The position numbers and the translations under genes are program-made. The notes below the pieces were generated by a model that had not been told where the DNA came from, did not search any database, and saw only the letters and a list, made by a program, of their open reading frames with translations. From NCBI RefSeq assembly GCF_030116705.1, contig NZ_JAOTIK010000001.1, positions 7,096,501-7,160,500 of the forward strand: a stretch of 64,000 nucleotides of DNA. Reading direction: 5' to 3'. The stretch comes from Streptomyces sp. ML-6 (GTDB taxonomy: Bacteria > Actinomycetota > Actinomycetes > Streptomycetales > Streptomycetaceae). Below are positions 1 through 64,000 of the stretch, one piece after another (within the stretch, counting starts at the first letter, position 1; each line of letters begins with the position of its first letter).

Positions 1-605
1 GGCTGATGGGCGGGCGGGGTGGGTCTCCAGACTCCGGGAGCGGGCGACGCGGTGAAGGGTACATCCGCGAACCGGCCGTCATTTTCGCGGAGTTCGACGA
101 TGTGGGCGGCGGCGCGCTTTCCGAAGGCGACACCCTGGTCCCTCGCAGGGCCCTCGGGAATCCCGGAGAGGGAGTCGGCGTAGGCGGCGTCGAGCCCGCT
201 CTTGAAAGTGGAGAAGTAGGTGAGCAGCACGTCGTGAGCCGCCGTTGCGGCCGCCGCTGCGGAGGATGCGGTGGCGGGGCCGCGTTCCCGCCACTTGTAC
301 GGGGCGTAGCCACCCTCGATGCCGACCACGGCGTTGTAGACGGCGACGGAGGCGAACCCGTGCCAGACGGCGCCCTGCCCGGAAGGGCGGGCGCCCAGGC
401 TGGCGCGGATCGTCTCGGTGGCGATGGCGTTCCAGTCACGAACCACGGCTGCCGGGTCCGAAACAGCTGCTCGGCGGGGATCGGCGGCGCTCGGACCGGT
501 CATGGCCGTGAGCCCGACGAGGGCGAGCATCGCGACGGCGCCGATGACATCCCGGATACGTGAACGCGGAGTAGGAGGAGGTGGAACAGGGTGGTTCTGC
601 CGCAC
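1..605 (-). CDS. Vanadium-dependent haloperoxidase / PAP2-like secreted protein, N-terminal part (cut by window edge)
   Basis: Reading leftwards from a GTG at 605-603, preceded by AAAGGAG, gives about 201 codons that stay open to the window edge. The first about 40 residues form a signal peptide: basic start, hydrophobic core AVAMLALVGLTAM, Ala-rich end. The mature start contains VVRDWNAIATETIRAS, then WHGFASVAVYNAVVGIEGGY and APYKWRERGP. These are the usual N-terminal helices of the vanadium haloperoxidase/PAP2 superfamily in Streptomyces. The catalytic Lys/Arg/His motifs lie in the C-terminal half, outside the window, so haloperoxidase versus phosphatase activity cannot be judged. Family call is good; activity is inferred. 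Confidence 0.75.
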   Translation of the reverse strand, partial: MRQNHPVPPPPTPRSRIRDVIGAVAMLALVGLTAMTGPSAADPRRAAVSDPAAVVRDWNAIATETIRASLGARPSGQGAVWHGFASVAVYNAVVGIEGGYAPYKWRERGPATASSAAAAATAAHDVLLTYFSTFKSGLDAAYADSLSGIPEGPARDQGVAFGKRAAAHIVELRENDGRFADVPFTASPAPGVWRPTPPAHQ

Positions 606-864
606 AGTGCACTCCTTTGGGTTGGTTCAACCGGATTAGCAGCGGGCGGGAGCATGATCAAGATCAATCGCCGTGGCTGGGGCGCAGTAAGCCGAAGGGG
701 GCGGGCTGCGTAGTCTGTATTGCCCTGTGAGGGCCTGTCGGGTGGCTGGCCATGCGCGGAGCGTGACGGTCGTGATCTGTCCTCCGGGCGTGGCGGCGGC
801 CCCGGAGTGATCACGGGGTGTGTGCCAGTGCGACAACTCCGGGGCCGTCAGCGGCCCGTGCTGT

Positions 865-1105
865 CCGGCCGGCCCGACCGATGAGATGCGGGAGATCGTC
901 CATTGGCTCCTTTCCGTGCGTGACCTGCGAAAAGGCGGTGGGGTGCGCAAGTGCGCAGACCGGTTGGTGCTCGACTCGGTCTTTAGGGGGGCGAGGCGCG
1001 TGGATTCGACGCGGGCAAGCGGACGGCAGGGCGGAAGAGACACGTGAACGTGGACACGATGGGCCTGCTGCTGGTTGTCGCGGTCACCTCCGCGTTCAGC
1101 CCCGG
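865..1105 (+). pseudogene. Eroded IS5-family transposase remnant
   Basis: Two short pieces in different frames resemble an IS5-type transposase. At about 878-920 the frame reads TDEMREIVHWLLSVR, like the N-terminal helix. At 1005-1100 it reads FDAGKRTAGRKRHVNVDTMG followed by LLLVVAVTSA, the classic KRHVxVDTxGLLL block around the second catalytic Asp. Everything between and after is missing or frame-shifted. It has no visible ends and is an old fragment without function. Confidence 0.6.
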
Positions 1106-1209
1106 GCGGGCCCGGGGCTGTGTTCATTTTTATCAGGGCCATGACATTAACGTTCGCGCCTCGGTCGGCGTATGCGCGTCGTAGTCTTCACGATTCGGAC
1201 CGAGGCTAG

Positions 1210-1224
1210 TATGGTCGGACCATA
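1210..1224. promoter_or_regulatory. Perfect FadR/GntR-type operator upstream of lutA
   Basis: TATGGTCGGACCATA is a perfect 15-bp palindrome centred on 1217, 28 bp before the lutA ATG. Its core TGGTCGGACCA fits the TGGTnnnACCA consensus of FadR-subfamily GntR repressors such as LldR/LutR, which control lactate genes. A possible -10 hexamer TAGTAT (1207-1212) overlaps it, so binding would block RNA polymerase. No GntR gene lies next to it; the regulator must be elsewhere. Confidence 0.7.
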
Positions 1225-1251
1225 AAACTGGAGAAACGATCGGAGAGACCC

Positions 1252-2019
1252 ATGCGCATCGGACTCTTCGCCACCTGTCTGGGAGACACCCTCTTCCCCG
1301 AGGCGGTGAGATCGACCGCGGTCCTGCTCGCCCGCCTGGGTCACGACGTGGTCTTCCCGCCGGGGCAGACCTGTTGCGGCCAGATGCACGTCAACACCGG
1401 CTACCAGCGCGAACCGCTGCCCCTGGTGCGGAACTTCGCGGAGCAGTTCGGCGACACCTCGATCGAGGCCGTCGTCATGCCGTCCGGTTCCTGTGCGGGC
1501 TCGGTCCGCCACCAGCACGAGATCGTCGCCGAACGGTACGGGGACGCGGCGCTCCGGTCGGGCGTGGCCACCGTCAAGGCCAAGACGTACGAACTGTCGG
1601 AGCTCCTCGTCGACGTCCTGGGCGTCGAGGACGTCGGCGCGTACTTCCCGCACCGGGTGACGTACCACCCCACCTGCCACTCCCTGCGCATGCTCCGCGT
1701 CGGCGACAAGCCGCTGAAGCTGCTGCGCGCCGTCGACTCCATCGACCTCGTCGAGCTGCCGGAGGCCGATTCCTGCTGCGGATTCGGCGGCACCTTCGCC
1801 CTCAAGAACGCCGAGACCTCCACCGCGATGCTCCAGGACAAGATGCGCAACATCGCCGCGACCGGTGCCGGGGTCTGCACGGCGGGCGACTCGTCCTGCC
1901 TGATGCACATCGGCGGCGGGCTCTCCCGGATCAGGTCGGGCACCCGCACCCTGCACCTCGCCCAGATCCTCTCCGCCACCCGCACCTCGCCGTACGTCCC
2001 GACGGAGGCCGTCCGATGA
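1252..2019 (+). CDS. lutA: L-lactate utilisation protein LutA, (Fe-S)-binding CCG-domain protein
   Basis: A 255-residue cytosolic protein with two cysteine-rich CCG motifs: TCCGQM around residues 40-45 and SCCGFGG around 174-180. The spacer carries YHPTCHSLR. This is the LutA/YkgE architecture, related to the glycolate oxidase GlpF and heterodisulfide reductase families. With LutB and LutC it forms an iron-sulfur complex that oxidises L-lactate to pyruvate. Start is ATG 1252 after GGAGAGACCC. The stop overlaps the lutB start in ATGA (2016-2019), so translation is probably coupled. The operator at 1210-1224 suggests lactate-responsive repression. Length is normal (about 240-260). Confidence 0.93.
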   Translation: MRIGLFATCLGDTLFPEAVRSTAVLLARLGHDVVFPPGQTCCGQMHVNTGYQREPLPLVRNFAEQFGDTSIEAVVMPSGSCAGSVRHQHEIVAERYGDAALRSGVATVKAKTYELSELLVDVLGVEDVGAYFPHRVTYHPTCHSLRMLRVGDKPLKLLRAVDSIDLVELPEADSCCGFGGTFALKNAETSTAMLQDKMRNIAATGAGVCTAGDSSCLMHIGGGLSRIRSGTRTLHLAQILSATRTSPYVPTEAVR

Positions 2020-3566
2020 GCAGTACCTTCCTCGGCATGCCCGCGCCCCCGCCCCGTTCCCCGTACGGGACGGGCAACCTCCGCGGCGACCGGAAGTTCC
2101 CCCGCGCCGCGCACGACGAGCTGCGCAACGAACAACTGCGCCGCAACCTCGGCCGCGCCACCCGCACCATCCGCGCCAAACGCCTCGACGTCACCGGCGA
2201 ACTGCCCGACTGGGAGGCGCTGCGCGAAGCCGGCTCGGCCATCAAGACCGACACCATGAACCGGCTCCCCGAACTTTTGGAGCAACTGGAGCGGAAGGTC
2301 ACCGAGCACGGCGGCACCGTCCACTGGGCGCGCGACGGCGCCGAGGCCAACGAGATCGTCGCCCGGCTGGTCCAGGAGACGGGCAGCAGCGAGGTCATCA
2401 AGGTCAAGTCGATGGCCACCCAGGAGATCGGCCTCAACGAGCACCTCGAATCGGTCGGCATCACCCCCTACGAGACGGACCTCGCCGAACTGATCGTCCA
2501 GCTCGCCCACGACAAGCCGTCGCACATCCTGGTGCCCGCGATCCACCGCAACCGCGACGAGATCCGGCAGATCTTCCTCAAGGAGATCCCGGGCGTGGAC
2601 CCGGGCCTGGACAACGTGCCCGCGCACCTCGCCGCCGCCGCCCGTGCCTATCTGCGCGAGAAGTTCATGACCACCACGGTCGCGGTATCCGGCGCCAACT
2701 TCGGCATCGCCGAGACCGGGACCCTGTCCGTCGTGGAGTCCGAGGGCAACGGCCGCATGTGCCTGACGATGCCCGACACCCTGATCACCGTCATGGGCAT
2801 CGAGAAGGTGCTGCCGCGCCATCAGGACCTGGAGGTCTTCCTCCAGTTGCTGCCCCGCTCCTCCACCGGCGAGCGGATGAACCCGTACACCTCGCTGTGG
2901 ACCGGCGTGACGCCGGGCGACGGGCCGCAGAACTTCCATCTGGTCCTGCTCGACAACGGACGCACCGCCGCGCTCGCCGACCGGATCGGCCGCGAGGCGC
3001 TCAACTGCATCCGCTGCTCGGCCTGTCTCAACGTCTGCCCGGTGTACGAACGGACCGGCGGCCACGCGTACGGCTCGACGTACCCCGGGCCGATCGGGGC
3101 CGTCCTGACACCGCAGCTCGCGGGGATGCACGCGGCCAAGGGCGACCCCAACAGCTCGCTGCCGTACGCCTCCAGCCTCTGCGGCGCCTGCTTCGACGCC
3201 TGCCCGGTCAAGATCGACATCCCGTCGCTGCTGGTCGAACTGCGCCACCAGCACACCGAACAGGCCGGTGCCACCGCCGAGAAGCTCGCCATGAGGGCCG
3301 CGGCCACCGTCATGAAGCACCCGAAACTCTTCACGGCGGCGCAGAAGGGCGCGGGGCTCGGCCGGGTGCTGGGCGGCCGGGACGGGAAGATCTCGCACCT
3401 GCCGCCGCCGTTCGACGGCTGGAGCGACAGCCGGGACACCGCCGCCCCGCCGAAGCGGACCTTCCGCTCCTGGCTGGCGTCGGCCGAGGGCGCCGCGACG
3501 ATGCGGGCCGCCGCCGACGAGCACCGGCGGAACGAGAAGGACGGGAAGAAGGAGGAGGACGCGTGA
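2016..3566 (+). CDS. lutB: L-lactate utilisation iron-sulfur protein LutB
   Basis: 516 residues from the ATG in the ATGA overlap with lutA. The N-terminal two thirds are the LUD domain, with the GANFGIAETGTLSVVESEGN block near residues 225-245. The C-terminal third is a ferredoxin-like region with two [4Fe-4S] motifs: CIRCSACLNVCP (Cys331, 334, 337, 341) and CGACFDACPVK (Cys389, 392, 396). A charged Lys/Glu tail follows. LutB is the electron-transfer and probable substrate-handling subunit of the LutABC L-lactate dehydrogenase complex. The reading frame is open further upstream, but that part overlaps lutA and has no family similarity. It overlaps lutC by GTGA. Confidence 0.93.
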   Translation: MSSTFLGMPAPPPRSPYGTGNLRGDRKFPRAAHDELRNEQLRRNLGRATRTIRAKRLDVTGELPDWEALREAGSAIKTDTMNRLPELLEQLERKVTEHGGTVHWARDGAEANEIVARLVQETGSSEVIKVKSMATQEIGLNEHLESVGITPYETDLAELIVQLAHDKPSHILVPAIHRNRDEIRQIFLKEIPGVDPGLDNVPAHLAAAARAYLREKFMTTTVAVSGANFGIAETGTLSVVESEGNGRMCLTMPDTLITVMGIEKVLPRHQDLEVFLQLLPRSSTGERMNPYTSLWTGVTPGDGPQNFHLVLLDNGRTAALADRIGREALNCIRCSACLNVCPVYERTGGHAYGSTYPGPIGAVLTPQLAGMHAAKGDPNSSLPYASSLCGACFDACPVKIDIPSLLVELRHQHTEQAGATAEKLAMRAAATVMKHPKLFTAAQKGAGLGRVLGGRDGKISHLPPPFDGWSDSRDTAAPPKRTFRSWLASAEGAATMRAAADEHRRNEKDGKKEEDA

Positions 3567-4195
3567 CGACCGCCCGTGACACGGTGCTGGGCCGGATCAA
3601 GGACGCCCTGGCCCTCGCCCCCGCCCGGGACGTCACCGTCCCGCGCGCCTACCGCACCGGCCGCACCCTCCCCGACGACGAACGCCTGGCCCTCTTCACC
3701 GGCCGGCTCGTCGACTACCGGGCGACGGTGCACCCCTGCACCGCCGACCGCACCGCCCAGGTCCTCGCCGAGGTGCTGCGGGAACGCGGGGCCCGGCGGA
3801 TCGGCGCGCCGGCCGGACTCGACGAACAGTGGCTCGGAGCGTACGACGGCGAGGTCCAGCAGGACTCCGCCACCATCCCGGCCCCCCGGCTCGGCGAGCT
3901 GGACGGGGTCGTCACGGCCTCGGCCGTCGGCTGCGCCGAGACGGGCACGATCTTCCTCGACGGCTCGCCCGACCAGGGACGCCGGGCGCTGTCCCTCGTG
4001 CCCGACCTGCACGTGTGCGTCGTCGACCTCTCGAAGGTCGAGGTGGGCGTGGTGGAGGCGGTGGCGCGGCTGGTGCCCGGCCGGCCGACCACACTGATCA
4101 GCGGCCCCTCGGCCACGTCCGACATCGAACTGGAACGGGTGGAGGGCGTGCACGGTCCGCGCACGCTGGCGGTGGTGATCCGGACGGACGCGTGA
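3563..4195 (+). CDS. lutC: L-lactate utilisation protein LutC (LUD domain)
   Basis: 210 residues starting at GTG 3563, inside the GTGA overlap with the lutB stop. It has the single LUD (DUF162) domain of LutC/YkgG, with the diagnostic block GCAETGTIFLDGS near residues 125-137 and a C-terminal GPSATSDIELERVEGVHGP motif. It completes the lutABC operon. A convergent terminator-like hairpin follows at 4209-4224. Confidence 0.92.
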   Translation: MTTARDTVLGRIKDALALAPARDVTVPRAYRTGRTLPDDERLALFTGRLVDYRATVHPCTADRTAQVLAEVLRERGARRIGAPAGLDEQWLGAYDGEVQQDSATIPAPRLGELDGVVTASAVGCAETGTIFLDGSPDQGRRALSLVPDLHVCVVDLSKVEVGVVEAVARLVPGRPTTLISGPSATSDIELERVEGVHGPRTLAVVIRTDA

Positions 4196-4208
4196 GCGGA
4201 CGGGGCGC

Positions 4209-4224
4209 GCGGTCGCCGGACCGC
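4209..4224. terminator. Short G+C hairpin between convergent lutC and DUF2264 genes
   Basis: GCGGTC (4209-4214) pairs with GACCGC (4219-4224) around a GCCG loop in the 41-bp space between two convergent stop codons. There is no T-run, as is common for terminators in high-G+C actinomycetes. Confidence 0.5.
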
Positions 4225-4236
4225 ACTCCCCGGAGC

Positions 4237-6138
4237 TCAGCCGTGCGTGACCGACAGCGGGTCGAGGACGACCCGGGTCGTCGCCGCGTCCTCGGCCCAG
4301 CGGACCTCCACCGCGTCCCCGTCCACGGCCACCCCGCTCACCACCGCGTCCAGCGGCGTCGCGCCGGGCTCCGCGGTCAGCGAGCCGAGCGCCACCAGCA
4401 GCACCGTGCCCTCCACCGCCGCGGACAGCCGGGGCACCACCGCCCAGGGGGTGTACGCGGTGCCCTGCGGCGCCCGCACCTCGTCCCGGCTCTCCCAGCC
4501 GTACAGGCCGTGCAGCGCGGAGACCACCGTGTCGTCGCGGCCGGTCGCCCAGCCGGTCTGCTCCACCCGGGCCCCGGGCGGGGCGCCGACCACCCGGTGC
4601 ACCCGCAGCTCGTACCGGCCGCGGGCCACGATGACGCTCTCCACGCGCATCCCCGGCACCATCGCCGGACCGGACGTGAACACCGGGCGGTGCCAGGAGG
4701 CGGCCCACCCCCAGCCGTCGCCCGCACCCGCGCCCAGCGCGCGGACGACCCGGCGTCCGCTGCGCACCCCGGCGACGACCACGGCCAGATGGTTGTCCGC
4801 GACGTTCCCCCGCGCCGTGGGACCGGTCACCGTGGAGTACGACTGCCGGCTGTACAAGGGGTCGTCCTGGACCTGTGCCTCGCCCTCGTGCGGGCGCACG
4901 TGGTCGCTGCCGTGGTTGTGCAGCCGTACGATCCCGTCCGCGCGGGTGGACTGGACGAGCAGCCCGGGGGCGGGCAAAGCGAGCACCCGGTCGGGGCCCT
5001 CGCTCGGCGCCGGCTCCTCGGTCGCGGTCCACAGCGGGTGGTCCTCGGGGGCGAGCAGCGCGACGAACGCCTTGGACGCCCAGTACGGCGAGGCGGGGCC
5101 CGAGTAGTTCTGCAACGACGCCTCGTGCGGGCCGTGCCAGCCCAGGCTCAGCAGCCCGTCCGCACCGGCCGCGCCCCGGTCCAGGAAGTAGCGCAACGCC
5201 CCGCTGACCACCCGTCGCGAGGCGCCCGGTGTCAGCGGCGTGTGCCCGGTGACGGCGCCGAGCGCGACCGACGAGGCGGCGGCGAAGCGGTACGGCAGCG
5301 AGCGGCCGAAGTGGATCGGCGCGCCGTCGCCGCCGAACATCAGCGAGAAGCCCTCCAGGTGCTCGCGCAGCCGGGCCCCGTAGTGCGCGGACAGCTCCGC
5401 GTCGCCCGACAGGTGCGCGTCCAGCACGGGGTAGAGGTGCAGCGCCCAGCCGTTGTAGTGGTCGAAGGAGCGCCCGTCGCCGTCCGCGTACCAGCCGTCT
5501 CCCCGGTACCAGCCCTCCAGCAGGTCCAGGGCGCGCTGCTTCGCCCGCGCCGTCACCGCGTCGCCCCGCCCCACGGACTCCAGGAACGCGGCCACGGAGT
5601 AGGGGAACAGGTACCAGTTGTTGGGGGCGGGGGTGTGGAGCAGCGCGTCGCGCAGCCACCGCGCGGCACGGTCCTGCACCCCGGGGTCCAGCCGGTCCCA
5701 CAGCCAGGGGCGGGTCAGCCGCAGCCCGATGGCGACCGAGGCGGACTCGACCATCGGCTGGCCGAAGACGGCGTGGTCGCGGATCAGCGGCCAGGACTCG
5801 GCGTCGTCCCGGCCGGGGGCGCGGGTGCCGGCCGCGAGCCCGTCGGCGTACCGGCCGAGCCAGCCGTGCGGGTCCGCGCCGTTCGCGCCCGCCACCCGGA
5901 AGGCGGCGGCGAGGAACGTGCGGGCGTAGCCCTCCAGGCCGTCGGAGCGCACCCCGGACACGGACGGCCGGCCCGGCAGGTCCAGCAGCGCGCCGCCCGG
6001 GGTGGCCCACCGCCAGGCGGCCCGGAGCAGCCCGTCCGCCGCGGCCTCCCAGTGCGCGCGGGTGTAGCCGGTGTACGGGCCGGCGGTCCGGTCGTCGGCG
6101 GGGAGTCCGAGCGGGGAGCCCGGGTGGGGAGCGGTCAT
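4237..6138 (-). CDS. DUF2264 domain-containing protein (putative polysaccharide-acting enzyme)
   Basis: 633 residues, cytosolic, no signal peptide. The N-terminal half has the all-helical DUF2264 pattern: YTRAHWEAAADGLLRAAWRW, GYARTFLAAAFR, then NNWYLFPYSVAAFLESVGRG and DGRSFDHYNGWALHLYP. This resembles the (alpha/alpha)6 barrels of glycoside hydrolases and polysaccharide lyases. The C-terminal half is beta-rich, as in that family. Proteins of this type are usually linked to sugar or uronate metabolism; the substrate is not visible here. Start ATG 6138. The upstream region (6139-6245) is unusually A+T-rich with repeated GATC words, a likely control region. Confidence 0.8.
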   Translation of the reverse strand: MTAPHPGSPLGLPADDRTAGPYTGYTRAHWEAAADGLLRAAWRWATPGGALLDLPGRPSVSGVRSDGLEGYARTFLAAAFRVAGANGADPHGWLGRYADGLAAGTRAPGRDDAESWPLIRDHAVFGQPMVESASVAIGLRLTRPWLWDRLDPGVQDRAARWLRDALLHTPAPNNWYLFPYSVAAFLESVGRGDAVTARAKQRALDLLEGWYRGDGWYADGDGRSFDHYNGWALHLYPVLDAHLSGDAELSAHYGARLREHLEGFSLMFGGDGAPIHFGRSLPYRFAAASSVALGAVTGHTPLTPGASRRVVSGALRYFLDRGAAGADGLLSLGWHGPHEASLQNYSGPASPYWASKAFVALLAPEDHPLWTATEEPAPSEGPDRVLALPAPGLLVQSTRADGIVRLHNHGSDHVRPHEGEAQVQDDPLYSRQSYSTVTGPTARGNVADNHLAVVVAGVRSGRRVVRALGAGAGDGWGWAASWHRPVFTSGPAMVPGMRVESVIVARGRYELRVHRVVGAPPGARVEQTGWATGRDDTVVSALHGLYGWESRDEVRAPQGTAYTPWAVVPRLSAAVEGTVLLVALGSLTAEPGATPLDAVVSGVAVDGDAVEVRWAEDAATTRVVLDPLSVTHG

Positions 6139-6424
6139 GCGGGAGATGCCAGCCTTTCCTGAATCGGATCACTGAATCCTGATCGACTGATCGATAAGGG
6201 TCAAGAGATTGATCGAATATGAATCAAAACGGTCAAACGATCATTCGGGGGGGCCGAGCCGTGCCCGTTGCGTACGGGCGGCGGGCACGGCGAACCGGAC
6301 CGTCCGCGTCCACGTTCCCCAGCCGTCCCGCACGTCCCTCCTTCCCCGGAAGGCACTCTTGCGGTCCCCGGTAACGGTCCCTAACGTCAACGGACTTGAG
6401 AGCGAACACGGAGGGGAGGGGCAC
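6139..6424. promoter_or_regulatory. Divergent control region between DUF2264 gene and RiPP cluster
   Basis: 286 bp without a gene. Near the DUF2264 start the word TGATCGA recurs (about 6180-6195 and 6210-6217) inside A+T-rich DNA, which may be an operator for that gene. Nearer the peptide gene, CGGTCCC occurs twice, at 6362-6368 and 6375-6381 (13-bp spacing), followed by TAACGTC. This is a candidate activator site or promoter for the small ORF at 6425. Both readings are inference from pattern only. Confidence 0.35.
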
Positions 6425-6508
6425 ATGGAGATCAAGAAGGTCGTGGTCCGCGAGGAAGAGGCGAAGAACCGCGAACGGCAGACGATCGAGAAGCGCCCGA
6501 CGCGCTGA
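6425..6508 (+). CDS. Candidate RiPP precursor peptide (27 residues)
   Basis: ATG 6425 follows a very strong Shine-Dalgarno tract (GGAGGGGAGGGG, 6409-6420). The peptide is 27 residues and highly charged. It begins MEIKKVVVREEE and ends with IEKRPTR then TGA. It lies 135 bp upstream of a radical-SAM peptide maturase and is separated from it by a perfect stem-loop at 6559-6577, the usual arrangement for abundant precursor and less abundant enzyme. The Lys/Arg-rich C-terminus would be the core; there is no Cys or Ser cluster, so it is not a lanthipeptide. I do not recognise it as a named precursor. The role is inferred from context. Confidence 0.55.
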   Translation: MEIKKVVVREEEAKNRERQTIEKRPTR

Positions 6509-6558
6509 GCCGACGCGTTCCGGCGCAGTCGGCACCCGACGCGACCGGCACGCGGGGG

Positions 6559-6577
6559 CCGGCCCCGCCGGGGCCGG
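6559..6577 (+). terminator. Perfect stem-loop between precursor and maturase (attenuator)
   Basis: CCGGCCCC (6559-6566), loop GCC, GGGGCCGG (6570-6577): an 8-bp perfect all-G/C stem 50 bp after the small ORF and 66 bp before the maturase start. It could terminate most transcripts or protect the 3' end of the short message. Confidence 0.6.
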
Positions 6578-6643
6578 ACCGTGACGACAAGGGCGGACGC
6601 GGGGCACGTCCCGGCGTCCGCCCCCGTGCCGTGGGAGGCGCAT

Positions 6644-8548
6644 GTGCGCATACATCTCGTGACCATGCCGTGGCAGCCGCTGGAACTTCCCTCGCTCCAG
6701 GTGGGACTGCTGCACGCGCTGCTGAACCGCGTCCGGCCGGACGACGAGGTGAGCGAGTTCCACGGCTCCCTGCGCTGGGCGGAATTCCTGCTCGAACGCT
6801 CACATGGGGAGCTGCGGCCCGGCGACCACCTCGCGGTGGGAAGCGAATCGATCTTCGACGGACTCGGGGACTGGGTGTTCTCCGGGGTCCTGTACGGCGA
6901 TCCCGAATGGGGCGCGGCGCGGCTGAAGGAGTACGCCGCGCGGCGCGGCACCGACATCGGCGCGGCCACCGCGATGCGGGTGCACGCCGCCGACTTCGTC
7001 GACGCGAGCGCGAGCGCGATCCTCGACGACGCCCCCGACGTCGTGGGGTTCACCTCCACGTTCATGCAGAACGTCTCCTCGCTGGCGCTCGCCGCGGAAC
7101 TCAAGCGCCGCCGCCCCTCGCTGACCGTCGTGTTCGGCGGCAGCAACTGCGACGGCCCGATGGGACACGCCCTGCACCGCAACCACCGCTTCGTCGACCA
7201 CGTCGTGCGCGGCGAGGGGGAGTACGCCCTGCCCGCCCTGCTCGCCCACCTCGACGCGGGCACCGCACCCTTTGACGTGCCCGGCCTGTGCTGGTGGGAC
7301 GGCGAGGGGGCCCGGGCCAACGAGGAGTCCCGGCGCACCGTCGCACCCGGCGACATCCCCTCGCCCGACTACGACCTCTGGCAGGAGGCCGTCGACACCT
7401 CCCCGCTCGCGGAGTACGTCCACCCGAAACTGGTCGTGGAGGGAGCCCGCGGCTGCTGGTGGGGCGAGAAGCACCACTGCACCTTCTGCGGCCTCAACGG
7501 ATCGGCGATGACCTTCCGCGCCAAGACCGGGGACCGCCTCTGGGCCGAGGTCGACCGCCTGGTCCGGCGGCACCGCATCCTGGACGTCGTCACCGTCGAC
7601 AACATCATCGACATGGCGTACTTCAAGGACTTCCTCCCGCTCGCCGCCGACAGCGGCTGGGACCTGCGCATGCACTACGAGGTCAAGTCCAACCTCACCG
7701 CCGGGCAGCTGGAACTGCTCGCCCGGGCCGGCTCGGTCCACATCCAGCCCGGCATCGAGAGCCTCAACAACAAGGCCCTGGACCTCATGGACAAGGGGGT
7801 CAGCGGCGCCCGCAACGTCCGCACCCTCCGCGAGTGCGAGAACCACTCCCTCACCTGCTCCTGGAACTACCTGTACGGCTTCCCCGGCGAGACCGCCGAG
7901 GACTACGCCCCCGTCATCGCCCAGATGCCGGCCCTCGTCCACCTCCAGCCGCCCGGCGGCGCCCACCGCATCCAACTGGAGCGGTTCAGCCCCAACTTCG
8001 CCGACCCCGCGCTGGGCTTCCACCGGCGGGCACCCGCCGAGATGTACCAGCACGTCTACGACCTGCCCGAGAGCGAACTGGCCGACCTGGTCTACCTCTT
8101 CGACACCCCGCCCGCCGGCATCGGCGGCGAGACCGAGGCCCGGCTCAAGGCCGCGGCACGCGACTGGTACACCGGCCACCCCACCTCCACCCTGGTCATG
8201 GAACAGCCCGGGGCGGCGGACGGCGAGGAAGTGCTCCTCGTCCACGACCGACGGCACGGCTGGCCGGAGCGCACCCACCGGCTGACCGGCTGGCGGGCCG
8301 CCGCCCTCCGCCACCTGGAGGCGGGCCGCACCCCCACCGCCCTGCACCGGCTGCTCACCGCCGACGGAAACCCGCCGTCCACCGGGGCCCTCGACGTGTG
8401 GCTCGGCGAAGCGGTCGCCCTGGGGCTCCTCTTCGACGACGGGCGGACCCACGTGGCCCTGCCCACCTGGCACGTCCCGGTCCGCTCCGTCGACCGCGCC
8501 CCGGGCCCGGACGACAACCCGCACCAGGAAGAGAGGGCCACCGGATGA
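6644..8548 (+). CDS. RiPP maturation radical SAM enzyme with B12-binding domain (C-methyltransferase family)
   Basis: 634 residues. I chose GTG 6644 because GGGAGG stands 5-6 nt upstream and the product then begins RIHLVTMPWQPLELPSLQVG, the normal start of this family. A GTG at 6581 in frame is possible but lacks a good ribosome site. Residues 1-210 form a cobalamin-binding Rossmann-like domain (VVGFTSTFMQNVSSLALAAE, then VVFGGSNCDG). The radical SAM barrel follows, with the cluster motif CWWGEKHHCTFC (Cys271, 279, 282; CX7CX2C, the spacing of this family rather than CX3CX2C). LTCSWNYLYGFPGET is the GGE-like region. Family members modify ribosomal peptides, often by C-methylation at unactivated carbons. 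The C-terminal about 150 residues may recognise the precursor. It overlaps the next gene by ATGA. Confidence 0.88.
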   Translation: MRIHLVTMPWQPLELPSLQVGLLHALLNRVRPDDEVSEFHGSLRWAEFLLERSHGELRPGDHLAVGSESIFDGLGDWVFSGVLYGDPEWGAARLKEYAARRGTDIGAATAMRVHAADFVDASASAILDDAPDVVGFTSTFMQNVSSLALAAELKRRRPSLTVVFGGSNCDGPMGHALHRNHRFVDHVVRGEGEYALPALLAHLDAGTAPFDVPGLCWWDGEGARANEESRRTVAPGDIPSPDYDLWQEAVDTSPLAEYVHPKLVVEGARGCWWGEKHHCTFCGLNGSAMTFRAKTGDRLWAEVDRLVRRHRILDVVTVDNIIDMAYFKDFLPLAADSGWDLRMHYEVKSNLTAGQLELLARAGSVHIQPGIESLNNKALDLMDKGVSGARNVRTLRECENHSLTCSWNYLYGFPGETAEDYAPVIAQMPALVHLQPPGGAHRIQLERFSPNFADPALGFHRRAPAEMYQHVYDLPESELADLVYLFDTPPAGIGGETEARLKAAARDWYTGHPTSTLVMEQPGAADGEEVLLVHDRRHGWPERTHRLTGWRAAALRHLEAGRTPTALHRLLTADGNPPSTGALDVWLGEAVALGLLFDDGRTHVALPTWHVPVRSVDRAPGPDDNPHQEERATG

Positions 8549-9150
8549 GCCCCCTGCCCGCACCCCCGGCCCGACCCGCCCCCGCCCTGCCCACCGGACA
8601 GGTGCCGCACCGCGTCCGGGGACGGCTGGTGACGGTGGACGAACCCCTCCGACTGGGCTCGGGCGGCCACCGCGCCGCGGCACAGGTCCGGTTCCTGCGC
8701 GAGTGCCAGAGCCACGACCTCGTCGTGCGATGGTTCCCGGCCACCGACGACCCCCTGTTCACCGGGTCCGCGCGGGAAGTCTCCGCGACGGCCGGCCTGC
8801 TGCGCCACCTGCCCGCCCCCGCCCCGCTGCCCGAAGAGCCGCCGGCCCTCGCCGAATGGCGGGAACGCCACGCCTACGGACAGCTCTACCACCGGAACGG
8901 ACCGGACTTCGTGACCGTCATGGACCGCCGGGACCCCTCGGCCGCGGCCCGCTTCACGATCGACGACCCCGACCTGCTCGCCACGTTCCGCACCCTCCAG
9001 GACGCCACCGAGGTGGCCGGCCTGGACGCGACCGGCCGCGAGGCGGTGGACCTGCTGGCCGGGGAACGCCTCGCACGGGTGACCGACGGCTGGGCGGTGG
9101 CGCTGCCGCCGCGCATCCGGCGGTGGCCCGTCCCCTGCTCCGACATCTGA
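8545..9150 (+). CDS. DUF5825-like protein, partner of the radical SAM maturase
   Basis: 201 residues from ATG 8545 inside the ATGA overlap with the maturase. The N-terminus is Pro-rich (about 25 residues). The rest is a small soluble domain containing VRFLRECQSHDLVVRWFPA, HAYGQLYHRNGPDFVTVMDR and a C-terminal helix LDATGREAVDLLAGERLARV. It resembles the DUF5825 proteins found beside RiPP radical SAM enzymes in Streptomyces. No catalytic motif is visible. A scaffold or precursor-recognition role fits the overlap and position but is inference. Confidence 0.6.
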   Translation: MSPLPAPPARPAPALPTGQVPHRVRGRLVTVDEPLRLGSGGHRAAAQVRFLRECQSHDLVVRWFPATDDPLFTGSAREVSATAGLLRHLPAPAPLPEEPPALAEWRERHAYGQLYHRNGPDFVTVMDRRDPSAAARFTIDDPDLLATFRTLQDATEVAGLDATGREAVDLLAGERLARVTDGWAVALPPRIRRWPVPCSDI

Positions 9151-9154
9151 GCGG

Positions 9155-10402
9155 ATGGAGCAGCCGCCCCGACTCCCTTCACCCGCCCGCGCCGGGGGAC
9201 CGGTACGTCCCCTGTTGCGCCACCGCCCCTTCCTGCTGCTGTGCGGGGAACAGATCGCCAGCTCCGTGGGACGCCAGGTCACCACCCTGGCGCTCGCACT
9301 GATCGCCGTGACCCGGCTGGACGCGGGACCGTTCGGCGCCTCCGCGCTGATGGCGCTGAGCTATCTCCCCGGGGCGCTCCTCAGCCCGTTCGCCGGTCTG
9401 CTCGTCGACCGGGCCCGGCTGCGCGCCCTGACGGTCCTGCTCACCGTCCTCCAGACGCTCGTGGTCGGCTCGGTGCCCCTGGCGGCCGCCCTGGACCGGC
9501 TCGGCCTGCCCCAGCTGTACGTCGTGGCCACCGTCTCCGGCGCGCTGACCTCCATGCTCGCCGTCGCCCTCCAGGCGGCTCTGCCCCGGGTCGTGCACCC
9601 CGGACAACTGCTGTCCGCCAACTCCGCGCTGACCGGCGCCCGCACCACCGGACAGATCGGCGGCCCCGCCCTGGGCGGAGTGCTGGTGGGCCTGACCGGC
9701 GCGTCGACGGCACTACTGGCCGCCTGCACGGCGTACGGCGTCGAGGCCCTGCTGCTCCTCGCGCTCCCCGCCGCCCTCGACACCCCCGCCGAACACCGCC
9801 GCCCGCGACCGGGCTCCCGGACGGCCGCACTGCGCGGCGGACTGGCGGTGGTGCGCGGCGAACGGCTGCTGCGCCGACAGGTGCTCGCCGGGGCCGGATT
9901 CAACCTCGGCAGCGGGGCGGCCGACGCGCTCTTCGTGCTGTACGCCACCCGCGATCTGGGGCTGCCCCCCTGGCAGTTGGGCACGGTCTACGCCGCGTTC
10001 AGCGTCGCCACCGTCCTCGGGGTGCTGCTGGCGAGGCGGTTCGCCACCACGACGGGACTGGCCGCGGCGACCCGGATCTGCGCGGTGGTCGCCGCCCTCG
10101 CGATCTTCCTGATCCCGGCCGCCTCGCTGCTGCCGGCCTTCCCAACGCTGCTCGGGTACCAGTTCGTCTTCGGCCTCGCGGCCACGGTCTGGGCCATCTC
10201 CATGACCACCACCCAGCAGCTGATCACACCGCCCGAACTCCAGGGCCGGGTCGCCGGGGTCGTCCAGGCCGCCCTCACCGTCACGGTGCCGGTCGGCGCG
10301 CTCGGCGGCGGGGCGCTGGCCGCCTGGCTGGGCAACGTACCGGTGCTCACGGGCGGGGCGACGGTGGCGCTGCTGGCCGCCGCCCGCCTCTGGGCGCGGT
10401 GA
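9155..10402 (+). CDS. MFS transporter, likely exporter of the peptide product
   Basis: 415 residues, starting ATG 9155 only 4 bp after the preceding stop, so part of the same operon. About 12 hydrophobic segments are visible. The loop after helix 2 reads LSPFAGLLVDRARLR, the GxLaDrxxrr signature of drug-type major facilitator proteins (DHA3/enterobactin-exporter-like). Position at the end of the maturase cluster suggests it exports the modified peptide; a general drug pump is the alternative. Confidence 0.8.
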   Translation: MEQPPRLPSPARAGGPVRPLLRHRPFLLLCGEQIASSVGRQVTTLALALIAVTRLDAGPFGASALMALSYLPGALLSPFAGLLVDRARLRALTVLLTVLQTLVVGSVPLAAALDRLGLPQLYVVATVSGALTSMLAVALQAALPRVVHPGQLLSANSALTGARTTGQIGGPALGGVLVGLTGASTALLAACTAYGVEALLLLALPAALDTPAEHRRPRPGSRTAALRGGLAVVRGERLLRRQVLAGAGFNLGSGAADALFVLYATRDLGLPPWQLGTVYAAFSVATVLGVLLARRFATTTGLAAATRICAVVAALAIFLIPAASLLPAFPTLLGYQFVFGLAATVWAISMTTTQQLITPPELQGRVAGVVQAALTVTVPVGALGGGALAAWLGNVPVLTGGATVALLAAARLWAR

Positions 10403-10523
10403 GGGACGCCCCGGTGCCCCGCCGCACCCGGCCCCGCACACGCCTCGGCCCTCCCCGGTCGCCGACCGCGGCCTGTCGTGCACCGCGCGCCGTGACCCGG
10501 GAGGGCCGGAGGAGAGGGGAAGG

Positions 10524-12053
10524 TCAGACGATGCCTTCCTCGATCTCCGCCTGCTCGCGGGCGTTGCCGTACGCCGACGGCGTGCTGTACGAACGGCGGG
10601 CGACGAACCACCAGACGGTGGCCAGGACCAGCACCGCGATCAGCGCGATCGACGCGTAGTTCATCGAGTCGACCGTCACCGGCGACGACTGCGGCAGCAG
10701 GAACAGCACGGTCACGAAGGCCACCCACACGACGGCGATCCAGCCGATCGGCTTGCTCCAGCGGCCCAGGTGCCAGGGACCGCGCTCGAAGCGGCTGCCG
10801 GAGCGCAGCTTCAGGAAGATCGGGATCGCGTAGGCGGGCGTGATGCCGATGACGTTGATCGCGGTCACCGCGCCGTACGCGGTGGCGGAGTACAGCGACG
10901 GCAGCGCGAGCACACCGGCGACGGCGACCGACAGCCACACCGCGTTGACCGGGGTCTGGGTGCGCGCGCTCACCTTGTGCCACAGCGCCGAGCCCGGCAG
11001 GGCGTTGTCACGGCTGAACGCGAACACCATCCGGCTGGCGGCGGCGACCTCGGCGTTGCCGCAGAACAGCTGCGCCGCGATCACGATCAGGAGCAGGGCG
11101 GTGGCCCCGGAGGTGCCCAGCGCGTCGATCATGATCTGGGCGGGCGGGACGCCGGTGGCGCTCTCCTGGGCACCGACGTAGTCCTGGATCGCGAAGGTCA
11201 GTCCGGCGAGCAGGACGAAACCGGCGATCCAGGAGACCCAGATCGCCCGGACGATGCCCTTGGCGGCCGTCACCGAGGCGTTCGAGGTCTCCTCCGACAG
11301 GTGGGCCGAGGCGTCGTAACCGCAGAAGGTGTATTGCGCGAGCAACAACCCGATCGCCGCGACGTACAACGGGTTCTCCCAGCCCGTGTTGTTGACGAAC
11401 TCGGTGAAGACGAACGACGGCGACTGGTGATTCGAGGGCACGATCGCGAGCACGGCGACGATCACACCGACACCGATGAGGTGCCACCACACACTGATGG
11501 AGTTGAGCACGCTGACGAGACGGACGCCGAAGAGGTTCAGCACCGCGTGCAGCAGCAGGATGCAGAGGAAGATGATCATCGTCTTGCCCGGTGTGGGGGT
11601 GAATCCCCACTGCAGGTTCATCAGTGCGCCGGTGAACAGCGCGGCACCATAGTCGATGCCCGCGATCGCGCCCAGCAGACCCAGCAGATTCAGCCAGCCC
11701 GTGTACCAGCCCCACTTGCGGCCGCCGAGCCGGTCGGCCATGTAGTACAACGCCCCCGAGGTCGGGTAGGCACTGGTGACCTCGGCGAGCGCCATGCCGA
11801 CGCAGAGGACGAAGAGACCGACACCGGCCCAGCCCCAGAGCATCACCGCCGGGCCACCCGTGGACATGCCGAAGCCGTACAGGGTCATGCAGCCGGACAG
11901 GATCGAGATGACGGAGAAGCTGATGGCGAAGTTGCCGAAGCCTCCCATGCGACGGGCGAGCACCGGCTGGTAGCCGAGTTCGCGCAGCCGTTCCTCCTCG
12001 TCCACCGGATGGGAAACCTCCGCACCCGACTTGGCCGGGGTGGATATGGACAT
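10524..12053 (-). CDS. APC-superfamily amino acid permease
   Basis: 509 residues from ATG 12053, preceded by GGAGG at 8-nt spacing; an in-frame ATG 15 nt upstream is poorer. The cytosolic N-terminus HPVDEEERLRELGYQPVLAR leads into about 12 transmembrane helices, with FAISFSVISILSGCMTLYGF as helix 1 and the conserved TSAYPTSGALYYMADRLGG after helix 2. This is the amino-acid/choline/GABA permease type common in actinomycetes. Substrate cannot be told. The hypothetical gene at 12133-13140 lies 80 bp upstream on the same strand and could be co-transcribed. Confidence 0.85.
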   Translation of the reverse strand: MSISTPAKSGAEVSHPVDEEERLRELGYQPVLARRMGGFGNFAISFSVISILSGCMTLYGFGMSTGGPAVMLWGWAGVGLFVLCVGMALAEVTSAYPTSGALYYMADRLGGRKWGWYTGWLNLLGLLGAIAGIDYGAALFTGALMNLQWGFTPTPGKTMIIFLCILLLHAVLNLFGVRLVSVLNSISVWWHLIGVGVIVAVLAIVPSNHQSPSFVFTEFVNNTGWENPLYVAAIGLLLAQYTFCGYDASAHLSEETSNASVTAAKGIVRAIWVSWIAGFVLLAGLTFAIQDYVGAQESATGVPPAQIMIDALGTSGATALLLIVIAAQLFCGNAEVAAASRMVFAFSRDNALPGSALWHKVSARTQTPVNAVWLSVAVAGVLALPSLYSATAYGAVTAINVIGITPAYAIPIFLKLRSGSRFERGPWHLGRWSKPIGWIAVVWVAFVTVLFLLPQSSPVTVDSMNYASIALIAVLVLATVWWFVARRSYSTPSAYGNAREQAEIEEGIV

Positions 12054-12132
12054 CGGGAAAACCTCCATGAGCGGGATGAACAGAAACAAAAAAGGGACGG
12101 TTCCGGCAGGAGCGGCGTCGCGGCGCGACGGA

Positions 12133-13140
12133 TCAGCCGCGCGACCTCCGGCCCGGGGTGCGGGAAGCGGCGAGGCAGCGGCTGCGGGCGCGCAGGAAGA
12201 CATCCTCCGCGTCTCCCGGCGACTTGCCCCCACGGGTGCGGTACGCCCAGGGAACCGAGGTGAAGTAGGGGCCGAGCTCCTCGAACACCGCGGCGGCGTC
12301 GGCGAACTGGAGGGCACCCCACAGGGCATGGGCCAGATAATTCAGGTCGAGCAGGGAGTGGGAGATCGGAGCCGTGCGCCGGAACCAGAGCTCCAGCGCG
12401 CGAACGGCGTCCCGCTCGGCGTCCTCGGTGACCCAGTGGAGGTCGAGTGCCTTCTCGTGGCCCTGCTCGCGACGGTAGCGCTCGACCCGCACATACAGGG
12501 GAAGCACATGCAGCGCGGAACCCTCGGGGGCCGAAGAGGCCGCCCACTGAACGAAGTTGAACGCCTCGGAGAGGCTCCCGCCGGCCTTTCGCGCGTACAC
12601 GAACTGGAGCATCCGGTGGTAGGCCTCGCGGTTGTACGGGTCGCGCTTGTCGGCCTCCGCCAGCAGCCCCCACGGGCCCGGGAACAGCATCGGTCCCGGC
12701 GGGTGCAGCCGGTGCTCCTCCAACTGCTGCCGCTCGTCGAGCTGGGACAGGGCCAGCAGGCACACCCACGGCACCGGGTCGGTGGGGGAGGCGTTCGCGG
12801 CCGACCGGCAGGCCGTCCAGGCGTCCTGCCACAGCTCCCGGGCGCGGTGGTGGCCCTCGCGGTGGGCCCGTACGGCACGCTCGACGACGACGCGGGCGTG
12901 CATCACCGCGGCGGCGATGCTCCGGGGCTCCTCGGACAGCCATGCCTGCACCGCGTCCGAACCGGCGGCAACCGCGCCGAGCACCTGGGTGCGCTGGGTC
13001 CACAGGGTCCAGTCCGGGGTGCTCTCCAGCAGACTCCGCATGGACAACCAGCGCCCGGTGCGCAAATCCTGTAAGGCGACACGTAAATCGTTGTCGTGGC
13101 CGGCCGGATGGTAAACCGGCCGGAAATCACTGTTGGCCAT
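12133..13140 (-). CDS. Conserved hypothetical helical protein
   Basis: 335 residues, soluble, almost entirely alpha-helical with Trp- and Ala-rich helix pairs (for example ARELWQDAWTACRSAANASP and WVCLLALSQLDERQQLEEHR). These look like degenerate TPR-type repeats. Similar proteins of this length occur widely in Streptomyces without known function. Start ATG 13140 with a weak GGCGAG site. The C-terminus is Arg-rich. No enzyme motif seen. Confidence 0.6.
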   Translation of the reverse strand: MANSDFRPVYHPAGHDNDLRVALQDLRTGRWLSMRSLLESTPDWTLWTQRTQVLGAVAAGSDAVQAWLSEEPRSIAAAVMHARVVVERAVRAHREGHHRARELWQDAWTACRSAANASPTDPVPWVCLLALSQLDERQQLEEHRLHPPGPMLFPGPWGLLAEADKRDPYNREAYHRMLQFVYARKAGGSLSEAFNFVQWAASSAPEGSALHVLPLYVRVERYRREQGHEKALDLHWVTEDAERDAVRALELWFRRTAPISHSLLDLNYLAHALWGALQFADAAAVFEELGPYFTSVPWAYRTRGGKSPGDAEDVFLRARSRCLAASRTPGRRSRG

Positions 13141-13581
13141 GGACTCGCCCTGTCCCCGTGCGACGGGACGGCATGTGACGGATGGAAGTTCTTTTCAGCA
13201 CGTCACGCAACCCGGCGGCATGGCACTCGTGCGGAAGCGGGAGGACCGGGAATCGGCGCCCCGGTTCTCGGCGAAAGGTGTCGGTCTCATCAATCCTCAA
13301 GGACGTGGGGGGTGAAGCAGCTGTTGAAAAACGAACTGCTCGAAAGCGTCCGGTTGTTGCTCGGCGGTGAGTGTAGAGGCAGTTGCCCCGCTCTTCGGAC
13401 CGATTCGCGGATCTTACTCAAGTGACACGAATCCCATGGACGTTGACCGGCACCCCGAATGTTCCGGACACGGGGCCGTTCGGCCCTTGACGTACGCGGT
13501 GGTCTGCACCACTCTGGGCGGCGCAGTTCAAAGATCACGATTCCGTTCAAGCCGCAGAGCTTCCGCACAGCTGGAGTGTCG
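13141..13581. other. 441-bp divergent intergenic region, no gene seen
   Basis: Lies between the divergent hypothetical gene (12133-13140) and the FGGY kinase. The only open frames lack ribosome sites and codon bias. It must contain promoters for both directions, but I could not pick convincing -35/-10 pairs or a repeated operator. Confidence 0.4.
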
Positions 13582-15015
13582 ATGACAGGCCCGGTACTCG
13601 CTGTGGACCAGGGGACATCGGGGACGAAGGCGCTGGTGATCTGCCCCGAGCGCGGCGTGATCGGTTCCGCTTCGGTGCCGGTGACGACCCGTCACGGCGC
13701 CGGGGGAGCGGTGGAGGCGGATCCCGGCGAACTCCTCGGTTCGGTCGTCGAGGCAGGCCGCCGGGCCTTGCAGGAAGCGGCCGAACCGGTTGTCGCCGTC
13801 GGCCTCGCCAACCAGGGTGAGACGGTGCTCGCCTGGGACCCGGACACCGGGCGCCCGCTCACCGACGCGATCGTCTGGCAGGACCGGAGATCCGCCCCGA
13901 TCTGCGACGAACTATCCTCCCGCGACGAGGAGTTGACCCGGCTCACCGGACTGCCCCTCGACCCGTACTTCGCCGCCCCCAAGATGGCCTGGATCCGCCG
14001 GGAACTGACCCGCGAGGGCGTCGTCACCACCAGCGACTCCTGGCTGGTCCACCAGCTGACCGGCGCGTTCGTGACGGACGCGGCGACCGCGGGCCGCACC
14101 CAGCTGCTCGACCTGGACCGGGCCGCCTGGTCGCCCGAGGCCCTGGACGCCTTCGGCCTGGCCGACGAACGCCTCCCCGCCGTCGTCGACTGCGACGGCA
14201 CGGTCGGCACGACGACCGCCTTCGGCGCCGAACTCCCGCTGACCGGCCTCATCGTCGACCAGCAGGCCGCCCTCCTCGCCCAGAACGCGCTGGACCCGGG
14301 CAACGCCAAGTGCACCTACGGAACGGGCGCGTTCCTGCTCGCCCAGACCGGAACCGCCCCGCGCCGCGGCTCCACCGGACTGGTCAGCTGCGTCGCCTGG
14401 CGGCTCGGCGGCACCACGAACTACTGCCTCGACGGGCAGGTCTACACCGCCGCGTCCGCCGTCGACTGGCTCACCGGCCTCGGGGTGATCTCCGGCGCGG
14501 CCGACCTCGACCCGGTCGGCTCCGGCGTCCCCGACTCCGGCGGCGTCACCTTCGTACCGGCACTCGCCGGCCTCGCCGCCCCCTGGTGGCGCGGCGACCT
14601 GCGCGGATCGGTGACCGGCCTCGGCCTCGACACCACCGCCGGACACCTGGCCCGCGCCCTGTGCGAAGGCATCGCGGCGCAGGTGGTCGAACTTGCCGAG
14701 GCGGTCGCCACCGACTTGGGCTCCCCGCTGACCTCGCTCCGCGTCGACGGCGGCCTGACCCGCTCCGCGCTGCTCATGCAGACCCAGGCCGACCTGCTGC
14801 AACGCCCCGTCGAGGTGTCCGCCCTGCCCGACGTCACCGCACTCGGCGTCGGAGCCGTCGCCCGGCTCGGCCTCGATCCGCGACTGCCGCTCCGCCAGGC
14901 CGTGCCCGCATGGAAACCCGCCGCCGTGTACGAACCCCGGATCGGCGCCGACGAGGCGGCCGAACGGCTCGGCCGGTTCCGGGCGGCCGTACAGACCCTC
15001 CTGGACCATGCCTGA
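13582..15015 (+). CDS. FGGY-family carbohydrate kinase (glycerol kinase-like)
   Basis: 477 residues from ATG 13582 (CTGGAG upstream). The N-terminal phosphate-1 motif AVDQGTSGTKALV (residues 6-18), the IVWQDRR block, the CTYGTGAFLL phosphate-2-like motif and the C-terminal LRVDGGLTRSALLMQTQADL adenosine motif are all present and in order, so it should be an active ATP-dependent polyol or sugar kinase. Glycerol is the closest-looking substrate family, but specificity is not certain. It overlaps by 8 bp the broken flavoprotein gene downstream; in related loci a GlpA-like oxidoreductase follows the kinase. Confidence 0.85.
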   Translation: MTGPVLAVDQGTSGTKALVICPERGVIGSASVPVTTRHGAGGAVEADPGELLGSVVEAGRRALQEAAEPVVAVGLANQGETVLAWDPDTGRPLTDAIVWQDRRSAPICDELSSRDEELTRLTGLPLDPYFAAPKMAWIRRELTREGVVTTSDSWLVHQLTGAFVTDAATAGRTQLLDLDRAAWSPEALDAFGLADERLPAVVDCDGTVGTTTAFGAELPLTGLIVDQQAALLAQNALDPGNAKCTYGTGAFLLAQTGTAPRRGSTGLVSCVAWRLGGTTNYCLDGQVYTAASAVDWLTGLGVISGAADLDPVGSGVPDSGGVTFVPALAGLAAPWWRGDLRGSVTGLGLDTTAGHLARALCEGIAAQVVELAEAVATDLGSPLTSLRVDGGLTRSALLMQTQADLLQRPVEVSALPDVTALGVGAVARLGLDPRLPLRQAVPAWKPAAVYEPRIGADEAAERLGRFRAAVQTLLDHA

Positions 15016-16340
15016 CCCGTACGGAAACCGCGCGATGCCTCCCACGACCACGACGACCGGCCCCCTGCCGGCCGACGGCCCGCCCTACGACGTGACCGTC
15101 GTCGGCGCGGGCGTCGTCGGCACCGCCATCGCCCGCGAACTCGCCCGCCACCGCCTGCGCATCGCGCTCCTCGACGCCTCGGACGACATCGGCAACGCCA
15201 CGTCCAAGGCCAACACCGCCATCCTGCACACCGGTTTCGACGCCGTCCCCGGATCCCTGGAGGCCCGGCCCGTACGCGAGGGACAGCACCTGCTCCGCAC
15301 GTACGCGGCCGGGGCGAACATCCCCGTCGAACGCGTCGGAGCGCTCCTCGTCGCCTGGGACGAGGAACAACTGGCCGTGCTCCCCGCCCTGTTGGCCAAG
15401 GCCGTGCGCAACGAATACCACGCGGCCCGCCTCCTGGACGCGGAGGAACTGTACGCCCGCGAACCCCGCCTGGGCCCCGGCGCCCGCGAACGTCCCCGCA
15501 GCGCCCGCCTCGTCCCCGGCAGCCGCCCGCCCGGCGTCTACACCACCGGCGAACTCCAGCAGGCCGTCCACCTGTACCGGCAGCGGATCGGAACCCGGGC
15601 GGTCGTCGTCGGCGACGAGCCCGTCGGCCGCGCCGCGGTCGACACCCTGCGCGTGGCCGGTGCGGACGTCGTCGCCGTGGTCACCGACCGGCCGCACTCC
15701 CGGCTCGCCGCCCTGACCCGGAGCGCGAACCACCCCCCGGTCCTCGACGACACCACCATCACCGCGCTGACCGGCCGACAACGCCTCACCGGAGTGGCGG
15801 TGCGCCACCGCGACGGCCGGACCACCACCCTGCGCTGCGACACCGTCGTCTTCACCGGGAACTGGATCCCCGACCACGAACTGGCCCGCCGCGGCGCGAT
15901 CACCCTGGACCCCGGCACCCGCGGTCCGGCGTACGACGCCGCCCACCGCACGACGAGGAACGGGGTCTTCGCCGTCGGCAACCTGCTGCACGGCGTGGAG
16001 AGCGCCGCCTTCGCCGCGGCCGAGGGCCGGGCCGTCGCCGCACCCCTGCTGCGCCACCTGGCCCCGGGGACGCCCACCCGTCACGGTCGCGGCCCCACTG
16101 CACTGGGTCGCGCCGAACCTCGTCGGGCCCGACGGCGACGCCCCGACGCACGGCCGCTTCAGCCTGCGCACCACCCGGCGGCTGTCCTCGCCCCTGCTCG
16201 TCGTCCGGCAGGGCGGCCGGATGCTCCACCGGCAGCGGCTGCTGCGGCCGGCCGTACCGGGCCTCCCGTTCCACCTGCGCGCCCACTGGCTCGACCGGGT
16301 CGATCCGGGCGGCGGAACCGTACGGATCGAAGCGAACTGA
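15008..16340 (+). pseudogene. Chimeric, frame-shifted flavoprotein: GlpA-like DAO N-terminus joined to a second FAD/NAD oxidoreductase
   Basis: Starts at ATG 15008, overlapping the kinase. Residues 30-160 are a GlpA-type FAD domain (VTVVGAGVVGTAIARELARH; SKANTAILHTGFDAVPGSLE). After REPRLGPGARE the sequence jumps to RPPGVYTTGELQQAVHLYRQ and VVVGDEPVGRAAVDTLR, which belongs to the C-terminal part of a different FAD/NAD(P) oxidoreductase (opine-oxidase/HcnB-like). The join is in frame, as if a deletion removed the middle of two neighbouring genes. Near 16076-16080 there is a further +1 frameshift. The correct continuation (VTVAAPLHWVAPNLVGPDGD to VRIEAN) runs in another frame to TGA 16338-16340. 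Unlikely to make a working enzyme. Confidence 0.7.
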
Positions 16341-16388
16341 CAAGGAGTCAGGAATTTCGGGACGCCGGATGGCCGGGAGACCGGGGAG

Positions 16389-16997
16389 TCAGGGAATCAG
16401 CAGCCAGTCCGAACCGATCGCCGCCACCAGGCCGAGGGCCAGCAGCCAACTGCCGAGCCGAGTACGGCCGTTCCTGCTGAGCTCGATCACGATCCCGCAC
16501 AGGATCAGCGCGAGCCCGTACACCCCCACCACCAGCACGGACGACCGGCTGGCGATCCGCAGCACGAGGACCACCGCCATCGCGGCCATGCCCACCGCCG
16601 ACAACACCATCCGCAGCCGCCGCGCCTGGCGCGGAGTCAGCCTCCGGCCGGCGTCTTCGCCGGCGCCCTCGTCCCCGTCGTCGAGGCCCTCGTCGGTGTC
16701 CTCCTCCGGGTCCGCCGCGGGAGCCGGTCCGCCGACCGCTCCGCGACCCGCTGCGGGGGTCTTCCCGTCGGCTTTTCCCTCAGCCTTTTCGGTGGTCTTT
16801 TCGGCGGCCGCCCCGGGGCCCCCGGCGGGAGCCCCTTCGCCGACTGCCCGGGGGGCCGGCGCGGAAGGCGCCCCGTCGGCCTTCGCGGGAGCCGCCCCGT
16901 CGGCCGGCTTCGTGGCGGCCCCCGAGCCGTCCCCGGATTCGTCCTTGGCGTCCGGTATCGGGGCATCCACGGCCCGCTCCTGGTCAGAAGTGCTCAT
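16389..16997 (-). CDS. Membrane protein with long disordered Ala/Pro/Lys-rich N-terminus
   Basis: 202 residues. The first about 110 are low-complexity (Ala, Pro, Gly, Asp, Lys; acidic stretch DPEEDTDEGLDDGDE). Then comes a basic TPRQARRLR patch and three hydrophobic segments (VLSAVGMAAMAVVLVL; VLVVGVYGLALILCGIVIEL; LGSWLLALGLVAAIGSDWLL). The C-terminal part resembles small DUF3017-like actinobacterial membrane proteins. Function unknown. Confidence 0.65.
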   Translation of the reverse strand: MSTSDQERAVDAPIPDAKDESGDGSGAATKPADGAAPAKADGAPSAPAPRAVGEGAPAGGPGAAAEKTTEKAEGKADGKTPAAGRGAVGGPAPAADPEEDTDEGLDDGDEGAGEDAGRRLTPRQARRLRMVLSAVGMAAMAVVLVLRIASRSSVLVVGVYGLALILCGIVIELSRNGRTRLGSWLLALGLVAAIGSDWLLIP

Positions 16998-17136
16998 GAC
17001 GCGCGATCGTAATGGTTGCGGGCCGCCCTGTTCACCGCTCCCGGCAACGCACGGCGGACGGCACGGCCGGCCTACGACGCGGACGCGACGCGCGCCGGCC
17101 GCATCCCCGCCCCCGCCGGCACGCCCCGCGACCGGC

Positions 17137-17640
17137 CTACCTGCCCGGCCCCCGCAGACGCGGCGCCTCGGCGGCGGCGTCGACGGGCCCGGCCCCGGAC
17201 GCCTCCCCGGCCGCCACCCGGCCGGCCAGTTCCCCGGCCCAGCCGACCAGCCCGCCGACGTCGAGCCCGTACGGGCGGTCCGGTACGAACGGGGCGAGCG
17301 CCGCCGCCCCGCGCCGCAACAGCCGGGCCCCGCCCGTCGCGTTGCCCCGGGCCGCGTGCGTCAGCCCCACGGCCAGCTGCGCCAGCCCCCGCCACAGCTC
17401 CCGCTCCGCCCGCACACCCGACTTCCACGCGTCCTCGAACACCTCGTGCGCATGGAAGGGCATGCCCGCGTCCAGCAGCCGCTGGGCCTCCCGCACCGTC
17501 CCCTCGGGCGTACGGACCACGCCCTCGGGCTGTCGTTCGATGCCCGCCGCCCCACGGGGGAGGGGGCGCCCCAGCCCGTCACGGGGACGCGCGTTGCGCG
17601 CCCGGCCCTCGGCGTCCCGGTCCCTGCGAGTCTCGTCCAC
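17137..17640 (-). CDS. DUF309 domain-containing protein
   Basis: 167 residues, GTG start at 17640. The middle carries the DUF309 hallmark FHAHEVFEDAWK followed by ELWRGLAQLAVGLTHAARGN, a small helical metal-binding-like fold conserved in bacteria and archaea, with no known reaction. The N-terminal 45 residues are Arg-rich and probably disordered. Monocistronic, divergent from the large ATPase at 17750. Confidence 0.85.
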   Translation of the reverse strand: MDETRRDRDAEGRARNARPRDGLGRPLPRGAAGIERQPEGVVRTPEGTVREAQRLLDAGMPFHAHEVFEDAWKSGVRAERELWRGLAQLAVGLTHAARGNATGGARLLRRGAAALAPFVPDRPYGLDVGGLVGWAGELAGRVAAGEASGAGPVDAAAEAPRLRGPGR

Positions 17641-17749
17641 CCCACGATTGTGCCCCGCACCTGCGGTGAACTGTCGGAACCACTGTCCGTCGACCCTTGT
17701 GCACGACTAGTGTCGAAACCAATCCGTACCACCCTAGGGGAGGGTAGGC

Positions 17750-20383
17750 ATGAAGCCGTCCCGGCCGCTGTACGAGCGTGAACCGGAACTTGCCGCTGCC
17801 GCACAGGCCGTGGACGCCCTATGCGGCGCCCAGGCCGTCGGAGGACTGCTGATCTTCAGCGGCGAGGCGGGCATCGGCAAGACAGCACTGCTCGGCGAGA
17901 TCCGGGCCATGGCCGCCGACCGATGCACGATCTGGTCCGCACGCGGCGGCGAAACGGTCACGTCCGTGCCGTTCCACGTCGTGCGCCAACTGCTGCAGCC
18001 CGCGCTCGACCAACTGCCGCCCGACGAGATGCGCGCCCTGTTCGGGACCTGGTACGAGATCGCCGCGCCCGCCCTCGGCCTCGCCGAGCCGAGCGGCCCG
18101 CAGCCGGACCCGCAAGGCGTGCGCGACGGCCTGGACTTCGTCGTCTCCCGGCTCGCGTCCCGGGTCAGCCACCGCCCGCTGCTGCTCATCGTCGACGACG
18201 CGCACTGGGCGGACGGCGAATCCCTCGCCTGGCTCGCCTCGTTCACCGCCCGCCTCGGCGAACTCCCCGTCCTGGTCGTCCAGGCCCACCGCCCGGAGGA
18301 GCTGGCGGCGCGGCTGAAGGAGAGCGGACCGGGCAGCAGCCACCCGTCCCAGGTACGGGTCGCGCTGCGCGCCCTCACCCCGGACGCCACCGCCGAACTG
18401 GTCCGCGCGGCCCTCGGCGAACACGCCGACGACCCGTTCTGCCGCGAGGTGTGGGCCGTCACCGGCGGCAACCCCTACGAGGCCGTCGAACTCGTCGCCA
18501 AGGTGCAGGACCGCGAGCTGGTGCCGCTGGAGGAGTCGGCCGGGCTGCTGCGCGAACTCGGCGCCTCCGCCCGCGGCAGCGGCCTCGTCGCCCGGCTCGA
18601 ACGGCTCGGGACCAATGCCAACCGCTTCGCCTGGGCCGCCGCCGTACTCGGCACGGAGATCTCGCAGAACCTCGCGGCCACCCTCGCCGGCATGAGCCCG
18701 GCCGAGGCCGCCGACTGCACGGAGCGGCTGCGCGAGGCCCGCATCGTCACCGGCTTCGACCCGATGGAGTTCGTCCACCCGCTGATCGCGAGCGCGGTGT
18801 ACCGCTCCATCCCGCCGGCCACCCGCACCGCCATGCACGGCCGGGCCGCGTGGGCGATCACCCGGGCCGGACTCGGCGCCGCCGCGGCCTCCCGGCACCT
18901 GCTCGAAGTGCACCCGGACGACGACCAGGAACTGGTCGGCCAACTCCGCGAAGCGGCCCGGCAGCACCTCGCGGTCGGCGCCCCGGACGCCGCCCGCCGC
19001 TGCCTCGAACGCGCCCTGGAGGAACCGCCGAGCCCGCAGGCGAAGGCCACCCTGCTGTACGAACTGGGCTGCGCCACCCTGCTCAGCTCCCCGGCCACCA
19101 CCGTCCAGCACCTGCGCGCGGCCCTCGACATGCCCGGCCTCGACGAGGAGCGGCGGATCGACGCCACCTACCGCCTCGCGGCCGCGCACTCCCACAACAA
19201 CCAGCTGAAGGAAGCGGCCCTCGCCCTCGCGGCGGAGGCCGCGCGCACCGCCCCCGGCCCCGGCCTGATGCGGCTGCAGGCCGGAGCCTTCCTCTGGGAG
19301 GGCATGCAGGCCACCGAGGACGACGGCCCCGGCCGCTCCGCCCGGCTCGCCCGCAACGCCGATCACCTCCACGGCCGCGACAACGCCGAGCGCGCCCTGC
19401 TCACCATCCGCGCCTTCGACGCCATGCTGCGCGGCGAGAACGCCCAGCTCGTCGTCGACCTCTGCGAACGTGCCCTGGTCGACGGCCACCCCGCCCGGGG
19501 ACTGGGCTGGACGGACGCGGAATGGGGCTTCGAGCTGCCGACCCTCGTCGGCATCACCTACGCCTTCACCGACCAGCTCGACCGGGCCGAACAGCTCTTC
19601 GGCGAGGCCGTCCGCGCCTTCGAGATCTCCGGCTGGAGCGGCGCGCACCTCGCGTTCGCCCACACCCTGCTCGGACTTGTCCACCGGCGTCGCGGACGGC
19701 TGGCCGAGGCCGAGGGCTTCCTCCGCGAGGGGCTGCGCCTGGCCGACCGCGTCGGCAGCGGACTGCCCGTCCACTGGGACGCGGCCTGTCTGCTCATCGA
19801 CACGCTCCTCGCCCGCGGCCGCGTCAAGGAGGCCCGCGAGATCGCCGACCGCTACGCCTTCGGATCGCCCTACCCCAGCGCGATGGTCCTCCCCGACGGC
19901 CCGTGCGTGCGCGGTCGGCTGCTGCTGGCCGAAGGCCGTACGAAGGAGGCGATCTCCGAACTGGAGGCGGCGGGCCAGGCACTCGAACCCCGGGGCAGGT
20001 TCAACGGGGTGTGGGCGCCCTGGGCCGGTGACCTCGCCCGCGCACTGGCCGAGGAGGACCCGGAGCGCGCGGCCCGACTCGCCGCGACGGCCCGGACGCA
20101 CGCCGAGCGCTTCGGCACGGACACCGCCATCGGCGATGCCCTGCGCTGCGTCGCCCTCTTCGCGGAACCCGAGGACGCCACCCATCTGCTCGCCGAATCC
20201 GTCCGGCACCTGGAGTCATCCCCGTCGGCGTACGAGCACGCGCTCGCCCTCGTCGACTACGGCATCGCGATCCGCTCGCCGCGCGAACTCGCCAGGGCCC
20301 AGAAACTGGCCACCGCGTGCGGCGCCGAATCCCTGGCGAACCGTGCCCACCAGGCACGGGCGTCGATCCGGTCCTCGGAGTGA
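17750..20383 (+). CDS. Large ATP-binding (LAL-like, STAND-type) protein lacking a LuxR domain
   Basis: 877 residues, ATG 17750 after GGGGAGGG. The N-terminal AAA ATPase has a Walker A motif GEAGIGKTALL (about residue 38) and Walker B LLLIVDDAHWAD (about 145), the pattern of LuxR-type large ATP-binding regulators. From about residue 380 to the end it is helical with TPR-like repeats (for example AEQLFGEAVRAFEISGWSG). Such proteins usually end with a LuxR helix-turn-helix. Here the chain stops at HQARASIRSSE without one, so DNA binding would need a partner or the protein has another signalling role. Stand-alone, ending about 50 bp before tRNA-Pro. Confidence 0.8.
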   Translation: MKPSRPLYEREPELAAAAQAVDALCGAQAVGGLLIFSGEAGIGKTALLGEIRAMAADRCTIWSARGGETVTSVPFHVVRQLLQPALDQLPPDEMRALFGTWYEIAAPALGLAEPSGPQPDPQGVRDGLDFVVSRLASRVSHRPLLLIVDDAHWADGESLAWLASFTARLGELPVLVVQAHRPEELAARLKESGPGSSHPSQVRVALRALTPDATAELVRAALGEHADDPFCREVWAVTGGNPYEAVELVAKVQDRELVPLEESAGLLRELGASARGSGLVARLERLGTNANRFAWAAAVLGTEISQNLAATLAGMSPAEAADCTERLREARIVTGFDPMEFVHPLIASAVYRSIPPATRTAMHGRAAWAITRAGLGAAAASRHLLEVHPDDDQELVGQLREAARQHLAVGAPDAARRCLERALEEPPSPQAKATLLYELGCATLLSSPATTVQHLRAALDMPGLDEERRIDATYRLAAAHSHNNQLKEAALALAAEAARTAPGPGLMRLQAGAFLWEGMQATEDDGPGRSARLARNADHLHGRDNAERALLTIRAFDAMLRGENAQLVVDLCERALVDGHPARGLGWTDAEWGFELPTLVGITYAFTDQLDRAEQLFGEAVRAFEISGWSGAHLAFAHTLLGLVHRRRGRLAEAEGFLREGLRLADRVGSGLPVHWDAACLLIDTLLARGRVKEAREIADRYAFGSPYPSAMVLPDGPCVRGRLLLAEGRTKEAISELEAAGQALEPRGRFNGVWAPWAGDLARALAEEDPERAARLAATARTHAERFGTDTAIGDALRCVALFAEPEDATHLLAESVRHLESSPSAYEHALALVDYGIAIRSPRELARAQKLATACGAESLANRAHQARASIRSSE

Positions 20384-20432
20384 GGTAATGTTTGTCCTGC
20401 GCGGTCACCCGGGAACACCGGGGGATTCGCAG

Positions 20433-20506
<74 letters not shown>

Positions 20507-20526
20507 CTCGTGAGAGTCACAGATCA

Positions 20527-20558
20527 GGGCCGGTTTCGGAGACATCCGAAACCGGCCC
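20527..20558. terminator. Strong bidirectional terminator between tRNA-Pro and integrase
   Basis: A perfect 13-bp stem: GGGCCGGTTTCGG (20527-20539), loop AGACAT, CCGAAACCGGCCC (20546-20558). It can end the tRNA transcript and, from the other side, the integrase message. Confidence 0.8.
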
Positions 20559-20605
20559 TCGGTCATTCCTGGGGACCAGTTGGGGGCCGGCCTCCTTGAT
20601 CGGTG

Positions 20606-21823
20606 TCAACGGACCATGGCGATCGGGCCTGCCAGGGAGCGTGGTGTGCGGAGCACGCCGAGGCTCGCGGAGAGCGCCGCCCCGGCAGCCGTGATCTTGT
20701 GCATGTCGGGGTGCAGGTATCGCTGGGCCGTGGTCAGTGACCCGTGGCCGGCGATGCGTCGCAGGACGTAGACCTGCACGCCTGCGTCGGCGAACCAGGT
20801 CATTCCGGTGTGCCGGAGGTCGTGGCGGCGCAGGTGCTCGTGGCCGAGCTTGGTGACCACGTCGTCCCAGTGCGTGGCGTCGCGCAGGACGGCGGTGGAG
20901 ATGCGTCCGCCGCGCGGGCCGGTGAACAGGCGGGCATCGGGATTCGGGCCGGCGGACAGAACGTGCTGAGCGACGAGGGGACGGATCTCCTCGACGATGG
21001 GAACCTTGCGGGCTCGCTTGCCCTTGGTGCCCTTGTCGGTCAGCCCCCCGGGAGCGGGTGTGGTCTGACGCCGCACGGTCCAAATCCACTGGGCGGTATC
21101 GATGTCCCCGACACGGCAGCCTGAGACCTCGCCGATCCGTGCAGCGGTGCACGCGGCGAAGACGACCACGTCTCCCCAGCCGCGGTACTGGTCGTGGGAG
21201 GCAGCCACGAGAGCCTCGGCCAGCGCGATGAGGGTCTCCCAGTCAGGCAGGGCCAGTGCCCGTGGGTCGAGAAGTTCATCCTCGGCCTGCTTGTAGAGTT
21301 TCTGCCAGCCGGTCACCCGGGCGGGGTTGACCTTGATGATGCCGTCACGGACTGCCTGCTCCATGACGCGGACCAGGACGGCGATGGTGTTCTTCACCGT
21401 TGAGCGGCTGTGTTCGTCGGCGATCCAGTTTTGCACGGCGCGGTCGACGACACCATTGGTGATCATCCGCACCGCGAGGTGGCCCAGGGCGGGAACAACA
21501 CGCATTCGCCACCCCGACAGGTAGGGGTCCAGCGTTTTCAACTCCAGACCGCGCAGGGCGAGATCCATGTTCGCTTCGCCGTATTCGGCGAGCTTCATAG
21601 TGGCCAGCGACGGGCTCAGGCCGGCCTCTGCGGCCTCGATGATGGCCTGAAGCCATTCCTGGGCCTCTTCTTCGCTGTCCTTTCCCTCGGACAGTGACTG
21701 GCGGCGCTTGCTTGTCGGATCGGTCCACCGGACACGCGCCCGATACGGAGTGGGGCGGTCAGGACGGTACTCGATATCGATCGAGAGCCGAACACCGACA
21801 GGAACGTTGGTCTTATCGGTCAT
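20606..21823 (-). CDS. Tyrosine site-specific integrase of a tRNA-Pro integrative element
   Basis: 405 residues from ATG 21823, overlapping the end of the excisionase gene by 11 bp. The N-terminal arm- and core-binding region is followed by the catalytic domain with TAARIGEVSGCRVGD (Arg I), HLRRHDLRHTGMTWF (HxxR) and HGSLTTAQRYLHPD (His/Tyr nucleophile). All catalytic residues are present. It is of the pSAM2/phage type common in Streptomyces integrative elements. It sits about 100 bp from the tRNA 3' end, as expected for an element integrated there. Confidence 0.92.
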   Translation of the reverse strand: MTDKTNVPVGVRLSIDIEYRPDRPTPYRARVRWTDPTSKRRQSLSEGKDSEEEAQEWLQAIIEAAEAGLSPSLATMKLAEYGEANMDLALRGLELKTLDPYLSGWRMRVVPALGHLAVRMITNGVVDRAVQNWIADEHSRSTVKNTIAVLVRVMEQAVRDGIIKVNPARVTGWQKLYKQAEDELLDPRALALPDWETLIALAEALVAASHDQYRGWGDVVVFAACTAARIGEVSGCRVGDIDTAQWIWTVRRQTTPAPGGLTDKGTKGKRARKVPIVEEIRPLVAQHVLSAGPNPDARLFTGPRGGRISTAVLRDATHWDDVVTKLGHEHLRRHDLRHTGMTWFADAGVQVYVLRRIAGHGSLTTAQRYLHPDMHKITAAGAALSASLGVLRTPRSLAGPIAMVR

Positions 21824-22142
21824 TGTGTCCCTTGGTCGGGACGGTACGTCTGTGGCGCAGCCATTCCTCGACGTCAAGGGCGCTGTATATGACGACGCGT
21901 TCCGAGGCCGTGACGAATGGCGGACCCTGGGGAGGCTGAGTGGTGCGCCAGCGGCGCAGGGTTGAGGCATCCACTCCCAGGCAGGCGGCGAGGTCACTGG
22001 CTGAATACCAGCCGCTGGTCAGGAGAGGCGCTCGGCTATCAGGTGAGACGGCATGATGGTGAGCAGCTGCAGGGTCCGCCGCGGCCTCCTTCTCGTGATG
22101 TGGTTCGGCGTTGGCAATGGTTGCTATTGGTTCATTGGGCAA
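21813..22142 (-). CDS. Excisionase / helix-turn-helix DNA-binding protein (Xis)
   Basis: 109 residues with a TTG start at 22142 (GGAGAG upstream). The first 40 residues are His/Ala-rich. The second half is a MerR/AlpA-like winged helix: WYSASDLAACLGVDASTLRR then a wing and YSALDVEEWLRHRRTV. Position directly upstream of and overlapping the integrase is typical of Xis in actinomycete integrative elements, where it sets direction of recombination. Confidence 0.82.
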   Translation of the reverse strand: MPNEPIATIANAEPHHEKEAAADPAAAHHHAVSPDSRAPLLTSGWYSASDLAACLGVDASTLRRWRTTQPPQGPPFVTASERVVIYSALDVEEWLRHRRTVPTKGHNDR

Positions 22143-22386
22143 GTGCGGCTACTCTCCAGGGAGTACGGAACACTAGACGGATCTGCGGAAGAGTCCAGAG
22201 ACGGACGGCACAGTTCGCGAACGGAGAACGCGCGGCAAATTTCCGGCAGATAGCGGCGATGCTCTTTCACTGTTGCTTCGATCTGTGGTTGTGCTCGAGT
22301 GCGGACGTTGGCGCATTAAGCGTCTCTGGAGACGCCGGTTTGGCTAACCGGCGTTTCCGGGCTATGTTGCCGCCGCGTCAGATATT
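22143..22386. other. Non-coding stretch after xis with a 9-bp stem-loop
   Basis: No gene. The one clear structure is ACGCCGGTT (22332-22340) pairing with AACCGGCGT (22346-22354) around TGGCT. It may be a terminator left from an element gene that has been lost; replication and transfer genes expected for a complete element are absent. Confidence 0.4.
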
Positions 22387-22472
22387 GATGGGAAACTCTT
22401 GTGGTTCCTGCTGTCGGCACACGACACCACAGGTCAGCGGCCCGTGGAACGGAACCCGAAGAGTTTCCCATC
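22387..22472. repeat. 86-bp segment with perfect 14-bp terminal inverted repeats
   Basis: GATGGGAAACTCTT at 22387-22400 is exactly the reverse complement of AAGAGTTTCCCATC at 22459-22472. The inner 58 bp contain no ORF. It borders the 3' end of the IS5-type transposase remnant, so it is either the outer end of that IS facing a second end or a small MITE-like derivative. Confidence 0.5.
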
Positions 22473-22542
22473 ACTAAAGGCTGCCCCGTAGTAGATCGTG
22501 GGATCGATGTGGATACCGATGGCCCTTGTAGGTTCCTCTCAG

Positions 22543-22980
22543 TTATCCGTTGAGGGTGAGGTTGTGCAGGCGCGCGATGCCGAGCATGGCGTGGTGGACG
22601 CCGTCGCCTTTCAGGCAGCAGTCACGCAGGATCTTCCAACTCTTCATGCGGGCGAAGGTGTGCTCGACGCGGGCTCGAACTCGCTTGTGGGAGTGGTTGT
22701 GTTCCTCCTTCCAGGCCGGAAGTTCCTCGCCCTTCGTCCTGCGGTGCGGGATGACGAGCCCGGTTCCCTGGTAGCCGCCGTCCGCAATGGTCGTGGTGTG
22801 GCCCACGGCGGCCTTGGCGCCGGATTCCTCCCAGCCTCGGGAGTCGTGCCGGTTACCGGGCAGAGGCCGGCCGACGATGACGACCAGGCGGGTGTCGGCG
22901 TCTATGACCACCTGATGAGCCGTGGAATAGCGGTAGTTCTTCGACTGCTCGGCGATCGATCGGTCGCGGGTAGGTACCAG
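22543..22980 (-). pseudogene. IS5-type (DDE_Tnp_4) transposase, 3' exon only, interrupted by a group II intron
   Basis: The frame from 22980 to the stop at 22543 reads LVPTRDRSIAEQSKNYRYST, HQVVIDADTRLVVIVGRPLP, IADGGYQGTGLVIPHRR, RVEHTFARMKSWKILRDC and so on. This is the C-terminal half of a DDE_Tnp_4 transposase with the second Asp and the Glu present. Immediately upstream, at 22981, coding similarity stops and group II intron sequence starts. The 5' exon is not found in the window. Confidence 0.75.
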
Positions 22981-23989
22981 GTGAGGTCGGCCCGGGGCGC
23001 CCCGCCGACGTTTCCGTCGGTGGGTTTCCCCGAGCCGCCTCCCGCACCCGCCGTGCGCGTTTCCACGCACCGGGCGCTCCACAAGCCCCAGTGATTACGC
23101 CCGGTTTCTCTCTCATGCTGTGCTCGGCCACGGCGAGGGGATCTTCGTTTCCCGATAGGAGTAGTAGGTAATCTTCACTGCTCCTGGATTGAACAGAGTC
23201 ACCTCGCTGGTAGCGGGCCACCATCCGTCGCTGGTGTTCTTGCGGCGGATTTCCTTCCAGTTGGATCGCCGGTGCTTGCGGCGAAGCCATCCAAAGACCT
23301 GATTCCAGATGTATGCCCGCAGGTAGTTGAAGGTCGCCTTCGACGAACCGTGCTTGAAGTAGGCAGTCCAGCCCCGCAGTACCAGGTTGAGTTGGTAAAG
23401 CAAGGCTTCGAGCGGCAGGTTCACGTCCTGCCAGCACAACTTCTTCACCTTGGCCATGATGGAGTGAAGCGCCTTCTTGGCCGGATACAGGTAGACGAAG
23501 TATTTGCGGGTACCTCGCTTTCGGTGACGTTGGATACGCCAGCCGAGAAAGTCGAGACCGTCCTCGATGTGGGTTATCAGTGTCTTCTCCCGCGACAGGC
23601 GTAGGCCCATCATGGTGGAAAGAAGATTCGCGATCTCCTCACACAAGACCTCGGCATCGGCTCGGGTGTCCGAAACCGCCAGGCACCAGTTATCCGCGTA
23701 CCGGATCAACCGATAGTTGGGCAGACCGTACTTCCGACGCTTCGCCTGCTGATATTGCTTGGCACGAGGCCCGCCCGGCGACTGGGCGATGAACTCATCC
23801 AGCACGGACAGCGCTACGTTGCTCAGCAATGGTGAGAGGATCGACCCCTGCGGGGTACCGGCATCAGTTGACCTCAGAGCCTTGTCCTCACCGAGGATGC
23901 CAGCCTTGAGGAACGCCTTCACCAGGCCCAGAACACGCTTGTCTCCCACACGCTTCCGCACCCTGTCCATCAGGGCAGGGGGGCCTTGC
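22981..23989 (-). mobile_element. Group II intron, 5'-truncated, inserted in the IS5-type transposase
   Basis: The 3' end on the minus strand is the CCTCAC immediately before exon CTGGTACC, so the last intron base is 22981. The A seven bases from the end, in CGACCTCAC, is the likely branch point of domain VI. Domain V lies at about 23043-23080 and folds as a hairpin with a GGAAAC-type loop. The reverse transcriptase ORF is further 5'. The intron's 5' part (domain I and the RT N-terminus) is cut off by the IS4-family element at 23990, so it cannot splice or move on its own. Confidence 0.7.
23113..23989 (-). pseudogene. Group II intron reverse transcriptase/maturase, N-terminally truncated, altered YADD box
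   Basis: About 290 C-terminal residues remain. ALMDRVRKRVGDKRVLGLVK and GTPQGSILSPLLSNVALSVL are RT blocks 3-4. Block 5 reads LIRYADNWCLAV: the expected YADD is YADN (codons GCG GAT AAC), removing one of the two catalytic Asp residues. The maturase X domain follows (LNLVLRGWTAYFKHGSSKAT, VFGWLRRKHRRSNWKEIRRK). The N-terminal palm and fingers are missing because the IS4-family element cut the gene. Inactive as a polymerase on two counts. Confidence 0.8.
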
Positions 23990-24055
23990 CCCAAGGCCGG
24001 GTAGTTAACGTTTTCGCAGGTCATGCGCGCCAGTTGAAAGATTTCCGACGCAAGA

Positions 24056-24118
24056 GCAACGGAGCTCGTTGGTACAGGCAGTCGTCCAAGACAGCTTGTA
24101 CTCGAGGAGCTCCGTTGC
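24056..24118 (+). promoter_or_regulatory. Fold-back stem covering the transposase start (copy A)
   Basis: GCAACGGAGCTC (24056-24067) is perfectly complementary to GAGCTCCGTTGC (24107-24118), and the pairing can extend inward through GTACAGGC/GCTTGTAC. The right arm contains most of the GAGGAG ribosome site and the TTG start codon. A transcript entering from outside would fold and hide the start, a known self-protection device of IS10-like elements. The same structure is in copy B (42050-42112). Confidence 0.6.
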
Positions 24119-25755
24119 CGTTTCATCATGTCCTGCCGGCCTCGGTGATGGCCATCACCCGTACGGTCACAGTGGCCGCGGGCCGGTTCGCGCCCGGGCG
24201 TCTGGGCGAGTTGACGCCCGTCGTGCCGTTCGAGCTCATCGACGCGGTCCTGGCGGAGACCCGCTCGGTGCAGAGACGACTGCGCGATCTTCCTTCGCGG
24301 GTCGGGATCTACTTCCTGCTCGCGATGTGTCTGTTCCCTGAAGTCGGCTACCGGCTGGTCTGGGACAAGCTGACGGCCGGGCTGGCCGAAGTGCCGGTGG
24401 CCTCCCCCACGCCGAAGGCCCTGCGTGATCTGCGCCGACGACTGGGCAGTGCGCCGGTGCGGGCGTTATTCGAGGTTCTCGCGGGGCCTCTGGCACGGCC
24501 GACGACACCCGGTGTGCGGTTCGGGCCGTACCGGACTGTGTCATTCGACGGCTGCAGTTCGCAGAAGGTCCCCGACTCCGGGCGAAACAGGGCCTGGCTG
24601 GGGCGAACCTCCCATCACGGCTATCCCACACTGGAGTTGATGACGCTGGTCGAGACCGGGACACGGGCCCTGATCGGCGCAGTGTTCGGACCCACCGCCG
24701 AGGGCGAGACCAGCTATGCCTCGCGCCTGCTGCATCTGCTGCGGCCGGACATGCTCGTCCTGTGGGACAAGGGCTTCGACGGCAACGACTTCCTCGCTTC
24801 CGTCACCGCGACCCGCGCCCAGTTCCTGGGCCGACTCCGCAGCAACCGGCGTACCCCCGTCCTGACACGTCTCGCCGACGGCTCATACCTGTCGGTGATC
24901 GCCGCCGTGAAGGTACGTGTGATCGACGCGAACATCACGGTGACCTGCGCGGACGGCACCGTTTTCACCGGCTCCTACAGGCTGGTCACCACTCTGACCG
25001 ACGCCCGCCGATACCCGGCGGCCGCGCTGGTGGGCCTCTACCACCAGCGGTGGGAACACGAATCTGCGTACTACGCGCTCCGCCACACGATCACGAACGG
25101 GCGCGTCCTGCGCTCGGGCGACCCGGCCGGCGTCGAACAGGAGATGTGGGCCCTTCTCACCCTCTACCAGGCCCTGCGCACCATGATGGTCGAGGCCGCC
25201 GAGTCGCTGCCCGGCACCGATCCGGACCGCTGCTGCTTCACCATCGCGCTCCAGACCGCCCGCGACCAGGTCGTCCAGGCCGCCGCCGTCATCACCGACC
25301 CCGCCGATGTCGGCCGCGTCGGGCTGATCGGGCACCGGATCCTGGCCCGTCTCCTGCCGCCCCGACGGCAGCGCGTCAGCACCCGCAAGGTCAAGTCACC
25401 GATGTCCCGTTACAGCACCCGCCATGACGACGGCAGGCCCGACACCAGCCGCACGATCACCGGTCTCGACATCAGCGTCCTCGAACCTCGCGAACCGCAC
25501 CCTCAACTCCCCGCCATCTCCCGCGACGACCGGCACACAGCCCTCGCCGAGCGCCGACGTCACCGGATCCTGGGCCTGCTCGAGGAAAACCCCACCCGCC
25601 TCTGGCGCCCCCGTGACATCGCTTCCCACTTCGGCGACATCACCATGGAGACCATGTATCGGCAGCTCTCCAGATGGGCCGAGACCGGCCTCATCCACAA
25701 ACTTGGCCCCGGCCTCTACGCCGCCACTGCATGGACCCCAACACCCCTTGCGTGA
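24115..25755 (+). CDS. IS4-family transposase, copy A
   Basis: 546 residues from TTG 24115 (GAGGAG five bases upstream); the frame is open to the IS end. The N-terminal IS4 domain (AITRTVTVAAGRFAPGRLGE) precedes the DDE domain: SFDGCSSQKVPDS (first Asp), LVLWDKGFDGNDF (second Asp) and YHQRWEHESAYYALRH (YREK-type block with Glu). The C-terminal about 60 residues look like a winged helix (RDIASHFGDITMETMYRQLS). No damage seen, so the element is probably active. Confidence 0.9.
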   Translation: MPFHHVLPASVMAITRTVTVAAGRFAPGRLGELTPVVPFELIDAVLAETRSVQRRLRDLPSRVGIYFLLAMCLFPEVGYRLVWDKLTAGLAEVPVASPTPKALRDLRRRLGSAPVRALFEVLAGPLARPTTPGVRFGPYRTVSFDGCSSQKVPDSGRNRAWLGRTSHHGYPTLELMTLVETGTRALIGAVFGPTAEGETSYASRLLHLLRPDMLVLWDKGFDGNDFLASVTATRAQFLGRLRSNRRTPVLTRLADGSYLSVIAAVKVRVIDANITVTCADGTVFTGSYRLVTTLTDARRYPAAALVGLYHQRWEHESAYYALRHTITNGRVLRSGDPAGVEQEMWALLTLYQALRTMMVEAAESLPGTDPDRCCFTIALQTARDQVVQAAAVITDPADVGRVGLIGHRILARLLPPRRQRVSTRKVKSPMSRYSTRHDDGRPDTSRTITGLDISVLEPREPHPQLPAISRDDRHTALAERRRHRILGLLEENPTRLWRPRDIASHFGDITMETMYRQLSRWAETGLIHKLGPGLYAATAWTPTPLA

Positions 25756-25786
25756 CCTGCGAAAACGTTAACTACCCGGCCTTGGG

Positions 25787-26356
25787 ACAGGTCCCGCGGC
25801 CATCGCCCTGGAGGCGGCTCAGGCCCAGCACACTGTGCTGCCCGGGGAGGATGTTGCCGGGCAGATCGTCGCCGACCTGGCGGCACAGCTCCTGGCCCTG
25901 GACGACCGGCTCAAGCGGATCGACAAGCAGATTCGCGAGACGTTCCGAAGTCACCCGCAGGCCGAGATCAGCGAGACGCTGCCCGGAATGGGCCCGATAC
26001 CCGGCGCCGAGTTCATCGTCGCAGCGGGTGACTTGACTACGTATGTCGACGCCGGCCATCTGGCCTCGGCGGCTGGGCTGGTGCCTGTCCCACGCGACTC
26101 CGGCCGCCGGACCGGAAACCTGCACCGTCCCAAGCGTTACAGCTGCCGCCTGCGACGGGTGTTCTGCATGTCCGCGCAGACAAGCATCATCCGCGACGGC
26201 CCGAACCGGAACTTCTACCTCAAGAAGCGCAGCGAGGGTTGCAAGCATGTCCAGGCCGTCATCGCCTTGGCCCGGCGCCGGGCCAGCGTGCTGTGGGCTC
26301 TCCTGCGCGACGACAGGCTGTTCACCCCCGTCCCGCCCGTCGCGCAGGAGTCTTGA
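25787..26356 (+). pseudogene. IS110-family transposase, C-terminal part
   Basis: Open from the IS4 boundary with AAIALEAAQAQHTVLPGEDV, then the Transposase_20 domain: LPGMGPIPGAEFIVAAGD, DAGHLASAAGLVPVPRDSG and the C-terminal helices ending FTPVPPVAQES. The N-terminal DEDD (RuvC-like) domain is absent, removed at the junction with the IS4-family element. About 190 of about 400 residues remain. Confidence 0.8.
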
Positions 26357-26452
26357 CTTCGTCATTGAGACTCCTGGTGAGCGGTGGATCTTGGTCGTGA
26401 CACCGTCTACAGGAGCTTCGTCATTCAGCACGGCCGGGATTCCTCAACCCGA

Positions 26453-27529
26453 CTAGGGCCTGTATCGAGTCGTGATCACCCGGCTCGGGTGAGGTCCTTG
26501 ATCCAAATCATGGAGGCGCGGAGGTGAAGTCCGGCTTGGTAGCTCTCGGGGGTCTTGTCGTAGCGGGTGGCGATGCCGCGCCAGGCTTTCAGTTTGTTGA
26601 TCAGGCGTTCGACGGTGTTCCTCGCCTTGTAGAGCTCGGCGTCGTGGCTGAGGGGCCTCTTCTTCCGGTTGGCAGCCTGGTCCTTCTTCTCCGGGATGAC
26701 TGCCTTGATCTGGCGTTTGCGCAGGTAGGCGCGGTTTCCGCGGGAGGAGTACGCCTTGTCTCCGGCGACCGTGTCGGGGCGGGTGCGTGGCCGTCCGACG
26801 GAGCCGCGAACCCGGATCTTCTTCAGCACGGGGATGAACTGAGGGCTGTCGGCGGCCTGTCCGGCGGTCAGGATGATCGCGAGCGGGCGGCACCGGAGGT
26901 CGGCGGCGAGGTGGACCTTGCTGGTCTGTCCGCCCCGCGAGCGCCCCAGCAGGGCGGCCTTCAACCGGATCCGGTGCCTGCGCCGGACGCGTCTTCGCTC
27001 TTCGCGGGCGGGGTCGCCGTTCTGTCCGCCTTGTCCTTCCGGGCTGCCCCCTTTTGTCGGGCCTTCTCCTCCTCGGCGGCGGCCTTCTCCAGGGCGCTCA
27101 GGACCTCGTCGTCCAGGTGCATCCCGGCGGCGTCGTGGTGGGCGCGGGCGGTCGTGGAGTCCACGCTGACCAGCGACAGATCCACCTCGCCCCGCTTCGC
27201 GGCCTCGGCGATCAGGCCCTCCAGCAGAGTCTCGAAAACGCCGGTGTCGCGCCACTGGCGGAAGCGATTATGAACAGTGGACCAGGCTCCGAACTCGGCC
27301 GGCATCTCCCGCCACTGCCCGCCCGACCTGAACTTCCAGATCACTCCCTCGAACTGCTCCCGCAGCCGCTCGGGATACGGGCCGTACCTGCCTATCGGCA
27401 GATACGGCCCGATGAACTCCCACTCCGCATCCGTCAGTTGCACCCGCGTCATGAAAACCGATCTACCAGAAAGTGTCACGCGACACAGACTGAATCCGCA
27501 GATTGATCACGACTCGATACAGGCCCTAG
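26453..27529 (-). mobile_element. IS5-family (IS427-group) insertion sequence, about 1.07 kb
   Basis: Perfect 26-bp inverted repeats bound the element. The left one starts CTAGGGCCTGTATCGAGTCG at 26453, and the right one is its exact reverse complement ending in CTAG at 27529. CTA/CTAG at both edges fits the short CTAG target duplication of the IS427 group. It carries two overlapping transposase frames. It cut the hypothetical gene to its right (27530-27877). Confidence 0.85.
26476..27452 (-). CDS. IS5/IS427 transposase in two frames, probable programmed -1 frameshift
   Basis: Frame A runs from ATG 27452 to 26961 (about 163 residues): RVQLTDAEWEFIGPYLPIGR, the DUF4096 N-terminal domain, then the first catalytic Asp in LSLVSVDSTTARAH. 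Frame B continues to 26476 with RSRGGQTSKVHLAADLRCRP, AGDKAYSSRGNRAYLRKR (second Asp) and ARNTVERLINKLKAWRGIAT (Glu). The two overlap around 26965-27020, and B is -1 relative to A. Together they give a normal complete IS5 transposase, so the arrangement is regulation rather than damage. Confidence 0.82.
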
Positions 27530-27877
27530 AGCTCCGTCCTCCTTCGGCCGCCAACTCCGCGCATTGGGATGCGGTCCCTCCGCGAGGAACAGCCCCGGCT
27601 CCGGCCCCGGCCCACTGTACGGGGCCTTCTCGATGCGCTTACCTTCCGGCTCCAGGCCCTGCCGCTTCGCATAGTTGACGACGCGCCGCCATTCCGCGAC
27701 CTCGTCGTCATCGGGATCAGTGATCCGGACGCGACCCTTGGCGACGAGCCGCTCGATCAGCTCCTGTGCCTTCGCCCGCCGGGTTCGCGCGACAGGCCGC
27801 TCGCCATAGGGCGTCCGAGGGTTGGCCGGCACCGCCGACTCACTGCCGTCGGCAGCCGAAGAGTCGTCGTCGATCAT
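27530..27877 (-). pseudogene. Hypothetical protein, 3' end replaced by the IS427-group element
   Basis: From ATG 27877 about 116 codons are preserved: acidic start MIDDDSSAADGS, then a basic helical region RTRRAKAQELIERLVAKGRV and TDPDDDEVAEWRRVVNYAKR, LEPEGKRIEKAPYSG. It resembles a conserved actinomycete protein I cannot name, perhaps a winged-helix module. The IS boundary at 27529 replaces whatever followed FLAEGPHPNARSWRPKED; beyond it the frame reads into the IS inverted repeat. Confidence 0.45.
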
Positions 27878-28939
27878 CAGGGCCCCACGATCCCGCAAGG
27901 CATCGCCTGAGCGCCATGCGCTCGACATCCAGGTTCCGGTGCTCTCGTCGAAAGCGAGGCGTTCGACGAACCCGCACTGCCGTATAGAGCCGAAAGACGC
28001 CCGTCAGCAGTGGGAGTCTCCTGGGACTTTTCTGGGACTTCCAGCCCCATCAACCGGCACGAGCGTGAAAGAATCGAAAGGTCATTCGCGCAGGTCAGCG
28101 GCCATCGCACGCCCATCACGGCAGGTCACGGCGCTCGCTGGTCTCTTCCGGCACTCCCGTTGCGGCCCCTTTCAGGGCCGAGCCGAGCCGTCCGGCGCGC
28201 GTCCGCGGACTCCGCATAGCCGTGAAGGCACGGAGCCCGAGACAGCGACGAGTTGCCCGGCCACTGCGTCGGCAGTGCGACTGCTTCCCTGCCGACGTCT
28301 GGCAGTGGCCGCACTCGCCAACGCCCGCCCTTCCCGCGTTCGACCCGGTGTACAGGACCTCGGCCCCGCCCGGAGCGCTGCTGCTGATGACCAATTACAT
28401 CCGGCCCCGCCCAGACTGTCCGAGGATGGCAGGCGCTTGCCGGCAGCCACCCAGGCGCCGGCGATATATGCGGCGATGGCGGGCCCGAGCTCGGGCCCGC
28501 GCCCTGCGTCTGCCCCTCTTGTACGTGGCGGCGAACTCCGTCAGCATCAGCCGGGCCCTATCGAACCGCTTGGCCTCGAACTGTGAGATCCTGCAGGCGT
28601 ATTCGCCATACCGGATGGATCCGTCGGTCTTCCAGGCCAGTACTGAGCGACTTGTTGGGCAGCAAGAGGGCCGTCGCACGGAGTTGGTGCAGCGCGCACC
28701 TGGCCGCGCAGGAGTCGCTCCCGCCGCTGCACGACCCGGTTCTGCTCCGGAATCTTCCGTGAGACCGCGGCCCCGCCTTCCCGGTCTACACCAAGTCCGG
28801 GGACGTCCCGCCGAGTTCGTCGCGGTCCCCTGCTGGCCGAAATAGATCAACGTGATACACGACACAGTTGACCACTGGGTCCGATCAACACATGATCCAC
28901 ACAGATTCTTTTAAAGAAAAGCTAAGGGATGGGTGGGGC
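27878..28939. other. 1.06-kb stretch of gene debris, no intact gene
   Basis: No ORF here has a ribosome site and consistent codon use. Two features stand out. A doublet TGGGACTTTTCTGGGACTT lies at about 28021-28039. A minus-strand coding fragment at about 28545-28650 reads TDGSIRYGEYACRISQFEAK then RFDRARLMLTEFAATYK, which looks like real protein but has no start or partner. The last 60 bp are A+T-richer and should hold the promoter of the LamG gene. Confidence 0.4.
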
Positions 28940-29026
28940 GTGTTTACTCAGGGACGGGGGCACAACTGGCGTCAGGCGGTGCGAAGTTAGGCCGTAGCTG
29001 TCGCGCTTCTAGGGAGTGCGATTCCG
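28940..29026 (+). pseudogene. Signal-peptide-coding 5' end of the LamG gene, with in-frame TAG stop
   Basis: In the frame of the LamG gene, GTG 28940 (AAGGGA upstream) opens VFTQGRGHNWRQAVRS, then TAG at 28988-28990, then AVAVALLGSAIPVVGVGATP leading into the long ORF. Together they make a standard signal peptide (basic n-region, hydrophobic core, Ala-x-Ala-like end) with a single amber codon at the n/h boundary. Either a nonsense mutation has silenced secretion, or the base is a sequencing error. Confidence 0.6.
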
Positions 29027-32000
29027 GTGGTCGGGGTCGGAGCGACTCCGGCAACAGCCCATGACGGAGCGGCCTCGACAGTGGTCGACGGGACTCCTGA
29101 GTCGAAGGCCAGTGTTCTCGCGGAGGAGACCGGTGAGCGAGTGGCCGTGGACGGGGCGACTACCGAATCGTCCCAGGTCTTCGCCAACCCGGACAGCACC
29201 TTCACACAGGAAATGAACGCGGCTCCGGTCCGTGCCCGGAGAGACGACGGTACCTGGGCACCCATCGACACCACCCTCGTTCGCGAGACCAACGGCTCTG
29301 TGCGGGCGAAGAACACGACAGCTGGTCTCACCTTCTCCGGCGGCGGCAGCGGGGATGGGCTGGTCACGTTGAAGGATGAGGGACACGAGCTGCGGCTCGG
29401 CTGGCCCACTGTGCTCCCGGAGCCCAGGCTCGACGGCGACGCCGTCACGTACGCTGGAGTCCTCCCGGACGTCGATCTGAAACTGACTGCGCTGAGCTCT
29501 GGCTACACCTCGGTGCTCGTGGTCAAGACCGCGGAGGCGGCAAAGAATCCGGCGCTCGCGACGATCAGGATGACCGTCTCCGGCAAGGGGCTGGACATCG
29601 CCCCGACAGCCGACGGCGGCTTCGTCGCGCGTGACGGCGACGGCACCCCGGTCTTCGAGAGCCCGGCAGGGCGGATGTGGGACTCGGCCGGTGACACCCC
29701 AGCAGCGGGCATCACCACGCAACTCGGCCGCACCGTTTCAGCAGAGTCCGAGGGCGAATCGCAAGCGACGGAGGCGGGCCCGTTGCCTGCTGCCGGGGGT
29801 GAGCCTGGGCCTTCCGAGGGCCCAGGCAGCGGTGACGCGACGGCCGAGCTCCCGCTCAAGCTCGTCGGCACCACTCTGGAGATCACCCCTGATCCGGCCC
29901 TGCTCCACGGCGAGAACACCGTCTTCCCGCTCTACATCGATCCGCCGACCAAGGGCATCGCGCTGGGCGACTGGACGGCCCTGGCCTCCAACGGCACCAA
30001 GTACTGGGAGTTCGATGGGGACAAGGGCGTGGGGAAATGCTCCAACTATGCCGGCTACCTCTGCTCCAACAGCCCGTACACCCAGCGCATGTACTTCGAA
30101 TACCCGCTCTCGTCGATCCACGGCAAAAAGATCCTGGACGCGACGCTGGAGGTGTATCAGCTGTGGACGTTCACCTGTGATCCGCACTGGTACGACCTGA
30201 GCCACGTCAACAAGGGCATCTCCTCCAGCACCACCTGGTCGACCCGCCCCGCCGCGGACGACCTGATGGGCGACCGGAACGTGGCCTACGGCCGGGGCAG
30301 CCTGTGCGACCCGTCGCAGCCGGCGAACTGGGTACGCTTTAGTGACAATGTGGGCGAGGAGACGAACGAAAACCTGACGACGACCCTCGCGTCCCACGCC
30401 GCCAACAAGTCGGCGCAGATCACCTTCTCGCTGACCGCACACGACGAGTCCGACGCCGCCGCCTGGGCACGGTTCCGCAACGACGCGAAGCTGTCGGTGA
30501 CCTACGTCTCCTACCCGGACAAGCCGACCTCGTACGGCGTCCAGCAAGGCACCACCGGGCGGGCCTGCAACGCCTCCACGCTGCCCTTCGCCACCAGCGA
30601 CACCACGCCGAAGATGCTGGCCACGGTGCAGTCAGCGGACGGCGCCAACGCCCAGGTGCGCGCCCTGTTCGAGGTATGGAAGGCCGACGGCTCCAGCCGC
30701 GCCTGGTACGCGGCCTCCCCGGACGGCGCCTGGGTGGCCGACAACGCCCCCCGCGACGCGACCTCCAGCGCACTGCCGGCACAGACGGACTACCGGATGC
30801 GGGTCAAGACACAGGCGTACTACAAGACGGACCGCGGCGTCACCGGTGTCCTGGACTCGTCCTGGTCGTCCTGGTGCTACTTCCGGGTCGACACCGATTC
30901 GCCGCCACCTCCGCTGGTGACCAGCGCGGACGGCGTCTACAAGCCGGCCGAGACCGATCCGGCCGCCGGCGGGGTGGGCACGTCCGGCAAGTTCACCTTC
31001 ACCCCCGCGGACACCAACCCCACTACACCCGGCATCCAGTCGGACGTCGTCAGCTACAAGTGGAAGCTGAACAGCGGCGTAGTCTCGGCCCCGATCACCG
31101 TCGCCAAGGGCGCGGCCACCACTCAGACGATCACGCCGAACCAGGCTGGTGAGAACACCATCCAGGTCTGGGGCTTCGACGCGGCCGGACACAGCTCGCT
31201 CACCGGCTACTACAGCTTCCTCGTGAAGGGCGCAGAGAAGCCCTCGGGAATCTGGCACCTGGACAACGCCCTCACCGACGCCACCACCGCCACCCAGCAC
31301 CCGCTGACCTCCTCGGGGGCCACCTGGGACACCCTAGCCCGCAGCGGCTCCGGCGCGGCAAAGTTCAACGGCACGAGCGCCTACCTCTCCACCCCCGGCG
31401 CGGTACTGGACACCACCAAGTCCTTCTCTGTCTCGGCCTGGGCCCGCCTGGAGAAGAAGGACGTCAACTACACCGTTCTGTCCCAGGCGGGAACGAACGC
31501 CTCCGGGTTCCAGCTGTACTACTCCACGGCCGCCAACGCCTGGGTCTTCAACCGGCACCAGACGGACGTCTCGGCTCCGGCTATCACTCGCTCAATCGGA
31601 GCGAAACCGCCGGTTCTGAATGCCTGGACCCATCTCGCCGGTGTCTACAACGCGGCGTCGCAGACGATCCAGCTCTACGTCAACGGCGTCCCGCAGGGCG
31701 AGCCGGTGCCGTTCACGGTGACCCCGTGGAAGGCGTCCGGCGGACTGCAGGTCGGCCGCCTGTGGGCCTCGGCGACCGGCAAGGAGAACTTCGCCGGCAC
31801 CATCGACGAGGTCAAGGTCTGGTCTCGCACGCTGGCGGACACCGAGGTCGCCCATGACGCCTGGCTGGAGGACGAGGACATCAGCGACGGCACCGCCGGC
31901 GACCCGGTCCCGGCGCTCGTCGCCAAGTGGGACGCCACCGACATGGCCAACGCCACCGGCACCACGGTGAAGGACACCAGCGGCTTCGGCCGGAACCTGA

Positions 32001-32671
32001 CACTCAACGGGGCCGCGCTCACCCAGTTCACCACCGGAGACCCGGAGATCGGCGAAGAGGTCACGACCACGCAGTCGATGACCCTGAACGGCACCAGCGC
32101 CTACGCCACCGCTGTCGGCCCGCTCCTCGACGACTCCGGTTCGTTCACCGCAACCGCCTGGGTGACGCTGGACCCGGCCAAGCTCGCCGACACCACCAAG
32201 TCCTACGCGGTACAGGTGCTCGGCCAGTCGGGGACGAGCCAGTCCTCCTGGGGCGTCTGGTACGAACAGCCGGCCGGAAGCACCCAGGGGCGGTGGACGT
32301 TCGGCCGTCCCGACAAGGACGGCACCGGAGCCTCCTGGACCGAGAGCGAATCCACCGCATTCACCACCGCTCAGCTCGGAGTGCCCGTCATGCTGACAGT
32401 CGTCTGCGACGCCCAGACCGCAGCCGACCCCGAGGACACCTCCAAACTCGGCGCACTGAGGCTGTACGTCGACAGCGCCCGGATGGGCGACGAGGACGGC
32501 GTGCCGTACACCACTTCCTGGCAAGGCAGCGGAACGTTCGAGATCGGCCGGGCGGAAATCAACGGCGCCGCCGCACGCTACTTCCCCGGAAAGATCGACA
32601 GCGTCCGTGTCTGGGCCGGCGCCACCTCCACCGACAACATCGCCAACCGGTACAACATCGAGCAGCGGTAG
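29027..32671 (+). CDS. Secreted LamG-domain protein, partner of the RHS toxin
   Basis: 1214 residues if translation starts at GTG 29027; the secretion signal lies upstream and is broken by TAG 28988. Residues 1-260 are a beta-rich domain. Around 290-480 is a DNRLRE-like region with YTQRMYFEYPLSSIHGKKIL and DATLEVYQLWTFTC. Around 500-730 come fibronectin-like repeats. Two LamG/concanavalin-like domains follow at about 738-940 and 960-1210 (FSVSAWARLEKKDVNYTVLS; AGTIDEVKVWSRTLADTEV; GKIDSVRVWAG). In Streptomyces such proteins often precede an RHS gene and probably help display or anchor the toxin at the cell surface. It is 211 bp upstream of the RHS gene, same strand. Confidence 0.82.
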   Translation: MVGVGATPATAHDGAASTVVDGTPESKASVLAEETGERVAVDGATTESSQVFANPDSTFTQEMNAAPVRARRDDGTWAPIDTTLVRETNGSVRAKNTTAGLTFSGGGSGDGLVTLKDEGHELRLGWPTVLPEPRLDGDAVTYAGVLPDVDLKLTALSSGYTSVLVVKTAEAAKNPALATIRMTVSGKGLDIAPTADGGFVARDGDGTPVFESPAGRMWDSAGDTPAAGITTQLGRTVSAESEGESQATEAGPLPAAGGEPGPSEGPGSGDATAELPLKLVGTTLEITPDPALLHGENTVFPLYIDPPTKGIALGDWTALASNGTKYWEFDGDKGVGKCSNYAGYLCSNSPYTQRMYFEYPLSSIHGKKILDATLEVYQLWTFTCDPHWYDLSHVNKGISSSTTWSTRPAADDLMGDRNVAYGRGSLCDPSQPANWVRFSDNVGEETNENLTTTLASHAANKSAQITFSLTAHDESDAAAWARFRNDAKLSVTYVSYPDKPTSYGVQQGTTGRACNASTLPFATSDTTPKMLATVQSADGANAQVRALFEVWKADGSSRAWYAASPDGAWVADNAPRDATSSALPAQTDYRMRVKTQAYYKTDRGVTGVLDSSWSSWCYFRVDTDSPPPPLVTSADGVYKPAETDPAAGGVGTSGKFTFTPADTNPTTPGIQSDVVSYKWKLNSGVVSAPITVAKGAATTQTITPNQAGENTIQVWGFDAAGHSSLTGYYSFLVKGAEKPSGIWHLDNALTDATTATQHPLTSSGATWDTLARSGSGAAKFNGTSAYLSTPGAVLDTTKSFSVSAWARLEKKDVNYTVLSQAGTNASGFQLYYSTAANAWVFNRHQTDVSAPAITRSIGAKPPVLNAWTHLAGVYNAASQTIQLYVNGVPQGEPVPFTVTPWKASGGLQVGRLWASATGKENFAGTIDEVKVWSRTLADTEVAHDAWLEDEDISDGTAGDPVPALVAKWDATDMANATGTTVKDTSGFGRNLTLNGAALTQFTTGDPEIGEEVTTTQSMTLNGTSAYATAVGPLLDDSGSFTATAWVTLDPAKLADTTKSYAVQVLGQSGTSQSSWGVWYEQPAGSTQGRWTFGRPDKDGTGASWTESESTAFTTAQLGVPVMLTVVCDAQTAADPEDTSKLGALRLYVDSARMGDEDGVPYTTSWQGSGTFEIGRAEINGAAARYFPGKIDSVRVWAGATSTDNIANRYNIEQR

Positions 32672-32882
32672 AAGCGAGGACGGTCGGAGTGCTTGCGCTA
32701 CTACGCGATCTCCGACCTGTTCAGGCCCGGGCGCTGCTGATGCCGGCGCCCGGGCCGTCTCGCACTTCTCCAAGTCTCCCGTAGCACGCGCGTCTTGACG
32801 GGCGCGCCCCAAAAGCAGCGCTCGCAGCATCGATGCCGTTGCCGGAGCGTTTCCCGCCCACCATCGAACACGGAGAGTAAAT

Positions 32883-35800
32883 GTGTCCTCGCCACCCTTC
32901 CGTAAGCGCTTGCCAGGGGCCGTCATACGCCGCTGGCTCGGCCGCGGCGCCCTCATCGTCGCCCTCTCTGTCCTTCCGCAAGCTGTGATTCCCTCGGGGT
33001 ACGACTTCACCGCCCAGGCCCAGACCGCGACAGCCCGAAAGCAGCTGGAGGACCGGCCCAAGGCGAAGATCGACAAGGTAGGCAGGCTCAAGCCCGGCAC
33101 GTCCAAGGCCCCGAAGGACAAGGCCGCCTCCGCCTCGCGCAAGACCCGCGCACGGCTGAACAGTGCCGCGTGGCCGGAGGCTGGAAAGGCCACCGCAAAG
33201 GTCCCCGCAACCAGCACGGGGACCGCCATCACAGTCGGCGGACTCGACGTGGACCTGGCCCAGGCGCCCACCGCCCCGGCAGCCAAGTCGGCCAAGACGA
33301 AGGCGGAGACTACCGGCCCCGCCGAAGAGGTGGCGCTCAGGGTCCACTCCCAGGCCGCCGCGAAGAAGGCAGGCGTCAACGGGATCCTGCTCACCATTGA
33401 TCCCTCCGGAAGAGCTGCCGGAGATACCGACAGGCTCCGGGTGTCTCTGGACTACTCCACCTTCAACGACGTCTACGGTGGCAACTTCGGGCCCCGACTG
33501 CGCCTGGTGACACTCCCGGCGTGTGCGCTGACCACCCCCGAGAAGGAGTCGTGCCGTACTCAGCGGCCAGTAGCCGGTGCGAGCAACGACACCGGATCGC
33601 AGACGCTGACAGGCACCGTCTCCGCCCGCGCACTCGCTGCCGGGTCTCCGGTCCTGCTGGCCGCAGCAGCCGACAGCTCCGGCGGTGGAGGTGACTTCGC
33701 CTCCACCCCGCTGTCCCCGACCGCCACCTGGGAGGCTGGCGGCAACACGGGTGACTTCACCTGGAACTACCCGCTGCGGGTTCCTCCGGCCACGGCCGGC
33801 CCGTCCCCGAACCTGTCCATCTCCTACAACTCCGCATCCGTGGACGGCCGCACGGCCGGGGAGAACAACCAGACCTCGGTGATCGGTGAAGGCTTCTCGA
33901 TCACTGAGTCCTACATCGAGCGCAAGTACGCCTCCTGCAAGGACGACGGTCACTCCGGCAAGGGAGACCTGTGCTGGAAGTATGCCAACGCCACCCTGGT
34001 TCTCAACGGCAAGGCCGTCGAGCTGGTCAACGCCTGTACGGACAAGGCGGCCTGCGACACCGCAGCCCTATCACAGGCGTCCGGCGGCACGTGGAAGCTG
34101 AAGAACGAGGACGGCACCCGCGTCGAGCACCTGACCGGCGCCACCGACAACGGCGACGACAACACCGAGTACTGGAAGGTCACGGATGCATCAGGCACCC
34201 AGTACTTCTTCGGTAAGGACCGGATGCCCGGCTGGAGCGACAAGGGCACCACGTCCACGGCGGACGACGACCCGGTCACCAACTCCGTCTGGACTGCGCC
34301 GGTCTTCGGCGACGACTCCGGGGAGCCCTGCTACAAGTCGACCGGCTTCGCCGACTCTTCCTGCAACCAGGCATGGCGTTGGAACCTCGACTACGTCGTC
34401 GACACACATGGCAACGCCAGCACCTACTGGTACGGCAAGGAGACGAACTACTACTCCAAGAACGCCGACACCACGGTCAACGGCACCGGCTACACCCGCG
34501 GCGGCTACCTCAACCGCATCGACTTCGGCCTGCGCAGCGACCTGATCTACACCAAGCCCGCCGCCCAGCAGGTCCGCTTCACTTACGCCGAGCGCTGCGT
34601 CACCTCAGGCGGCTGCTCCAGCCTGACCAAGGACACCAAGGCCAACTGGCCCGACGTGCCCTTCGACATGATCTGCGCGGCCAACACCAAGTGCACCACC
34701 CAGATTGGCCCATCCTTCTTCACCCGCAAGCGCCTCACTGACATCACCACCTCCGTGTGGACCGGCACCGGCACCACCCACAGAGACGTGGACACCTGGC
34801 ACCTGGCACAGGACTTCCCCGACACCGGCGACGCCTCCTCCGCCAGCCTGTGGCTGAAGTCCATCCAGAACACCGGCAAGGCCAACACCACCACGGCCGC
34901 CATGCCGCCGGTCACCTTCGGCGGCATGCAACTGTCCAACCACGTCGAAGGCAGCGGCCCGGATACCCTGCGCTACATCAAGTGGCGCGTGCGCACCATC
35001 AAGTCCGAGACCGGCTCCACCCTCACCGTCAACTACTCCGACCCGGACTGCATCTGGGGCACCAATGTGCCGAAGGACGTCGACAAGAACACCCGCCGCT
35101 GTTTCCCGGTCAAGTGGTCTCAGTCCGGAGCTGAGCCGGTGACCGACTGGTTCCACAAGTACGTGGTCACCTCCGTCCTCCAGGACGACCCATACGGCCA
35201 CGGCGACACGGGGGAGACGTACTACGACTACCAGGGCGGCGCGGGCTGGGCGTACGCCGATGACGAGGGCCTGACCAAGCCGTCCAACCGCACCTGGTCG
35301 CAATGGCGCGGCTACGGCAAGGTCGTGCAGACCTCCGGCGACTCCGAGGGGCCGCGCAGCAAGAAACTGACGCTCTACATGCGCGGCCTGAACGGCGAGA
35401 AGGAACTCGACGGCACCGCACGCGTGGAAAAGGTCACCGACTCCACCGGCACCGCAATCGACGACTCCCGTCAGTACGCCGGCTTCGTCCGCGAAACCAT
35501 CGCCTACAACGGCACCGAAGAAGTCAGCGGCACCATCAACACTCCCTGGTCCCACAAGACCGGCAACCACAGCTACGACTGGGGTACCACCGACGCGTGG
35601 ATCGTCCAGCCCGGGGAGGTGAGCACCCGCACGACCACCCCGGGGGGCTCCCGCACGGTGCGGCAGAAGAGCACGTACGACACCACGTACGGCCTGCCAC
35701 TCACGCTGGACGACAGTGGCGACACCTCCAAGAGCGGCGACGAGACCTGTACGCGTAAGACGTATGTCCGGAACACCTCGGCCTGGCTGGTCTCGCTCAC

Positions 35801-38800
35801 CTCTCGCGTTGAGACGTACAGTGTTCCGTGCGCGAGTACGCCGTCGGTGCCCAAGGACGTGGTCTCCGACGTCACCACGGCCTATGACCAGCAGGCCGTC
35901 GGAGTGGCGCCCCTCAAGGGCGACCCCACAGCCTCGTACCGGGTCGCGAGCTATAGCGACGCCGACAAGAAGCCTGTCTACCAGCAGGTCTCCCGGTCCA
36001 CATATGACAAACTGGGCCGTCCGTCCACCGCGACCAACGCCCTCGATCGTACGACCAGGACCACGTACGTCCCCGATGACGCCGGCTACGGTCCGCTGAC
36101 GTCGAGGACCACCACCGACCCGAAGCTCTACACCACCACCGACACGGTGGACCCCGCCTGGGGCGTGACTACCAAGTCCACCGACGCCAATGCCAATGTC
36201 ACAGAGTGGGACCTCGATGCACTGGGCCGGCTGCGGTCGGTGTGGAAGCCTGACCGTTCTCGCGGACTGAATGACGCCGCCAGCATCATCTACACGTACA
36301 GCGTCAACAACAACAAGGAGACCTGGATACGCACCGACGCCCTCAAGGCGGATGGGAAGACCTACAACAGCTCGTACGAGATCTTCGACGGCATGCTTCG
36401 GTCCCGGCAGAAGCAGACCCCCGCACCGAACGGCGGCCGGGTGATCTCCGAGACGCTCTACGACGACCGGGGCCTCGCCTACCTCACCAACGAGCAGGTA
36501 CACGACAACAATGAGCCCTCGGGAGTCCTGGCCAATACCTTCCCCGGCTCCGTTCCCGCCTCCACCGAGACCGTGTTCGATGCTGCGGGCCGAGCTACCG
36601 CATCCGTTTTCAGGGTCTACAACCAGGAGAAATGGCGCACGAAGACGGACGAGCAAGGCGACCGCACCGCTGTCACCGCTGCCGTCGGAGGCACAGGCAC
36701 CTTGACTCTCACCGACGTCAAGGGCCGTGTCACGGAACGCCGCGAGTACAACGGACCGGTCCCGAGTGGCAGTGACTACACTCGCACCCTCTTCACGTAC
36801 ACACCTGGCGGCCAGATCAGCAAGATGACCGGTCCGGACGACGCCGTGTGGTCGTACGGCTACGACGTGCGCGGACGCCAGGAGTACGCGATAGACCCCG
36901 ACAAGGGGCGTACCGACACCACGTACAACGACGCCGATCAGCCGGTGACGGTCACCACCACCCTCAACGGCGTTTCGCGAACCCTGATTACCGATTACGA
37001 CGAGCTCGGCCGTAAGACCGGTACTTGGGACGGGGTGAAAGACAGCGCCCACCAGCTGACGAAGTTCACCTTCGACTCCCTGGCCAAGGGCCAGCCGAGC
37101 GCCTCGATCCGGTACGTCGGCGGTACCGCCGGCAAGATCTACTCGCAGACCGTCACCGGCTACGACGCCCTCGGTCGCGCCAAGGGCACCAAGACCGTCA
37201 TCGCCGCCAGCGACCCATTGGTCGTGGCAGGTGCGCCGCAGACGTTCACTCAGACCACGGCGTACAACATCGACGGCACCGTACAGTCCGCTTCGATGCC
37301 GGCCCTCGCTGACCTGCCCGCGGAGACAGTCAACAACAGCTACAACTCCCTGGGCCTGCTCACCGGGACCGACGGCATCACCGACTACATCCAGGACATC
37401 GGCTACTCCTCGTATGGGGACATCGAGGAGACGCGTCTGGGCACCTCGACCGGCGCGAAGCAACTTCAAGTTCTCAACCGCTACGAGGACGGCACTCGCC
37501 GTCTGTCCAACACCCACACGGTCGACCAGACCAACGCCGGATACACCAGCGACGTTGACTACGCGTACGATTCCAGCGGAAACGTGCTCTCGGTCACCGA
37601 CAAGGCCAACGGCACGGACACCCAGTGCTTCGCCTACGACGGATACCGGAGGCTGACCGAGGCGTGGACTCCCCAGTCCGACCGCTGCGCCGACACCCGC
37701 TCGGCGAATTTGCTCGGTGGTCCGGCCCCGTACTGGACGAGCTGGACTTACGCATCCGGTGGCCTGCGGAAGACGCAGACGGAGCACAAGGTGTCCGGCG
37801 ACACCCAGACCTCGTACTCCTATCCGCCCGTCAACGCGTCCGGCACGGGGCAGCCGCACACCCTGACCTCGTACACCGTCAACGGGGGGACCGAGCGGGC
37901 CCTGAGTTACGATGAACATGGCAACACCACCAAGCGATACGGTCCTACCGGCTCCGCACAGAGTCTCGCCTGGGACATCGAGGGTAAACTCACCCGCCTC
38001 ACCGAGGAAGCCAAGACCACGGACTACCTCTACGATGCCAACGGAGAGCTTCTGATTCGCCGGAACCAGGGTGAGACCGTTCTCTACCTCGCCGGTCAAG
38101 AACTGCACTACAACAGTGCCACTAAGAAGTTCACGGCCGAGCGCTACTACGCGGCCGGTTCTGTCACGGCGGTGCGCACCGAGGCCGGCCTGCACTGGAT
38201 GATCGACGACCATCACGGAACAGCCTCGATGGCCGTTGACGCCGTCACCCAGAGCATCACCCGCAGTTATACGAAGCCCTTCGGCGAGACACGCGGTACG
38301 GCCTCGTCGGCTTGGCCGGACGACAAGGGCTTCCTGGGCAAGGCTACGGACGTCAGTACTGGACTCGTCCATGTCGGGGCGCGTGAATACGACCCGACCA
38401 CTGGACGCTTCCTCTCAGTGGACCCCGTCATAGCCCCCGAGGACCACGAGTCCCTCAACGGGTACGCGTACGCCAACAACACCCCGGTCACGAAGTCCGA
38501 CCCGAGCGGTGAGCGCCCTATTACGGCCTGCGAGCGCGGGTGCAGCGATGGCAAGGGCGGCTCCTACCGCGACTACTTGGAGATGGGCCCCAACGGCACC
38601 TGGGCCTACCACTCCACCCAGACCTACACGCTGCCCGCCCCCTTCGCGGGCTTCAGCGGCGCCAGCGGGATCCTCACCATCACCGTGAAAAACGACGGCG
38701 GGAAAGTCTCCCAGAAAATCACCTACAAGAAGGGTCCTGAGCCCAAGCCCGAGCTCAAGAAGGGTGAGGACCTATTCGCCCAGATCGAAAGCTACATGTA

Positions 38801-39317
38801 CGACGAGCTGGCCCGTAATGCACGGTCCAACGATGTCAAATCGATCCAGGGTCTGCTGCGACCTCACGATTGGTACGACTACCTGGGCGGTCGGGACATG
38901 GGGAAGGACTCGGTGGCGGCCTTGGCCATGTGGAGCGCCAAGGTCTGCCCCAAGGTATGCGAATGGGACCACAAGCCGAAACTGGATAAAAAGTTCAAAC
39001 TTTCCAAGAACGGCTATTTCACCGACGTCCCGGGCACTGACTACCAGGTCTTCTACGATATGTGGTCGAACGTCCACTATGGATATGTCGGCCGGGCCGC
39101 CGGTATCGACTCCAAGGCTCTCATCGAAGGGGCCTCCATCTCTGATCCGATCCTCGTTGGCGAAGATGACCAGGGTGACCACATGACGATGCAGGCAGGA
39201 GTCGACCTCTTCGATCAGTATGGCCTTGGATTGACCCGTCAACAGTTCCGCACCTCCATCGTCGACCTGGTGGGGAAGATGCATGAAAAGGGGACGAACC
39301 AGGTGAAGAAAAAGTAA
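32883..39317 (+). CDS. RHS-repeat polymorphic toxin with C-terminal toxin-44-like domain
   Basis: 2144 residues, GTG 32883 with GGAGA seven bases upstream. N-terminal signal/membrane segment (GALIVALSVLPQAVIPSG), then a Lys/Ala-rich spacer. A SpvB/TcdB-like shell begins near 290 (FTWNYPLRVPPATAGPSPNL), followed by long YD/RHS repeats (about 950-1750). The RHS core ends with AREYDPTTGRFLSVDPV and NGYAYANNTPVTKSDPSG near residues 1840-1877. The last about 268 residues differ and form the toxin. MWSAKVCPKVCEWDHKPKLD (about 2010-2030), and WSNVHYGYVGRAAGI further on, match the pattern of bacterial toxin 44, a predicted RNase of contact-dependent systems. The chain ends in a Lys-rich tail. A strong terminator follows. 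Confidence 0.88.
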   Translation: MSSPPFRKRLPGAVIRRWLGRGALIVALSVLPQAVIPSGYDFTAQAQTATARKQLEDRPKAKIDKVGRLKPGTSKAPKDKAASASRKTRARLNSAAWPEAGKATAKVPATSTGTAITVGGLDVDLAQAPTAPAAKSAKTKAETTGPAEEVALRVHSQAAAKKAGVNGILLTIDPSGRAAGDTDRLRVSLDYSTFNDVYGGNFGPRLRLVTLPACALTTPEKESCRTQRPVAGASNDTGSQTLTGTVSARALAAGSPVLLAAAADSSGGGGDFASTPLSPTATWEAGGNTGDFTWNYPLRVPPATAGPSPNLSISYNSASVDGRTAGENNQTSVIGEGFSITESYIERKYASCKDDGHSGKGDLCWKYANATLVLNGKAVELVNACTDKAACDTAALSQASGGTWKLKNEDGTRVEHLTGATDNGDDNTEYWKVTDASGTQYFFGKDRMPGWSDKGTTSTADDDPVTNSVWTAPVFGDDSGEPCYKSTGFADSSCNQAWRWNLDYVVDTHGNASTYWYGKETNYYSKNADTTVNGTGYTRGGYLNRIDFGLRSDLIYTKPAAQQVRFTYAERCVTSGGCSSLTKDTKANWPDVPFDMICAANTKCTTQIGPSFFTRKRLTDITTSVWTGTGTTHRDVDTWHLAQDFPDTGDASSASLWLKSIQNTGKANTTTAAMPPVTFGGMQLSNHVEGSGPDTLRYIKWRVRTIKSETGSTLTVNYSDPDCIWGTNVPKDVDKNTRRCFPVKWSQSGAEPVTDWFHKYVVTSVLQDDPYGHGDTGETYYDYQGGAGWAYADDEGLTKPSNRTWSQWRGYGKVVQTSGDSEGPRSKKLTLYMRGLNGEKELDGTARVEKVTDSTGTAIDDSRQYAGFVRETIAYNGTEEVSGTINTPWSHKTGNHSYDWGTTDAWIVQPGEVSTRTTTPGGSRTVRQKSTYDTTYGLPLTLDDSGDTSKSGDETCTRKTYVRNTSAWLVSLTSRVETYSVPCASTPSVPKDVVSDVTTAYDQQAVGVAPLKGDPTASYRVASYSDADKKPVYQQVSRSTYDKLGRPSTATNALDRTTRTTYVPDDAGYGPLTSRTTTDPKLYTTTDTVDPAWGVTTKSTDANANVTEWDLDALGRLRSVWKPDRSRGLNDAASIIYTYSVNNNKETWIRTDALKADGKTYNSSYEIFDGMLRSRQKQTPAPNGGRVISETLYDDRGLAYLTNEQVHDNNEPSGVLANTFPGSVPASTETVFDAAGRATASVFRVYNQEKWRTKTDEQGDRTAVTAAVGGTGTLTLTDVKGRVTERREYNGPVPSGSDYTRTLFTYTPGGQISKMTGPDDAVWSYGYDVRGRQEYAIDPDKGRTDTTYNDADQPVTVTTTLNGVSRTLITDYDELGRKTGTWDGVKDSAHQLTKFTFDSLAKGQPSASIRYVGGTAGKIYSQTVTGYDALGRAKGTKTVIAASDPLVVAGAPQTFTQTTAYNIDGTVQSASMPALADLPAETVNNSYNSLGLLTGTDGITDYIQDIGYSSYGDIEETRLGTSTGAKQLQVLNRYEDGTRRLSNTHTVDQTNAGYTSDVDYAYDSSGNVLSVTDKANGTDTQCFAYDGYRRLTEAWTPQSDRCADTRSANLLGGPAPYWTSWTYASGGLRKTQTEHKVSGDTQTSYSYPPVNASGTGQPHTLTSYTVNGGTERALSYDEHGNTTKRYGPTGSAQSLAWDIEGKLTRLTEEAKTTDYLYDANGELLIRRNQGETVLYLAGQELHYNSATKKFTAERYYAAGSVTAVRTEAGLHWMIDDHHGTASMAVDAVTQSITRSYTKPFGETRGTASSAWPDDKGFLGKATDVSTGLVHVGAREYDPTTGRFLSVDPVIAPEDHESLNGYAYANNTPVTKSDPSGERPITACERGCSDGKGGSYRDYLEMGPNGTWAYHSTQTYTLPAPFAGFSGASGILTITVKNDGGKVSQKITYKKGPEPKPELKKGEDLFAQIESYMYDELARNARSNDVKSIQGLLRPHDWYDYLGGRDMGKDSVAALAMWSAKVCPKVCEWDHKPKLDKKFKLSKNGYFTDVPGTDYQVFYDMWSNVHYGYVGRAAGIDSKALIEGASISDPILVGEDDQGDHMTMQAGVDLFDQYGLGLTRQQFRTSIVDLVGKMHEKGTNQVKKK

Positions 39318-39323
39318 TGAAAT

Positions 39324-39358
39324 GCCTGCCCGGCCCGTTTGTCACGGGTCGGGCAGGT
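39324..39358 (+). terminator. Strong stem-loop after the RHS gene
   Basis: GCCTGCCCGGCCCGT (39324-39338) pairs with ACGGGTCGGGCAGGT (39344-39358) around TTGTC; 15 pairs with two G-T pairs. It lies 7 bp after the RHS stop and separates the toxin from the small gene behind it, so that gene needs its own promoter. Confidence 0.8.
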
Positions 39359-39446
39359 GCCGCCGGTCAGGGTGCTTTTACTGGGCGGTAAAGTGGCGAT
39401 TATGCGGCTGAGGATTTTTCCGGAGTCAAGAATCTTGGGGGAATTT

Positions 39447-39809
39447 ATGGGCGGGCGACGGCTTTACGGATGTCTTGGGGCGGCAGTGGGGCTCGGTCTC
39501 GCGGTATTTGCTGCAATGCTTCTCGGTAGAGCGTTGAGTGCGTGCGACGCAGGCGTCAACAATACGGCGAACAGTACTTTTCTCCTCTTCCTTTTCATTC
39601 CGTGCCTCTGGGGCCTTCTGGTCTTGAGTTGGGTAGTGGTGGGAGTTTTTCTGGGGAAACGACCACTCTTCCATGTTGTTGCCCTCATAGTGATACTCTT
39701 TGTCCTGTGCTGGTGTGCTGTCTCCCTTTTCTGGAGCGGTGCCACGTACGAATGTCCCAGCGGTGTGCCCTCGTGGTGGCCGGCCTTCCTCCCCGCTCCC
39801 GGGTTCTGA
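39447..39809 (+). CDS. Small membrane protein in immunity-gene position
   Basis: 120 residues from ATG 39447, which has GGGGGA five bases upstream; an in-frame ATG at 39402 is an alternative. Hydrophobic segments CLGAAVGLGLAVFAAMLLG, FLLFLFIPCLWGLLVLSWVV and HVVALIVILFVLCWCAVSLF give three transmembrane helices, with a Cys/Pro-rich end. The base composition is less G+C-rich than the core genome. It directly follows the toxin gene, where RHS immunity genes stand. A membrane immunity protein for a predicted RNase toxin would be unusual, so it might instead block entry. No family recognised. Confidence 0.5.
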   Translation: MGGRRLYGCLGAAVGLGLAVFAAMLLGRALSACDAGVNNTANSTFLLFLFIPCLWGLLVLSWVVVGVFLGKRPLFHVVALIVILFVLCWCAVSLFWSGATYECPSGVPSWWPAFLPAPGF

Positions 39810-39821
39810 GCTTGTTCTTTA

Positions 39822-40378
39822 TGGTCTGACCCGGTCGCGTTCGGCGATGGTCTCGGACCGCCTGACCGTTTTGCCCACGTCGTAGCGGGTGGCGGGACGA
39901 CGGTTCTTCGAGCCAAGAGGCCTGCCGGGGCCGGGCCGGTTGGGTTTGGGTGCACGGGCCGGGCGGGGCAGGTTCGGGCGGGGGTTCCTGAACCCCCGGC
40001 GGACCCGGGCGGGGGTGAGCCGGCCTGGCTCGGCCGGCTTCTCCCAGGGGCGGCGGAGGTCAGCGGCACCGGGACGGGCTTGCGCATCACGCGGTCCGTG
40101 CGCATCCGCCCCAGCACCTCCACCGGCAGTCCTTCCAACAGGTAGGCCATGCGCGGGGCGTCGTAGCCGGCATCGAAGACGACCAGGATGTCGCGGTCAC
40201 CCGCCCGCCAACGGCCCATGCCGATGAGGTCCTCGACCACCTGGCGGACCTGGGCAGCGGTGACCTCGGCGACATCGTCGGTCGGCCCCAGCCGCAGCGC
40301 GTCCAGGATCTGGCACCACGAGGTCCGGCCCGACTCCAACGCAGCGACGAACGAGTAGGGCCAGCCGGGCACGGGCCC
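39822..40378 (-). pseudogene. IS701/DDE-type transposase fragment with internal deletion
   Basis: Starting at the IS4 edge the frame reads PGWPYSFVAALESGRTSWCQ, LRLGPTDDVAEVTAAQVRQV, LVVFDAGYDAPRMAYLLEGL (a DDE Asp block) and LGRMRTDRVMRKPVPVP. After that it shifts frame and rejoins much further on with DLRRPWEKPAEPGRLTPARV, RPGPGRPLGSKNRRPATRYD and VGKTVRRSETIAERD. Both pieces belong to one transposase type common in Streptomyces; the middle is deleted. The N-terminus was lost at the IS4 insertion. Confidence 0.7.
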
Positions 40379-40381
40379 TCC

Positions 40382-42178
40382 CCCAAGGCCGGGTAGTTAA
40401 CGTTTTCGCAGGTCACGCAAGGGGTGTTGGGGTCCATGCAGTGGCGGCGTAGAGGCCGGGGCCAAGTTTGTGGATGAGGCCGGTCTCGGCCCATCTGGAG
40501 AGCTGCCGATACATGGTCTCCATGGTGATGTCGCCGAAGTGGGAAGCGATGTCACGGGGGCGCCAGAGGCGGGTGGGGTTTTCCTCGAGCAGGCCCAGGA
40601 TCCGGTGACGTCGGCGCTCGGCGAGGGCTGTGTGCCGGTCGTCGCGGGAGATGGCGGGGAGTTGAGGGTGCGGTTCGCGAGGTTCGAGGACGCTGATGTC
40701 GAGACCGGTGATCGTGCGGCTGGTGTCGGGCCTGCCGTCGTCATGGCGGGTGCTGTAACGGGACATCGGTGACTTGACCTTGCGGGTGCTGACGCGCTGC
40801 CGTCGGGGCGGCAGGAGACGGGCCAGGATCCGGTGCCCGATCAGCCCGACGCGGCCGACATCGGCGGGGTCGGTGATGACGGCGGCGGCCTGGACGACCT
40901 GGTCGCGGGCGGTCTGGAGCGCGATGGTGAAGCAGCAGCGGTCCGGATCGGTGCCGGGCAGCGACTCGGCGGCCTCGACCATCATGGTGCGCAGGGCCTG
41001 GTAGAGGGTGAGAAGGGCCCACATCTCCTGTTCGACGCCGGCCGGGTCGCCCGAGCGCAGGACGCGCCCGTTCGTGATCGTGTGGCGGAGCGCGTAGTAC
41101 GCAGATTCGTGTTCCCACCGCTGGTGGTAGAGGCCCACCAGCGCGGCCGCCGGGTATCGGCGGGCGTCGGTCAGAGTGGTGACCAGCCTGTAGGAGCCGG
41201 TGAAAACGGTGCCGTCCGCGCAGGTCACCGTGATGTTCGCGTCGATCACACGTACCTTCACGGCGGCGATCACCGACAGGTATGAGCCGTCGGCGAGACG
41301 TGTCAGGACGGGGGTACGCCGGTTGCTGCGGAGTCGGCCCAGGAACTGGGCGCGGGTCGCGGTGACGGAAGCGAGGAAGTCGTTGCCGTCGAAGCCCTTG
41401 TCCCACAGGACGAGCATGTCCGGCCGCAGCAGATGCAGCAGGCGCGAGGCATAGCTGGTCTCGCCCTCGGCGGTGGGTCCGAACACTGCGCCGATCAGGG
41501 CCCGTGTCCCGGTCTCGACCAGCGTCATCAACTCCAGTGTGGGATAGCCGTGATGGGAGGTTCGCCCCAGCCAGGCCCTGTTTCGCCCGGAGTCGGGGAC
41601 CTTCTGCGAACTGCAGCCGTCGAATGACACAGTCCGGTACGGCCCGAACCGCACACCGGGTGTCGTCGGCCGTGCCAGAGGCCCCGCGAGAACCTCGAAT
41701 AACGCCCGCACCGGCGCACTGCCCAGTCGTCGGCGCAGATCACGCAGGGCCTTCGGCGTGGGGGAGGCCACCGGCACTTCGGCCAGCCCGGCCGTCAGCT
41801 TGTCCCAGACCAGCCGGTAGCCGACTTCAGGGAACAGACACATCGCGAGCAGGAAGTAGATCCCGACCCGCGAAGGAAGATCGCGCAGTCGTCTCTGCAC
41901 CGAGCGGGTCTCCGCCAGGACCGCGTCGATGAGCTCGAACGGCACGACGGGCGTCAACTCGCCCAGACGCCCGGGCGCGAACCGGCCCGCGGCCACTGTG
42001 ACCGTACGGGTGATGGCCATCACCGAGGCCGGCAGGACATGATGAAACGGCAACGGAGCTCCTCGAGTACAAGCTGTCTTGGACGACTGCCTGTACCAAC
42101 GAGCTCCGTTGCTCTTGCGTCGGAAATCTTTCAACTGGCGCGCATGACCTGCGAAAACGTTAACTACCCGGCCTTGGG
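40382..42178 (-). mobile_element. IS4-family insertion sequence, copy B (1797 bp, inverted)
   Basis: Same length, same 34-bp ends and the same encoded protein as copy A, in opposite orientation 14.6 kb away. Left flank is an IS701-type transposase fragment, right flank an unrelated truncated coding sequence, so again the two sides do not match. With copy A it brackets an 18.2-kb unit holding the LamG/RHS/immunity genes. Confidence 0.85.
40413..42053 (-). CDS. IS4-family transposase, copy B
   Basis: 546 residues, same protein as copy A (start TTG 42053). All three catalytic blocks are intact: SFDGCSSQKVPDS, WDKGFDGNDF, YHQRWEHESAYY. The fold-back arms protecting the start lie at 42050-42061 and 42101-42112. 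Lack of divergence between copies means recent transposition or gene conversion. Confidence 0.9.
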   Translation of the reverse strand: MPFHHVLPASVMAITRTVTVAAGRFAPGRLGELTPVVPFELIDAVLAETRSVQRRLRDLPSRVGIYFLLAMCLFPEVGYRLVWDKLTAGLAEVPVASPTPKALRDLRRRLGSAPVRALFEVLAGPLARPTTPGVRFGPYRTVSFDGCSSQKVPDSGRNRAWLGRTSHHGYPTLELMTLVETGTRALIGAVFGPTAEGETSYASRLLHLLRPDMLVLWDKGFDGNDFLASVTATRAQFLGRLRSNRRTPVLTRLADGSYLSVIAAVKVRVIDANITVTCADGTVFTGSYRLVTTLTDARRYPAAALVGLYHQRWEHESAYYALRHTITNGRVLRSGDPAGVEQEMWALLTLYQALRTMMVEAAESLPGTDPDRCCFTIALQTARDQVVQAAAVITDPADVGRVGLIGHRILARLLPPRRQRVSTRKVKSPMSRYSTRHDDGRPDTSRTITGLDISVLEPREPHPQLPAISRDDRHTALAERRRHRILGLLEENPTRLWRPRDIASHFGDITMETMYRQLSRWAETGLIHKLGPGLYAATAWTPTPLA

Positions 42179-42505
42179 GCAAGGCCCGTCCAACATCTCG
42201 AGGACCTGCTCGCCGGTGTTCCGACGCTGAGCGTGCAGTTCAGCTTCGGCGACGCCTTCATCCACCACCCGGTCGAGGTCAACCCGCTCAACCCGCCGCG
42301 CTGGATCATGCCCGCCGATCTGGCCAGCTTGCTCTGGGCGAGCAACGAGTTCCCCTTCACAGCATCCTGGCGCCCCAACCCCACCGCATTTACGGCCGCG
42401 CCGCCCATCTTCGCCGCCGCGGAACCGACCCCTCCCGCGCGTTCACAGCCAGCTGCTGGCCGCGAGTCTGGTACGGGTCGGATGGCACTTCACCCGTTGA
42501 GGTGA
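42179..42505 (+). pseudogene. C-terminal fragment of an unknown protein, cut by IS4 copy B
   Basis: An open frame from the IS edge to TGA 42503-42505 reads VQHLEDLLAGVPTLSVQFSF, FIHHPVEVNPLNPPRWIMPA, LASLLWASNEFPFTASWRPN and a Pro/Ala-rich tail. It looks like genuine protein sequence but I recognise no family. The start and N-terminal part are missing. Confidence 0.4.
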
Positions 42506-42577
42506 GTCCGGCTGAAACAGCTGGCGACGCCTGCATGATGGACTCGACACACTTCCATCGACGATTGTGAGGCGCGT

Positions 42578-44335
42578 ATGAAGGAGAACGTCAAGCTGGA
42601 CCAGGGAGAGTGGGAGCTGGGAGACCCACTCGGCGCTGGCGCCTTCGGCACCGTCTACGCCGCAAAGTCCGCGGATGGGGAACCTGCCGCCGTGAAACTG
42701 ATTCCCAGGAAACCCGGGTTCGATAGGGAGCAGCACTTCGCCAACCTGACCGATGTACGCAACATCGTTCCGATCATCGCTAGTGGCGAGCACGGGAACC
42801 AACATGTGCTCGTCATGCCGATGGCGGAGCGGTCGCTCCAGCAGTACCTCACGACCGCCAGAACACCGCTGCTGGAAGAGGCTCTCCAGATCCTCATAGA
42901 TGTGGCCGAGACTCTGACTGACCTCACCCCGAAGGAAGTGGTGCATCGGGACCTGAAGCCGGCGAACATCCTGCTCCTCAATGGACGCTGGTGTCTGGGC
43001 GACTTCGGAATCGCCCGCGACCTCACAGCAGCCACTGCCACCTCTACCTTCAGGGGCGTCGGGAGCCAGGCATACCAAGCGCCCGAGACCTGGGACTACG
43101 AACCACCCACGTCTGCTACGGACATCTACTCGTACGGCGTGATGGCCTACGAGCTGTTGGAGGGAGCGTGTCCGTACGAGGGTCCTGCCCGGCACAACTA
43201 CGCGGAGCAGCATCGACGGGGCGAATTTCCTCCATTGACCAAGGCACCCACGATTCTTGCCGGATTGGTTTCGGAGTGCCTCCTCACAGCAGCGCAGGAC
43301 CGGCCGACGGCCTCCGAGGTTCTTTCACGACTCAATCGCGCTGCCCATGGTCTCGTCGGAGGGTCCACCTCCAGGCAGGTCCCCGGTGTAGTTGCCGACT
43401 CGGGGCAGACGCACGTCGCCAGGCCAGCGGCCGCCCCGCTTGATCACAAGCAGCACCCCGGGGACGCGGCCAAGGCCGCCAGGTTCCTACGACTCCTGCC
43501 TCTCGACGGATTCTGGCTCCGCTGGCTTTCCGACGCGCAGACGATGTTCAAGGTGCCGCTCACCGTCAGCGACCCGGTGTGTGACGCCCAGCCCCTCTTG
43601 AAGAAGGACCGCCCCGACTACGTCGCCCTCGACCTCCGGGATCGTCACCGCGTGCTCGTCGAGACCCTCGATGCCCTCGCCGACGAGCTGAACGGCATGA
43701 CGGATATCTCTGACGAGGGGCCGGACGTCCTGGAGATCAACTATCCCGGCACCAGCGCCGACCGCAACGAACTCAACCGCACCGCATGCCGGGCCCGAGA
43801 CCAGTTCATCGCCGCGTACGACAACATGGTCAACCTGCTCAATACCAAGGGACTGCTCCCCTCCCCGCCCACGGACACCCTCGACATCTCTGTCGAGCTT
43901 CTTGGTGGACGGTGGTCCAATGGAGGGGTGATCACCGGACCATTCCCTCTGGTCGCCGCCTTGCCGAGCACAGACCCCACGGCCCCGTTCTACTTCGCCG
44001 TGCAGGCAGCCAGCCACAATAACCAAGGCCCCCAGATCGCCGCCGTCGGTGTCGAGCTGATCCAGCCCAACGGCGCCGCCGCGACCTACTTGTTCCCCGC
44101 ACGCGGTCCGCAGAGGCAATCCCAGTTGCCCTTCCAGCTTACGGCCCACGGCGTAGGGCACGCCTTGGCGAACGCGGCAGAAATCGCAACTTCCATCCGG
44201 ATCCTTGGCAGTGCAGGTGTCACAGCACGCCCCTTCGCCAAGACCGGAAGCGGCCAGGTGTTCCACGGAGCCGGGCGCCCTGTTGCCGACTTGAGCTCCT
44301 TCCTCGACGCGGCGCTGCCGCCTACGGCCTCCTGA
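42578..44335 (+). CDS. Cytosolic serine/threonine protein kinase with novel C-terminal domain
   Basis: 585 residues from ATG 42578. Residues 12-250 are a complete Hanks-type kinase: LGAGAFGTVYAAK (P-loop), AVKLI (ATP Lys), VHRDLKPANILLL (about 122-134), LGDFGIARDL (DFG at about 141) and SQAYQAPETWDYEPPTSATD (APE). There is no transmembrane helix, PASTA or NHL repeat, unlike housekeeping Pkn proteins. Residues about 290-585 have no motif I know (RFLRLLPLDGFWLRWLSDAQ; ISVELLGGRWSNGGVITGPF; AVQAASHNNQGPQIAAVGVE). Sitting alone among mobile elements, it may be a defence- or toxin-type kinase; that is inference. A strong terminator follows. Confidence 0.85.
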   Translation: MKENVKLDQGEWELGDPLGAGAFGTVYAAKSADGEPAAVKLIPRKPGFDREQHFANLTDVRNIVPIIASGEHGNQHVLVMPMAERSLQQYLTTARTPLLEEALQILIDVAETLTDLTPKEVVHRDLKPANILLLNGRWCLGDFGIARDLTAATATSTFRGVGSQAYQAPETWDYEPPTSATDIYSYGVMAYELLEGACPYEGPARHNYAEQHRRGEFPPLTKAPTILAGLVSECLLTAAQDRPTASEVLSRLNRAAHGLVGGSTSRQVPGVVADSGQTHVARPAAAPLDHKQHPGDAAKAARFLRLLPLDGFWLRWLSDAQTMFKVPLTVSDPVCDAQPLLKKDRPDYVALDLRDRHRVLVETLDALADELNGMTDISDEGPDVLEINYPGTSADRNELNRTACRARDQFIAAYDNMVNLLNTKGLLPSPPTDTLDISVELLGGRWSNGGVITGPFPLVAALPSTDPTAPFYFAVQAASHNNQGPQIAAVGVELIQPNGAAATYLFPARGPQRQSQLPFQLTAHGVGHALANAAEIATSIRILGSAGVTARPFAKTGSGQVFHGAGRPVADLSSFLDAALPPTAS

Positions 44336-44400
44336 CTCACACGAGGGCATCGGTCAGGAGCACTGAGCGCCTCCGTCCGCACCACTCGGAGCGCACCGAG

Positions 44401-44431
44401 GCCTTGGGAACCGCGTCTCGGTTCCCAAGGC
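44401..44431 (+). terminator. Perfect 12-bp terminator stem after the kinase gene
   Basis: GCCTTGGGAACC (44401-44412), loop GCGTCTC, GGTTCCCAAGGC (44420-44431). It lies 65 bp past the kinase stop and has no T-tract. Confidence 0.8.
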
Positions 44432-44583
44432 CTTCAAGGAGGGTGCTCGTGGATCAGTTGGCGTCGTCGCGTCGGTGCCGTCCTGCGCTGAAGACGGGCT
44501 CACCGCCGTCCGCTGTCTTGCGGCGCCTAGGTCGTGTCCGATGGGTCGCGTGACGCTCCCGCTGGGCACTCGTTCCGTGGGAC

Positions 44584-45465
44584 ATGGGGCGGGGAGATCT
44601 TTCGGATGAAGAGTGGGCTCGGCTGGAGCCGCACTTGCCGGTGAATCGCGGGCGGGGTGGACGCTGGCAATCCCACCGCCGTGTGATCAACGGGATTCTG
44701 TTCCGGCAGCGGACCGGCCTCCCCTGGCGGGACCTTCCTCCCTGCTTCGGTAGCTGGAAGACGGTCCACGATCGTCATCGCAGGTGGTCGGCGGACGGCA
44801 CGTGGGAGAGGATCCTGCGGGCCGTCCAGGCCGACGCCGATGCCGAGGGCCGGATCGATTGGAGCATGGTCAGCGTCGATTCCACGACCTGCCGCGCTCA
44901 TCAGCACGCGGCCGGCGCCTCCACTCGTGCCCCGAAGATTCCGGGTCGGCGCAGAAACCCGGCGCGTCACCGTCCCGATGAGGCCCTGGGACGCTCGCGA
45001 GGCGGGCTCACGAGCAAGATCCACCTTGCTGGGGAAGGTGGGTGTCGCCCGCTCGGGTTTGTCATCACGCCCGGTCAGTGGGGGGACGCACCGCAGATGA
45101 TTCCCGTCCTGGAAGAGATCCGTGTGCCCCGGCAGGCTGGTGGACGACCGCGCACTCGGCCCGACCATGTCGGGGGAGACAAGGCGTACTCATCACGCCG
45201 TAATCGGCGTCACCTGCGCAGACGCCAGATCAAGCACACGATCCCCGAGCCGAGAGACCAGCGGGCTAACCGCCGGCGCCGCGGCAGCCAAGGAGGCCGG
45301 CCCACGGGCTTCGACAAGACGATCTACCGCCGACGCAACGAGGTCGAGCGGACCATCAACCGGCTCAAGAACTTCCGCGCCGTCGCCACGCGTTTCGACA
45401 AACGGGCGTACATCTTCCACGGGACGGTCACCGTGGCCGCGATCCGCCTATGGCTCCGTCCGTAG
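44584..45465 (+). CDS. IS5-family transposase (single frame)
   Basis: 293 residues. N-terminal domain DLSDEEWARLEPHLPVNRGR, then the DDE core: MVSVDSTTCRAHQHAAGAS, VGGDKAYSSRRNRRHLRRRQ and YRRRNEVERTINRLKNFRAV. All catalytic residues are present in one frame. A likely left end (GGTCGTGTCCGATGG, about 44530) is visible about 50 bp upstream. No matching right inverted repeat follows the stop; coding debris from the minus strand abuts it. The element may be truncated at its right end. Confidence 0.85.
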   Translation: MGRGDLSDEEWARLEPHLPVNRGRGGRWQSHRRVINGILFRQRTGLPWRDLPPCFGSWKTVHDRHRRWSADGTWERILRAVQADADAEGRIDWSMVSVDSTTCRAHQHAAGASTRAPKIPGRRRNPARHRPDEALGRSRGGLTSKIHLAGEGGCRPLGFVITPGQWGDAPQMIPVLEEIRVPRQAGGRPRTRPDHVGGDKAYSSRRNRRHLRRRQIKHTIPEPRDQRANRRRRGSQGGRPTGFDKTIYRRRNEVERTINRLKNFRAVATRFDKRAYIFHGTVTVAAIRLWLRP

Positions 45466-45574
45466 TGAAACGCCCCGTTGAGAGGTCCTTGGCACCTGGG
45501 TAGTGGTGGCGCAGTTCGCTGAGCACGCGCTCGTCGACAGCCCTGATGTCCCAAGATGAGCTGTCGAACTCGGT

Positions 45575-45994
45575 CTACCAGGGTGAGCGGGGGTCGCGGC
45601 GTGCTTCTGGGGTCTGCTCGGGCAGAGCCGTGTTTTGGTCGGTGCGCAGCAGCATGCCCGGGTCGGGTTCGAAGTCCTCATTGGGCGGTGCCGGCTGGTG
45701 GAAACGCTCGGTGCGCGGAATGGTGACTTCCACCAGCCGGCCCTCCTGGAACATCCATAGCCCGAGGCAGTCGTCGTCCTGGTCGCGAAGCAGAACCTGA
45801 ACCGTGTGCGGATGTGGCCACGGCAGCGACTCCAGGTGCCTAACCTCGAAGTTTCGTGACGGTCCGTCGGTTTGCCGGGCGGGCCGTTTCGACTGTTCGG
45901 GCTGGTGGCGGGCAGGCTGACGGCCCGGCTCTCGCGTCGGGTGGGCGCCGGGTTCCACGGCTCCGGCGGGGGCTGTCTCGTCGGGGTAGGACAT
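45575..45994 (-). CDS. Hypothetical protein, possibly truncated by the IS5 element
   Basis: 139 residues: a Pro/Arg/Gln-rich disordered start (about 45 residues), then a compact part LESLPWPHPHTVQVLLRDQD, DCLGLWMFQEGRLVEVTIPR and a Pro-rich tail ending RRDPRSPW before TAG. In the same frame past the TAG the sequence continues as SSWDIRAVDERVLSELRHHY PGAKDLSTGRF up to the IS5 transposase, and this looks like real protein. The gene may therefore have lost its C-terminus through a nonsense change and the IS insertion. Family unknown. Confidence 0.4.
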   Translation of the reverse strand: MSYPDETAPAGAVEPGAHPTREPGRQPARHQPEQSKRPARQTDGPSRNFEVRHLESLPWPHPHTVQVLLRDQDDDCLGLWMFQEGRLVEVTIPRTERFHQPAPPNEDFEPDPGMLLRTDQNTALPEQTPEARRDPRSPW

Positions 45995-46003
45995 CGTTGC
46001 TGG

Positions 46004-47377
46004 TCAGCCGGGGACCGGAAGTGCTTGCAGTCGCTCGAATGCGGTGGTGATCACCTGGGTCCAGGGCCAGTGGCGGGCCAGGCGGAGCCAGAGGCGGCGG
46101 CCGGTGGTGACGAGCTGGGCGGCGGTGGAGAACAGCCGCAGGCGCAGGCGCTTGGGCTCCCAGCGTCGCGCCTCGCCGGTGAGGGCGAGCATCGGCATCC
46201 AGGCCAGCAGGTTCAGGGCTAGTTGCACGATTTCCAGCCAGACGCGGTTCTGGGAGGCGTCGTGCAGGGGCAGGTTCCGCAGCCCGGTGTAGCGGGCAGC
46301 TCGGATGCGGTCCTCGGCGCGTGCGCGTTGGCGGTGCCGCAGCTCCAGGGCCGCGATCGGGGCACCGGTGGCGTTGGTGGCGAAGCAGGTGATCCGCATG
46401 CCGTCGGCGTCGGTGATGCGCAACTGGGCGCCGGGGTGCGGCCGTTCCTTTCGGACGATCAGCCGCATGCCCTTCGGCCAGCCCTTGAGGACATCGCCGG
46501 CGAGTTCGGCGACCCACGCGCCGTCGCGTGTGTTGCCGTCGGGTTCGGTCGCGGGCGTCCAGGCGGACGCGGGGACGAGCAGGACGGCCTGATGGATGGC
46601 ATCGGTGATGACCATCCCGACCGAGTAGGACAGCCGCCGTCCCCGCTGCGTGAGCCAGTTCAGGAAGTCGTGGGTGCCACCGGCGGAGTCGGTGCGGATC
46701 AGGGTCTGCCGTCCACGCCGGTACTTCTTCGGAAGCTGGGCCAGCGCCTGCTGGGCGACGGCGATGTGGTCGCTCGCGGTGTTGCTGCCCGCGTTGCCCG
46801 GTCGCAGCAGGCCCGCGACCGGTTCGGAGCCACCTGGGCCGTGGTCGACAAACGCGAACAGCGGGTGGTGGCCGAAGGTCTTCTTCCACGTGGCGGCGGC
46901 GTCCTGCTTCTCTGAGTGGGCCTGGACCAGCACGCCGTCGATGTCCACGACCACCTCATCGGCCGCATTCGGCGCCGCGTCACCGGCCAAGCTCCAGACT
47001 CGCTCGCGGACTTCGGCACGGGCCTGCCGCACGGCGGCCAGGGCCCGGGGGCCGGCCGCGGCAAGCGTGTCGACCAGACGGGAGACGGTGGGATCGGAGG
47101 CGACCAGGCCGAACAAGTCGGGCTCGGCCCGCAGCATGGCCACGTCGGACAAACAGTCCCCGCCCAGCGCGACCGCCAGCGCGAGGTCCAGCAGGACCTT
47201 CCCGGGATCGTGCACCGCCCGCGGCCTGCGCCACGGCTCCAGCGCCGTCGACAATGCTGTGTCCAGGCCAATCCGGCGGACGGTCTCCACCAGCAGCACC
47301 CCACCGGCCTGCGAGACAGCACCAGCCCCACCGCCCCGGACACGGACGCGCGGATAGAACCCACTACGCTTCTTCAC
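46004..47377 (-). CDS. IS1380-family transposase
   Basis: 457 residues from GTG 47377 (VKKRSGFYPRVRVRGGG), the usual start of this family; the frame also extends upstream to a TTG at 47419. Motifs: VVVDIDGVLVQAHSEKQDAA (first Asp), LIRTDSAGGTHDFLNWLTQR (second Asp) and ARYTGLRNLPLHDASQNRVW, with ELRHRQRARAEDRIRAARYT ahead of it (Glu region). Full family length, no internal damage. The upstream end resembles the fragment at 47889-47995. Confidence 0.88.
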   Translation of the reverse strand: MKKRSGFYPRVRVRGGGAGAVSQAGGVLLVETVRRIGLDTALSTALEPWRRPRAVHDPGKVLLDLALAVALGGDCLSDVAMLRAEPDLFGLVASDPTVSRLVDTLAAAGPRALAAVRQARAEVRERVWSLAGDAAPNAADEVVVDIDGVLVQAHSEKQDAAATWKKTFGHHPLFAFVDHGPGGSEPVAGLLRPGNAGSNTASDHIAVAQQALAQLPKKYRRGRQTLIRTDSAGGTHDFLNWLTQRGRRLSYSVGMVITDAIHQAVLLVPASAWTPATEPDGNTRDGAWVAELAGDVLKGWPKGMRLIVRKERPHPGAQLRITDADGMRITCFATNATGAPIAALELRHRQRARAEDRIRAARYTGLRNLPLHDASQNRVWLEIVQLALNLLAWMPMLALTGEARRWEPKRLRLRLFSTAAQLVTTGRRLWLRLARHWPWTQVITTAFERLQALPVPG

Positions 47378-47497
47378 CTGGAGAGTGCTTCTTCCCTGCG
47401 GCGACTGGACCCTAGACAAGCCCTATCGTCCCAGGTCAGAGGCACTCTCCGTTTGATTGATCAAGACCCGGACAAGCTCACTCGCGGGGAGCCCGGG

Positions 47498-47818
47498 TCA
47501 GCCCTTCTCCCGCCCTGGCAGGGCCGCGCCATCCAGGAACGCGTGATAGGTCTCAACGGCATCCGGCTCGACTTCCGGGTTGGACGGGCCATAGCGGGTG
47601 TCGGAGCGGTCCCGCTTCGGTCCGGAGACCCAGAACTCCTCATTGGTCTGCGTGTCGTAGAAGTTCGCGTCGAACATCCCGCCTGCCCGGCGCAATGTCC
47701 TTCCCTGAAAATACGCAGTGCTCCAAGTCTTCGAGAAGTCCACCCACCCGATCCACGAGGGTCCACGGTCGGTGTCATAACCAGACTTCAACTGCACGAA
47801 CATGAGGCGTCGAGGCAT
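47498..47818 (-). CDS. Conserved hypothetical protein (about 12 kDa)
   Basis: 106 residues from ATG 47818: MPRRLMFVQLKSGYDTDRGP, WIGWVDFSKTWSTAYFQGRT, GGMFDANFYDTQTNEEFWVS, then an Asp/Pro-rich end. This Trp/Tyr-rich small protein type recurs in actinomycetes, often near mobile DNA. Function unknown. It sits between the IS1380 element and a broken copy of the IS1380 5' end. Confidence 0.55.
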   Translation of the reverse strand: MPRRLMFVQLKSGYDTDRGPSWIGWVDFSKTWSTAYFQGRTLRRAGGMFDANFYDTQTNEEFWVSGPKRDRSDTRYGPSNPEVEPDAVETYHAFLDGAALPGREKG

Positions 47819-47888
47819 GTACCCAGCGTCCCGCACAGCCCGCACCCGCGACCAGCGCTTTTACAGCGGACAGACGGGCACGCCCGCC

Positions 47889-47995
47889 CGCGCTTCTTCA
47901 CCTGGAGAGTGCTTCCTTCCTGGCAGCCGACAGGACTCAGACAAGCCCCATTGTTGCAGGTCAGAGCCGCTACCCATCCGCTCGATCAAGCCCCA
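47889..47995 (-). repeat. Second, diverged copy of the IS1380 5' end
   Basis: The block starting CGCTTCTTCACCTGGAGAGT at 47889 matches the IS1380 start region at 47369 onwards, including the ACAAGCCC and CAGGTCAGAG words and the GATCAAG end, with scattered mismatches. It is a relic of an older IS1380 insertion whose body is gone, or a solo end. Confidence 0.55.
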
Positions 47996-48028
47996 GAGAG
48001 GCTGGTTCGTGAAAGCCCGAGGCTAACG

Positions 48029-48190
48029 GCCTGCTCCGCCAGTACTTTCCCAAGGGCACCGACCTGTCCGGATATACCCAGGCCGACCTGGATACCGTCG
48101 CGCTCAAGCTGAACACCCGCCCCCGGCAGACCCTCGGGTTCGAAACTCCCGCTGATAGGCTCGCGGCAGCTGTTGCATCAACCGGTTGAC
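48029..48190 (+). pseudogene. IS30-family transposase C-terminal remnant
   Basis: The frame reads [52 protein letters not shown] and ends at TGA 48188-48190. This is the conserved C-terminus of IS30-type integrase/transposases; the upstream catalytic part is missing. Confidence 0.75.
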
Positions 48191-48270
48191 TCCGCCGCCG
48201 CAGCCTTCAAGATGTCGTTCGCCCGCTTCAGCTCGGCGATCTCCTTCTTTATCGCCTTGAACGGTGCCGC
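48190..48270 (-). pseudogene. IS3-family OrfA remnant
   Basis: Minus-strand frame reads FKAIKKEIAELKRANDILKA followed by AAAES, the leucine-zipper end of an IS3 OrfA. It is about 25 codons, directly abutting the IS30 remnant, and marks the edge of the mobile-element-rich region. Confidence 0.6.
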
Positions 48271-48370
48271 AGCTCCTGGCCCCCGGCAGGGCCGAGCCGG
48301 GCGAGGTCTACCGCTGAGGCACCCGGCCCCGCCGCCCTCCCACCACCCGCTGCCGTCCTCCCGGCGCCCC

Positions 48371-50224
48371 TCATCGGACGCTCCGTTCCGCCGCGAGTTT
48401 GCCGCCCACCAGGTCCAGGCCGTGCCGGAGCCGTCGGAAGTAGGTGGCCCGGCTGATGTGGAGCTGCTGGGCGAGCCACTGATGGGTCCGCGGCCGTCCG
48501 AGGTAGTAGTGCTGGAGAATCCACCCGGCCTCGGCCTCCTCCCGCACCTCGCTGTCCGCCAGCCGCCGCACCGCCTCCCACAGGTCCGCGCGCAGCTCCG
48601 CCACCGTCCGGGGGCGCGGCGAGGAGAGCAGCGGGCTCTCGGCCAGCCGGGCCGGGTCGGCGATGTTGGCGAGGGCGCGGGCCACCTCCTGGCCAGTCGG
48701 ACGCGGGCCGCCGCGCGTCCCCGAGGCGCGGGCGAGCCGCTCCGTCCAGTCGGGCAGCGCGGCGGAGCCGAAGTCCTGGCTGAAGATCTCGGGCTTGCGC
48801 CCGCAGCGGTAGACGTCGTCGGTGGTGGTGCCGTGATGCTGGAAGCGCAGCCCGCGCAGCAGTCGCTGGTAGTCCGGGTTCGGGGTGGACACCGTCAGCA
48901 GCAGGCCGCCCACGATGACCTGGCGCAGCAGGCCGCGCAGCAGGTGCGCGTGGGCGCCCCGGTCGGGGCAGTAGGCCGCGCCGAGCAGCCATCCCCCGGT
49001 GCCGTGCGGGCGGCCGAGCAGCCGGTTCGTGTGCTGCTGGAGCAGCGGTTCCACACAGTTCATGGTGCGTTCGGTGACTTGCTGGGTGTTCGTCAGGCCG
49101 ATGATCCGGTCTCCGCCGTCCCGGATCAACTGGAAGCTGGCGGGGTCGTCCACGAGCCAGCGTTCCACCAGGCGGTCGGTCCAGCGCACGTCCAGCCCGC
49201 CCTGCCGGGCCCACTGGCGCATCAGGGTGCCGATGGCGTCGGCGTCGTCCGGGGCAGCGGTGTGGATCACGTCCCGGGTCACGCTGCTGGGGAACAGGGT
49301 CTCGCGGACGGCCTCGTCGTCGACCAGGGCCATGATCCCCTCGGTGAGATGACTGCGGCGGTCGGCGGCGGGTTCGTCGGCCAGCAGCTTCTTGCGGTGG
49401 GCCAGCGCGCGGGCCCACGCGCCGCGGTGGGCGGCGGGCCGACGCCAGCGATGGGCCAGTTCGATCACCCCGCGGAAGGGCTCGGCGAGGGCCAACCCGA
49501 GTTCGGTGGGGACGACCGGGCTGAGCCCGGCCAGGGTGTCGAACAGGTCCGGGTCGGCGTCGAGCAGTTCCTCGTCCGCCGACCACACCGTGGCCAGCCG
49601 GACCAGGGCGTGCTGCCACGGCCCGGCGGGCCGCTCCCGGGAGAGCCGCTCCACGATCTCCCGGGCGGCGCCGTCGGCCACCGCCCCGGCCGCGGTCGGC
49701 GGCGCACCCGCGTGGACGGCCCGGCAGGCCGCGTCGGCGATCAGCGGGTTGCCCGCGGCGAGCCGGACGATCAGTTCCCGGGACCGCGCGTCGGTCACCC
49801 GCGCCTCCGCCGCCAGACGCCCGATCCACGCGTCCGGCCACGGGCCGGTCTCCAGGACCGCGACCCCCGTGCCGGCCCATCCCGGCCGGGTCAGCAGGGA
49901 GCGCCTGCTGACCACGAGGACGGGCCGGCCGCTTCCCGGCGGGCGCAGCCGCAGCGGCTCCAGTGCGGCCAGCGCGTGGTCGTCGTCGGCGCTGTCCACG
50001 ACCAGCGGACCCGGGGTGTTCTCGGCGAGCGCGGCCGGCAGCCGCTCCAGGGCGCCGGGCCGGTCGAGGTCAAGGAGGGAGACGGGCCCGAGTCCGGCGG
50101 CTAACCGGGACTTCCCGCTGCCGAGCGGGCCGGTGAGATTGGCCAGATCACGGCTTGCCACCACCTCCCGCAGGGAGTTCGGCGTGGCTCGTACCGGCGG
50201 TGCGGCTGCGGGTGCCTCGGCCAT
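48371..50224 (-). CDS. P-loop ATPase with C-terminal helix-turn-helix, putative cluster regulator
   Basis: 617 residues from ATG 50224 (GGAGG upstream); a GTG at 50251 in frame is less well placed. Residues about 15-110 form a P-loop domain (LTGPLGSGKSRLAAGL, Walker A; LVVDSADDDHALAAL, Walker B-like). A long helical middle follows, with an acyltransferase-like stretch (LRGLRFQHHGTTTDDVYRCG) before the end. The last about 60 residues contain a helix-turn-helix WLAQQLHISRATYFRRLRHG. The layout suggests an ATP-dependent transcription factor. Divergent from the regulator at 50414 across a 15-bp palindrome and next to the peptide cluster, it is likely a cluster regulator. Not assignable to a named family. 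Confidence 0.65.
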   Translation of the reverse strand: MAEAPAAAPPVRATPNSLREVVASRDLANLTGPLGSGKSRLAAGLGPVSLLDLDRPGALERLPAALAENTPGPLVVDSADDDHALAALEPLRLRPPGSGRPVLVVSRRSLLTRPGWAGTGVAVLETGPWPDAWIGRLAAEARVTDARSRELIVRLAAGNPLIADAACRAVHAGAPPTAAGAVADGAAREIVERLSRERPAGPWQHALVRLATVWSADEELLDADPDLFDTLAGLSPVVPTELGLALAEPFRGVIELAHRWRRPAAHRGAWARALAHRKKLLADEPAADRRSHLTEGIMALVDDEAVRETLFPSSVTRDVIHTAAPDDADAIGTLMRQWARQGGLDVRWTDRLVERWLVDDPASFQLIRDGGDRIIGLTNTQQVTERTMNCVEPLLQQHTNRLLGRPHGTGGWLLGAAYCPDRGAHAHLLRGLLRQVIVGGLLLTVSTPNPDYQRLLRGLRFQHHGTTTDDVYRCGRKPEIFSQDFGSAALPDWTERLARASGTRGGPRPTGQEVARALANIADPARLAESPLLSSPRPRTVAELRADLWEAVRRLADSEVREEAEAGWILQHYYLGRPRTHQWLAQQLHISRATYFRRLRHGLDLVGGKLAAERSVR

Positions 50225-50267
50225 CGGACCTCCAGGATCACTTCGGTGCACGGCCTCCTGTCATAGC

Positions 50268-50282
50268 GATCGGAGTCCGATC
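50268..50282. promoter_or_regulatory. Perfect 15-bp palindrome between two divergent regulators
   Basis: GATCGGA-G-TCCGATC, centred on 50275, lies 44 bp from one start codon and 132 bp from the other. Position and symmetry suggest an operator bound by one of the two flanking regulators. Confidence 0.6.
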
Positions 50283-50413
50283 ATTCAAGTGGTCACACAT
50301 CCGGAACTTCCCTGGTACCAGCGGGGCGTGAGACTTCGCTGAGACCTCGCGCCCCGTCTCCCCGGGCAGACTTGTGCTCCGTCGTCCCGCCGGACATGTT
50401 CAAGGGGAGGGCC

Positions 50414-51427
50414 ATGGGGACCCACACGATGTCGCCACTCGGTCTGAGCAGCACCGAGGAAGCGGTGTACCGGTTTTTCCTGCGGAATCCGGGCGCCGCC
50501 GTCCGTGACGCGCGCACCGCCGCGCCGATGGACGGGGAGGGCGTGGACCGGGCCGCGGCGCGGCTGCGCGACCGGGGGCTGCTGCACGGGAGCGAGGCGC
50601 GGACCTGGGCCACGGACCCGGGGGTCGTGGTGGCGCGGCTGACGGAGGAGCAGTTGGACGCCGCCTACCGGACGCTGCGCCGCCTCGCCGACCCGCGGCC
50701 GATCCTGCGCTCCCTGTGGCGGGACGCGCCCGCCCCCTCCTTCGCGGGCGGCGGGGGCGTCCACGCGGGGTCCGCGATCGCCCTGGATCGCCTGGATGAC
50801 CTGGGGCAGGCCCTCGCCCGGATCGACCGGGCGGCCTTCCACGCCGACGCCGAGATCCTGGCGGCGGTGCCCAACCGGGCCCTGGTCCCGTTGAGCACGG
50901 CCCACACGATCTCACTCGGCCTGCGCTGCCTGCGGCGCGGCGTCCGGGTGCGGACCCTGGTGGGGAGCGAGGCCCCGACGTCCCGGACCGGCACGGAGCA
51001 CCTCCGGCGACTGCGCTCCCACGGCGCGGAGGTCAGGGTCGCGGAGGGGCTCTCGGAACTGGTGCTGGTCTACGACCGGCGCACCGCGCTGGTCCCCGTC
51101 GACGCGCACGACATCGACCGGGGCGTGCTGTGCATCGAGGAGAGCGGCCCGGTGAGCAGTCTCGTCACCCTCTTCGAGAGGTTGTGGACGGCGGGGACGG
51201 ACCTCGCCGACCCTCCCGCGTCGAAGCCGGGCACCGAAAGCCTCACCGGGACCCAGCGCACGGTGCTGCTCCTCATGTGCACCACCACCAAGGACGAGAC
51301 GGGCGCCCGGGCGGCGGGCATGTCGCTGCGCACCTACCGGCGCCATGTCTCCGATCTGCTGGCCTTGCTGGGCGCGTGCAGCAGGGCCCAGGCGGCGCTG
51401 CTGGCCCGCGAACGCGGCTGGGTGTGA
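50414..51427 (+). CDS. TrmB/LuxR-type transcriptional regulator
   Basis: 337 residues from ATG 50414 (AAGGGGAGG three bases upstream). N-terminal winged helix (LSSTEEAVYRFFLRNPGAAV, VDRAAARLRDRGLL) of TrmB type. The middle is a PLD-like ligand domain (LRCLRRGVRVRTLVGSEAP; HGAEVRVAEGLSELVLVYDR). The C-terminal LuxR-like helix-turn-helix reads TGARAAGMSLRTYRRHVSDL. This two-HTH form is frequent in Streptomyces beside secondary-metabolite and lanthipeptide clusters. It is convergent with the operon ending at 51489, 61 bp away, and is the best candidate for pathway control. Confidence 0.8.
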   Translation: MGTHTMSPLGLSSTEEAVYRFFLRNPGAAVRDARTAAPMDGEGVDRAAARLRDRGLLHGSEARTWATDPGVVVARLTEEQLDAAYRTLRRLADPRPILRSLWRDAPAPSFAGGGGVHAGSAIALDRLDDLGQALARIDRAAFHADAEILAAVPNRALVPLSTAHTISLGLRCLRRGVRVRTLVGSEAPTSRTGTEHLRRLRSHGAEVRVAEGLSELVLVYDRRTALVPVDAHDIDRGVLCIEESGPVSSLVTLFERLWTAGTDLADPPASKPGTESLTGTQRTVLLLMCTTTKDETGARAAGMSLRTYRRHVSDLLALLGACSRAQAALLARERGWV

Positions 51428-51488
51428 CCCCGGGCCCGCGGCCCGCGCACCGGGGCCGGGGCGGCACCGGCCGGGCCGGGCCGGGTTG

Positions 51489-52958
51489 TCATGCGGCCGG
51501 GGTTCCCGCGCCGACCGGGCCGAGCACGGGCAGCGGCCGGCCGAACTCGCGGCGCAGCGCCGACCGGGCCGCGAGCAGGCCGCACATGCCGTGCACCCCG
51601 GGTCCGGGCGGGGTGGCCGCCGAGCAGAGGTAGACGCCGGGCAGCGGGGTCCGGTAGGGGTCCCACCGGGGGACGGGCCGGAACACGGTCTGCCGCAGGC
51701 CGATCGCCCCGGTCGCGATGTCGCCGCCCACGTAGTTGGGGTTGTAGGCGGCGTAGTCCCGTCCGGACAGCCCGCGTTGGGCGACGATGGAGTCGGTGAA
51801 GCCCGGCGCGTACCGCTCGATGACCGCGCGGATCACGGGCAGCGGGTCGCGCGCGCTGCCGTGCGGCAGATGGGCGTACGCCCACACCGGGCGGCGCCCG
51901 GCCACCTCGCGCCCCGGGTCGGTCACGGCCGGGTCGACGACCAGGACGAACGGTGAATCCCCCTCCTTGCCGCGGGCGTTGGCGGTCTCCTGGCGGAAGA
52001 CCTCGGCCGCAGTGCCGCCCAGGTGCACGGTGCCCGCGCGACCGGTCTCCGGGGCCGACCAGGGGATCGGTCCGGAGACCAGGAAGTCCGCCTTGCCCGC
52101 GGCCGGGCCGTACCGGTACCGGGACAGCCACCGGGCGTAGCCGGGCGGCAGGGCGCCCCCGGCGAGGTCGGGCAGCGCGGTCGGCGCGATGTCCAGCAGG
52201 ACGGCCCGCGCCCCCGCCAGTTCCCGCAGGTCGGTGATCTCCCGCCCGGTATGCAGTTCCCCTCCGTGCGCCCGGATGTCGTCGGCCATGGCCTCGGCGA
52301 TGCGGGGGCTGCCGCCGCGCGGCAGCGGCCAGCCGGGGCCATGGGCCAACTGGGCCAGCAGCAGCCCGACCCCGGCGCCGGGCAGCGAGGGCAGCGGGCC
52401 GACGACGTGTGCGGCGGCCCCGGCGAGCAGCGCGGGGGCCGCCTCGCCGCGGAAAGTACGGGGGCCGAGCCGGGTCCCGTGGAGCAGGACCCGGCTCAGT
52501 ACGGCGGGCGCGGCGCGCAGCCCGCGCGGGCTCCGCAGATCGGACAGCAGCAGGTCGACCATGGCGTCGCTGTGTGTCAGCAGCGGTTCCATCAGCCGCC
52601 GCCAGCGCGGCCCGTCCGGGCCGAGGCCCGCGCAGGTGGCGTCCAGGTCGTGGTGGGCGAGGGCCACCCGGTCGCCGTCCAGGGGGTGGGCGTAGCTGAC
52701 TTCGGGCCGCAGCATCCGCACGCCCCGTCCGGCGAGGCCGAACTCCCGGAAGAACGGCGAGGCCACCGCCATGGGGTGGACGGCCGCGCAGATGTCGTGC
52801 ACCACCTCGGAGTCGAAGAGCGCGGCGCCGCGCAGTCCCCCGCCGATCGTGTCGGCGGCCTCGTACACGGCCACCCGCAGTCCGGCGCGGGCCAGGGTGA
52901 CCGCGGCGGCCAGCCCGTTCGGCCCGCTGCCCACGACCGCCGCGTCCACCGTGCTCAC
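51489..52958 (-). CDS. Phytoene-desaturase-like FAD-dependent oxidoreductase of the peptide cluster
   Basis: 489 residues from GTG 52958 in a GTGA overlap with the ABC transporter stop. Rossmann start AAVVGSGPNGLAAAVTLARA (residues 6-25) and a long substrate domain follow. The C-terminal FAD-binding signature is GVYLCSAATPPGPGVHGMCG. This is the carotenoid-desaturase/retinol-saturase superfamily, whose members add or remove double bonds. Being last in an operon with peptide genes, a methyltransferase and an exporter, it may dehydrogenate or oxidise the peptide or a lipid partner. No carotenoid genes are nearby. Confidence 0.82.
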   Translation of the reverse strand: MSTVDAAVVGSGPNGLAAAVTLARAGLRVAVYEAADTIGGGLRGAALFDSEVVHDICAAVHPMAVASPFFREFGLAGRGVRMLRPEVSYAHPLDGDRVALAHHDLDATCAGLGPDGPRWRRLMEPLLTHSDAMVDLLLSDLRSPRGLRAAPAVLSRVLLHGTRLGPRTFRGEAAPALLAGAAAHVVGPLPSLPGAGVGLLLAQLAHGPGWPLPRGGSPRIAEAMADDIRAHGGELHTGREITDLRELAGARAVLLDIAPTALPDLAGGALPPGYARWLSRYRYGPAAGKADFLVSGPIPWSAPETGRAGTVHLGGTAAEVFRQETANARGKEGDSPFVLVVDPAVTDPGREVAGRRPVWAYAHLPHGSARDPLPVIRAVIERYAPGFTDSIVAQRGLSGRDYAAYNPNYVGGDIATGAIGLRQTVFRPVPRWDPYRTPLPGVYLCSAATPPGPGVHGMCGLLAARSALRREFGRPLPVLGPVGAGTPAA

Positions 52959-54856
52959 CGGACGGCTCCCGCGCCCGGCAGGGCGGCCGGGACCGGCTCG
53001 GGCACCGGACCGGAGCCCGGCACCGTGCCCTGGGCCCCGTCCGGTACGGGGTCCGGCGCCGGGTGTCCGCCGAGGGGGCCGTCGGCGAACTGGGTGGCGG
53101 CCAGCCGCCGGTAGAGGGCGTCGTTGCCGAGGAGTTCGGTGTGCGTGCCCACCGCGCGCACCCGGCCCTCGTCCAGGACCACGATCCGGTCGGCCTCGGC
53201 CACCGTGGAGATCCGGTGGGCGATGGCGACGACGGCGCACCGCCCGGCGATGCCGCGCAGGCTGTCGCGCAGCGCCGCCTCGGCGTCGGAGTCCAGGTGC
53301 GCGGTGGCCTCGTCGAGCAGCATCACGTCGGGCTTCTGGAGCAACGCCCGTGCCACGCAGAGCCGTTGCCGCTGTCCGCCGGAGAGTCCGGTGCCCTGGT
53401 CGCCGAGGAGGGTGTCGAGGCCGTCCGGCAGCTCCGCCACCACCTCGGTGAGACCGGCGAGTTCGACGGCCTCGGCGATCTCCGCCTCGGTGGCGTCGGG
53501 CGCGGCGTACACGATGTTCTCGCGGAGGGTTCCGCGCATCGCGGCGTTGTCCTGCTGGACGTAGCCGACCCGGCCGCGGATCTCGGCGGACGGGAGGTGG
53601 GCGATGTCCCTGCCGTCGAGGAGGATCGCGCCGCCCCGGGGCCGGTAGAACCGTTCGATGAGCTGGAAGACGGTGGTCTTGCCCGCGCCGGAGGCGCCCA
53701 CCACGGCGGTGAGCCCGTGGGCGGGGACGGTGAACGACACGCCTTCCAGCACCGGCCGGTCGCCGTAGCCGAAGGAGACGTCGCGGAACTCCACTGCGGG
53801 GTGGCCGCCCTGCGGGGCCGGACGGGCGACCGGGTCGCCGGCGGGGGCGTTGGTCCGGCCGTCGGCCGGGTCCGCGGTGCCGGCCGGGTGCTCGTCCTCC
53901 TGCGGCAGGGTGTCGAGTTCGTCCACGCGCTGGACGGCCGCCCGGCCCTGGAGGTAGGTGCCGATCGAGAGGAAGACCAGGACCAGCGGCGACACCAGGT
54001 AGAACAGGTACATCGTGAACGCCGAGAAGTCGGCCAGGCTGATGGAGCCGGTGACGACACGGGCCATGCCGATGCCCATCACGGCGGCGAGCGACGCCTG
54101 GAGACCGACATTCAGCGCGGGCGTGAACAGGGCGTTCAGCACGGTGACCCGGTTGCCGGAGGCGCGGGCGCGGTCGGCGGACTCCGCCAGGCGGCGCTGC
54201 TCACGGCCCTCGGCGTTGGCGGCCTTCACCGTCGTCAGGGCGGCGAGCACGCGCTGCAGGTCGGCGCCGAAGTCGCCGATGTCCTCCCGGTTGGACAGGG
54301 CGGCCCGGCGCAGCGCGCGGGCCAGCCATACCGACCCGGCCCCGGCGATACCGAGGCATCCGCCGGCGACCAGCAGCAGCCAGATATCGGTGAACGCCAT
54401 CATCACCACGGCGCCGACCACGATCAGCCCGTTGAGGACGATCTGGGCGAGGCTCTGGGTGAGCGCGATCTTCATCAGGGAGGTGTCGGCGACCAGCCGG
54501 GTGTGCAGGTCGCCCTGGCGCCGGGTGTCGAGGTGCGTGCAGTCGGCCCGGAGCACCTTGCCCGAGAGCAGGACCCGGGCGTCGCGGACGATGTTCTCCC
54601 CCGCCCTGCCGATGAGACAGCCCTGGGCGGCGGAGAGCACGGCGTCCAGCAGGAACAGCACGACCAGCGCCACGACGATCCCGACCACCGGGCGGTGGTC
54701 CCCGGCGGTCCTGATCAGGTCGGCCAGCAGCACCGGCTGCGCCAGGGTGCACACCACGCCCAGCAGTCCGAGGGCGGTGCCACCGAGCAGCAGCCGCCAC
54801 TGCCCGCGCGTCAGGTTCCGCACGGCGCCGCCGGACGCCGCCACGGTGGCCGTCAT
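52955..54856 (-). CDS. ABC exporter, fused membrane and ATPase domains
   Basis: 633 residues. Six transmembrane helices in residues 20-310 (LLLGGTALGLLGVVCTLAQP; GIVVALVVLFLLDAVLSA and others). The nucleotide-binding domain has VVGASGAGKTTVFQLIERF (Walker A), YVQQDNAAMRGTLRENI (Q-loop), LSGGQRQRLCVARALLQKPD (signature), VMLLDEATAHLD (Walker B) and AIAHRISTV (H-loop). A Pro/Gly-rich linker (about 330-360) and tail are extra. No peptidase C39 domain, so leader removal would be by another enzyme. Start ATG 54856 overlaps the methyltransferase stop. Likely exports the mature peptide. Confidence 0.88.
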   Translation of the reverse strand: MTATVAASGGAVRNLTRGQWRLLLGGTALGLLGVVCTLAQPVLLADLIRTAGDHRPVVGIVVALVVLFLLDAVLSAAQGCLIGRAGENIVRDARVLLSGKVLRADCTHLDTRRQGDLHTRLVADTSLMKIALTQSLAQIVLNGLIVVGAVVMMAFTDIWLLLVAGGCLGIAGAGSVWLARALRRAALSNREDIGDFGADLQRVLAALTTVKAANAEGREQRRLAESADRARASGNRVTVLNALFTPALNVGLQASLAAVMGIGMARVVTGSISLADFSAFTMYLFYLVSPLVLVFLSIGTYLQGRAAVQRVDELDTLPQEDEHPAGTADPADGRTNAPAGDPVARPAPQGGHPAVEFRDVSFGYGDRPVLEGVSFTVPAHGLTAVVGASGAGKTTVFQLIERFYRPRGGAILLDGRDIAHLPSAEIRGRVGYVQQDNAAMRGTLRENIVYAAPDATEAEIAEAVELAGLTEVVAELPDGLDTLLGDQGTGLSGGQRQRLCVARALLQKPDVMLLDEATAHLDSDAEAALRDSLRGIAGRCAVVAIAHRISTVAEADRIVVLDEGRVRAVGTHTELLGNDALYRRLAATQFADGPLGGHPAPDPVPDGAQGTVPGSGPVPEPVPAALPGAGAVR

Positions 54857-55665
54857 GACCGTTCCTCACCGGAGGCGGGGCGGCGGTAGCGGCTGATGTG
54901 GACGCCGCTCCCCTCGGGCAGGAACGGGCCACCCGCCCAGTCGCCCTGCCGGGACACCAGGACGAGACCGGCGTCGGCGGCGTAGGAGTCGACGTCCTCG
55001 GCGGTGGTGAGCCGGGTGATCTCGGTGCCGATGCTCACCCGGCCGCCCTCGTGCACCAGGTGCGAGGCGTGCCAGAGCCCGCCGGGGATCAGGGTGGAGT
55101 AGGTCTGCACGCCGGTGCCCGGTTCGGCGTAGGGAATGAAGAAGGAGGTGCGGGCGTGCCCCTCGTGCAGGGCGGTCACGAAGCCGGGGTTGTGGGTCTC
55201 CACGACGAGGGTGCCGCCGGGTGCCAGGTGCCGGGCCGCGCGCGCGACGGCCGTCCGCTGCTCCGTCGGGTCGCAGATCAGTGAGAGGGTGGCGCAGACG
55301 CAGTAGACCAGCCCGTACCGGGAGTCGTCGGCGTAGGTGCGGATGTCGCCGTGCACCGGGGTGACCGGGGCGCCGGTGGCGTCGATGGTTTCGCACAGCC
55401 GCTGGAGCATCTCCGGCGAGGAGTCCACACCGACGACCTCGCCGGAGAGCCGGGCAAGCGGGACGGCGACGCGTCCGGTGCCCACGCCGAGTTCGAGGGT
55501 GCCTCCGCCGGGGTGCCAGGAGGCGAGGACCTCGGCGGTGCGTTCGGCGGAGCCGTCGTGGGGCAGCAGGCGGTCGTAGAAGTCGGCGAACACCCTTCCG
55601 TAGCCGATGTCCTGGACCTCGGGGGCGGTGGCCGCGGAGGCCCAGGAGGGGGCGGCGGTGCTCAT
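54853..55665 (-). CDS. Class I SAM-dependent methyltransferase of the peptide cluster
   Basis: 270 residues from ATG 55665, ATGA overlaps at both ends. Motif I TLELGVGTGRVAVPLARLSG (about 54-73), motif II acid in EVVGVDSSPEML, HGDIRTY, and post-motif LAPGGTLVVETHNPG. The FADFYDRLLP start is typical of the Methyltransf_25 group. The substrate is unknown; N- or O-methylation of the cluster peptide is the simplest reading. Confidence 0.83.
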   Translation of the reverse strand: MSTAAPSWASAATAPEVQDIGYGRVFADFYDRLLPHDGSAERTAEVLASWHPGGGTLELGVGTGRVAVPLARLSGEVVGVDSSPEMLQRLCETIDATGAPVTPVHGDIRTYADDSRYGLVYCVCATLSLICDPTEQRTAVARAARHLAPGGTLVVETHNPGFVTALHEGHARTSFFIPYAEPGTGVQTYSTLIPGGLWHASHLVHEGGRVSIGTEITRLTTAEDVDSYAADAGLVLVSRQGDWAGGPFLPEGSGVHISRYRRPASGEERS

Positions 55666-56270
55666 ACGGTCTCGCTTTCTCGCGCCGGTGCCGCGGTCTC
55701 GCGCATCGGTGTGTAGGGGGAGAGGAAGAGGATCTCGGGCTCCTCGGTCTCGTCGTAGCCCGAGTTCTGGACCAGGGCGAACTGGAAGCCCTTGACGTCC
55801 GGCGTGCCGGACCGCTCGATCTCCTCGCGGAAGAATTTGCGCAGGATACGGAAGGAGGGCAGGGTCACGGCCACCTCGAACCCGCGGTCGAGGACGCGCA
55901 GGATCTCGCTGCCCAGGTCGTACACCGCCTTTTCGCTGCGCCGTTCGGGGAACCAGACGAACTGGCGGGCGCGGCGACCCTGGATGACCTCCAGCGCGGA
56001 CCAGTCGGAGGTCTCGCCCGCCTCGTCGAGGGTGCGGTAGTAGAACTGGAAGTCGTGCTGGGCCGGAGTCGGGGCGAAGAAGCGCCAGTTGGGGAAGATG
56101 CTGGAGAGCGGGTCGAGCCGCTGGAGCCGGCCGAAGGACGGGTGCGGGTGCTGGCAGCAGACGGCGCCGAGGAAGGTGAGGCCGGCCACGAGGCGGACCT
56201 TGCCGTCCGTGCCGTCGAAGGCGCGGGTCAGCAGTGAGCCCGTGGCGCGCGGGAGACGGGGGTCGCTCAT
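55662..56270 (-). CDS. SdpA-like protein
   Basis: 202 residues from ATG 56270, overlapping its neighbours by ATGA on both sides. One N-terminal hydrophobic stretch (VRLVAGLTFLGAVCC) is followed by FGRLQRLDPLSSIFPNWRFF and APTPAQHDFQFYYRTLDEAG. This resembles the FP-W-FF motif of SdpA-family proteins, which work with the HTTM protein SdpB to mature the Bacillus cannibalism toxin SdpC. The rest is soluble (RQFVWFPERRSEKAVYDLGS). The pairing with an HTTM protein right upstream supports the assignment, but similarity is distant and function inferred. Confidence 0.55.
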   Translation of the reverse strand: MSDPRLPRATGSLLTRAFDGTDGKVRLVAGLTFLGAVCCQHPHPSFGRLQRLDPLSSIFPNWRFFAPTPAQHDFQFYYRTLDEAGETSDWSALEVIQGRRARQFVWFPERRSEKAVYDLGSEILRVLDRGFEVAVTLPSFRILRKFFREEIERSGTPDVKGFQFALVQNSGYDETEEPEILFLSPYTPMRETAAPARESETV

Positions 56271-58225
56271 CGGTTCTCCTCCTCGGACGCGGCGGTCCGG
56301 TCGGACGGCTCCGTCCCGGCCAGGGGTCCGGGCCCGGACCCCGGTTTCTGCCCGGCGGTGTCGGCCAGGAAGGCCAGCAGGTGGCGGAGCGTCTCGGCGG
56401 CGTACTGGGGGTCCGTGAGGATGCCGTCGTGGTCGGCGCCCTCGATGACGACGTTTCGGACGGTCCGGTCCCCGCTGTGGGCGTCGGCGAGGTCCTTGTG
56501 CATCAGCAGGTGCTCGGGGTCGCGGTCCACGGTCCGCTGGGCGGAGAGCACCAGGGCGTGGGTGTCCAGGGCGTCGAGTGGCCCGGTGAAGGAGGGGAAG
56601 TCCTGCTCGACGGCCTTCCACTCACGCACCGCGGCGGTCCACACTCGGGAGTCCGCGAATTCCATCCTGACCTTGTCCCGCACCTGTTCGGGCAGGTTGG
56701 CGACCGGCTCGGGCGTCCGCATCAGCGCCCCGAACCCCAGCCGCAGGCTGATGGCCATGGTGCGCAGGCCCTCCCCGATCCGCGGCGCGGTCGCGCCCTG
56801 CTGCGCCGACCGGGTGAGCTGGCCGGGGTGCGAACTGTCCACGTAGACGACGGAGTTCACCCGGGAGCCCAGCCTGACCGCCGCGCGGCGGGAGATCTCG
56901 CCGCCCAGGGAATGGCCCATCAGCACCACCTGGCGCCCCTCGGGGACCGCCGCGTCGATCAGGTCGACCAGGTCGTCGACCGACTCCTCCAGCGTGTACT
57001 CTCCGTCCGCGCGGCGCCGGCTGGGGCCGTAGCCGGCCCTGCTGTACATCAGCCACTGCCGATCCCCGCCGCCGAGGGCGCGGACGATCCAGGCGAAGTA
57101 CGCGGGGCAGGCGCCCAGTCCGTGGACGAAGACCACCACCGGGTTCGTACTCCGGCCGTCGAGGGTGCTCTGCACGCTCAGTTCGTTGCCGTGCCGGGTG
57201 GTGACGACGGAGCCGCCGTGCGGGGTGTCGGTGACGCGCAGCCGCCGGGCCACCGCGACCGTCCCCAGCACGGCCGCGCCGCCCGCCGCCAGCAGGGCCA
57301 CCGTGGCCGGCATGGTGTCGTCGCGGCCCGCCACCGCGGGGTGGCTGCGCGGCGTGCTGGTGTAGGCGACCATCGGGTGCATCGCGGCGAAGGCCGGGAG
57401 GAACCTGCCGAGGCCCATGACGTAGCCGTTGGCCATGTGGAAGAGGACGGCGCCGCTCAGCACCGGGCGGGTCAGCCGGCCGCCCTTCAGGTAGAGCACC
57501 GGGAACAGGCACTCCAGGCCCAGCACACCGTAGACGACGGCGCGGGCCGAGCGCGGGTAGCGCCGGGTCAGCTTCCAGACCCCCTCGTGCCCGTACGTCC
57601 TGGTCCGCATCACCCCCGCCAGCGCGGCCCCCGACCGCCAGTCGGGACCGAGCAGCTTGACCCAGCCGGAGATCAGGTAGGACAGGTTCCCCTGGAGCGC
57701 GACGTACCAGATCAGGGCGTCCTGGGTGCGGGACGAGGGGGCGAGTCTGGCCAGCCCGGTCACGGTCTGCACCATGGTGGACGCCTGGTCGGAGCCGTCG
57801 GTGCCGTAGCGCTCGGCCGGGTAGAGCAACGCCCCGCTGACGCCGAGGTAGAGGGTTGCGGCCCCGCGCCACCGGCCGTTGCCGGGCAGCATGAGGGCCG
57901 CGCTCGCGGCCACCCGTCCGGCGTGCAGCGCCCGGTTGGTCCGCTCGTCGGAGGCCAGGTCCAGCAGCTTGCGGAAGGGCCTGCCGTAACGGGCGTACGC
58001 GTCGCGGGAGATGGCCCATTCGTTCAGCCGGCTCGACCGGTGCTCCCGGCGGCGCGCGAGGTGCTCGACGCTGGACAGCAGGGACGTCGCCGCCGCCAGC
58101 CGCTCGGAGGCGCCCATGGCTTGCTCGCGGGAGAGAGGGAGGGGGCCTTGCAGGGCGGACAGGACCGCGCGCAGCGTCGGCCGCTGCCTGCGGGGACCAC
58201 TCGGTCGGGTGGGGCGTGAGGGCAT
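56267..58225 (-). CDS. HTTM (SdpB-like) membrane domain fused to an alpha/beta hydrolase
   Basis: 652 residues from ATG 58225 (GGAAGG upstream). Residues about 70-340 form a multi-helix HTTM/vitamin-K-carboxylase-like domain with AERYGTDGSDQASTMVQTVT, SGWVKLLGPDWRSGAALAG and FHMANGYVMGLGRFLPAFAA. Residues about 385-620 are an alpha/beta hydrolase: VVVFVHGLGACPAYFAWIV (oxyanion HG), VLMGHSLGGEISRRAA (nucleophile Ser) and EGADHDGILTDP (catalytic His). Linking SdpB-like membrane chemistry to a hydrolase in one chain is unusual; the hydrolase could cut or acyl-transfer the precursor at the membrane. First enzyme gene after the precursor genes. Confidence 0.75.
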   Translation of the reverse strand: MPSRPTRPSGPRRQRPTLRAVLSALQGPLPLSREQAMGASERLAAATSLLSSVEHLARRREHRSSRLNEWAISRDAYARYGRPFRKLLDLASDERTNRALHAGRVAASAALMLPGNGRWRGAATLYLGVSGALLYPAERYGTDGSDQASTMVQTVTGLARLAPSSRTQDALIWYVALQGNLSYLISGWVKLLGPDWRSGAALAGVMRTRTYGHEGVWKLTRRYPRSARAVVYGVLGLECLFPVLYLKGGRLTRPVLSGAVLFHMANGYVMGLGRFLPAFAAMHPMVAYTSTPRSHPAVAGRDDTMPATVALLAAGGAAVLGTVAVARRLRVTDTPHGGSVVTTRHGNELSVQSTLDGRSTNPVVVFVHGLGACPAYFAWIVRALGGGDRQWLMYSRAGYGPSRRRADGEYTLEESVDDLVDLIDAAVPEGRQVVLMGHSLGGEISRRAAVRLGSRVNSVVYVDSSHPGQLTRSAQQGATAPRIGEGLRTMAISLRLGFGALMRTPEPVANLPEQVRDKVRMEFADSRVWTAAVREWKAVEQDFPSFTGPLDALDTHALVLSAQRTVDRDPEHLLMHKDLADAHSGDRTVRNVVIEGADHDGILTDPQYAAETLRHLLAFLADTAGQKPGSGPGPLAGTEPSDRTAASEEENR

Positions 58226-58686
58226 GGACGGGCCTTCCGTGCTGGGGACGAACGAGGTTGGGCCGCCGGTGGGAGGCGGGGGGCGTCGGGGTGACGGGGC
58301 GGAGGGTGGCGGGCGGCTCCCGGACCGGTACGGGGTCCCACGGGCCGGGCAGGGGGCTGTCCGGGGTCGTACCGGATTCGTGCGGGACGGGTTCCTGCCG
58401 GGCCGGGCTCGTGCCGTGCGGGGTCCGTCCGTGCCGGGGCCGGGCCGTGAGTCCGGGCGTGGTGGTGGCATGGGTGGGCGACCGCCCTGGAGGCGCTCGT
58501 CCCCACGTCACCCACACACCGTCGCTTCCGGCCGGCCCCGGCACGGTGGCCGCGGCTCCCCGTGCCGGGGCCGGGGGCGACGGGCCTACCGTTCGGCGCC
58601 CGTGCCGCCGGGGCGGTCCACCGCCCCCTGGGACGCCGCCGCGTTCACGGGGCGTCCCCACCGGGGACGGGGACGGCGTAATGGGT
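58226..58686 (-). other. 461-bp leader between precursor genes and enzyme operon
   Basis: No gene supported. It is extremely G+C-rich, with a hairpin at 58610-58627 close to the last precursor. Possible translation in all frames is low-complexity Arg/Pro/Gly. It likely acts as an untranslated spacer and may hold a separate promoter for the enzymes. Confidence 0.4.
58610..58627 (-). terminator. Hairpin separating precursor genes from enzyme genes
   Basis: GGGGCGG (58610-58616), loop TCCA, CCGCCCC (58621-58627): a perfect 7-bp G/C stem 59 bp after the stop of the last precursor. It would reduce read-through into the 652-codon enzyme gene, giving more precursor than enzyme. Confidence 0.55.
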
Positions 58687-58887
58687 TCACATGGGGAGCT
58701 CGATGTCGCTGCCGGTGTAGTTGTAACCGGCGACGAAGGCGTTCACCAGGGCGACGCCGATGGCCACGCCGGCCACGACCCCGGGGGTCGCGGCGACCGG
58801 CGCAAAGGTCGACAGCGCCCGGCCGGGGTCGGACTCGGACAGACCGCCGGCACCGCGCAGGGCGGCCGGTGTCGGAGACGTGCTCAC
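58687..58887 (-). CDS. Precursor peptide 4 of the SdpAB-like cluster
   Basis: 66 residues, GTG 58887 with GAGGAGA upstream. N-terminal leader MSTSPTPAALRGAGG, conserved box LSESDPGRAL, then APVAATP and a hydrophobic helix VVAGVAIGVALVNAFVAGYN. It ends YTGSDIELPM. The leader box, PVAATP and SDIELPM tail are shared with paralogues at 58945 and 59678. No Cys. Hydrophobic centre with an acidic Pro-Met tail suggests a membrane-active core. Confidence 0.75.
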   Translation of the reverse strand: MSTSPTPAALRGAGGLSESDPGRALSTFAPVAATPGVVAGVAIGVALVNAFVAGYNYTGSDIELPM

Positions 58888-58944
58888 AGGGTTCTCCTCA
58901 CTGGAGTGATGGAACGAAATGGTCTGGTGTCGGGGGAAACGCGA

Positions 58945-59139
58945 CTACATCGGGAGTTCGATGTCGCTCCCGGCCGTGCGGCCAACCGCGTAACCGGCGA
59001 GGAACGCGACTCCCACGCCGGCCACGATGGCCACCGGGGTCGCGGCGACCGGCGCGAGGGCCGGCAGCGTCACGCCGGGGTCGGACTCGGTCAGGGCACC
59101 GGTCGAGGTCAGGACGGCCGGAGCCGAGGATCTGCTCAT
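58945..59139 (-). CDS. Precursor peptide 3 of the SdpAB-like cluster
   Basis: 64 residues, ATG 59139 with GGAGAG four bases upstream. MSRSSAPAVLTSTGAL, TESDPGVTLPALAPVAATP, helix VAIVAGVGVAFLAGYAV, then GRTAGSDIELPM. Differences from peptide 4 are conservative in the hydrophobic part, while the tail is identical, which points to selection on the C-terminus. It lies 57 bp upstream of peptide 4 on the same transcript. Confidence 0.75.
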   Translation of the reverse strand: MSRSSAPAVLTSTGALTESDPGVTLPALAPVAATPVAIVAGVGVAFLAGYAVGRTAGSDIELPM

Positions 59140-59212
59140 GAAACTCTCCTACTGGTGAGGTGTCGGGTACTGATGAGGTGCCGGGCCACCCGCAGCGGGC
59201 GGCCCGTCGGGC

Positions 59213-59386
59213 CTACTGCGGGAGCTGTGTGGTGCTTCCGGTGAGGCAGACCGAGATGTCGACGCAGGCCGTCATGGTGAACGTGACGGAGGCGACCGGA
59301 ACGGTGTCGAGCGGCGCCCGGCCGGGGTCGGACTCGGACAGGGCACCGGTCTCGGACAGAACGGCCGGTATCGAAGCGGTGCTCAA
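59213..59386 (-). CDS. Precursor peptide 2, divergent cysteine-containing variant
   Basis: 57 residues from TTG 59386, with AAGGAG six bases upstream. The leader is the same type (IPAVLSETGALSESDPGRAP, then PVAS). The core differs: FTMTACVDISVCLTGSTTQL then PQ, with two Cys seven residues apart, Thr/Ser-rich and without the SDIELPM end. It may be a partner peptide with a disulfide or thioether, or one on its way to losing function. Confidence 0.65.
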   Translation of the reverse strand: MSTASIPAVLSETGALSESDPGRAPLDTVPVASVTFTMTACVDISVCLTGSTTQLPQ

Positions 59387-59476
59387 GGACTTCTCCTTGC
59401 TGGTGGGCGGCCGGTGGGGTGACGTCATGGGCGGGCGGCGCCGACGGGACGGACCCACAGGTCGGGGCGCCGAGTG

Positions 59477-59502
59477 CCGTCGGCCGCGTACCCGGCCGAC
59501 GG
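59477..59502 (-). terminator. Stem-loop between precursor 1 and precursor 2
   Basis: CCGTCGGCCG (59477-59486), loop CGTACC, CGGCCGACGG (59493-59502): a perfect 10-bp stem in the 291-bp gap after precursor 1. Precursor 1 may thus be its own short transcript. Confidence 0.65.
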
Positions 59503-59677
59503 ACGGCCTTCGCGTCGTGGAGCCGTCATGGGTACGGCAACCGACGCGGGCGGCCCCTGACGGGACACGGCTCCGACGGGAGGGGGTCGGGACGGGCCGC
59601 CCCGGTGGGAGCGGCGGGTGTCCGGGCCACGCGCCGGGCGTCTTCCCCGGCCGATACGGGGGGCGGGGTGCCGCCGC

Positions 59678-59881
59678 CTACATCGGGAGCTCGATGTCGC
59701 TACCGCCGGCCAGCGCGCGGGTGGCTACGCCGGCCGCGAAGGCGACCACCACGGCACTCGCGGTGGCCACGACGGCCGGGGTCGCGGCGACCGGGGACGC
59801 GCCCCCGAACACCCGGCCACCGGCGCTCTCGTCGAGCGGGCCGATGCCCCTGGTCCAACCGGGCTGTCTGAATTCGGGCAT
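59678..59881 (-). CDS. Precursor peptide 1 of the SdpAB-like cluster
   Basis: 67 residues, ATG 59881 with AAGGAG four bases upstream. The leader differs in its first part (MPEFRQPGWTRGIGPLDES) but keeps SPVAATP, a hydrophobic helix VVATASAVVVAFAAGVATRA, and the tail LAGGSDIELPM. First gene of the minus-strand series and furthest from the enzymes. Shadow frames here lack ribosome sites. Confidence 0.75.
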   Translation of the reverse strand: MPEFRQPGWTRGIGPLDESAGGRVFGGASPVAATPAVVATASAVVVAFAAGVATRALAGGSDIELPM

Positions 59882-60122
59882 GTTTCTCCTTCATGGGCGG
59901 GCCGCCACCGGGGTGCCCTCATCCAGGCGCGCGCAAGCGCACCCGGGGCCCGGCACCCCGCGTGAACAGACGTTCTGTGATGCGCTCCACACGATGCCGA
60001 GAGCCCGGCGGAAAGGGAAGACCACTCCGCTGGCATGAGGATGCGGACTCCGAAGCAACATCCTGCGGGTTCGGGCACGGGGGTATGAGGCGCGTACCGT
60101 TTCCGTTACTGACTTCGGCGTA
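59882..60122. promoter_or_regulatory. Presumed promoter region of the precursor genes
   Basis: 241 bp, no gene. It contains the inverted repeat ACAGA-CGT-TCTGT at 59966-59978, about 85 bp before the start of precursor 1, a candidate operator. No strong -35/-10 pair could be chosen. Confidence 0.35.
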
Positions 60123-61191
60123 TCAGGGTCTGTCCGGTCCATCGGGAGCGAGGTCTGTCCCGGCGAGGAGTCCGCCGAGGACGCCGTGCCGGTACTGCAG
60201 CGCTTTGAGCCGCCTGCGGAGCAGAGTCTCCAGCTCGTCGGGGGTGGGGGCGGCCAGGTTGGTCAGGCTTCGCTTGGTGTGCGCCCCAGGCCCTCGACCG
60301 GGTGGAGGGCGGGCGCGTAACCGGGCCGCAGGACCACCGTCAGCCGGCCCCGCCCGGCAACGAGTGCCTTCATCGTCTTGGAGAGGTGGGTGTTCAGCCG
60401 GTTCCGCACCACGATCAGTGGGGCCTTGAGCAGTTGGTGGGCGCCGTCCACCAGGCGTATGCAGTCCGCCTCGCCCGGCGAGCGCCGCTCGCCCCTGCGG
60501 CCGGTATGCCGACGCAGCCGGTAGCACGGACGGGCGGGCAGGCCCGGCCGGAAGCACAGCAGACCGGCCACCGAGAGACGCCCCCGGGGCCGGACACCTT
60601 GACCCTCGGGGTGATGCCGCGCCGGCCCCGGGTACGGCCCTCGGGCGGCCGACCGGTCACGCCCGCTCCGTCCTCGAAGCAGACGAACGCGCCGGTCGCC
60701 GCCCGGAGGGTTCCACCTCCTGCCAGGCCGCCTCCCGCCATGCGGTGATCGCGTCCTCGTCGCGTTCGGCGGCGGGCCGGGCGGGCATCTGCACGCCGCA
60801 GCCCATGCGGTGCAGCAGCCGAGTGACCCCGGAAACACTGCAGGAGAGGCGGAACTTCCGCCCGATCGGCGTGCCTACCCGCGCGGCGGTCCACACCCGG
60901 CCGTCCGCCCCACCGTGCGCGGCCGGCCCCTCATCAAGCCCCGTCGCGAGCTCGGCCTGCAGGTGCGGGCCGAGCCCACAGCCGCAGGGGCCTTTGGAAC
61001 GCAGCGCCGCGCGCCCACCCGTCCTCCAGGCGCGGCGCCACTGGCAGACCGACTTCCCCACTCACCCGTAACTCCCGGGCTGCACACGGGATTTCCACGT
61101 CCTCATCAAAGAGGGCAATGGCCCGCATCCGTACCCCTTCCCGGCGCCTGCGCCGCTCGGCGGACAGCCTCCCCCCGTCCGGATACCGCAT
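60123..61191 (-). pseudogene. IS630-family transposase, multiply frame-shifted
   Basis: Pieces in successive frames cover the whole family length. ATG 61191 opens MRYPDGGRLSAERRRRREGV and DEDVEIPCAARELRVS. After a shift come SVCQWRRAWRTGGRAALRSK, LLHRMGCGVQMPARPAAERD and DAITAWREAAW. After more shifts come VCFEDGAGVTGRPPEGRT (first Asp region), RNRLNTHLSKTMKALVAGRG (normally DN-LN-H), and finally NLAAPTPDELETLLRRRLKA to the end. At least three frameshifts, so non-functional. Confidence 0.75.
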
Positions 61192-61425
61192 GCCCCCGGC
61201 GTATGAGATCGCGGCCTGCCGTTCGCGGACCACCTCCATGCAGCGCCCGAGGGCTCGCTCGAACAGTGCGTCCTTCGACTCGAACGCGTTGTAGAGGCTG
61301 CTGCACCGCACGCCTGCCGCCTCGCACGGCTGCTCGGTGGAAGTCCCGTCGAAATCGTGCGCCCGGAACTCGCCGGCGGCGGCATCCAAGACCGCGGTCT
61401 CGTCGAATGCGCGTGGTCGTCCCAT
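61192..61425 (-). pseudogene. TetR-family regulator, N-terminal DNA-binding part only
   Basis: From ATG 61425: MGRPRAFDETAVLDAAAGEF, TSTEQPCEAAGVRCSSLYNA (helix-turn-helix), FESKDALFERALGRCMEVVR. After about 77 residues the sequence passes straight into the IS630 transposase start in the same frame. The ligand-binding domain is lost, so it cannot act as a normal repressor. Confidence 0.72.
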
Positions 61426-61480
61426 GACGACCACGCCACATCATTCCGGAACGGAGAATGCAAAATGATTGCTGGTGCCC

Positions 61481-62143
61481 TCACTCCGTCTTGAGGGTGA
61501 GCAAGTGCTCACGCGCGAGGGCGGCGGCTTTCTGGCTGTCCCGAGCAGCGATCGCCTCCAGAACGCTCATGTGCGCGTGCTGGTCGGCGTCGCTTCCGAA
61601 CTCGCCGCGCAGGCGCAGCATGTCGATCATCGCTTGGCGGCTGCGCGGAGTGAAGCTGTCGAAGAGGTCGACGAGGATCGGGTTGTGCGCCGCTGCGACG
61701 ATCGCTCGGTGGAACGCGATGTCCGCATCGACGTGCGCGTCGACGTCGGTGCGCTGTGCGTCGCGCTCGTGGCCGGCCCGCTTCATCGCGCGCAGCTCGG
61801 CGGCTGTGCGCCGCTCGGCGGCGAGAGCCGCTGCTTCGACCTCGATCGCGATGCGGGCTTCGATCACGGAATTGATGTCCGCCCGTCGCAGTGCTTCGCT
61901 CCAGTCTTCGACGACGTCGAGCGAGGCCACGAAGACGCCGGCCCCCTGGCGGGTCGCCAGCACGCCCTGGCCCGCGAGGCGGCGGATGGCTTCGCGCACG
62001 GTCGATCGGCCCACGCCGAGCTGGGGGCCGAGCGTGTTTTCCCCCGGGATCTTCGAGCCGAGCGGCCATTCGCCCGCGCGGATCCGCTCGAGGAGCAGGT
62101 CCGCCGCCTGCTCTGCGAGCGGCGTGCGCGTCACCTGTGCCAT
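61481..62143 (-). CDS. GntR-family (FadR/FCD) transcriptional regulator
   Basis: 220 residues, ATG 62143 after GGAG. N-terminal winged helix: LAEQAADLLLERIRAGEWPL, ENTLGPQLGVGRSTVREAIR, RRLAGQGVLATRQGAGVFVA. The C-terminal FCD helical bundle carries metal-binding-type residues (DADIAFHRAIVAAAHNPILV; HAHMSVLEAIAARDSQKAAA). It regulates, most likely, the divergent MFS/ABC genes in response to an organic acid. It could also be a candidate regulator of the FadR-like site at 1210, but there is no linkage to support that. Confidence 0.88.
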   Translation of the reverse strand: MAQVTRTPLAEQAADLLLERIRAGEWPLGSKIPGENTLGPQLGVGRSTVREAIRRLAGQGVLATRQGAGVFVASLDVVEDWSEALRRADINSVIEARIAIEVEAAALAAERRTAAELRAMKRAGHERDAQRTDVDAHVDADIAFHRAIVAAAHNPILVDLFDSFTPRSRQAMIDMLRLRGEFGSDADQHAHMSVLEAIAARDSQKAAALAREHLLTLKTE

Positions 62144-62339
62144 GGGATCTCCACTTCGCTACTTGTCTGAGAAGTTGTGTAGAGTCTAGCCCATGCCCCA
62201 ACGACTTCTCCTTCGTCGCCGCGCCAGGAACTGACCCGACCGATCGACCGGCCGACCTGTGCGCGGAGTGACTTTGAGCCCTGCCGGTCCCCTCGTCCGA
62301 TGCGCGCCATGTCCGCGCGCTCCGAATCGAAAGAAGCGC
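62144..62339. promoter_or_regulatory. Divergent promoter region between gntR and MFS genes
   Basis: 196 bp. Next to the gntR start lies ACTTGTCTGAGAAGT (about 62161-62175), a partial palindrome that could be the GntR operator. The rest is featureless. There is no gene. Confidence 0.35.
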
Positions 62340-63575
62340 ATGAGCACGTCCTCTCCTCGCACTCGCCACAGACTGGGCCTGTGGGCACTGACCGCCACTC
62401 ACGCCGCGAACGACTTCTACACCGGCGCGGTCGCCGCGCTGCTGCCGTTCTTCGTGCTCCACGCGGAGTACTCCTACGCCGCAGTTGCAGGGATCACCCT
62501 CGCCGCGACCGCCCTGTCGAGCGTTGCTCAGCCGGTGTTCGGCTACCTCGGCGACCGCTACGGAATGAGATGGATGAGCCTCGCCGGACTCCTCGCCGCC
62601 GGCGCCGGCATCGCCCTGAGCGGGATCGTCGCCGATTCGTACGCGGCCGTCTGGATCGTGGTGGCGATCTCCGGGATCGGCGTCGCCGCATACCATCCGG
62701 CGGCGACGATGGAGGCGCGCGAGCTCGGCGGCGGCACGAGTGGATCGATGAGCCTGTTCTCCGTGGGTGGGAACGTCGGCGTGGCGCTCGCCCCGTCGGC
62801 CGTGATCCTCGTCGTAGGCGCATTCGGCCTCTCGGGGTCCGGCTTCCTCATCATTCCCGCCGTGGTGCTCGGACTGGTGTACGCGCTGGTCTCCTGGCGG
62901 CACCTGTTCTCGCGGACAACGCCCGCCGAGCAAACTCCTGCGACGTCGAGGGCCTCCATTCCCGATGACTGGCGGGCCTTCCTGTGGCTCACCGCGGTGC
63001 TGGCCACCTGGTCGATCGCCTACGTCGGCACCTCGACCTTCATCGCGCTGTACTCGATCGAGCGGTTCGAGGTGAGCACGGGCTTCGCGTCGATCGCACT
63101 CTCGCTGTTCCCCGCCGCCGGCGCAGTGGGAACCCTCGCCGGCGGCTGGCTGGCCGATCGCTTCGGGCGGCTGCGCATCATCCGCACCGGCTACCTGCTG
63201 GCCGCCGTCTCGGCCATCGCGATCGTGCTCGCCCCATCACCGCTCGTGGTCATCATCGCGACTGCCGTCCTGGGCACAAGCCTGTTCCTGCCCTTTGCCG
63301 CGCAGATCACCCTGTCGCACTCCTACCTGCCGAACAGGATCGGCATGGCCAGCGGCGTCACCCTCGGACTGACGCTCTCGCTCGGGGGACTGGTCAGCCC
63401 ATTGCTGGGATCCGTCGCGGACAAGGCCGGCGTCCAGACGGTCTTCATGATCGTCGCCGCCCTGCTCGTGGCCGGATTCGCGCTCTCGTTCGTCCTCAAA
63501 GAGCGTCGGAGCAGCTCCGAGACGAGCGCCGAGCCTCAGGACCCGGCGATCGAACTGGAGAACGCCAATGGCTGA
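62340..63575 (+). CDS. MFS transporter (fosmidomycin-resistance/YfcJ-like)
   Basis: 411 residues from ATG 62340 (weak AAAGAAG site). Twelve hydrophobic segments; start LWALTATHAANDFYTGAVAA LLPFF and loop FGYLGDRYGMRWMS fit the Fsr-like MFS group, and the second half repeats the signature as GWLADRFGRLRIIRTGYL. A charged Ser/Glu tail follows. It overlaps the ABC ATPase start by 8 bp, so MFS permease and ATPase are translated together, an uncommon pairing. Substrate unknown. Confidence 0.85.
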   Translation: MSTSSPRTRHRLGLWALTATHAANDFYTGAVAALLPFFVLHAEYSYAAVAGITLAATALSSVAQPVFGYLGDRYGMRWMSLAGLLAAGAGIALSGIVADSYAAVWIVVAISGIGVAAYHPAATMEARELGGGTSGSMSLFSVGGNVGVALAPSAVILVVGAFGLSGSGFLIIPAVVLGLVYALVSWRHLFSRTTPAEQTPATSRASIPDDWRAFLWLTAVLATWSIAYVGTSTFIALYSIERFEVSTGFASIALSLFPAAGAVGTLAGGWLADRFGRLRIIRTGYLLAAVSAIAIVLAPSPLVVIIATAVLGTSLFLPFAAQITLSHSYLPNRIGMASGVTLGLTLSLGGLVSPLLGSVADKAGVQTVFMIVAALLVAGFALSFVLKERRSSSETSAEPQDPAIELENANG

Positions 63576-64000
63576 TCGGGAGATCCTCCGCCTCGAAGCC
63601 GTCGACTTCGTCAGGGAGTCCCGGCAGATCCTCACCGGCATCGACCTGACCGTTCGGGCCGGGGACCGCTGGGCGATGATCGGTCCGAACGGCGCGGGCA
63701 AGAGCACGATCCTGAGCATGTGCGGCGCGATCGAGCACCCGAGCCGCGGCAGCGTGCACGTGCTCGGCCGCACGCTCGGACGGGTCGACATCCGAGAGCT
63801 GCGCGAGTCCATCGGGCACGTCAATCCGAGGCACCCGCTGAGGTCATCACTCACGGTCCGCCAAGTGGTCCTCACGGGAGCCACCGGCACGACAGAGCTC
63901 ATGCCGAGATGGGCACCCGACCAAGAAACCGGGAACCGGGCCGACGAGCTGATCGGGATGCTCGGCCTCGCGGACCTCGAAAAGGCGACCTGGCCGACGA
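63568..64000 (+). CDS. ABC transporter ATP-binding protein (ModF/YlmA-like), cut by window edge
   Basis: At least 144 residues, ATG 63568 with GGAG upstream, overlapping the MFS stop. The sequence shows ILRLEAVDFVRESRQILTGI, Walker A IGPNGAGKSTILSMCG, then SRGSVHVLGRTLGRVDIREL and IGHVNPRHPLRSSLTVRQVV. The signature and Walker B lie beyond the end. The pattern resembles stand-alone ATPases of the YlmA/ModF type that are not tied to a classic membrane partner. Confidence 0.85.
   Translation, partial: MADREILRLEAVDFVRESRQILTGIDLTVRAGDRWAMIGPNGAGKSTILSMCGAIEHPSRGSVHVLGRTLGRVDIRELRESIGHVNPRHPLRSSLTVRQVVLTGATGTTELMPRWAPDQETGNRADELIGMLGLADLEKATWPT

What the first reader, a model, noticed from the sequence alone, without database searches (positions are those of the whole stretch)
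51489..59881. Possible new class of SdpAB-like peptide system with four precursors, hydrolase, methyltransferase and desaturase
Seen: four tiny paralogous genes upstream of five enzyme/transport genes joined by 4-bp overlaps (HTTM-hydrolase, SdpA-like, methyltransferase, ABC exporter, phytoene-desaturase-like). Known: SdpA and the HTTM protein SdpB mature SdpC in Bacillus without a classic RiPP enzyme. Inferred: an actinomycete system that processes hydrophobic peptides with an SDIELPM tail and adds methylation and dehydrogenation. It lacks the hallmark enzymes of lanthipeptide, lasso, thiopeptide, linaridin and daptide clusters.
Basis: partly seen in the sequence, partly recalled or inferred. 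Interest (0 to 1): 0.92.

Follow-up and report, generated by a model that had tools for sequence, protein, structure and literature searches.

The report
Unusual linaridin-type peptide gene cluster
A Streptomyces gene cluster that looked like a new class of peptide factory turns out to be a divergent branch of a known one, the linaridins, with four overlooked greasy precursor peptides and a membrane enzyme part distantly related to one that matures a Bacillus toxin.

Summary
In detail: four small minus-strand ORFs precede five genes joined by 4-bp overlaps, and the ORFs have orthologues elsewhere. The 'new class' reading does not: this is a linaridin-type cluster.
- The 'SdpA-like' protein is the LinL homologue: its profile finds LinL of the CT34 linaridin locus (E 2e-25) and the S. 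griseus grisemycin locus (E 7e-18).
- The HTTM-hydrolase is LinH. Methyltransferase, exporter and FAD enzyme are 55%, 55% and 66% identical to the CT34 locus.
- Three of four precursors carry the linaridin leader motif PxxxTP.
Unusual: the four precursors match no NCBIfam precursor model. In 52 loci, 90 curated precursors are Ala/Gly/Val-rich and Ser/Thr-poor (mean 2.0 per core). In eight close loci the last seven residues co-vary within a locus, against orthology.
The linaridin HTTM profile matches SdpB (E 2e-12); LinL against SdpA is not significant (E 0.3). So the Sdp idea survives only as distant kinship of one partner.
Proposed mechanism: LinH/LinL epimerise (and sparsely dehydrate) the core, the leader is cut after PxxxTP, the N-terminus is dimethylated, the peptides are exported. 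No chemical step was tested. New variant of a known kind.

The parts
59678..59881 (-). precursor A1, 67 aa; leader 29 aa, PVAATP, core AVVATASAVVVAFAAGVATRALAGG, tail SDIELPM
   Evidence: orthologues in L003 (85% identical), L004 (76%) and weaker ones in L005-L009
59213..59386 (-). precursor A2, 57 aa, TTG start; PVASVT in place of PxxxTP; Thr/Cys-richer core, tail TTQLPQ
   Evidence: orthologues in L003 (86%), L004 (77%), weaker in L008 (41%)
58945..59139 (-). precursor A3, 64 aa; PVAATP; tail SDIELPM
   Evidence: orthologues in L003 (77%), L004 (67%)
58687..58887 (-). precursor A4, 66 aa, GTG start; PVAATP; tail SDIELPM
   Evidence: orthologues in L003 (83%), L004 (79%); weak core matches also in Curtobacterium L062 and L069
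56267..58225 (-). LinH: N-terminal HTTM membrane domain fused to an alpha/beta-hydrolase (GHSLGG); start inferred
   Evidence: GrmH 28% identical, LegG 31%
55662..56270 (-). LinL homologue (the 'SdpA-like' protein), DUF5819-like, motif PNWRFFAPTPA
54853..55665 (-). LinM-type SAM methyltransferase
   Evidence: 55% identical to the CT34 linaridin-locus methyltransferase; below the NCBIfam daptide_MTase cut-off
52955..54856 (-). LinT-type ABC exporter (membrane part plus ATPase)
   Evidence: 55% identical to the CT34 locus exporter
51489..52958 (-). FAD-dependent oxidoreductase (phytoene-desaturase-like), GTG start
   Evidence: 66% identical to the CT34 locus enzyme; no match in 2 of the 9 closest loci (L003, L007)
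50372..51427 (+). convergent LuxR-like regulator, probable cluster regulator
   Evidence: homologues in 22 of 79 related loci (34-95% identity, E<=1e-8); the LuxR assignment is by eye, not scanned

Best explanation
This is a linaridin-type RiPP cluster of a divergent subfamily. Four precursors with hydrophobic Ala/Val/Gly cores are bound at the membrane by LinH (HTTM plus alpha/beta-hydrolase) and LinL. These act mainly as a peptide epimerase that turns L- into D-residues, with dehydration of the few Ser/Thr as a minor event (inferred by homology to grisemycin and cypemycin). The leader is removed after PxxxTP, LinM dimethylates the freed N-terminus (mostly Ala, Gly or Val across the family), the FAD enzyme adds a tailoring oxidation of unknown site, and LinT exports the peptides. 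The product is probably a set of two or more helical, membrane-active, bacteriocin-like peptides. Shown here: gene content, homology, leader motif, conservation. Inferred: every chemical step and the activity.
For: LinL: profile A2 hits the CT34 locus LinL at E 2.1e-25 and S. griseus GrmL at E 6.9e-18, each in a whole genome. LinH: profile A1 hits LegG at 9.4e-46 and GrmH at 1.2e-45. The reference loci are linaridin loci by their precursors: L093 matches NF033752 cypemycin family (94.5 bits, cut-off 35), L092 matches NF033402 linaridin family (132.8 bits, cut-off 35). FAD, ABC and methyltransferase are 66%, 55% and 55% identical to the CT34 locus. PxxxTP leaders: 90 curated precursors in 52 loci, window included, shuffle control. 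LinH lies within 1.5 kb of LinL in 77 of 79 loci. A locus of the same LinL clade in S. scabiei (L044) lies about 20 kb beyond a ketosynthase-rich stretch, where PMC8914351 lists an antiSMASH 'linaridin' next to the concanamycin cluster (passages). LinHL named among RiPP epimerases: PMC10406935 (passage); GrmL as possible epimerase and alpha-N-dimethylation as the rule: PMC10373908 (passages).
Against: The four window precursors match no NCBIfam linaridin precursor model at E<=10, and A2 lacks the exact PxxxTP. Cores are poor in Ser/Thr (2.0 per core, 13 of 90 with none), while dehydrated Thr is a linaridin hallmark. PMC7794033 (passage) says LinH or LinL is thought to be the dehydratase, which fits such cores poorly. 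Window LinL is only 23% identical to GrmL and LegL by BLASTP. The LinL tree puts the window in a 44-row clade that excludes both (their branches are long). Corynaridin, a linaridin, is not dimethylated. The FAD gene gave no match in 35 of 79 loci and the methyltransferase in 23 of 79 (some loci are cut by contig ends), so those steps are not universal. Of the 79 related loci, 23 gave no PxxxTP candidate and five more only chance ones.
Confidence: 0.75

Rival explanations
1. A new SdpAB-like class unrelated to linaridins: the pair matures hydrophobic peptides as SdpA/SdpB mature SdpC.
For: HTTM of linaridin type is related to SdpB; SdpC homologues in L102 and L103 also have Ala/Val-rich hydrophobic stretches.
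Against: Enzymes and leader motif match linaridin loci much better; SdpA similarity not significant; no Sdp model hit for LinH, LinL or the precursors at E<=1.
Confidence: 0.07
2. LinH/LinL work here chiefly as the leader peptidase at PxxxTP (the hydrolase triad cutting the peptide), not as epimerase, and the cores are exported nearly unmodified apart from N-methylation.
For: The hydrolase domain of LinH also scores above the cut-off of PF12146 (serine aminopeptidase S33), among general hydrolase families; the other four operon proteins show no peptidase family; PMC9927463 notes that linaridin loci contain no gene for a leader protease; Ser/Thr-poor cores leave little to dehydrate.
Against: PMC10406935 and PMC10373908 (passages) point to LinHL or GrmL as epimerases; export-coupled or host proteases could cut the leader.
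Confidence: 0.2
3. A daptide-like system, since the methyltransferase scores best against daptide_MTase.
For: NF041820 is the top NCBIfam hit (83.5 bits).
Against: Below the cut-off of 175; the methyltransferases of both reference linaridin loci show the same best hit; none of the five operon proteins shows an alcohol dehydrogenase, aminotransferase or site-2 protease family; no window precursor ends in Thr, the invariant last residue in PMC10036551 (passages).
Confidence: 0.01

Closest known systems
Linaridin locus of Streptomyces sp. CT34 (type B layout, presumably legonaridin; L092)
   Same: ABC, FAD enzyme, methyltransferase, hydrolase, LinL and HTTM all present; FAD 66%, ABC 55%, methyltransferase 55% identical; PxxxTP leader
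   Different: there HTTM and hydrolase are separate genes; the precursor matches NF033402 and its core has 8 Ser/Thr in 34 residues; that this locus makes legonaridin itself is inferred from the strain and the precursor model
Grisemycin-type locus of S. griseus (type A linaridin; L093)
   Same: HTTM-hydrolase fusion followed by LinL, methyltransferase, PAMATP leader motif
   Different: no FAD enzyme in the 17.5 kb (tblastn, only chance fragments); the precursor is of the cypemycin family with a C-terminal Cys; only 28% (LinH) and 23% (LinL) identical
Corynaridin (PMC9927463)
   Same: LinL, HTTM protein, alpha/beta hydrolase, ABC transporter, PxxxTP (as described there)
   Different: type B with an SDR, no methyltransferase, Thr-rich core, separate HTTM and hydrolase; its sequences were not compared here
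Sdp system (SdpA, SdpB, SdpC)
   Same: partner with HTTM domain (profile E 2.4e-12); hydrophobic peptide product
   Different: no hydrolase domain called in the two SdpB homologues; SdpC is a longer protein; SdpA is not detectably homologous to LinL

Membership tests
linaridin-type cluster | LinL homologue (used to identify linaridin clusters, PMC9927463) | tested here: met
   A2 profile E 2.1e-25 to the CT34 LinL, 6.9e-18 to GrmL; BLASTP E 2e-11 and 3e-6 in a small set of proteins, composition correction off
linaridin-type cluster | LinH, or HTTM protein plus alpha/beta hydrolase | tested here: met
   profile E about 1e-45 to LegG and GrmH; GrmH 28%, LegG 31%, LegE 25% identical
linaridin-type cluster | PxxxTP leader motif in the precursor | tested here: met
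   A1, A3, A4 PVAATP; A2 deviates (PVASVT); 90 precursors in 52 loci
linaridin-type cluster | methyltransferase and exporter of the linaridin kind | tested here: met
   55% and 55% identical to the CT34 linaridin locus
linaridin-type cluster | dehydrobutyrine from Thr, D-residues, N,N-dimethyl N-terminus in the product | not testable with these tools
   needs mass spectrometry and chiral analysis
known linaridin precursor subfamilies (NF033402, NF033403, NF033752) | precursor scores above the model cut-off | tested here: not met
   no hit for any of the 4 window precursors at E<=10; of 5 precursors from related loci, two hit NF033402 at E 0.12-0.13 (12 bits, cut-off 35), three did not
Sdp system | SdpA-family protein (TIGR04034, PF17418) | tested here: not met
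   no hit at E<=1; own genome none; hhalign E 0.29 and 0.39
Sdp system | SdpB-family HTTM protein (TIGR04033) | tested here: not met
   window LinH has no hit at E<=1; distant kinship by the A3 profile, E 2.4e-12
Sdp system | SdpC-like precursor | tested here: not met
   no NCBIfam hit for the four precursors
daptide | oxidative decarboxylase, aminotransferase, RRE-peptidase, C-terminal Thr | tested here: not met
   no such Pfam family among the 5 operon proteins; precursors end in M or Q; no separate RRE search was made

The most novel reading that the evidence does not exclude
LinL with the linaridin HTTM, and SdpA with SdpB, are two descendants of one ancient membrane module that epimerises hydrophobic peptides. 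In the window's subfamily this chemistry runs almost without dehydration, giving Ser/Thr-poor D-residue peptides in sets of two to four. By the same logic the Bacillus toxin SDP could contain mass-silent D-residues. The invariant HTTM lysine (K154; 22 of 22 rows of A3) would be the general base, as the equivalent lysine is in vitamin-K carboxylase (recalled, not tested).
Probability: 0.12. Interest if true: 0.85.

Novelty: new variant of a known kind. Interest (0 to 1): 0.5.

Why it matters
A precursor family that the NCBIfam linaridin precursor models do not recognise (4 of 4 window precursors and 5 of 5 others tested stay below the cut-offs) sits beside linaridin enzymes in many actinomycetes (90 precursors in 52 loci). 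Because its cores carry so few Ser/Thr, it is a natural test of what LinH/LinL do: if they are mainly dehydratases these clusters make little sense, if mainly epimerases they are ideal substrates. The HTTM-SdpB profile match gives a testable lead on the unknown chemistry of SdpA/SdpB. The co-varying C-terminal tails point to an unrecognised recognition element.

Tried and rejected

Daptide rejected on gene content. Georgiou et al. 2020 (the linaridin survey; PMC9927463 speaks of 561 clusters from an earlier analysis) is not held, so whether its set contains these loci could not be checked; this is the main limit on the novelty claim. Searches for a LinL/LinH to SdpA/SdpB link or for this precursor family showed none in the listings seen (one search showed 25 of 38 papers, 40 of 84); the library lacks most subscription papers. 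PMC5719810 (passages) lists linaridin and SDP clusters in Brevibacterium as separate groups. Passages of PMC8068269, PMC9576775 and PMC13343845 added nothing decisive.

Curation told: one search gave 106 candidates in 57 of 80 loci. Sixteen were dropped for the 90-precursor set (listed): fifteen look like chance, including PTPTTP inside the methyltransferase gene of the window, and one (L018 at 12615) looks real but lies outside the position rule. The rule was a motif, strand and position filter plus hand choices (L052 dropped, minus-strand precursors of L065 and L073 added). The shuffle was of two-base blocks, not a strict dinucleotide shuffle. In one search a gene counts as present if it matches anywhere in the fetched locus at E<=1e-10, so some ABC or FAD matches may be unrelated genes. 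The tail test uses 8 hand-chosen close loci and 24 precursors (A2 left out), was thought of after seeing the tails, and its loci are related; in L005-L007 the tails are little shared; gene conversion is possible in L009, where the tail DNA is nearly identical. Profiles A1 and A2 contain the CT34 paralogues P0125 and P0183, not the L092 proteins.
Full report
What is there. On the minus strand, four short ORFs (59881-58687) are followed by five genes (58225-51489) with 4-bp overlaps at every junction. Three short ORFs end in SDIELPM; the second (TTG start) ends in TTQLPQ. All four have exactly 29 residues before a motif PVAATP (A1, A3, A4) or PVASVT (A2). All four have orthologues in S. griseus NCTC13033 (L003; 77-86% identical) and Streptomyces sp. 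SID8352 (L004; 67-79%), so they are genes.

The enzymes are linaridin enzymes. A profile of the SdpA-like protein and its relatives (A2) was searched in whole genomes. Besides the close copies it finds LinL of the linaridin locus of Streptomyces sp. CT34 (E 2.1e-25) and of S. griseus (E 6.9e-18). A profile of the HTTM-hydrolase (A1) finds LegG (9.4e-46) and GrmH (1.2e-45) in the same places. I fetched both places (L092, L093) and read the genes. Their precursors match NCBIfam models: L093 the cypemycin family (94.5 bits, cut-off 35), L092 the linaridin family (132.8 bits). The CT34 locus contains the same set as the window: ABC, FAD enzyme, methyltransferase, hydrolase, LinL, HTTM. FAD enzymes are 66% identical, ABC 55%, methyltransferases 55%, LinH against LegG 31%, LinL against LegL 23%. 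The S. griseus locus has no FAD enzyme. That the CT34 locus makes legonaridin is inferred from the strain and the precursor model, not read from the original paper. LinL, HTTM protein, hydrolase, exporter and PxxxTP are also the linaridin signature described for corynaridin (PMC9927463, passages and one section). In S. scabiei 87-22 a locus of the same LinL clade (L044, 9394339-9412896) lies about 20 kb beyond a run of ketosynthase domains that ends at 9374664. PMC8914351 lists concanamycin followed by an antiSMASH 'linaridin' (passages); the equation of the two is inferred from position.

The precursors are unusual. The only Pfam hit at E<=1 is DUF6457 for A3 at 0.24, below its cut-off; NCBIfam gives none at E<=10. 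Of five precursors from related loci tested, two hit NF033402 at only 12 bits. A scan of the 79 related loci plus the window finds PxxxTP ORFs in 51 of 70 loci with at least 5.5 kb upstream (57 of all 80), against 21 of 240 shuffled regions; 96 of 106 candidates are on the operon strand. After curation 90 precursors in 52 loci remain (48 of the 70). They have a mean of 2.0 Ser+Thr per core (6.3% of residues; 13 of 90 have none) and 72% Ala/Gly/Val/Ile/Leu. The CT34 core has 8 of 34 Ser/Thr and the grisemycin core 2 of 16, so the contrast with grisemycin is smaller. The first core residue is Ala in 58, Gly in 13, Val in 10, Arg in 6, Thr in 2 and Leu in 1. Of the 52 loci, 21 have one, 24 two and 7 three precursors in this count. 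Several pair an 'ALAGAFVGGAAVVTGAYAAGKAVG' type with a 'GAFLGGVAIASATVAAFEAGQG' type, which suggests a two-peptide system (inference).

A C-terminal tag. In eight close loci, leader and core follow orthology (paralogues of one locus 0.36 and 0.36 identical, orthologues across loci 0.48 and 0.50), but the last seven residues do the opposite (0.61 against 0.25; 24 paralogue and 84 orthologue pairs; 0 of 500 permutations reach the observed difference). In the window the three tails differ only by synonymous bases. In L009 the tails are nearly identical in DNA, so gene conversion is possible there. The test was post hoc and the loci are related.

Relation to Sdp. The A3 profile (22 HTTM domains of linaridin type) matches SdpB of two actinobacterial Sdp loci at E 2.4e-12 and 1.2e-5, with the best of the 6 reversed and 1800 shuffled decoys at 0.048; LegG itself hits TIGR04033 at 1.7e-4. 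LinL against SdpA is not significant (E 0.29 and 0.39), though both runs align PNWRFFAPTPA with SdpA's QGWAFFTKSPR; a single-profile search of the two SdpA proteins also found nothing above decoys. LinL belongs with DUF5819 instead (23 of 24 members of A5 hit it, best E 2.7e-7, the window at 7e-4 below the cut-off). TIGR04034 matches in 3 of 396 genomes of the phylum (2 over the cut-off) and not in the window's own. Twenty HTTM columns are invariant across the 22 rows, including K154, H227 and D107. The lysine's likeness to the catalytic lysine of vitamin-K carboxylase is recalled; PDB searches gave no support.

Distribution. LinH is present in 78 of 79 loci and within 1.5 kb of LinL in 77; 59 have a LinH hit of fused length (at least 450 aa). 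Methyltransferase in 56, ABC in 63, FAD enzyme in 44, all five in 38 (matches anywhere in the fetched stretch at E<=1e-10; several loci are cut by contig ends). The LinL tree of 81 rows places the window in a well-supported 44-row clade (99/99) that excludes LegL and GrmL, both on long branches. Hosts include Streptomyces, Nocardiopsis, Amycolatopsis, Tsukamurella, Curtobacterium, Leifsonia and Ilumatobacter (which kept the best 80 of 94 matches). The window's genome has a second LinL locus.

Mechanism. LinHL are named among RiPP epimerases (PMC10406935, passage) and GrmL as a possible epimerase needed for grisemycin (PMC10373908, passage); PMC7794033 (passage) says LinH or LinL is thought to dehydrate. 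PMC10373908 says all characterised linaridins are N-terminally dimethylated, though corynaridin is not. A Ser/Thr-poor hydrophobic core is an odd substrate for a dehydratase and a natural one for an epimerase. So I propose epimerisation as the main step here, then cleavage after PxxxTP, N-dimethylation, an unknown FAD-dependent oxidation, and export. None of these steps was tested.

Novelty. The cluster kind is known; the precursor family and its tails were not found described in the listings seen. The key survey (Georgiou 2020) could not be read.

Noticed in passing
window 50372-51427 (+): LuxR-like regulator convergent with the FAD gene, with homologues in 22 of 79 related loci.
   Followed up: partly
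L097 (G000:C1:147615-148133): The window's own genome holds a second LinL locus with split HTTM and hydrolase, like S. atratus L075 and S. gelaticus L076; the scan found no precursor in L075-L077.
   Followed up: partly
L002 upstream of LinH: S. anulatus JCM 4721 keeps the enzyme operon at 95% DNA identity but the precursor block is missing from the fetched stretch; a regulator-like reading frame (by eye) abuts LinH.
   Followed up: partly
L003 12355-12576 and L007: In S. griseus NCTC13033 only a remnant of the FAD gene aligns, and S. abyssomicinicus has no match, although ABC and regulator remain, so the FAD gene seems dispensable.
   Followed up: partly
window A1, A3, A4 C-termini: The last seven residues co-vary among precursors of one locus against orthology.
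   Followed up: yes
window 23986-25752 (+) and 40416-42182 (-): Two ORFs with the same first 50 residues in inverted orientation (transposase-like, not scanned) flank two very large genes of 1214 and 2144 aa; possibly a composite mobile element.
   Followed up: no
window 60123-61061 (-): Fragments that look like a decayed IS630-type transposase just upstream of A1 (by eye, not scanned).
   Followed up: no
L059, L063, L064, L065, L066, L073: Pseudonocardiaceae-type loci have longer cores (51-54 aa) ending in a shared G(K/R)SG(A/T)ELL-containing tail, and only the HTTM part of LinH aligns in one piece, suggesting split genes.
   Followed up: no
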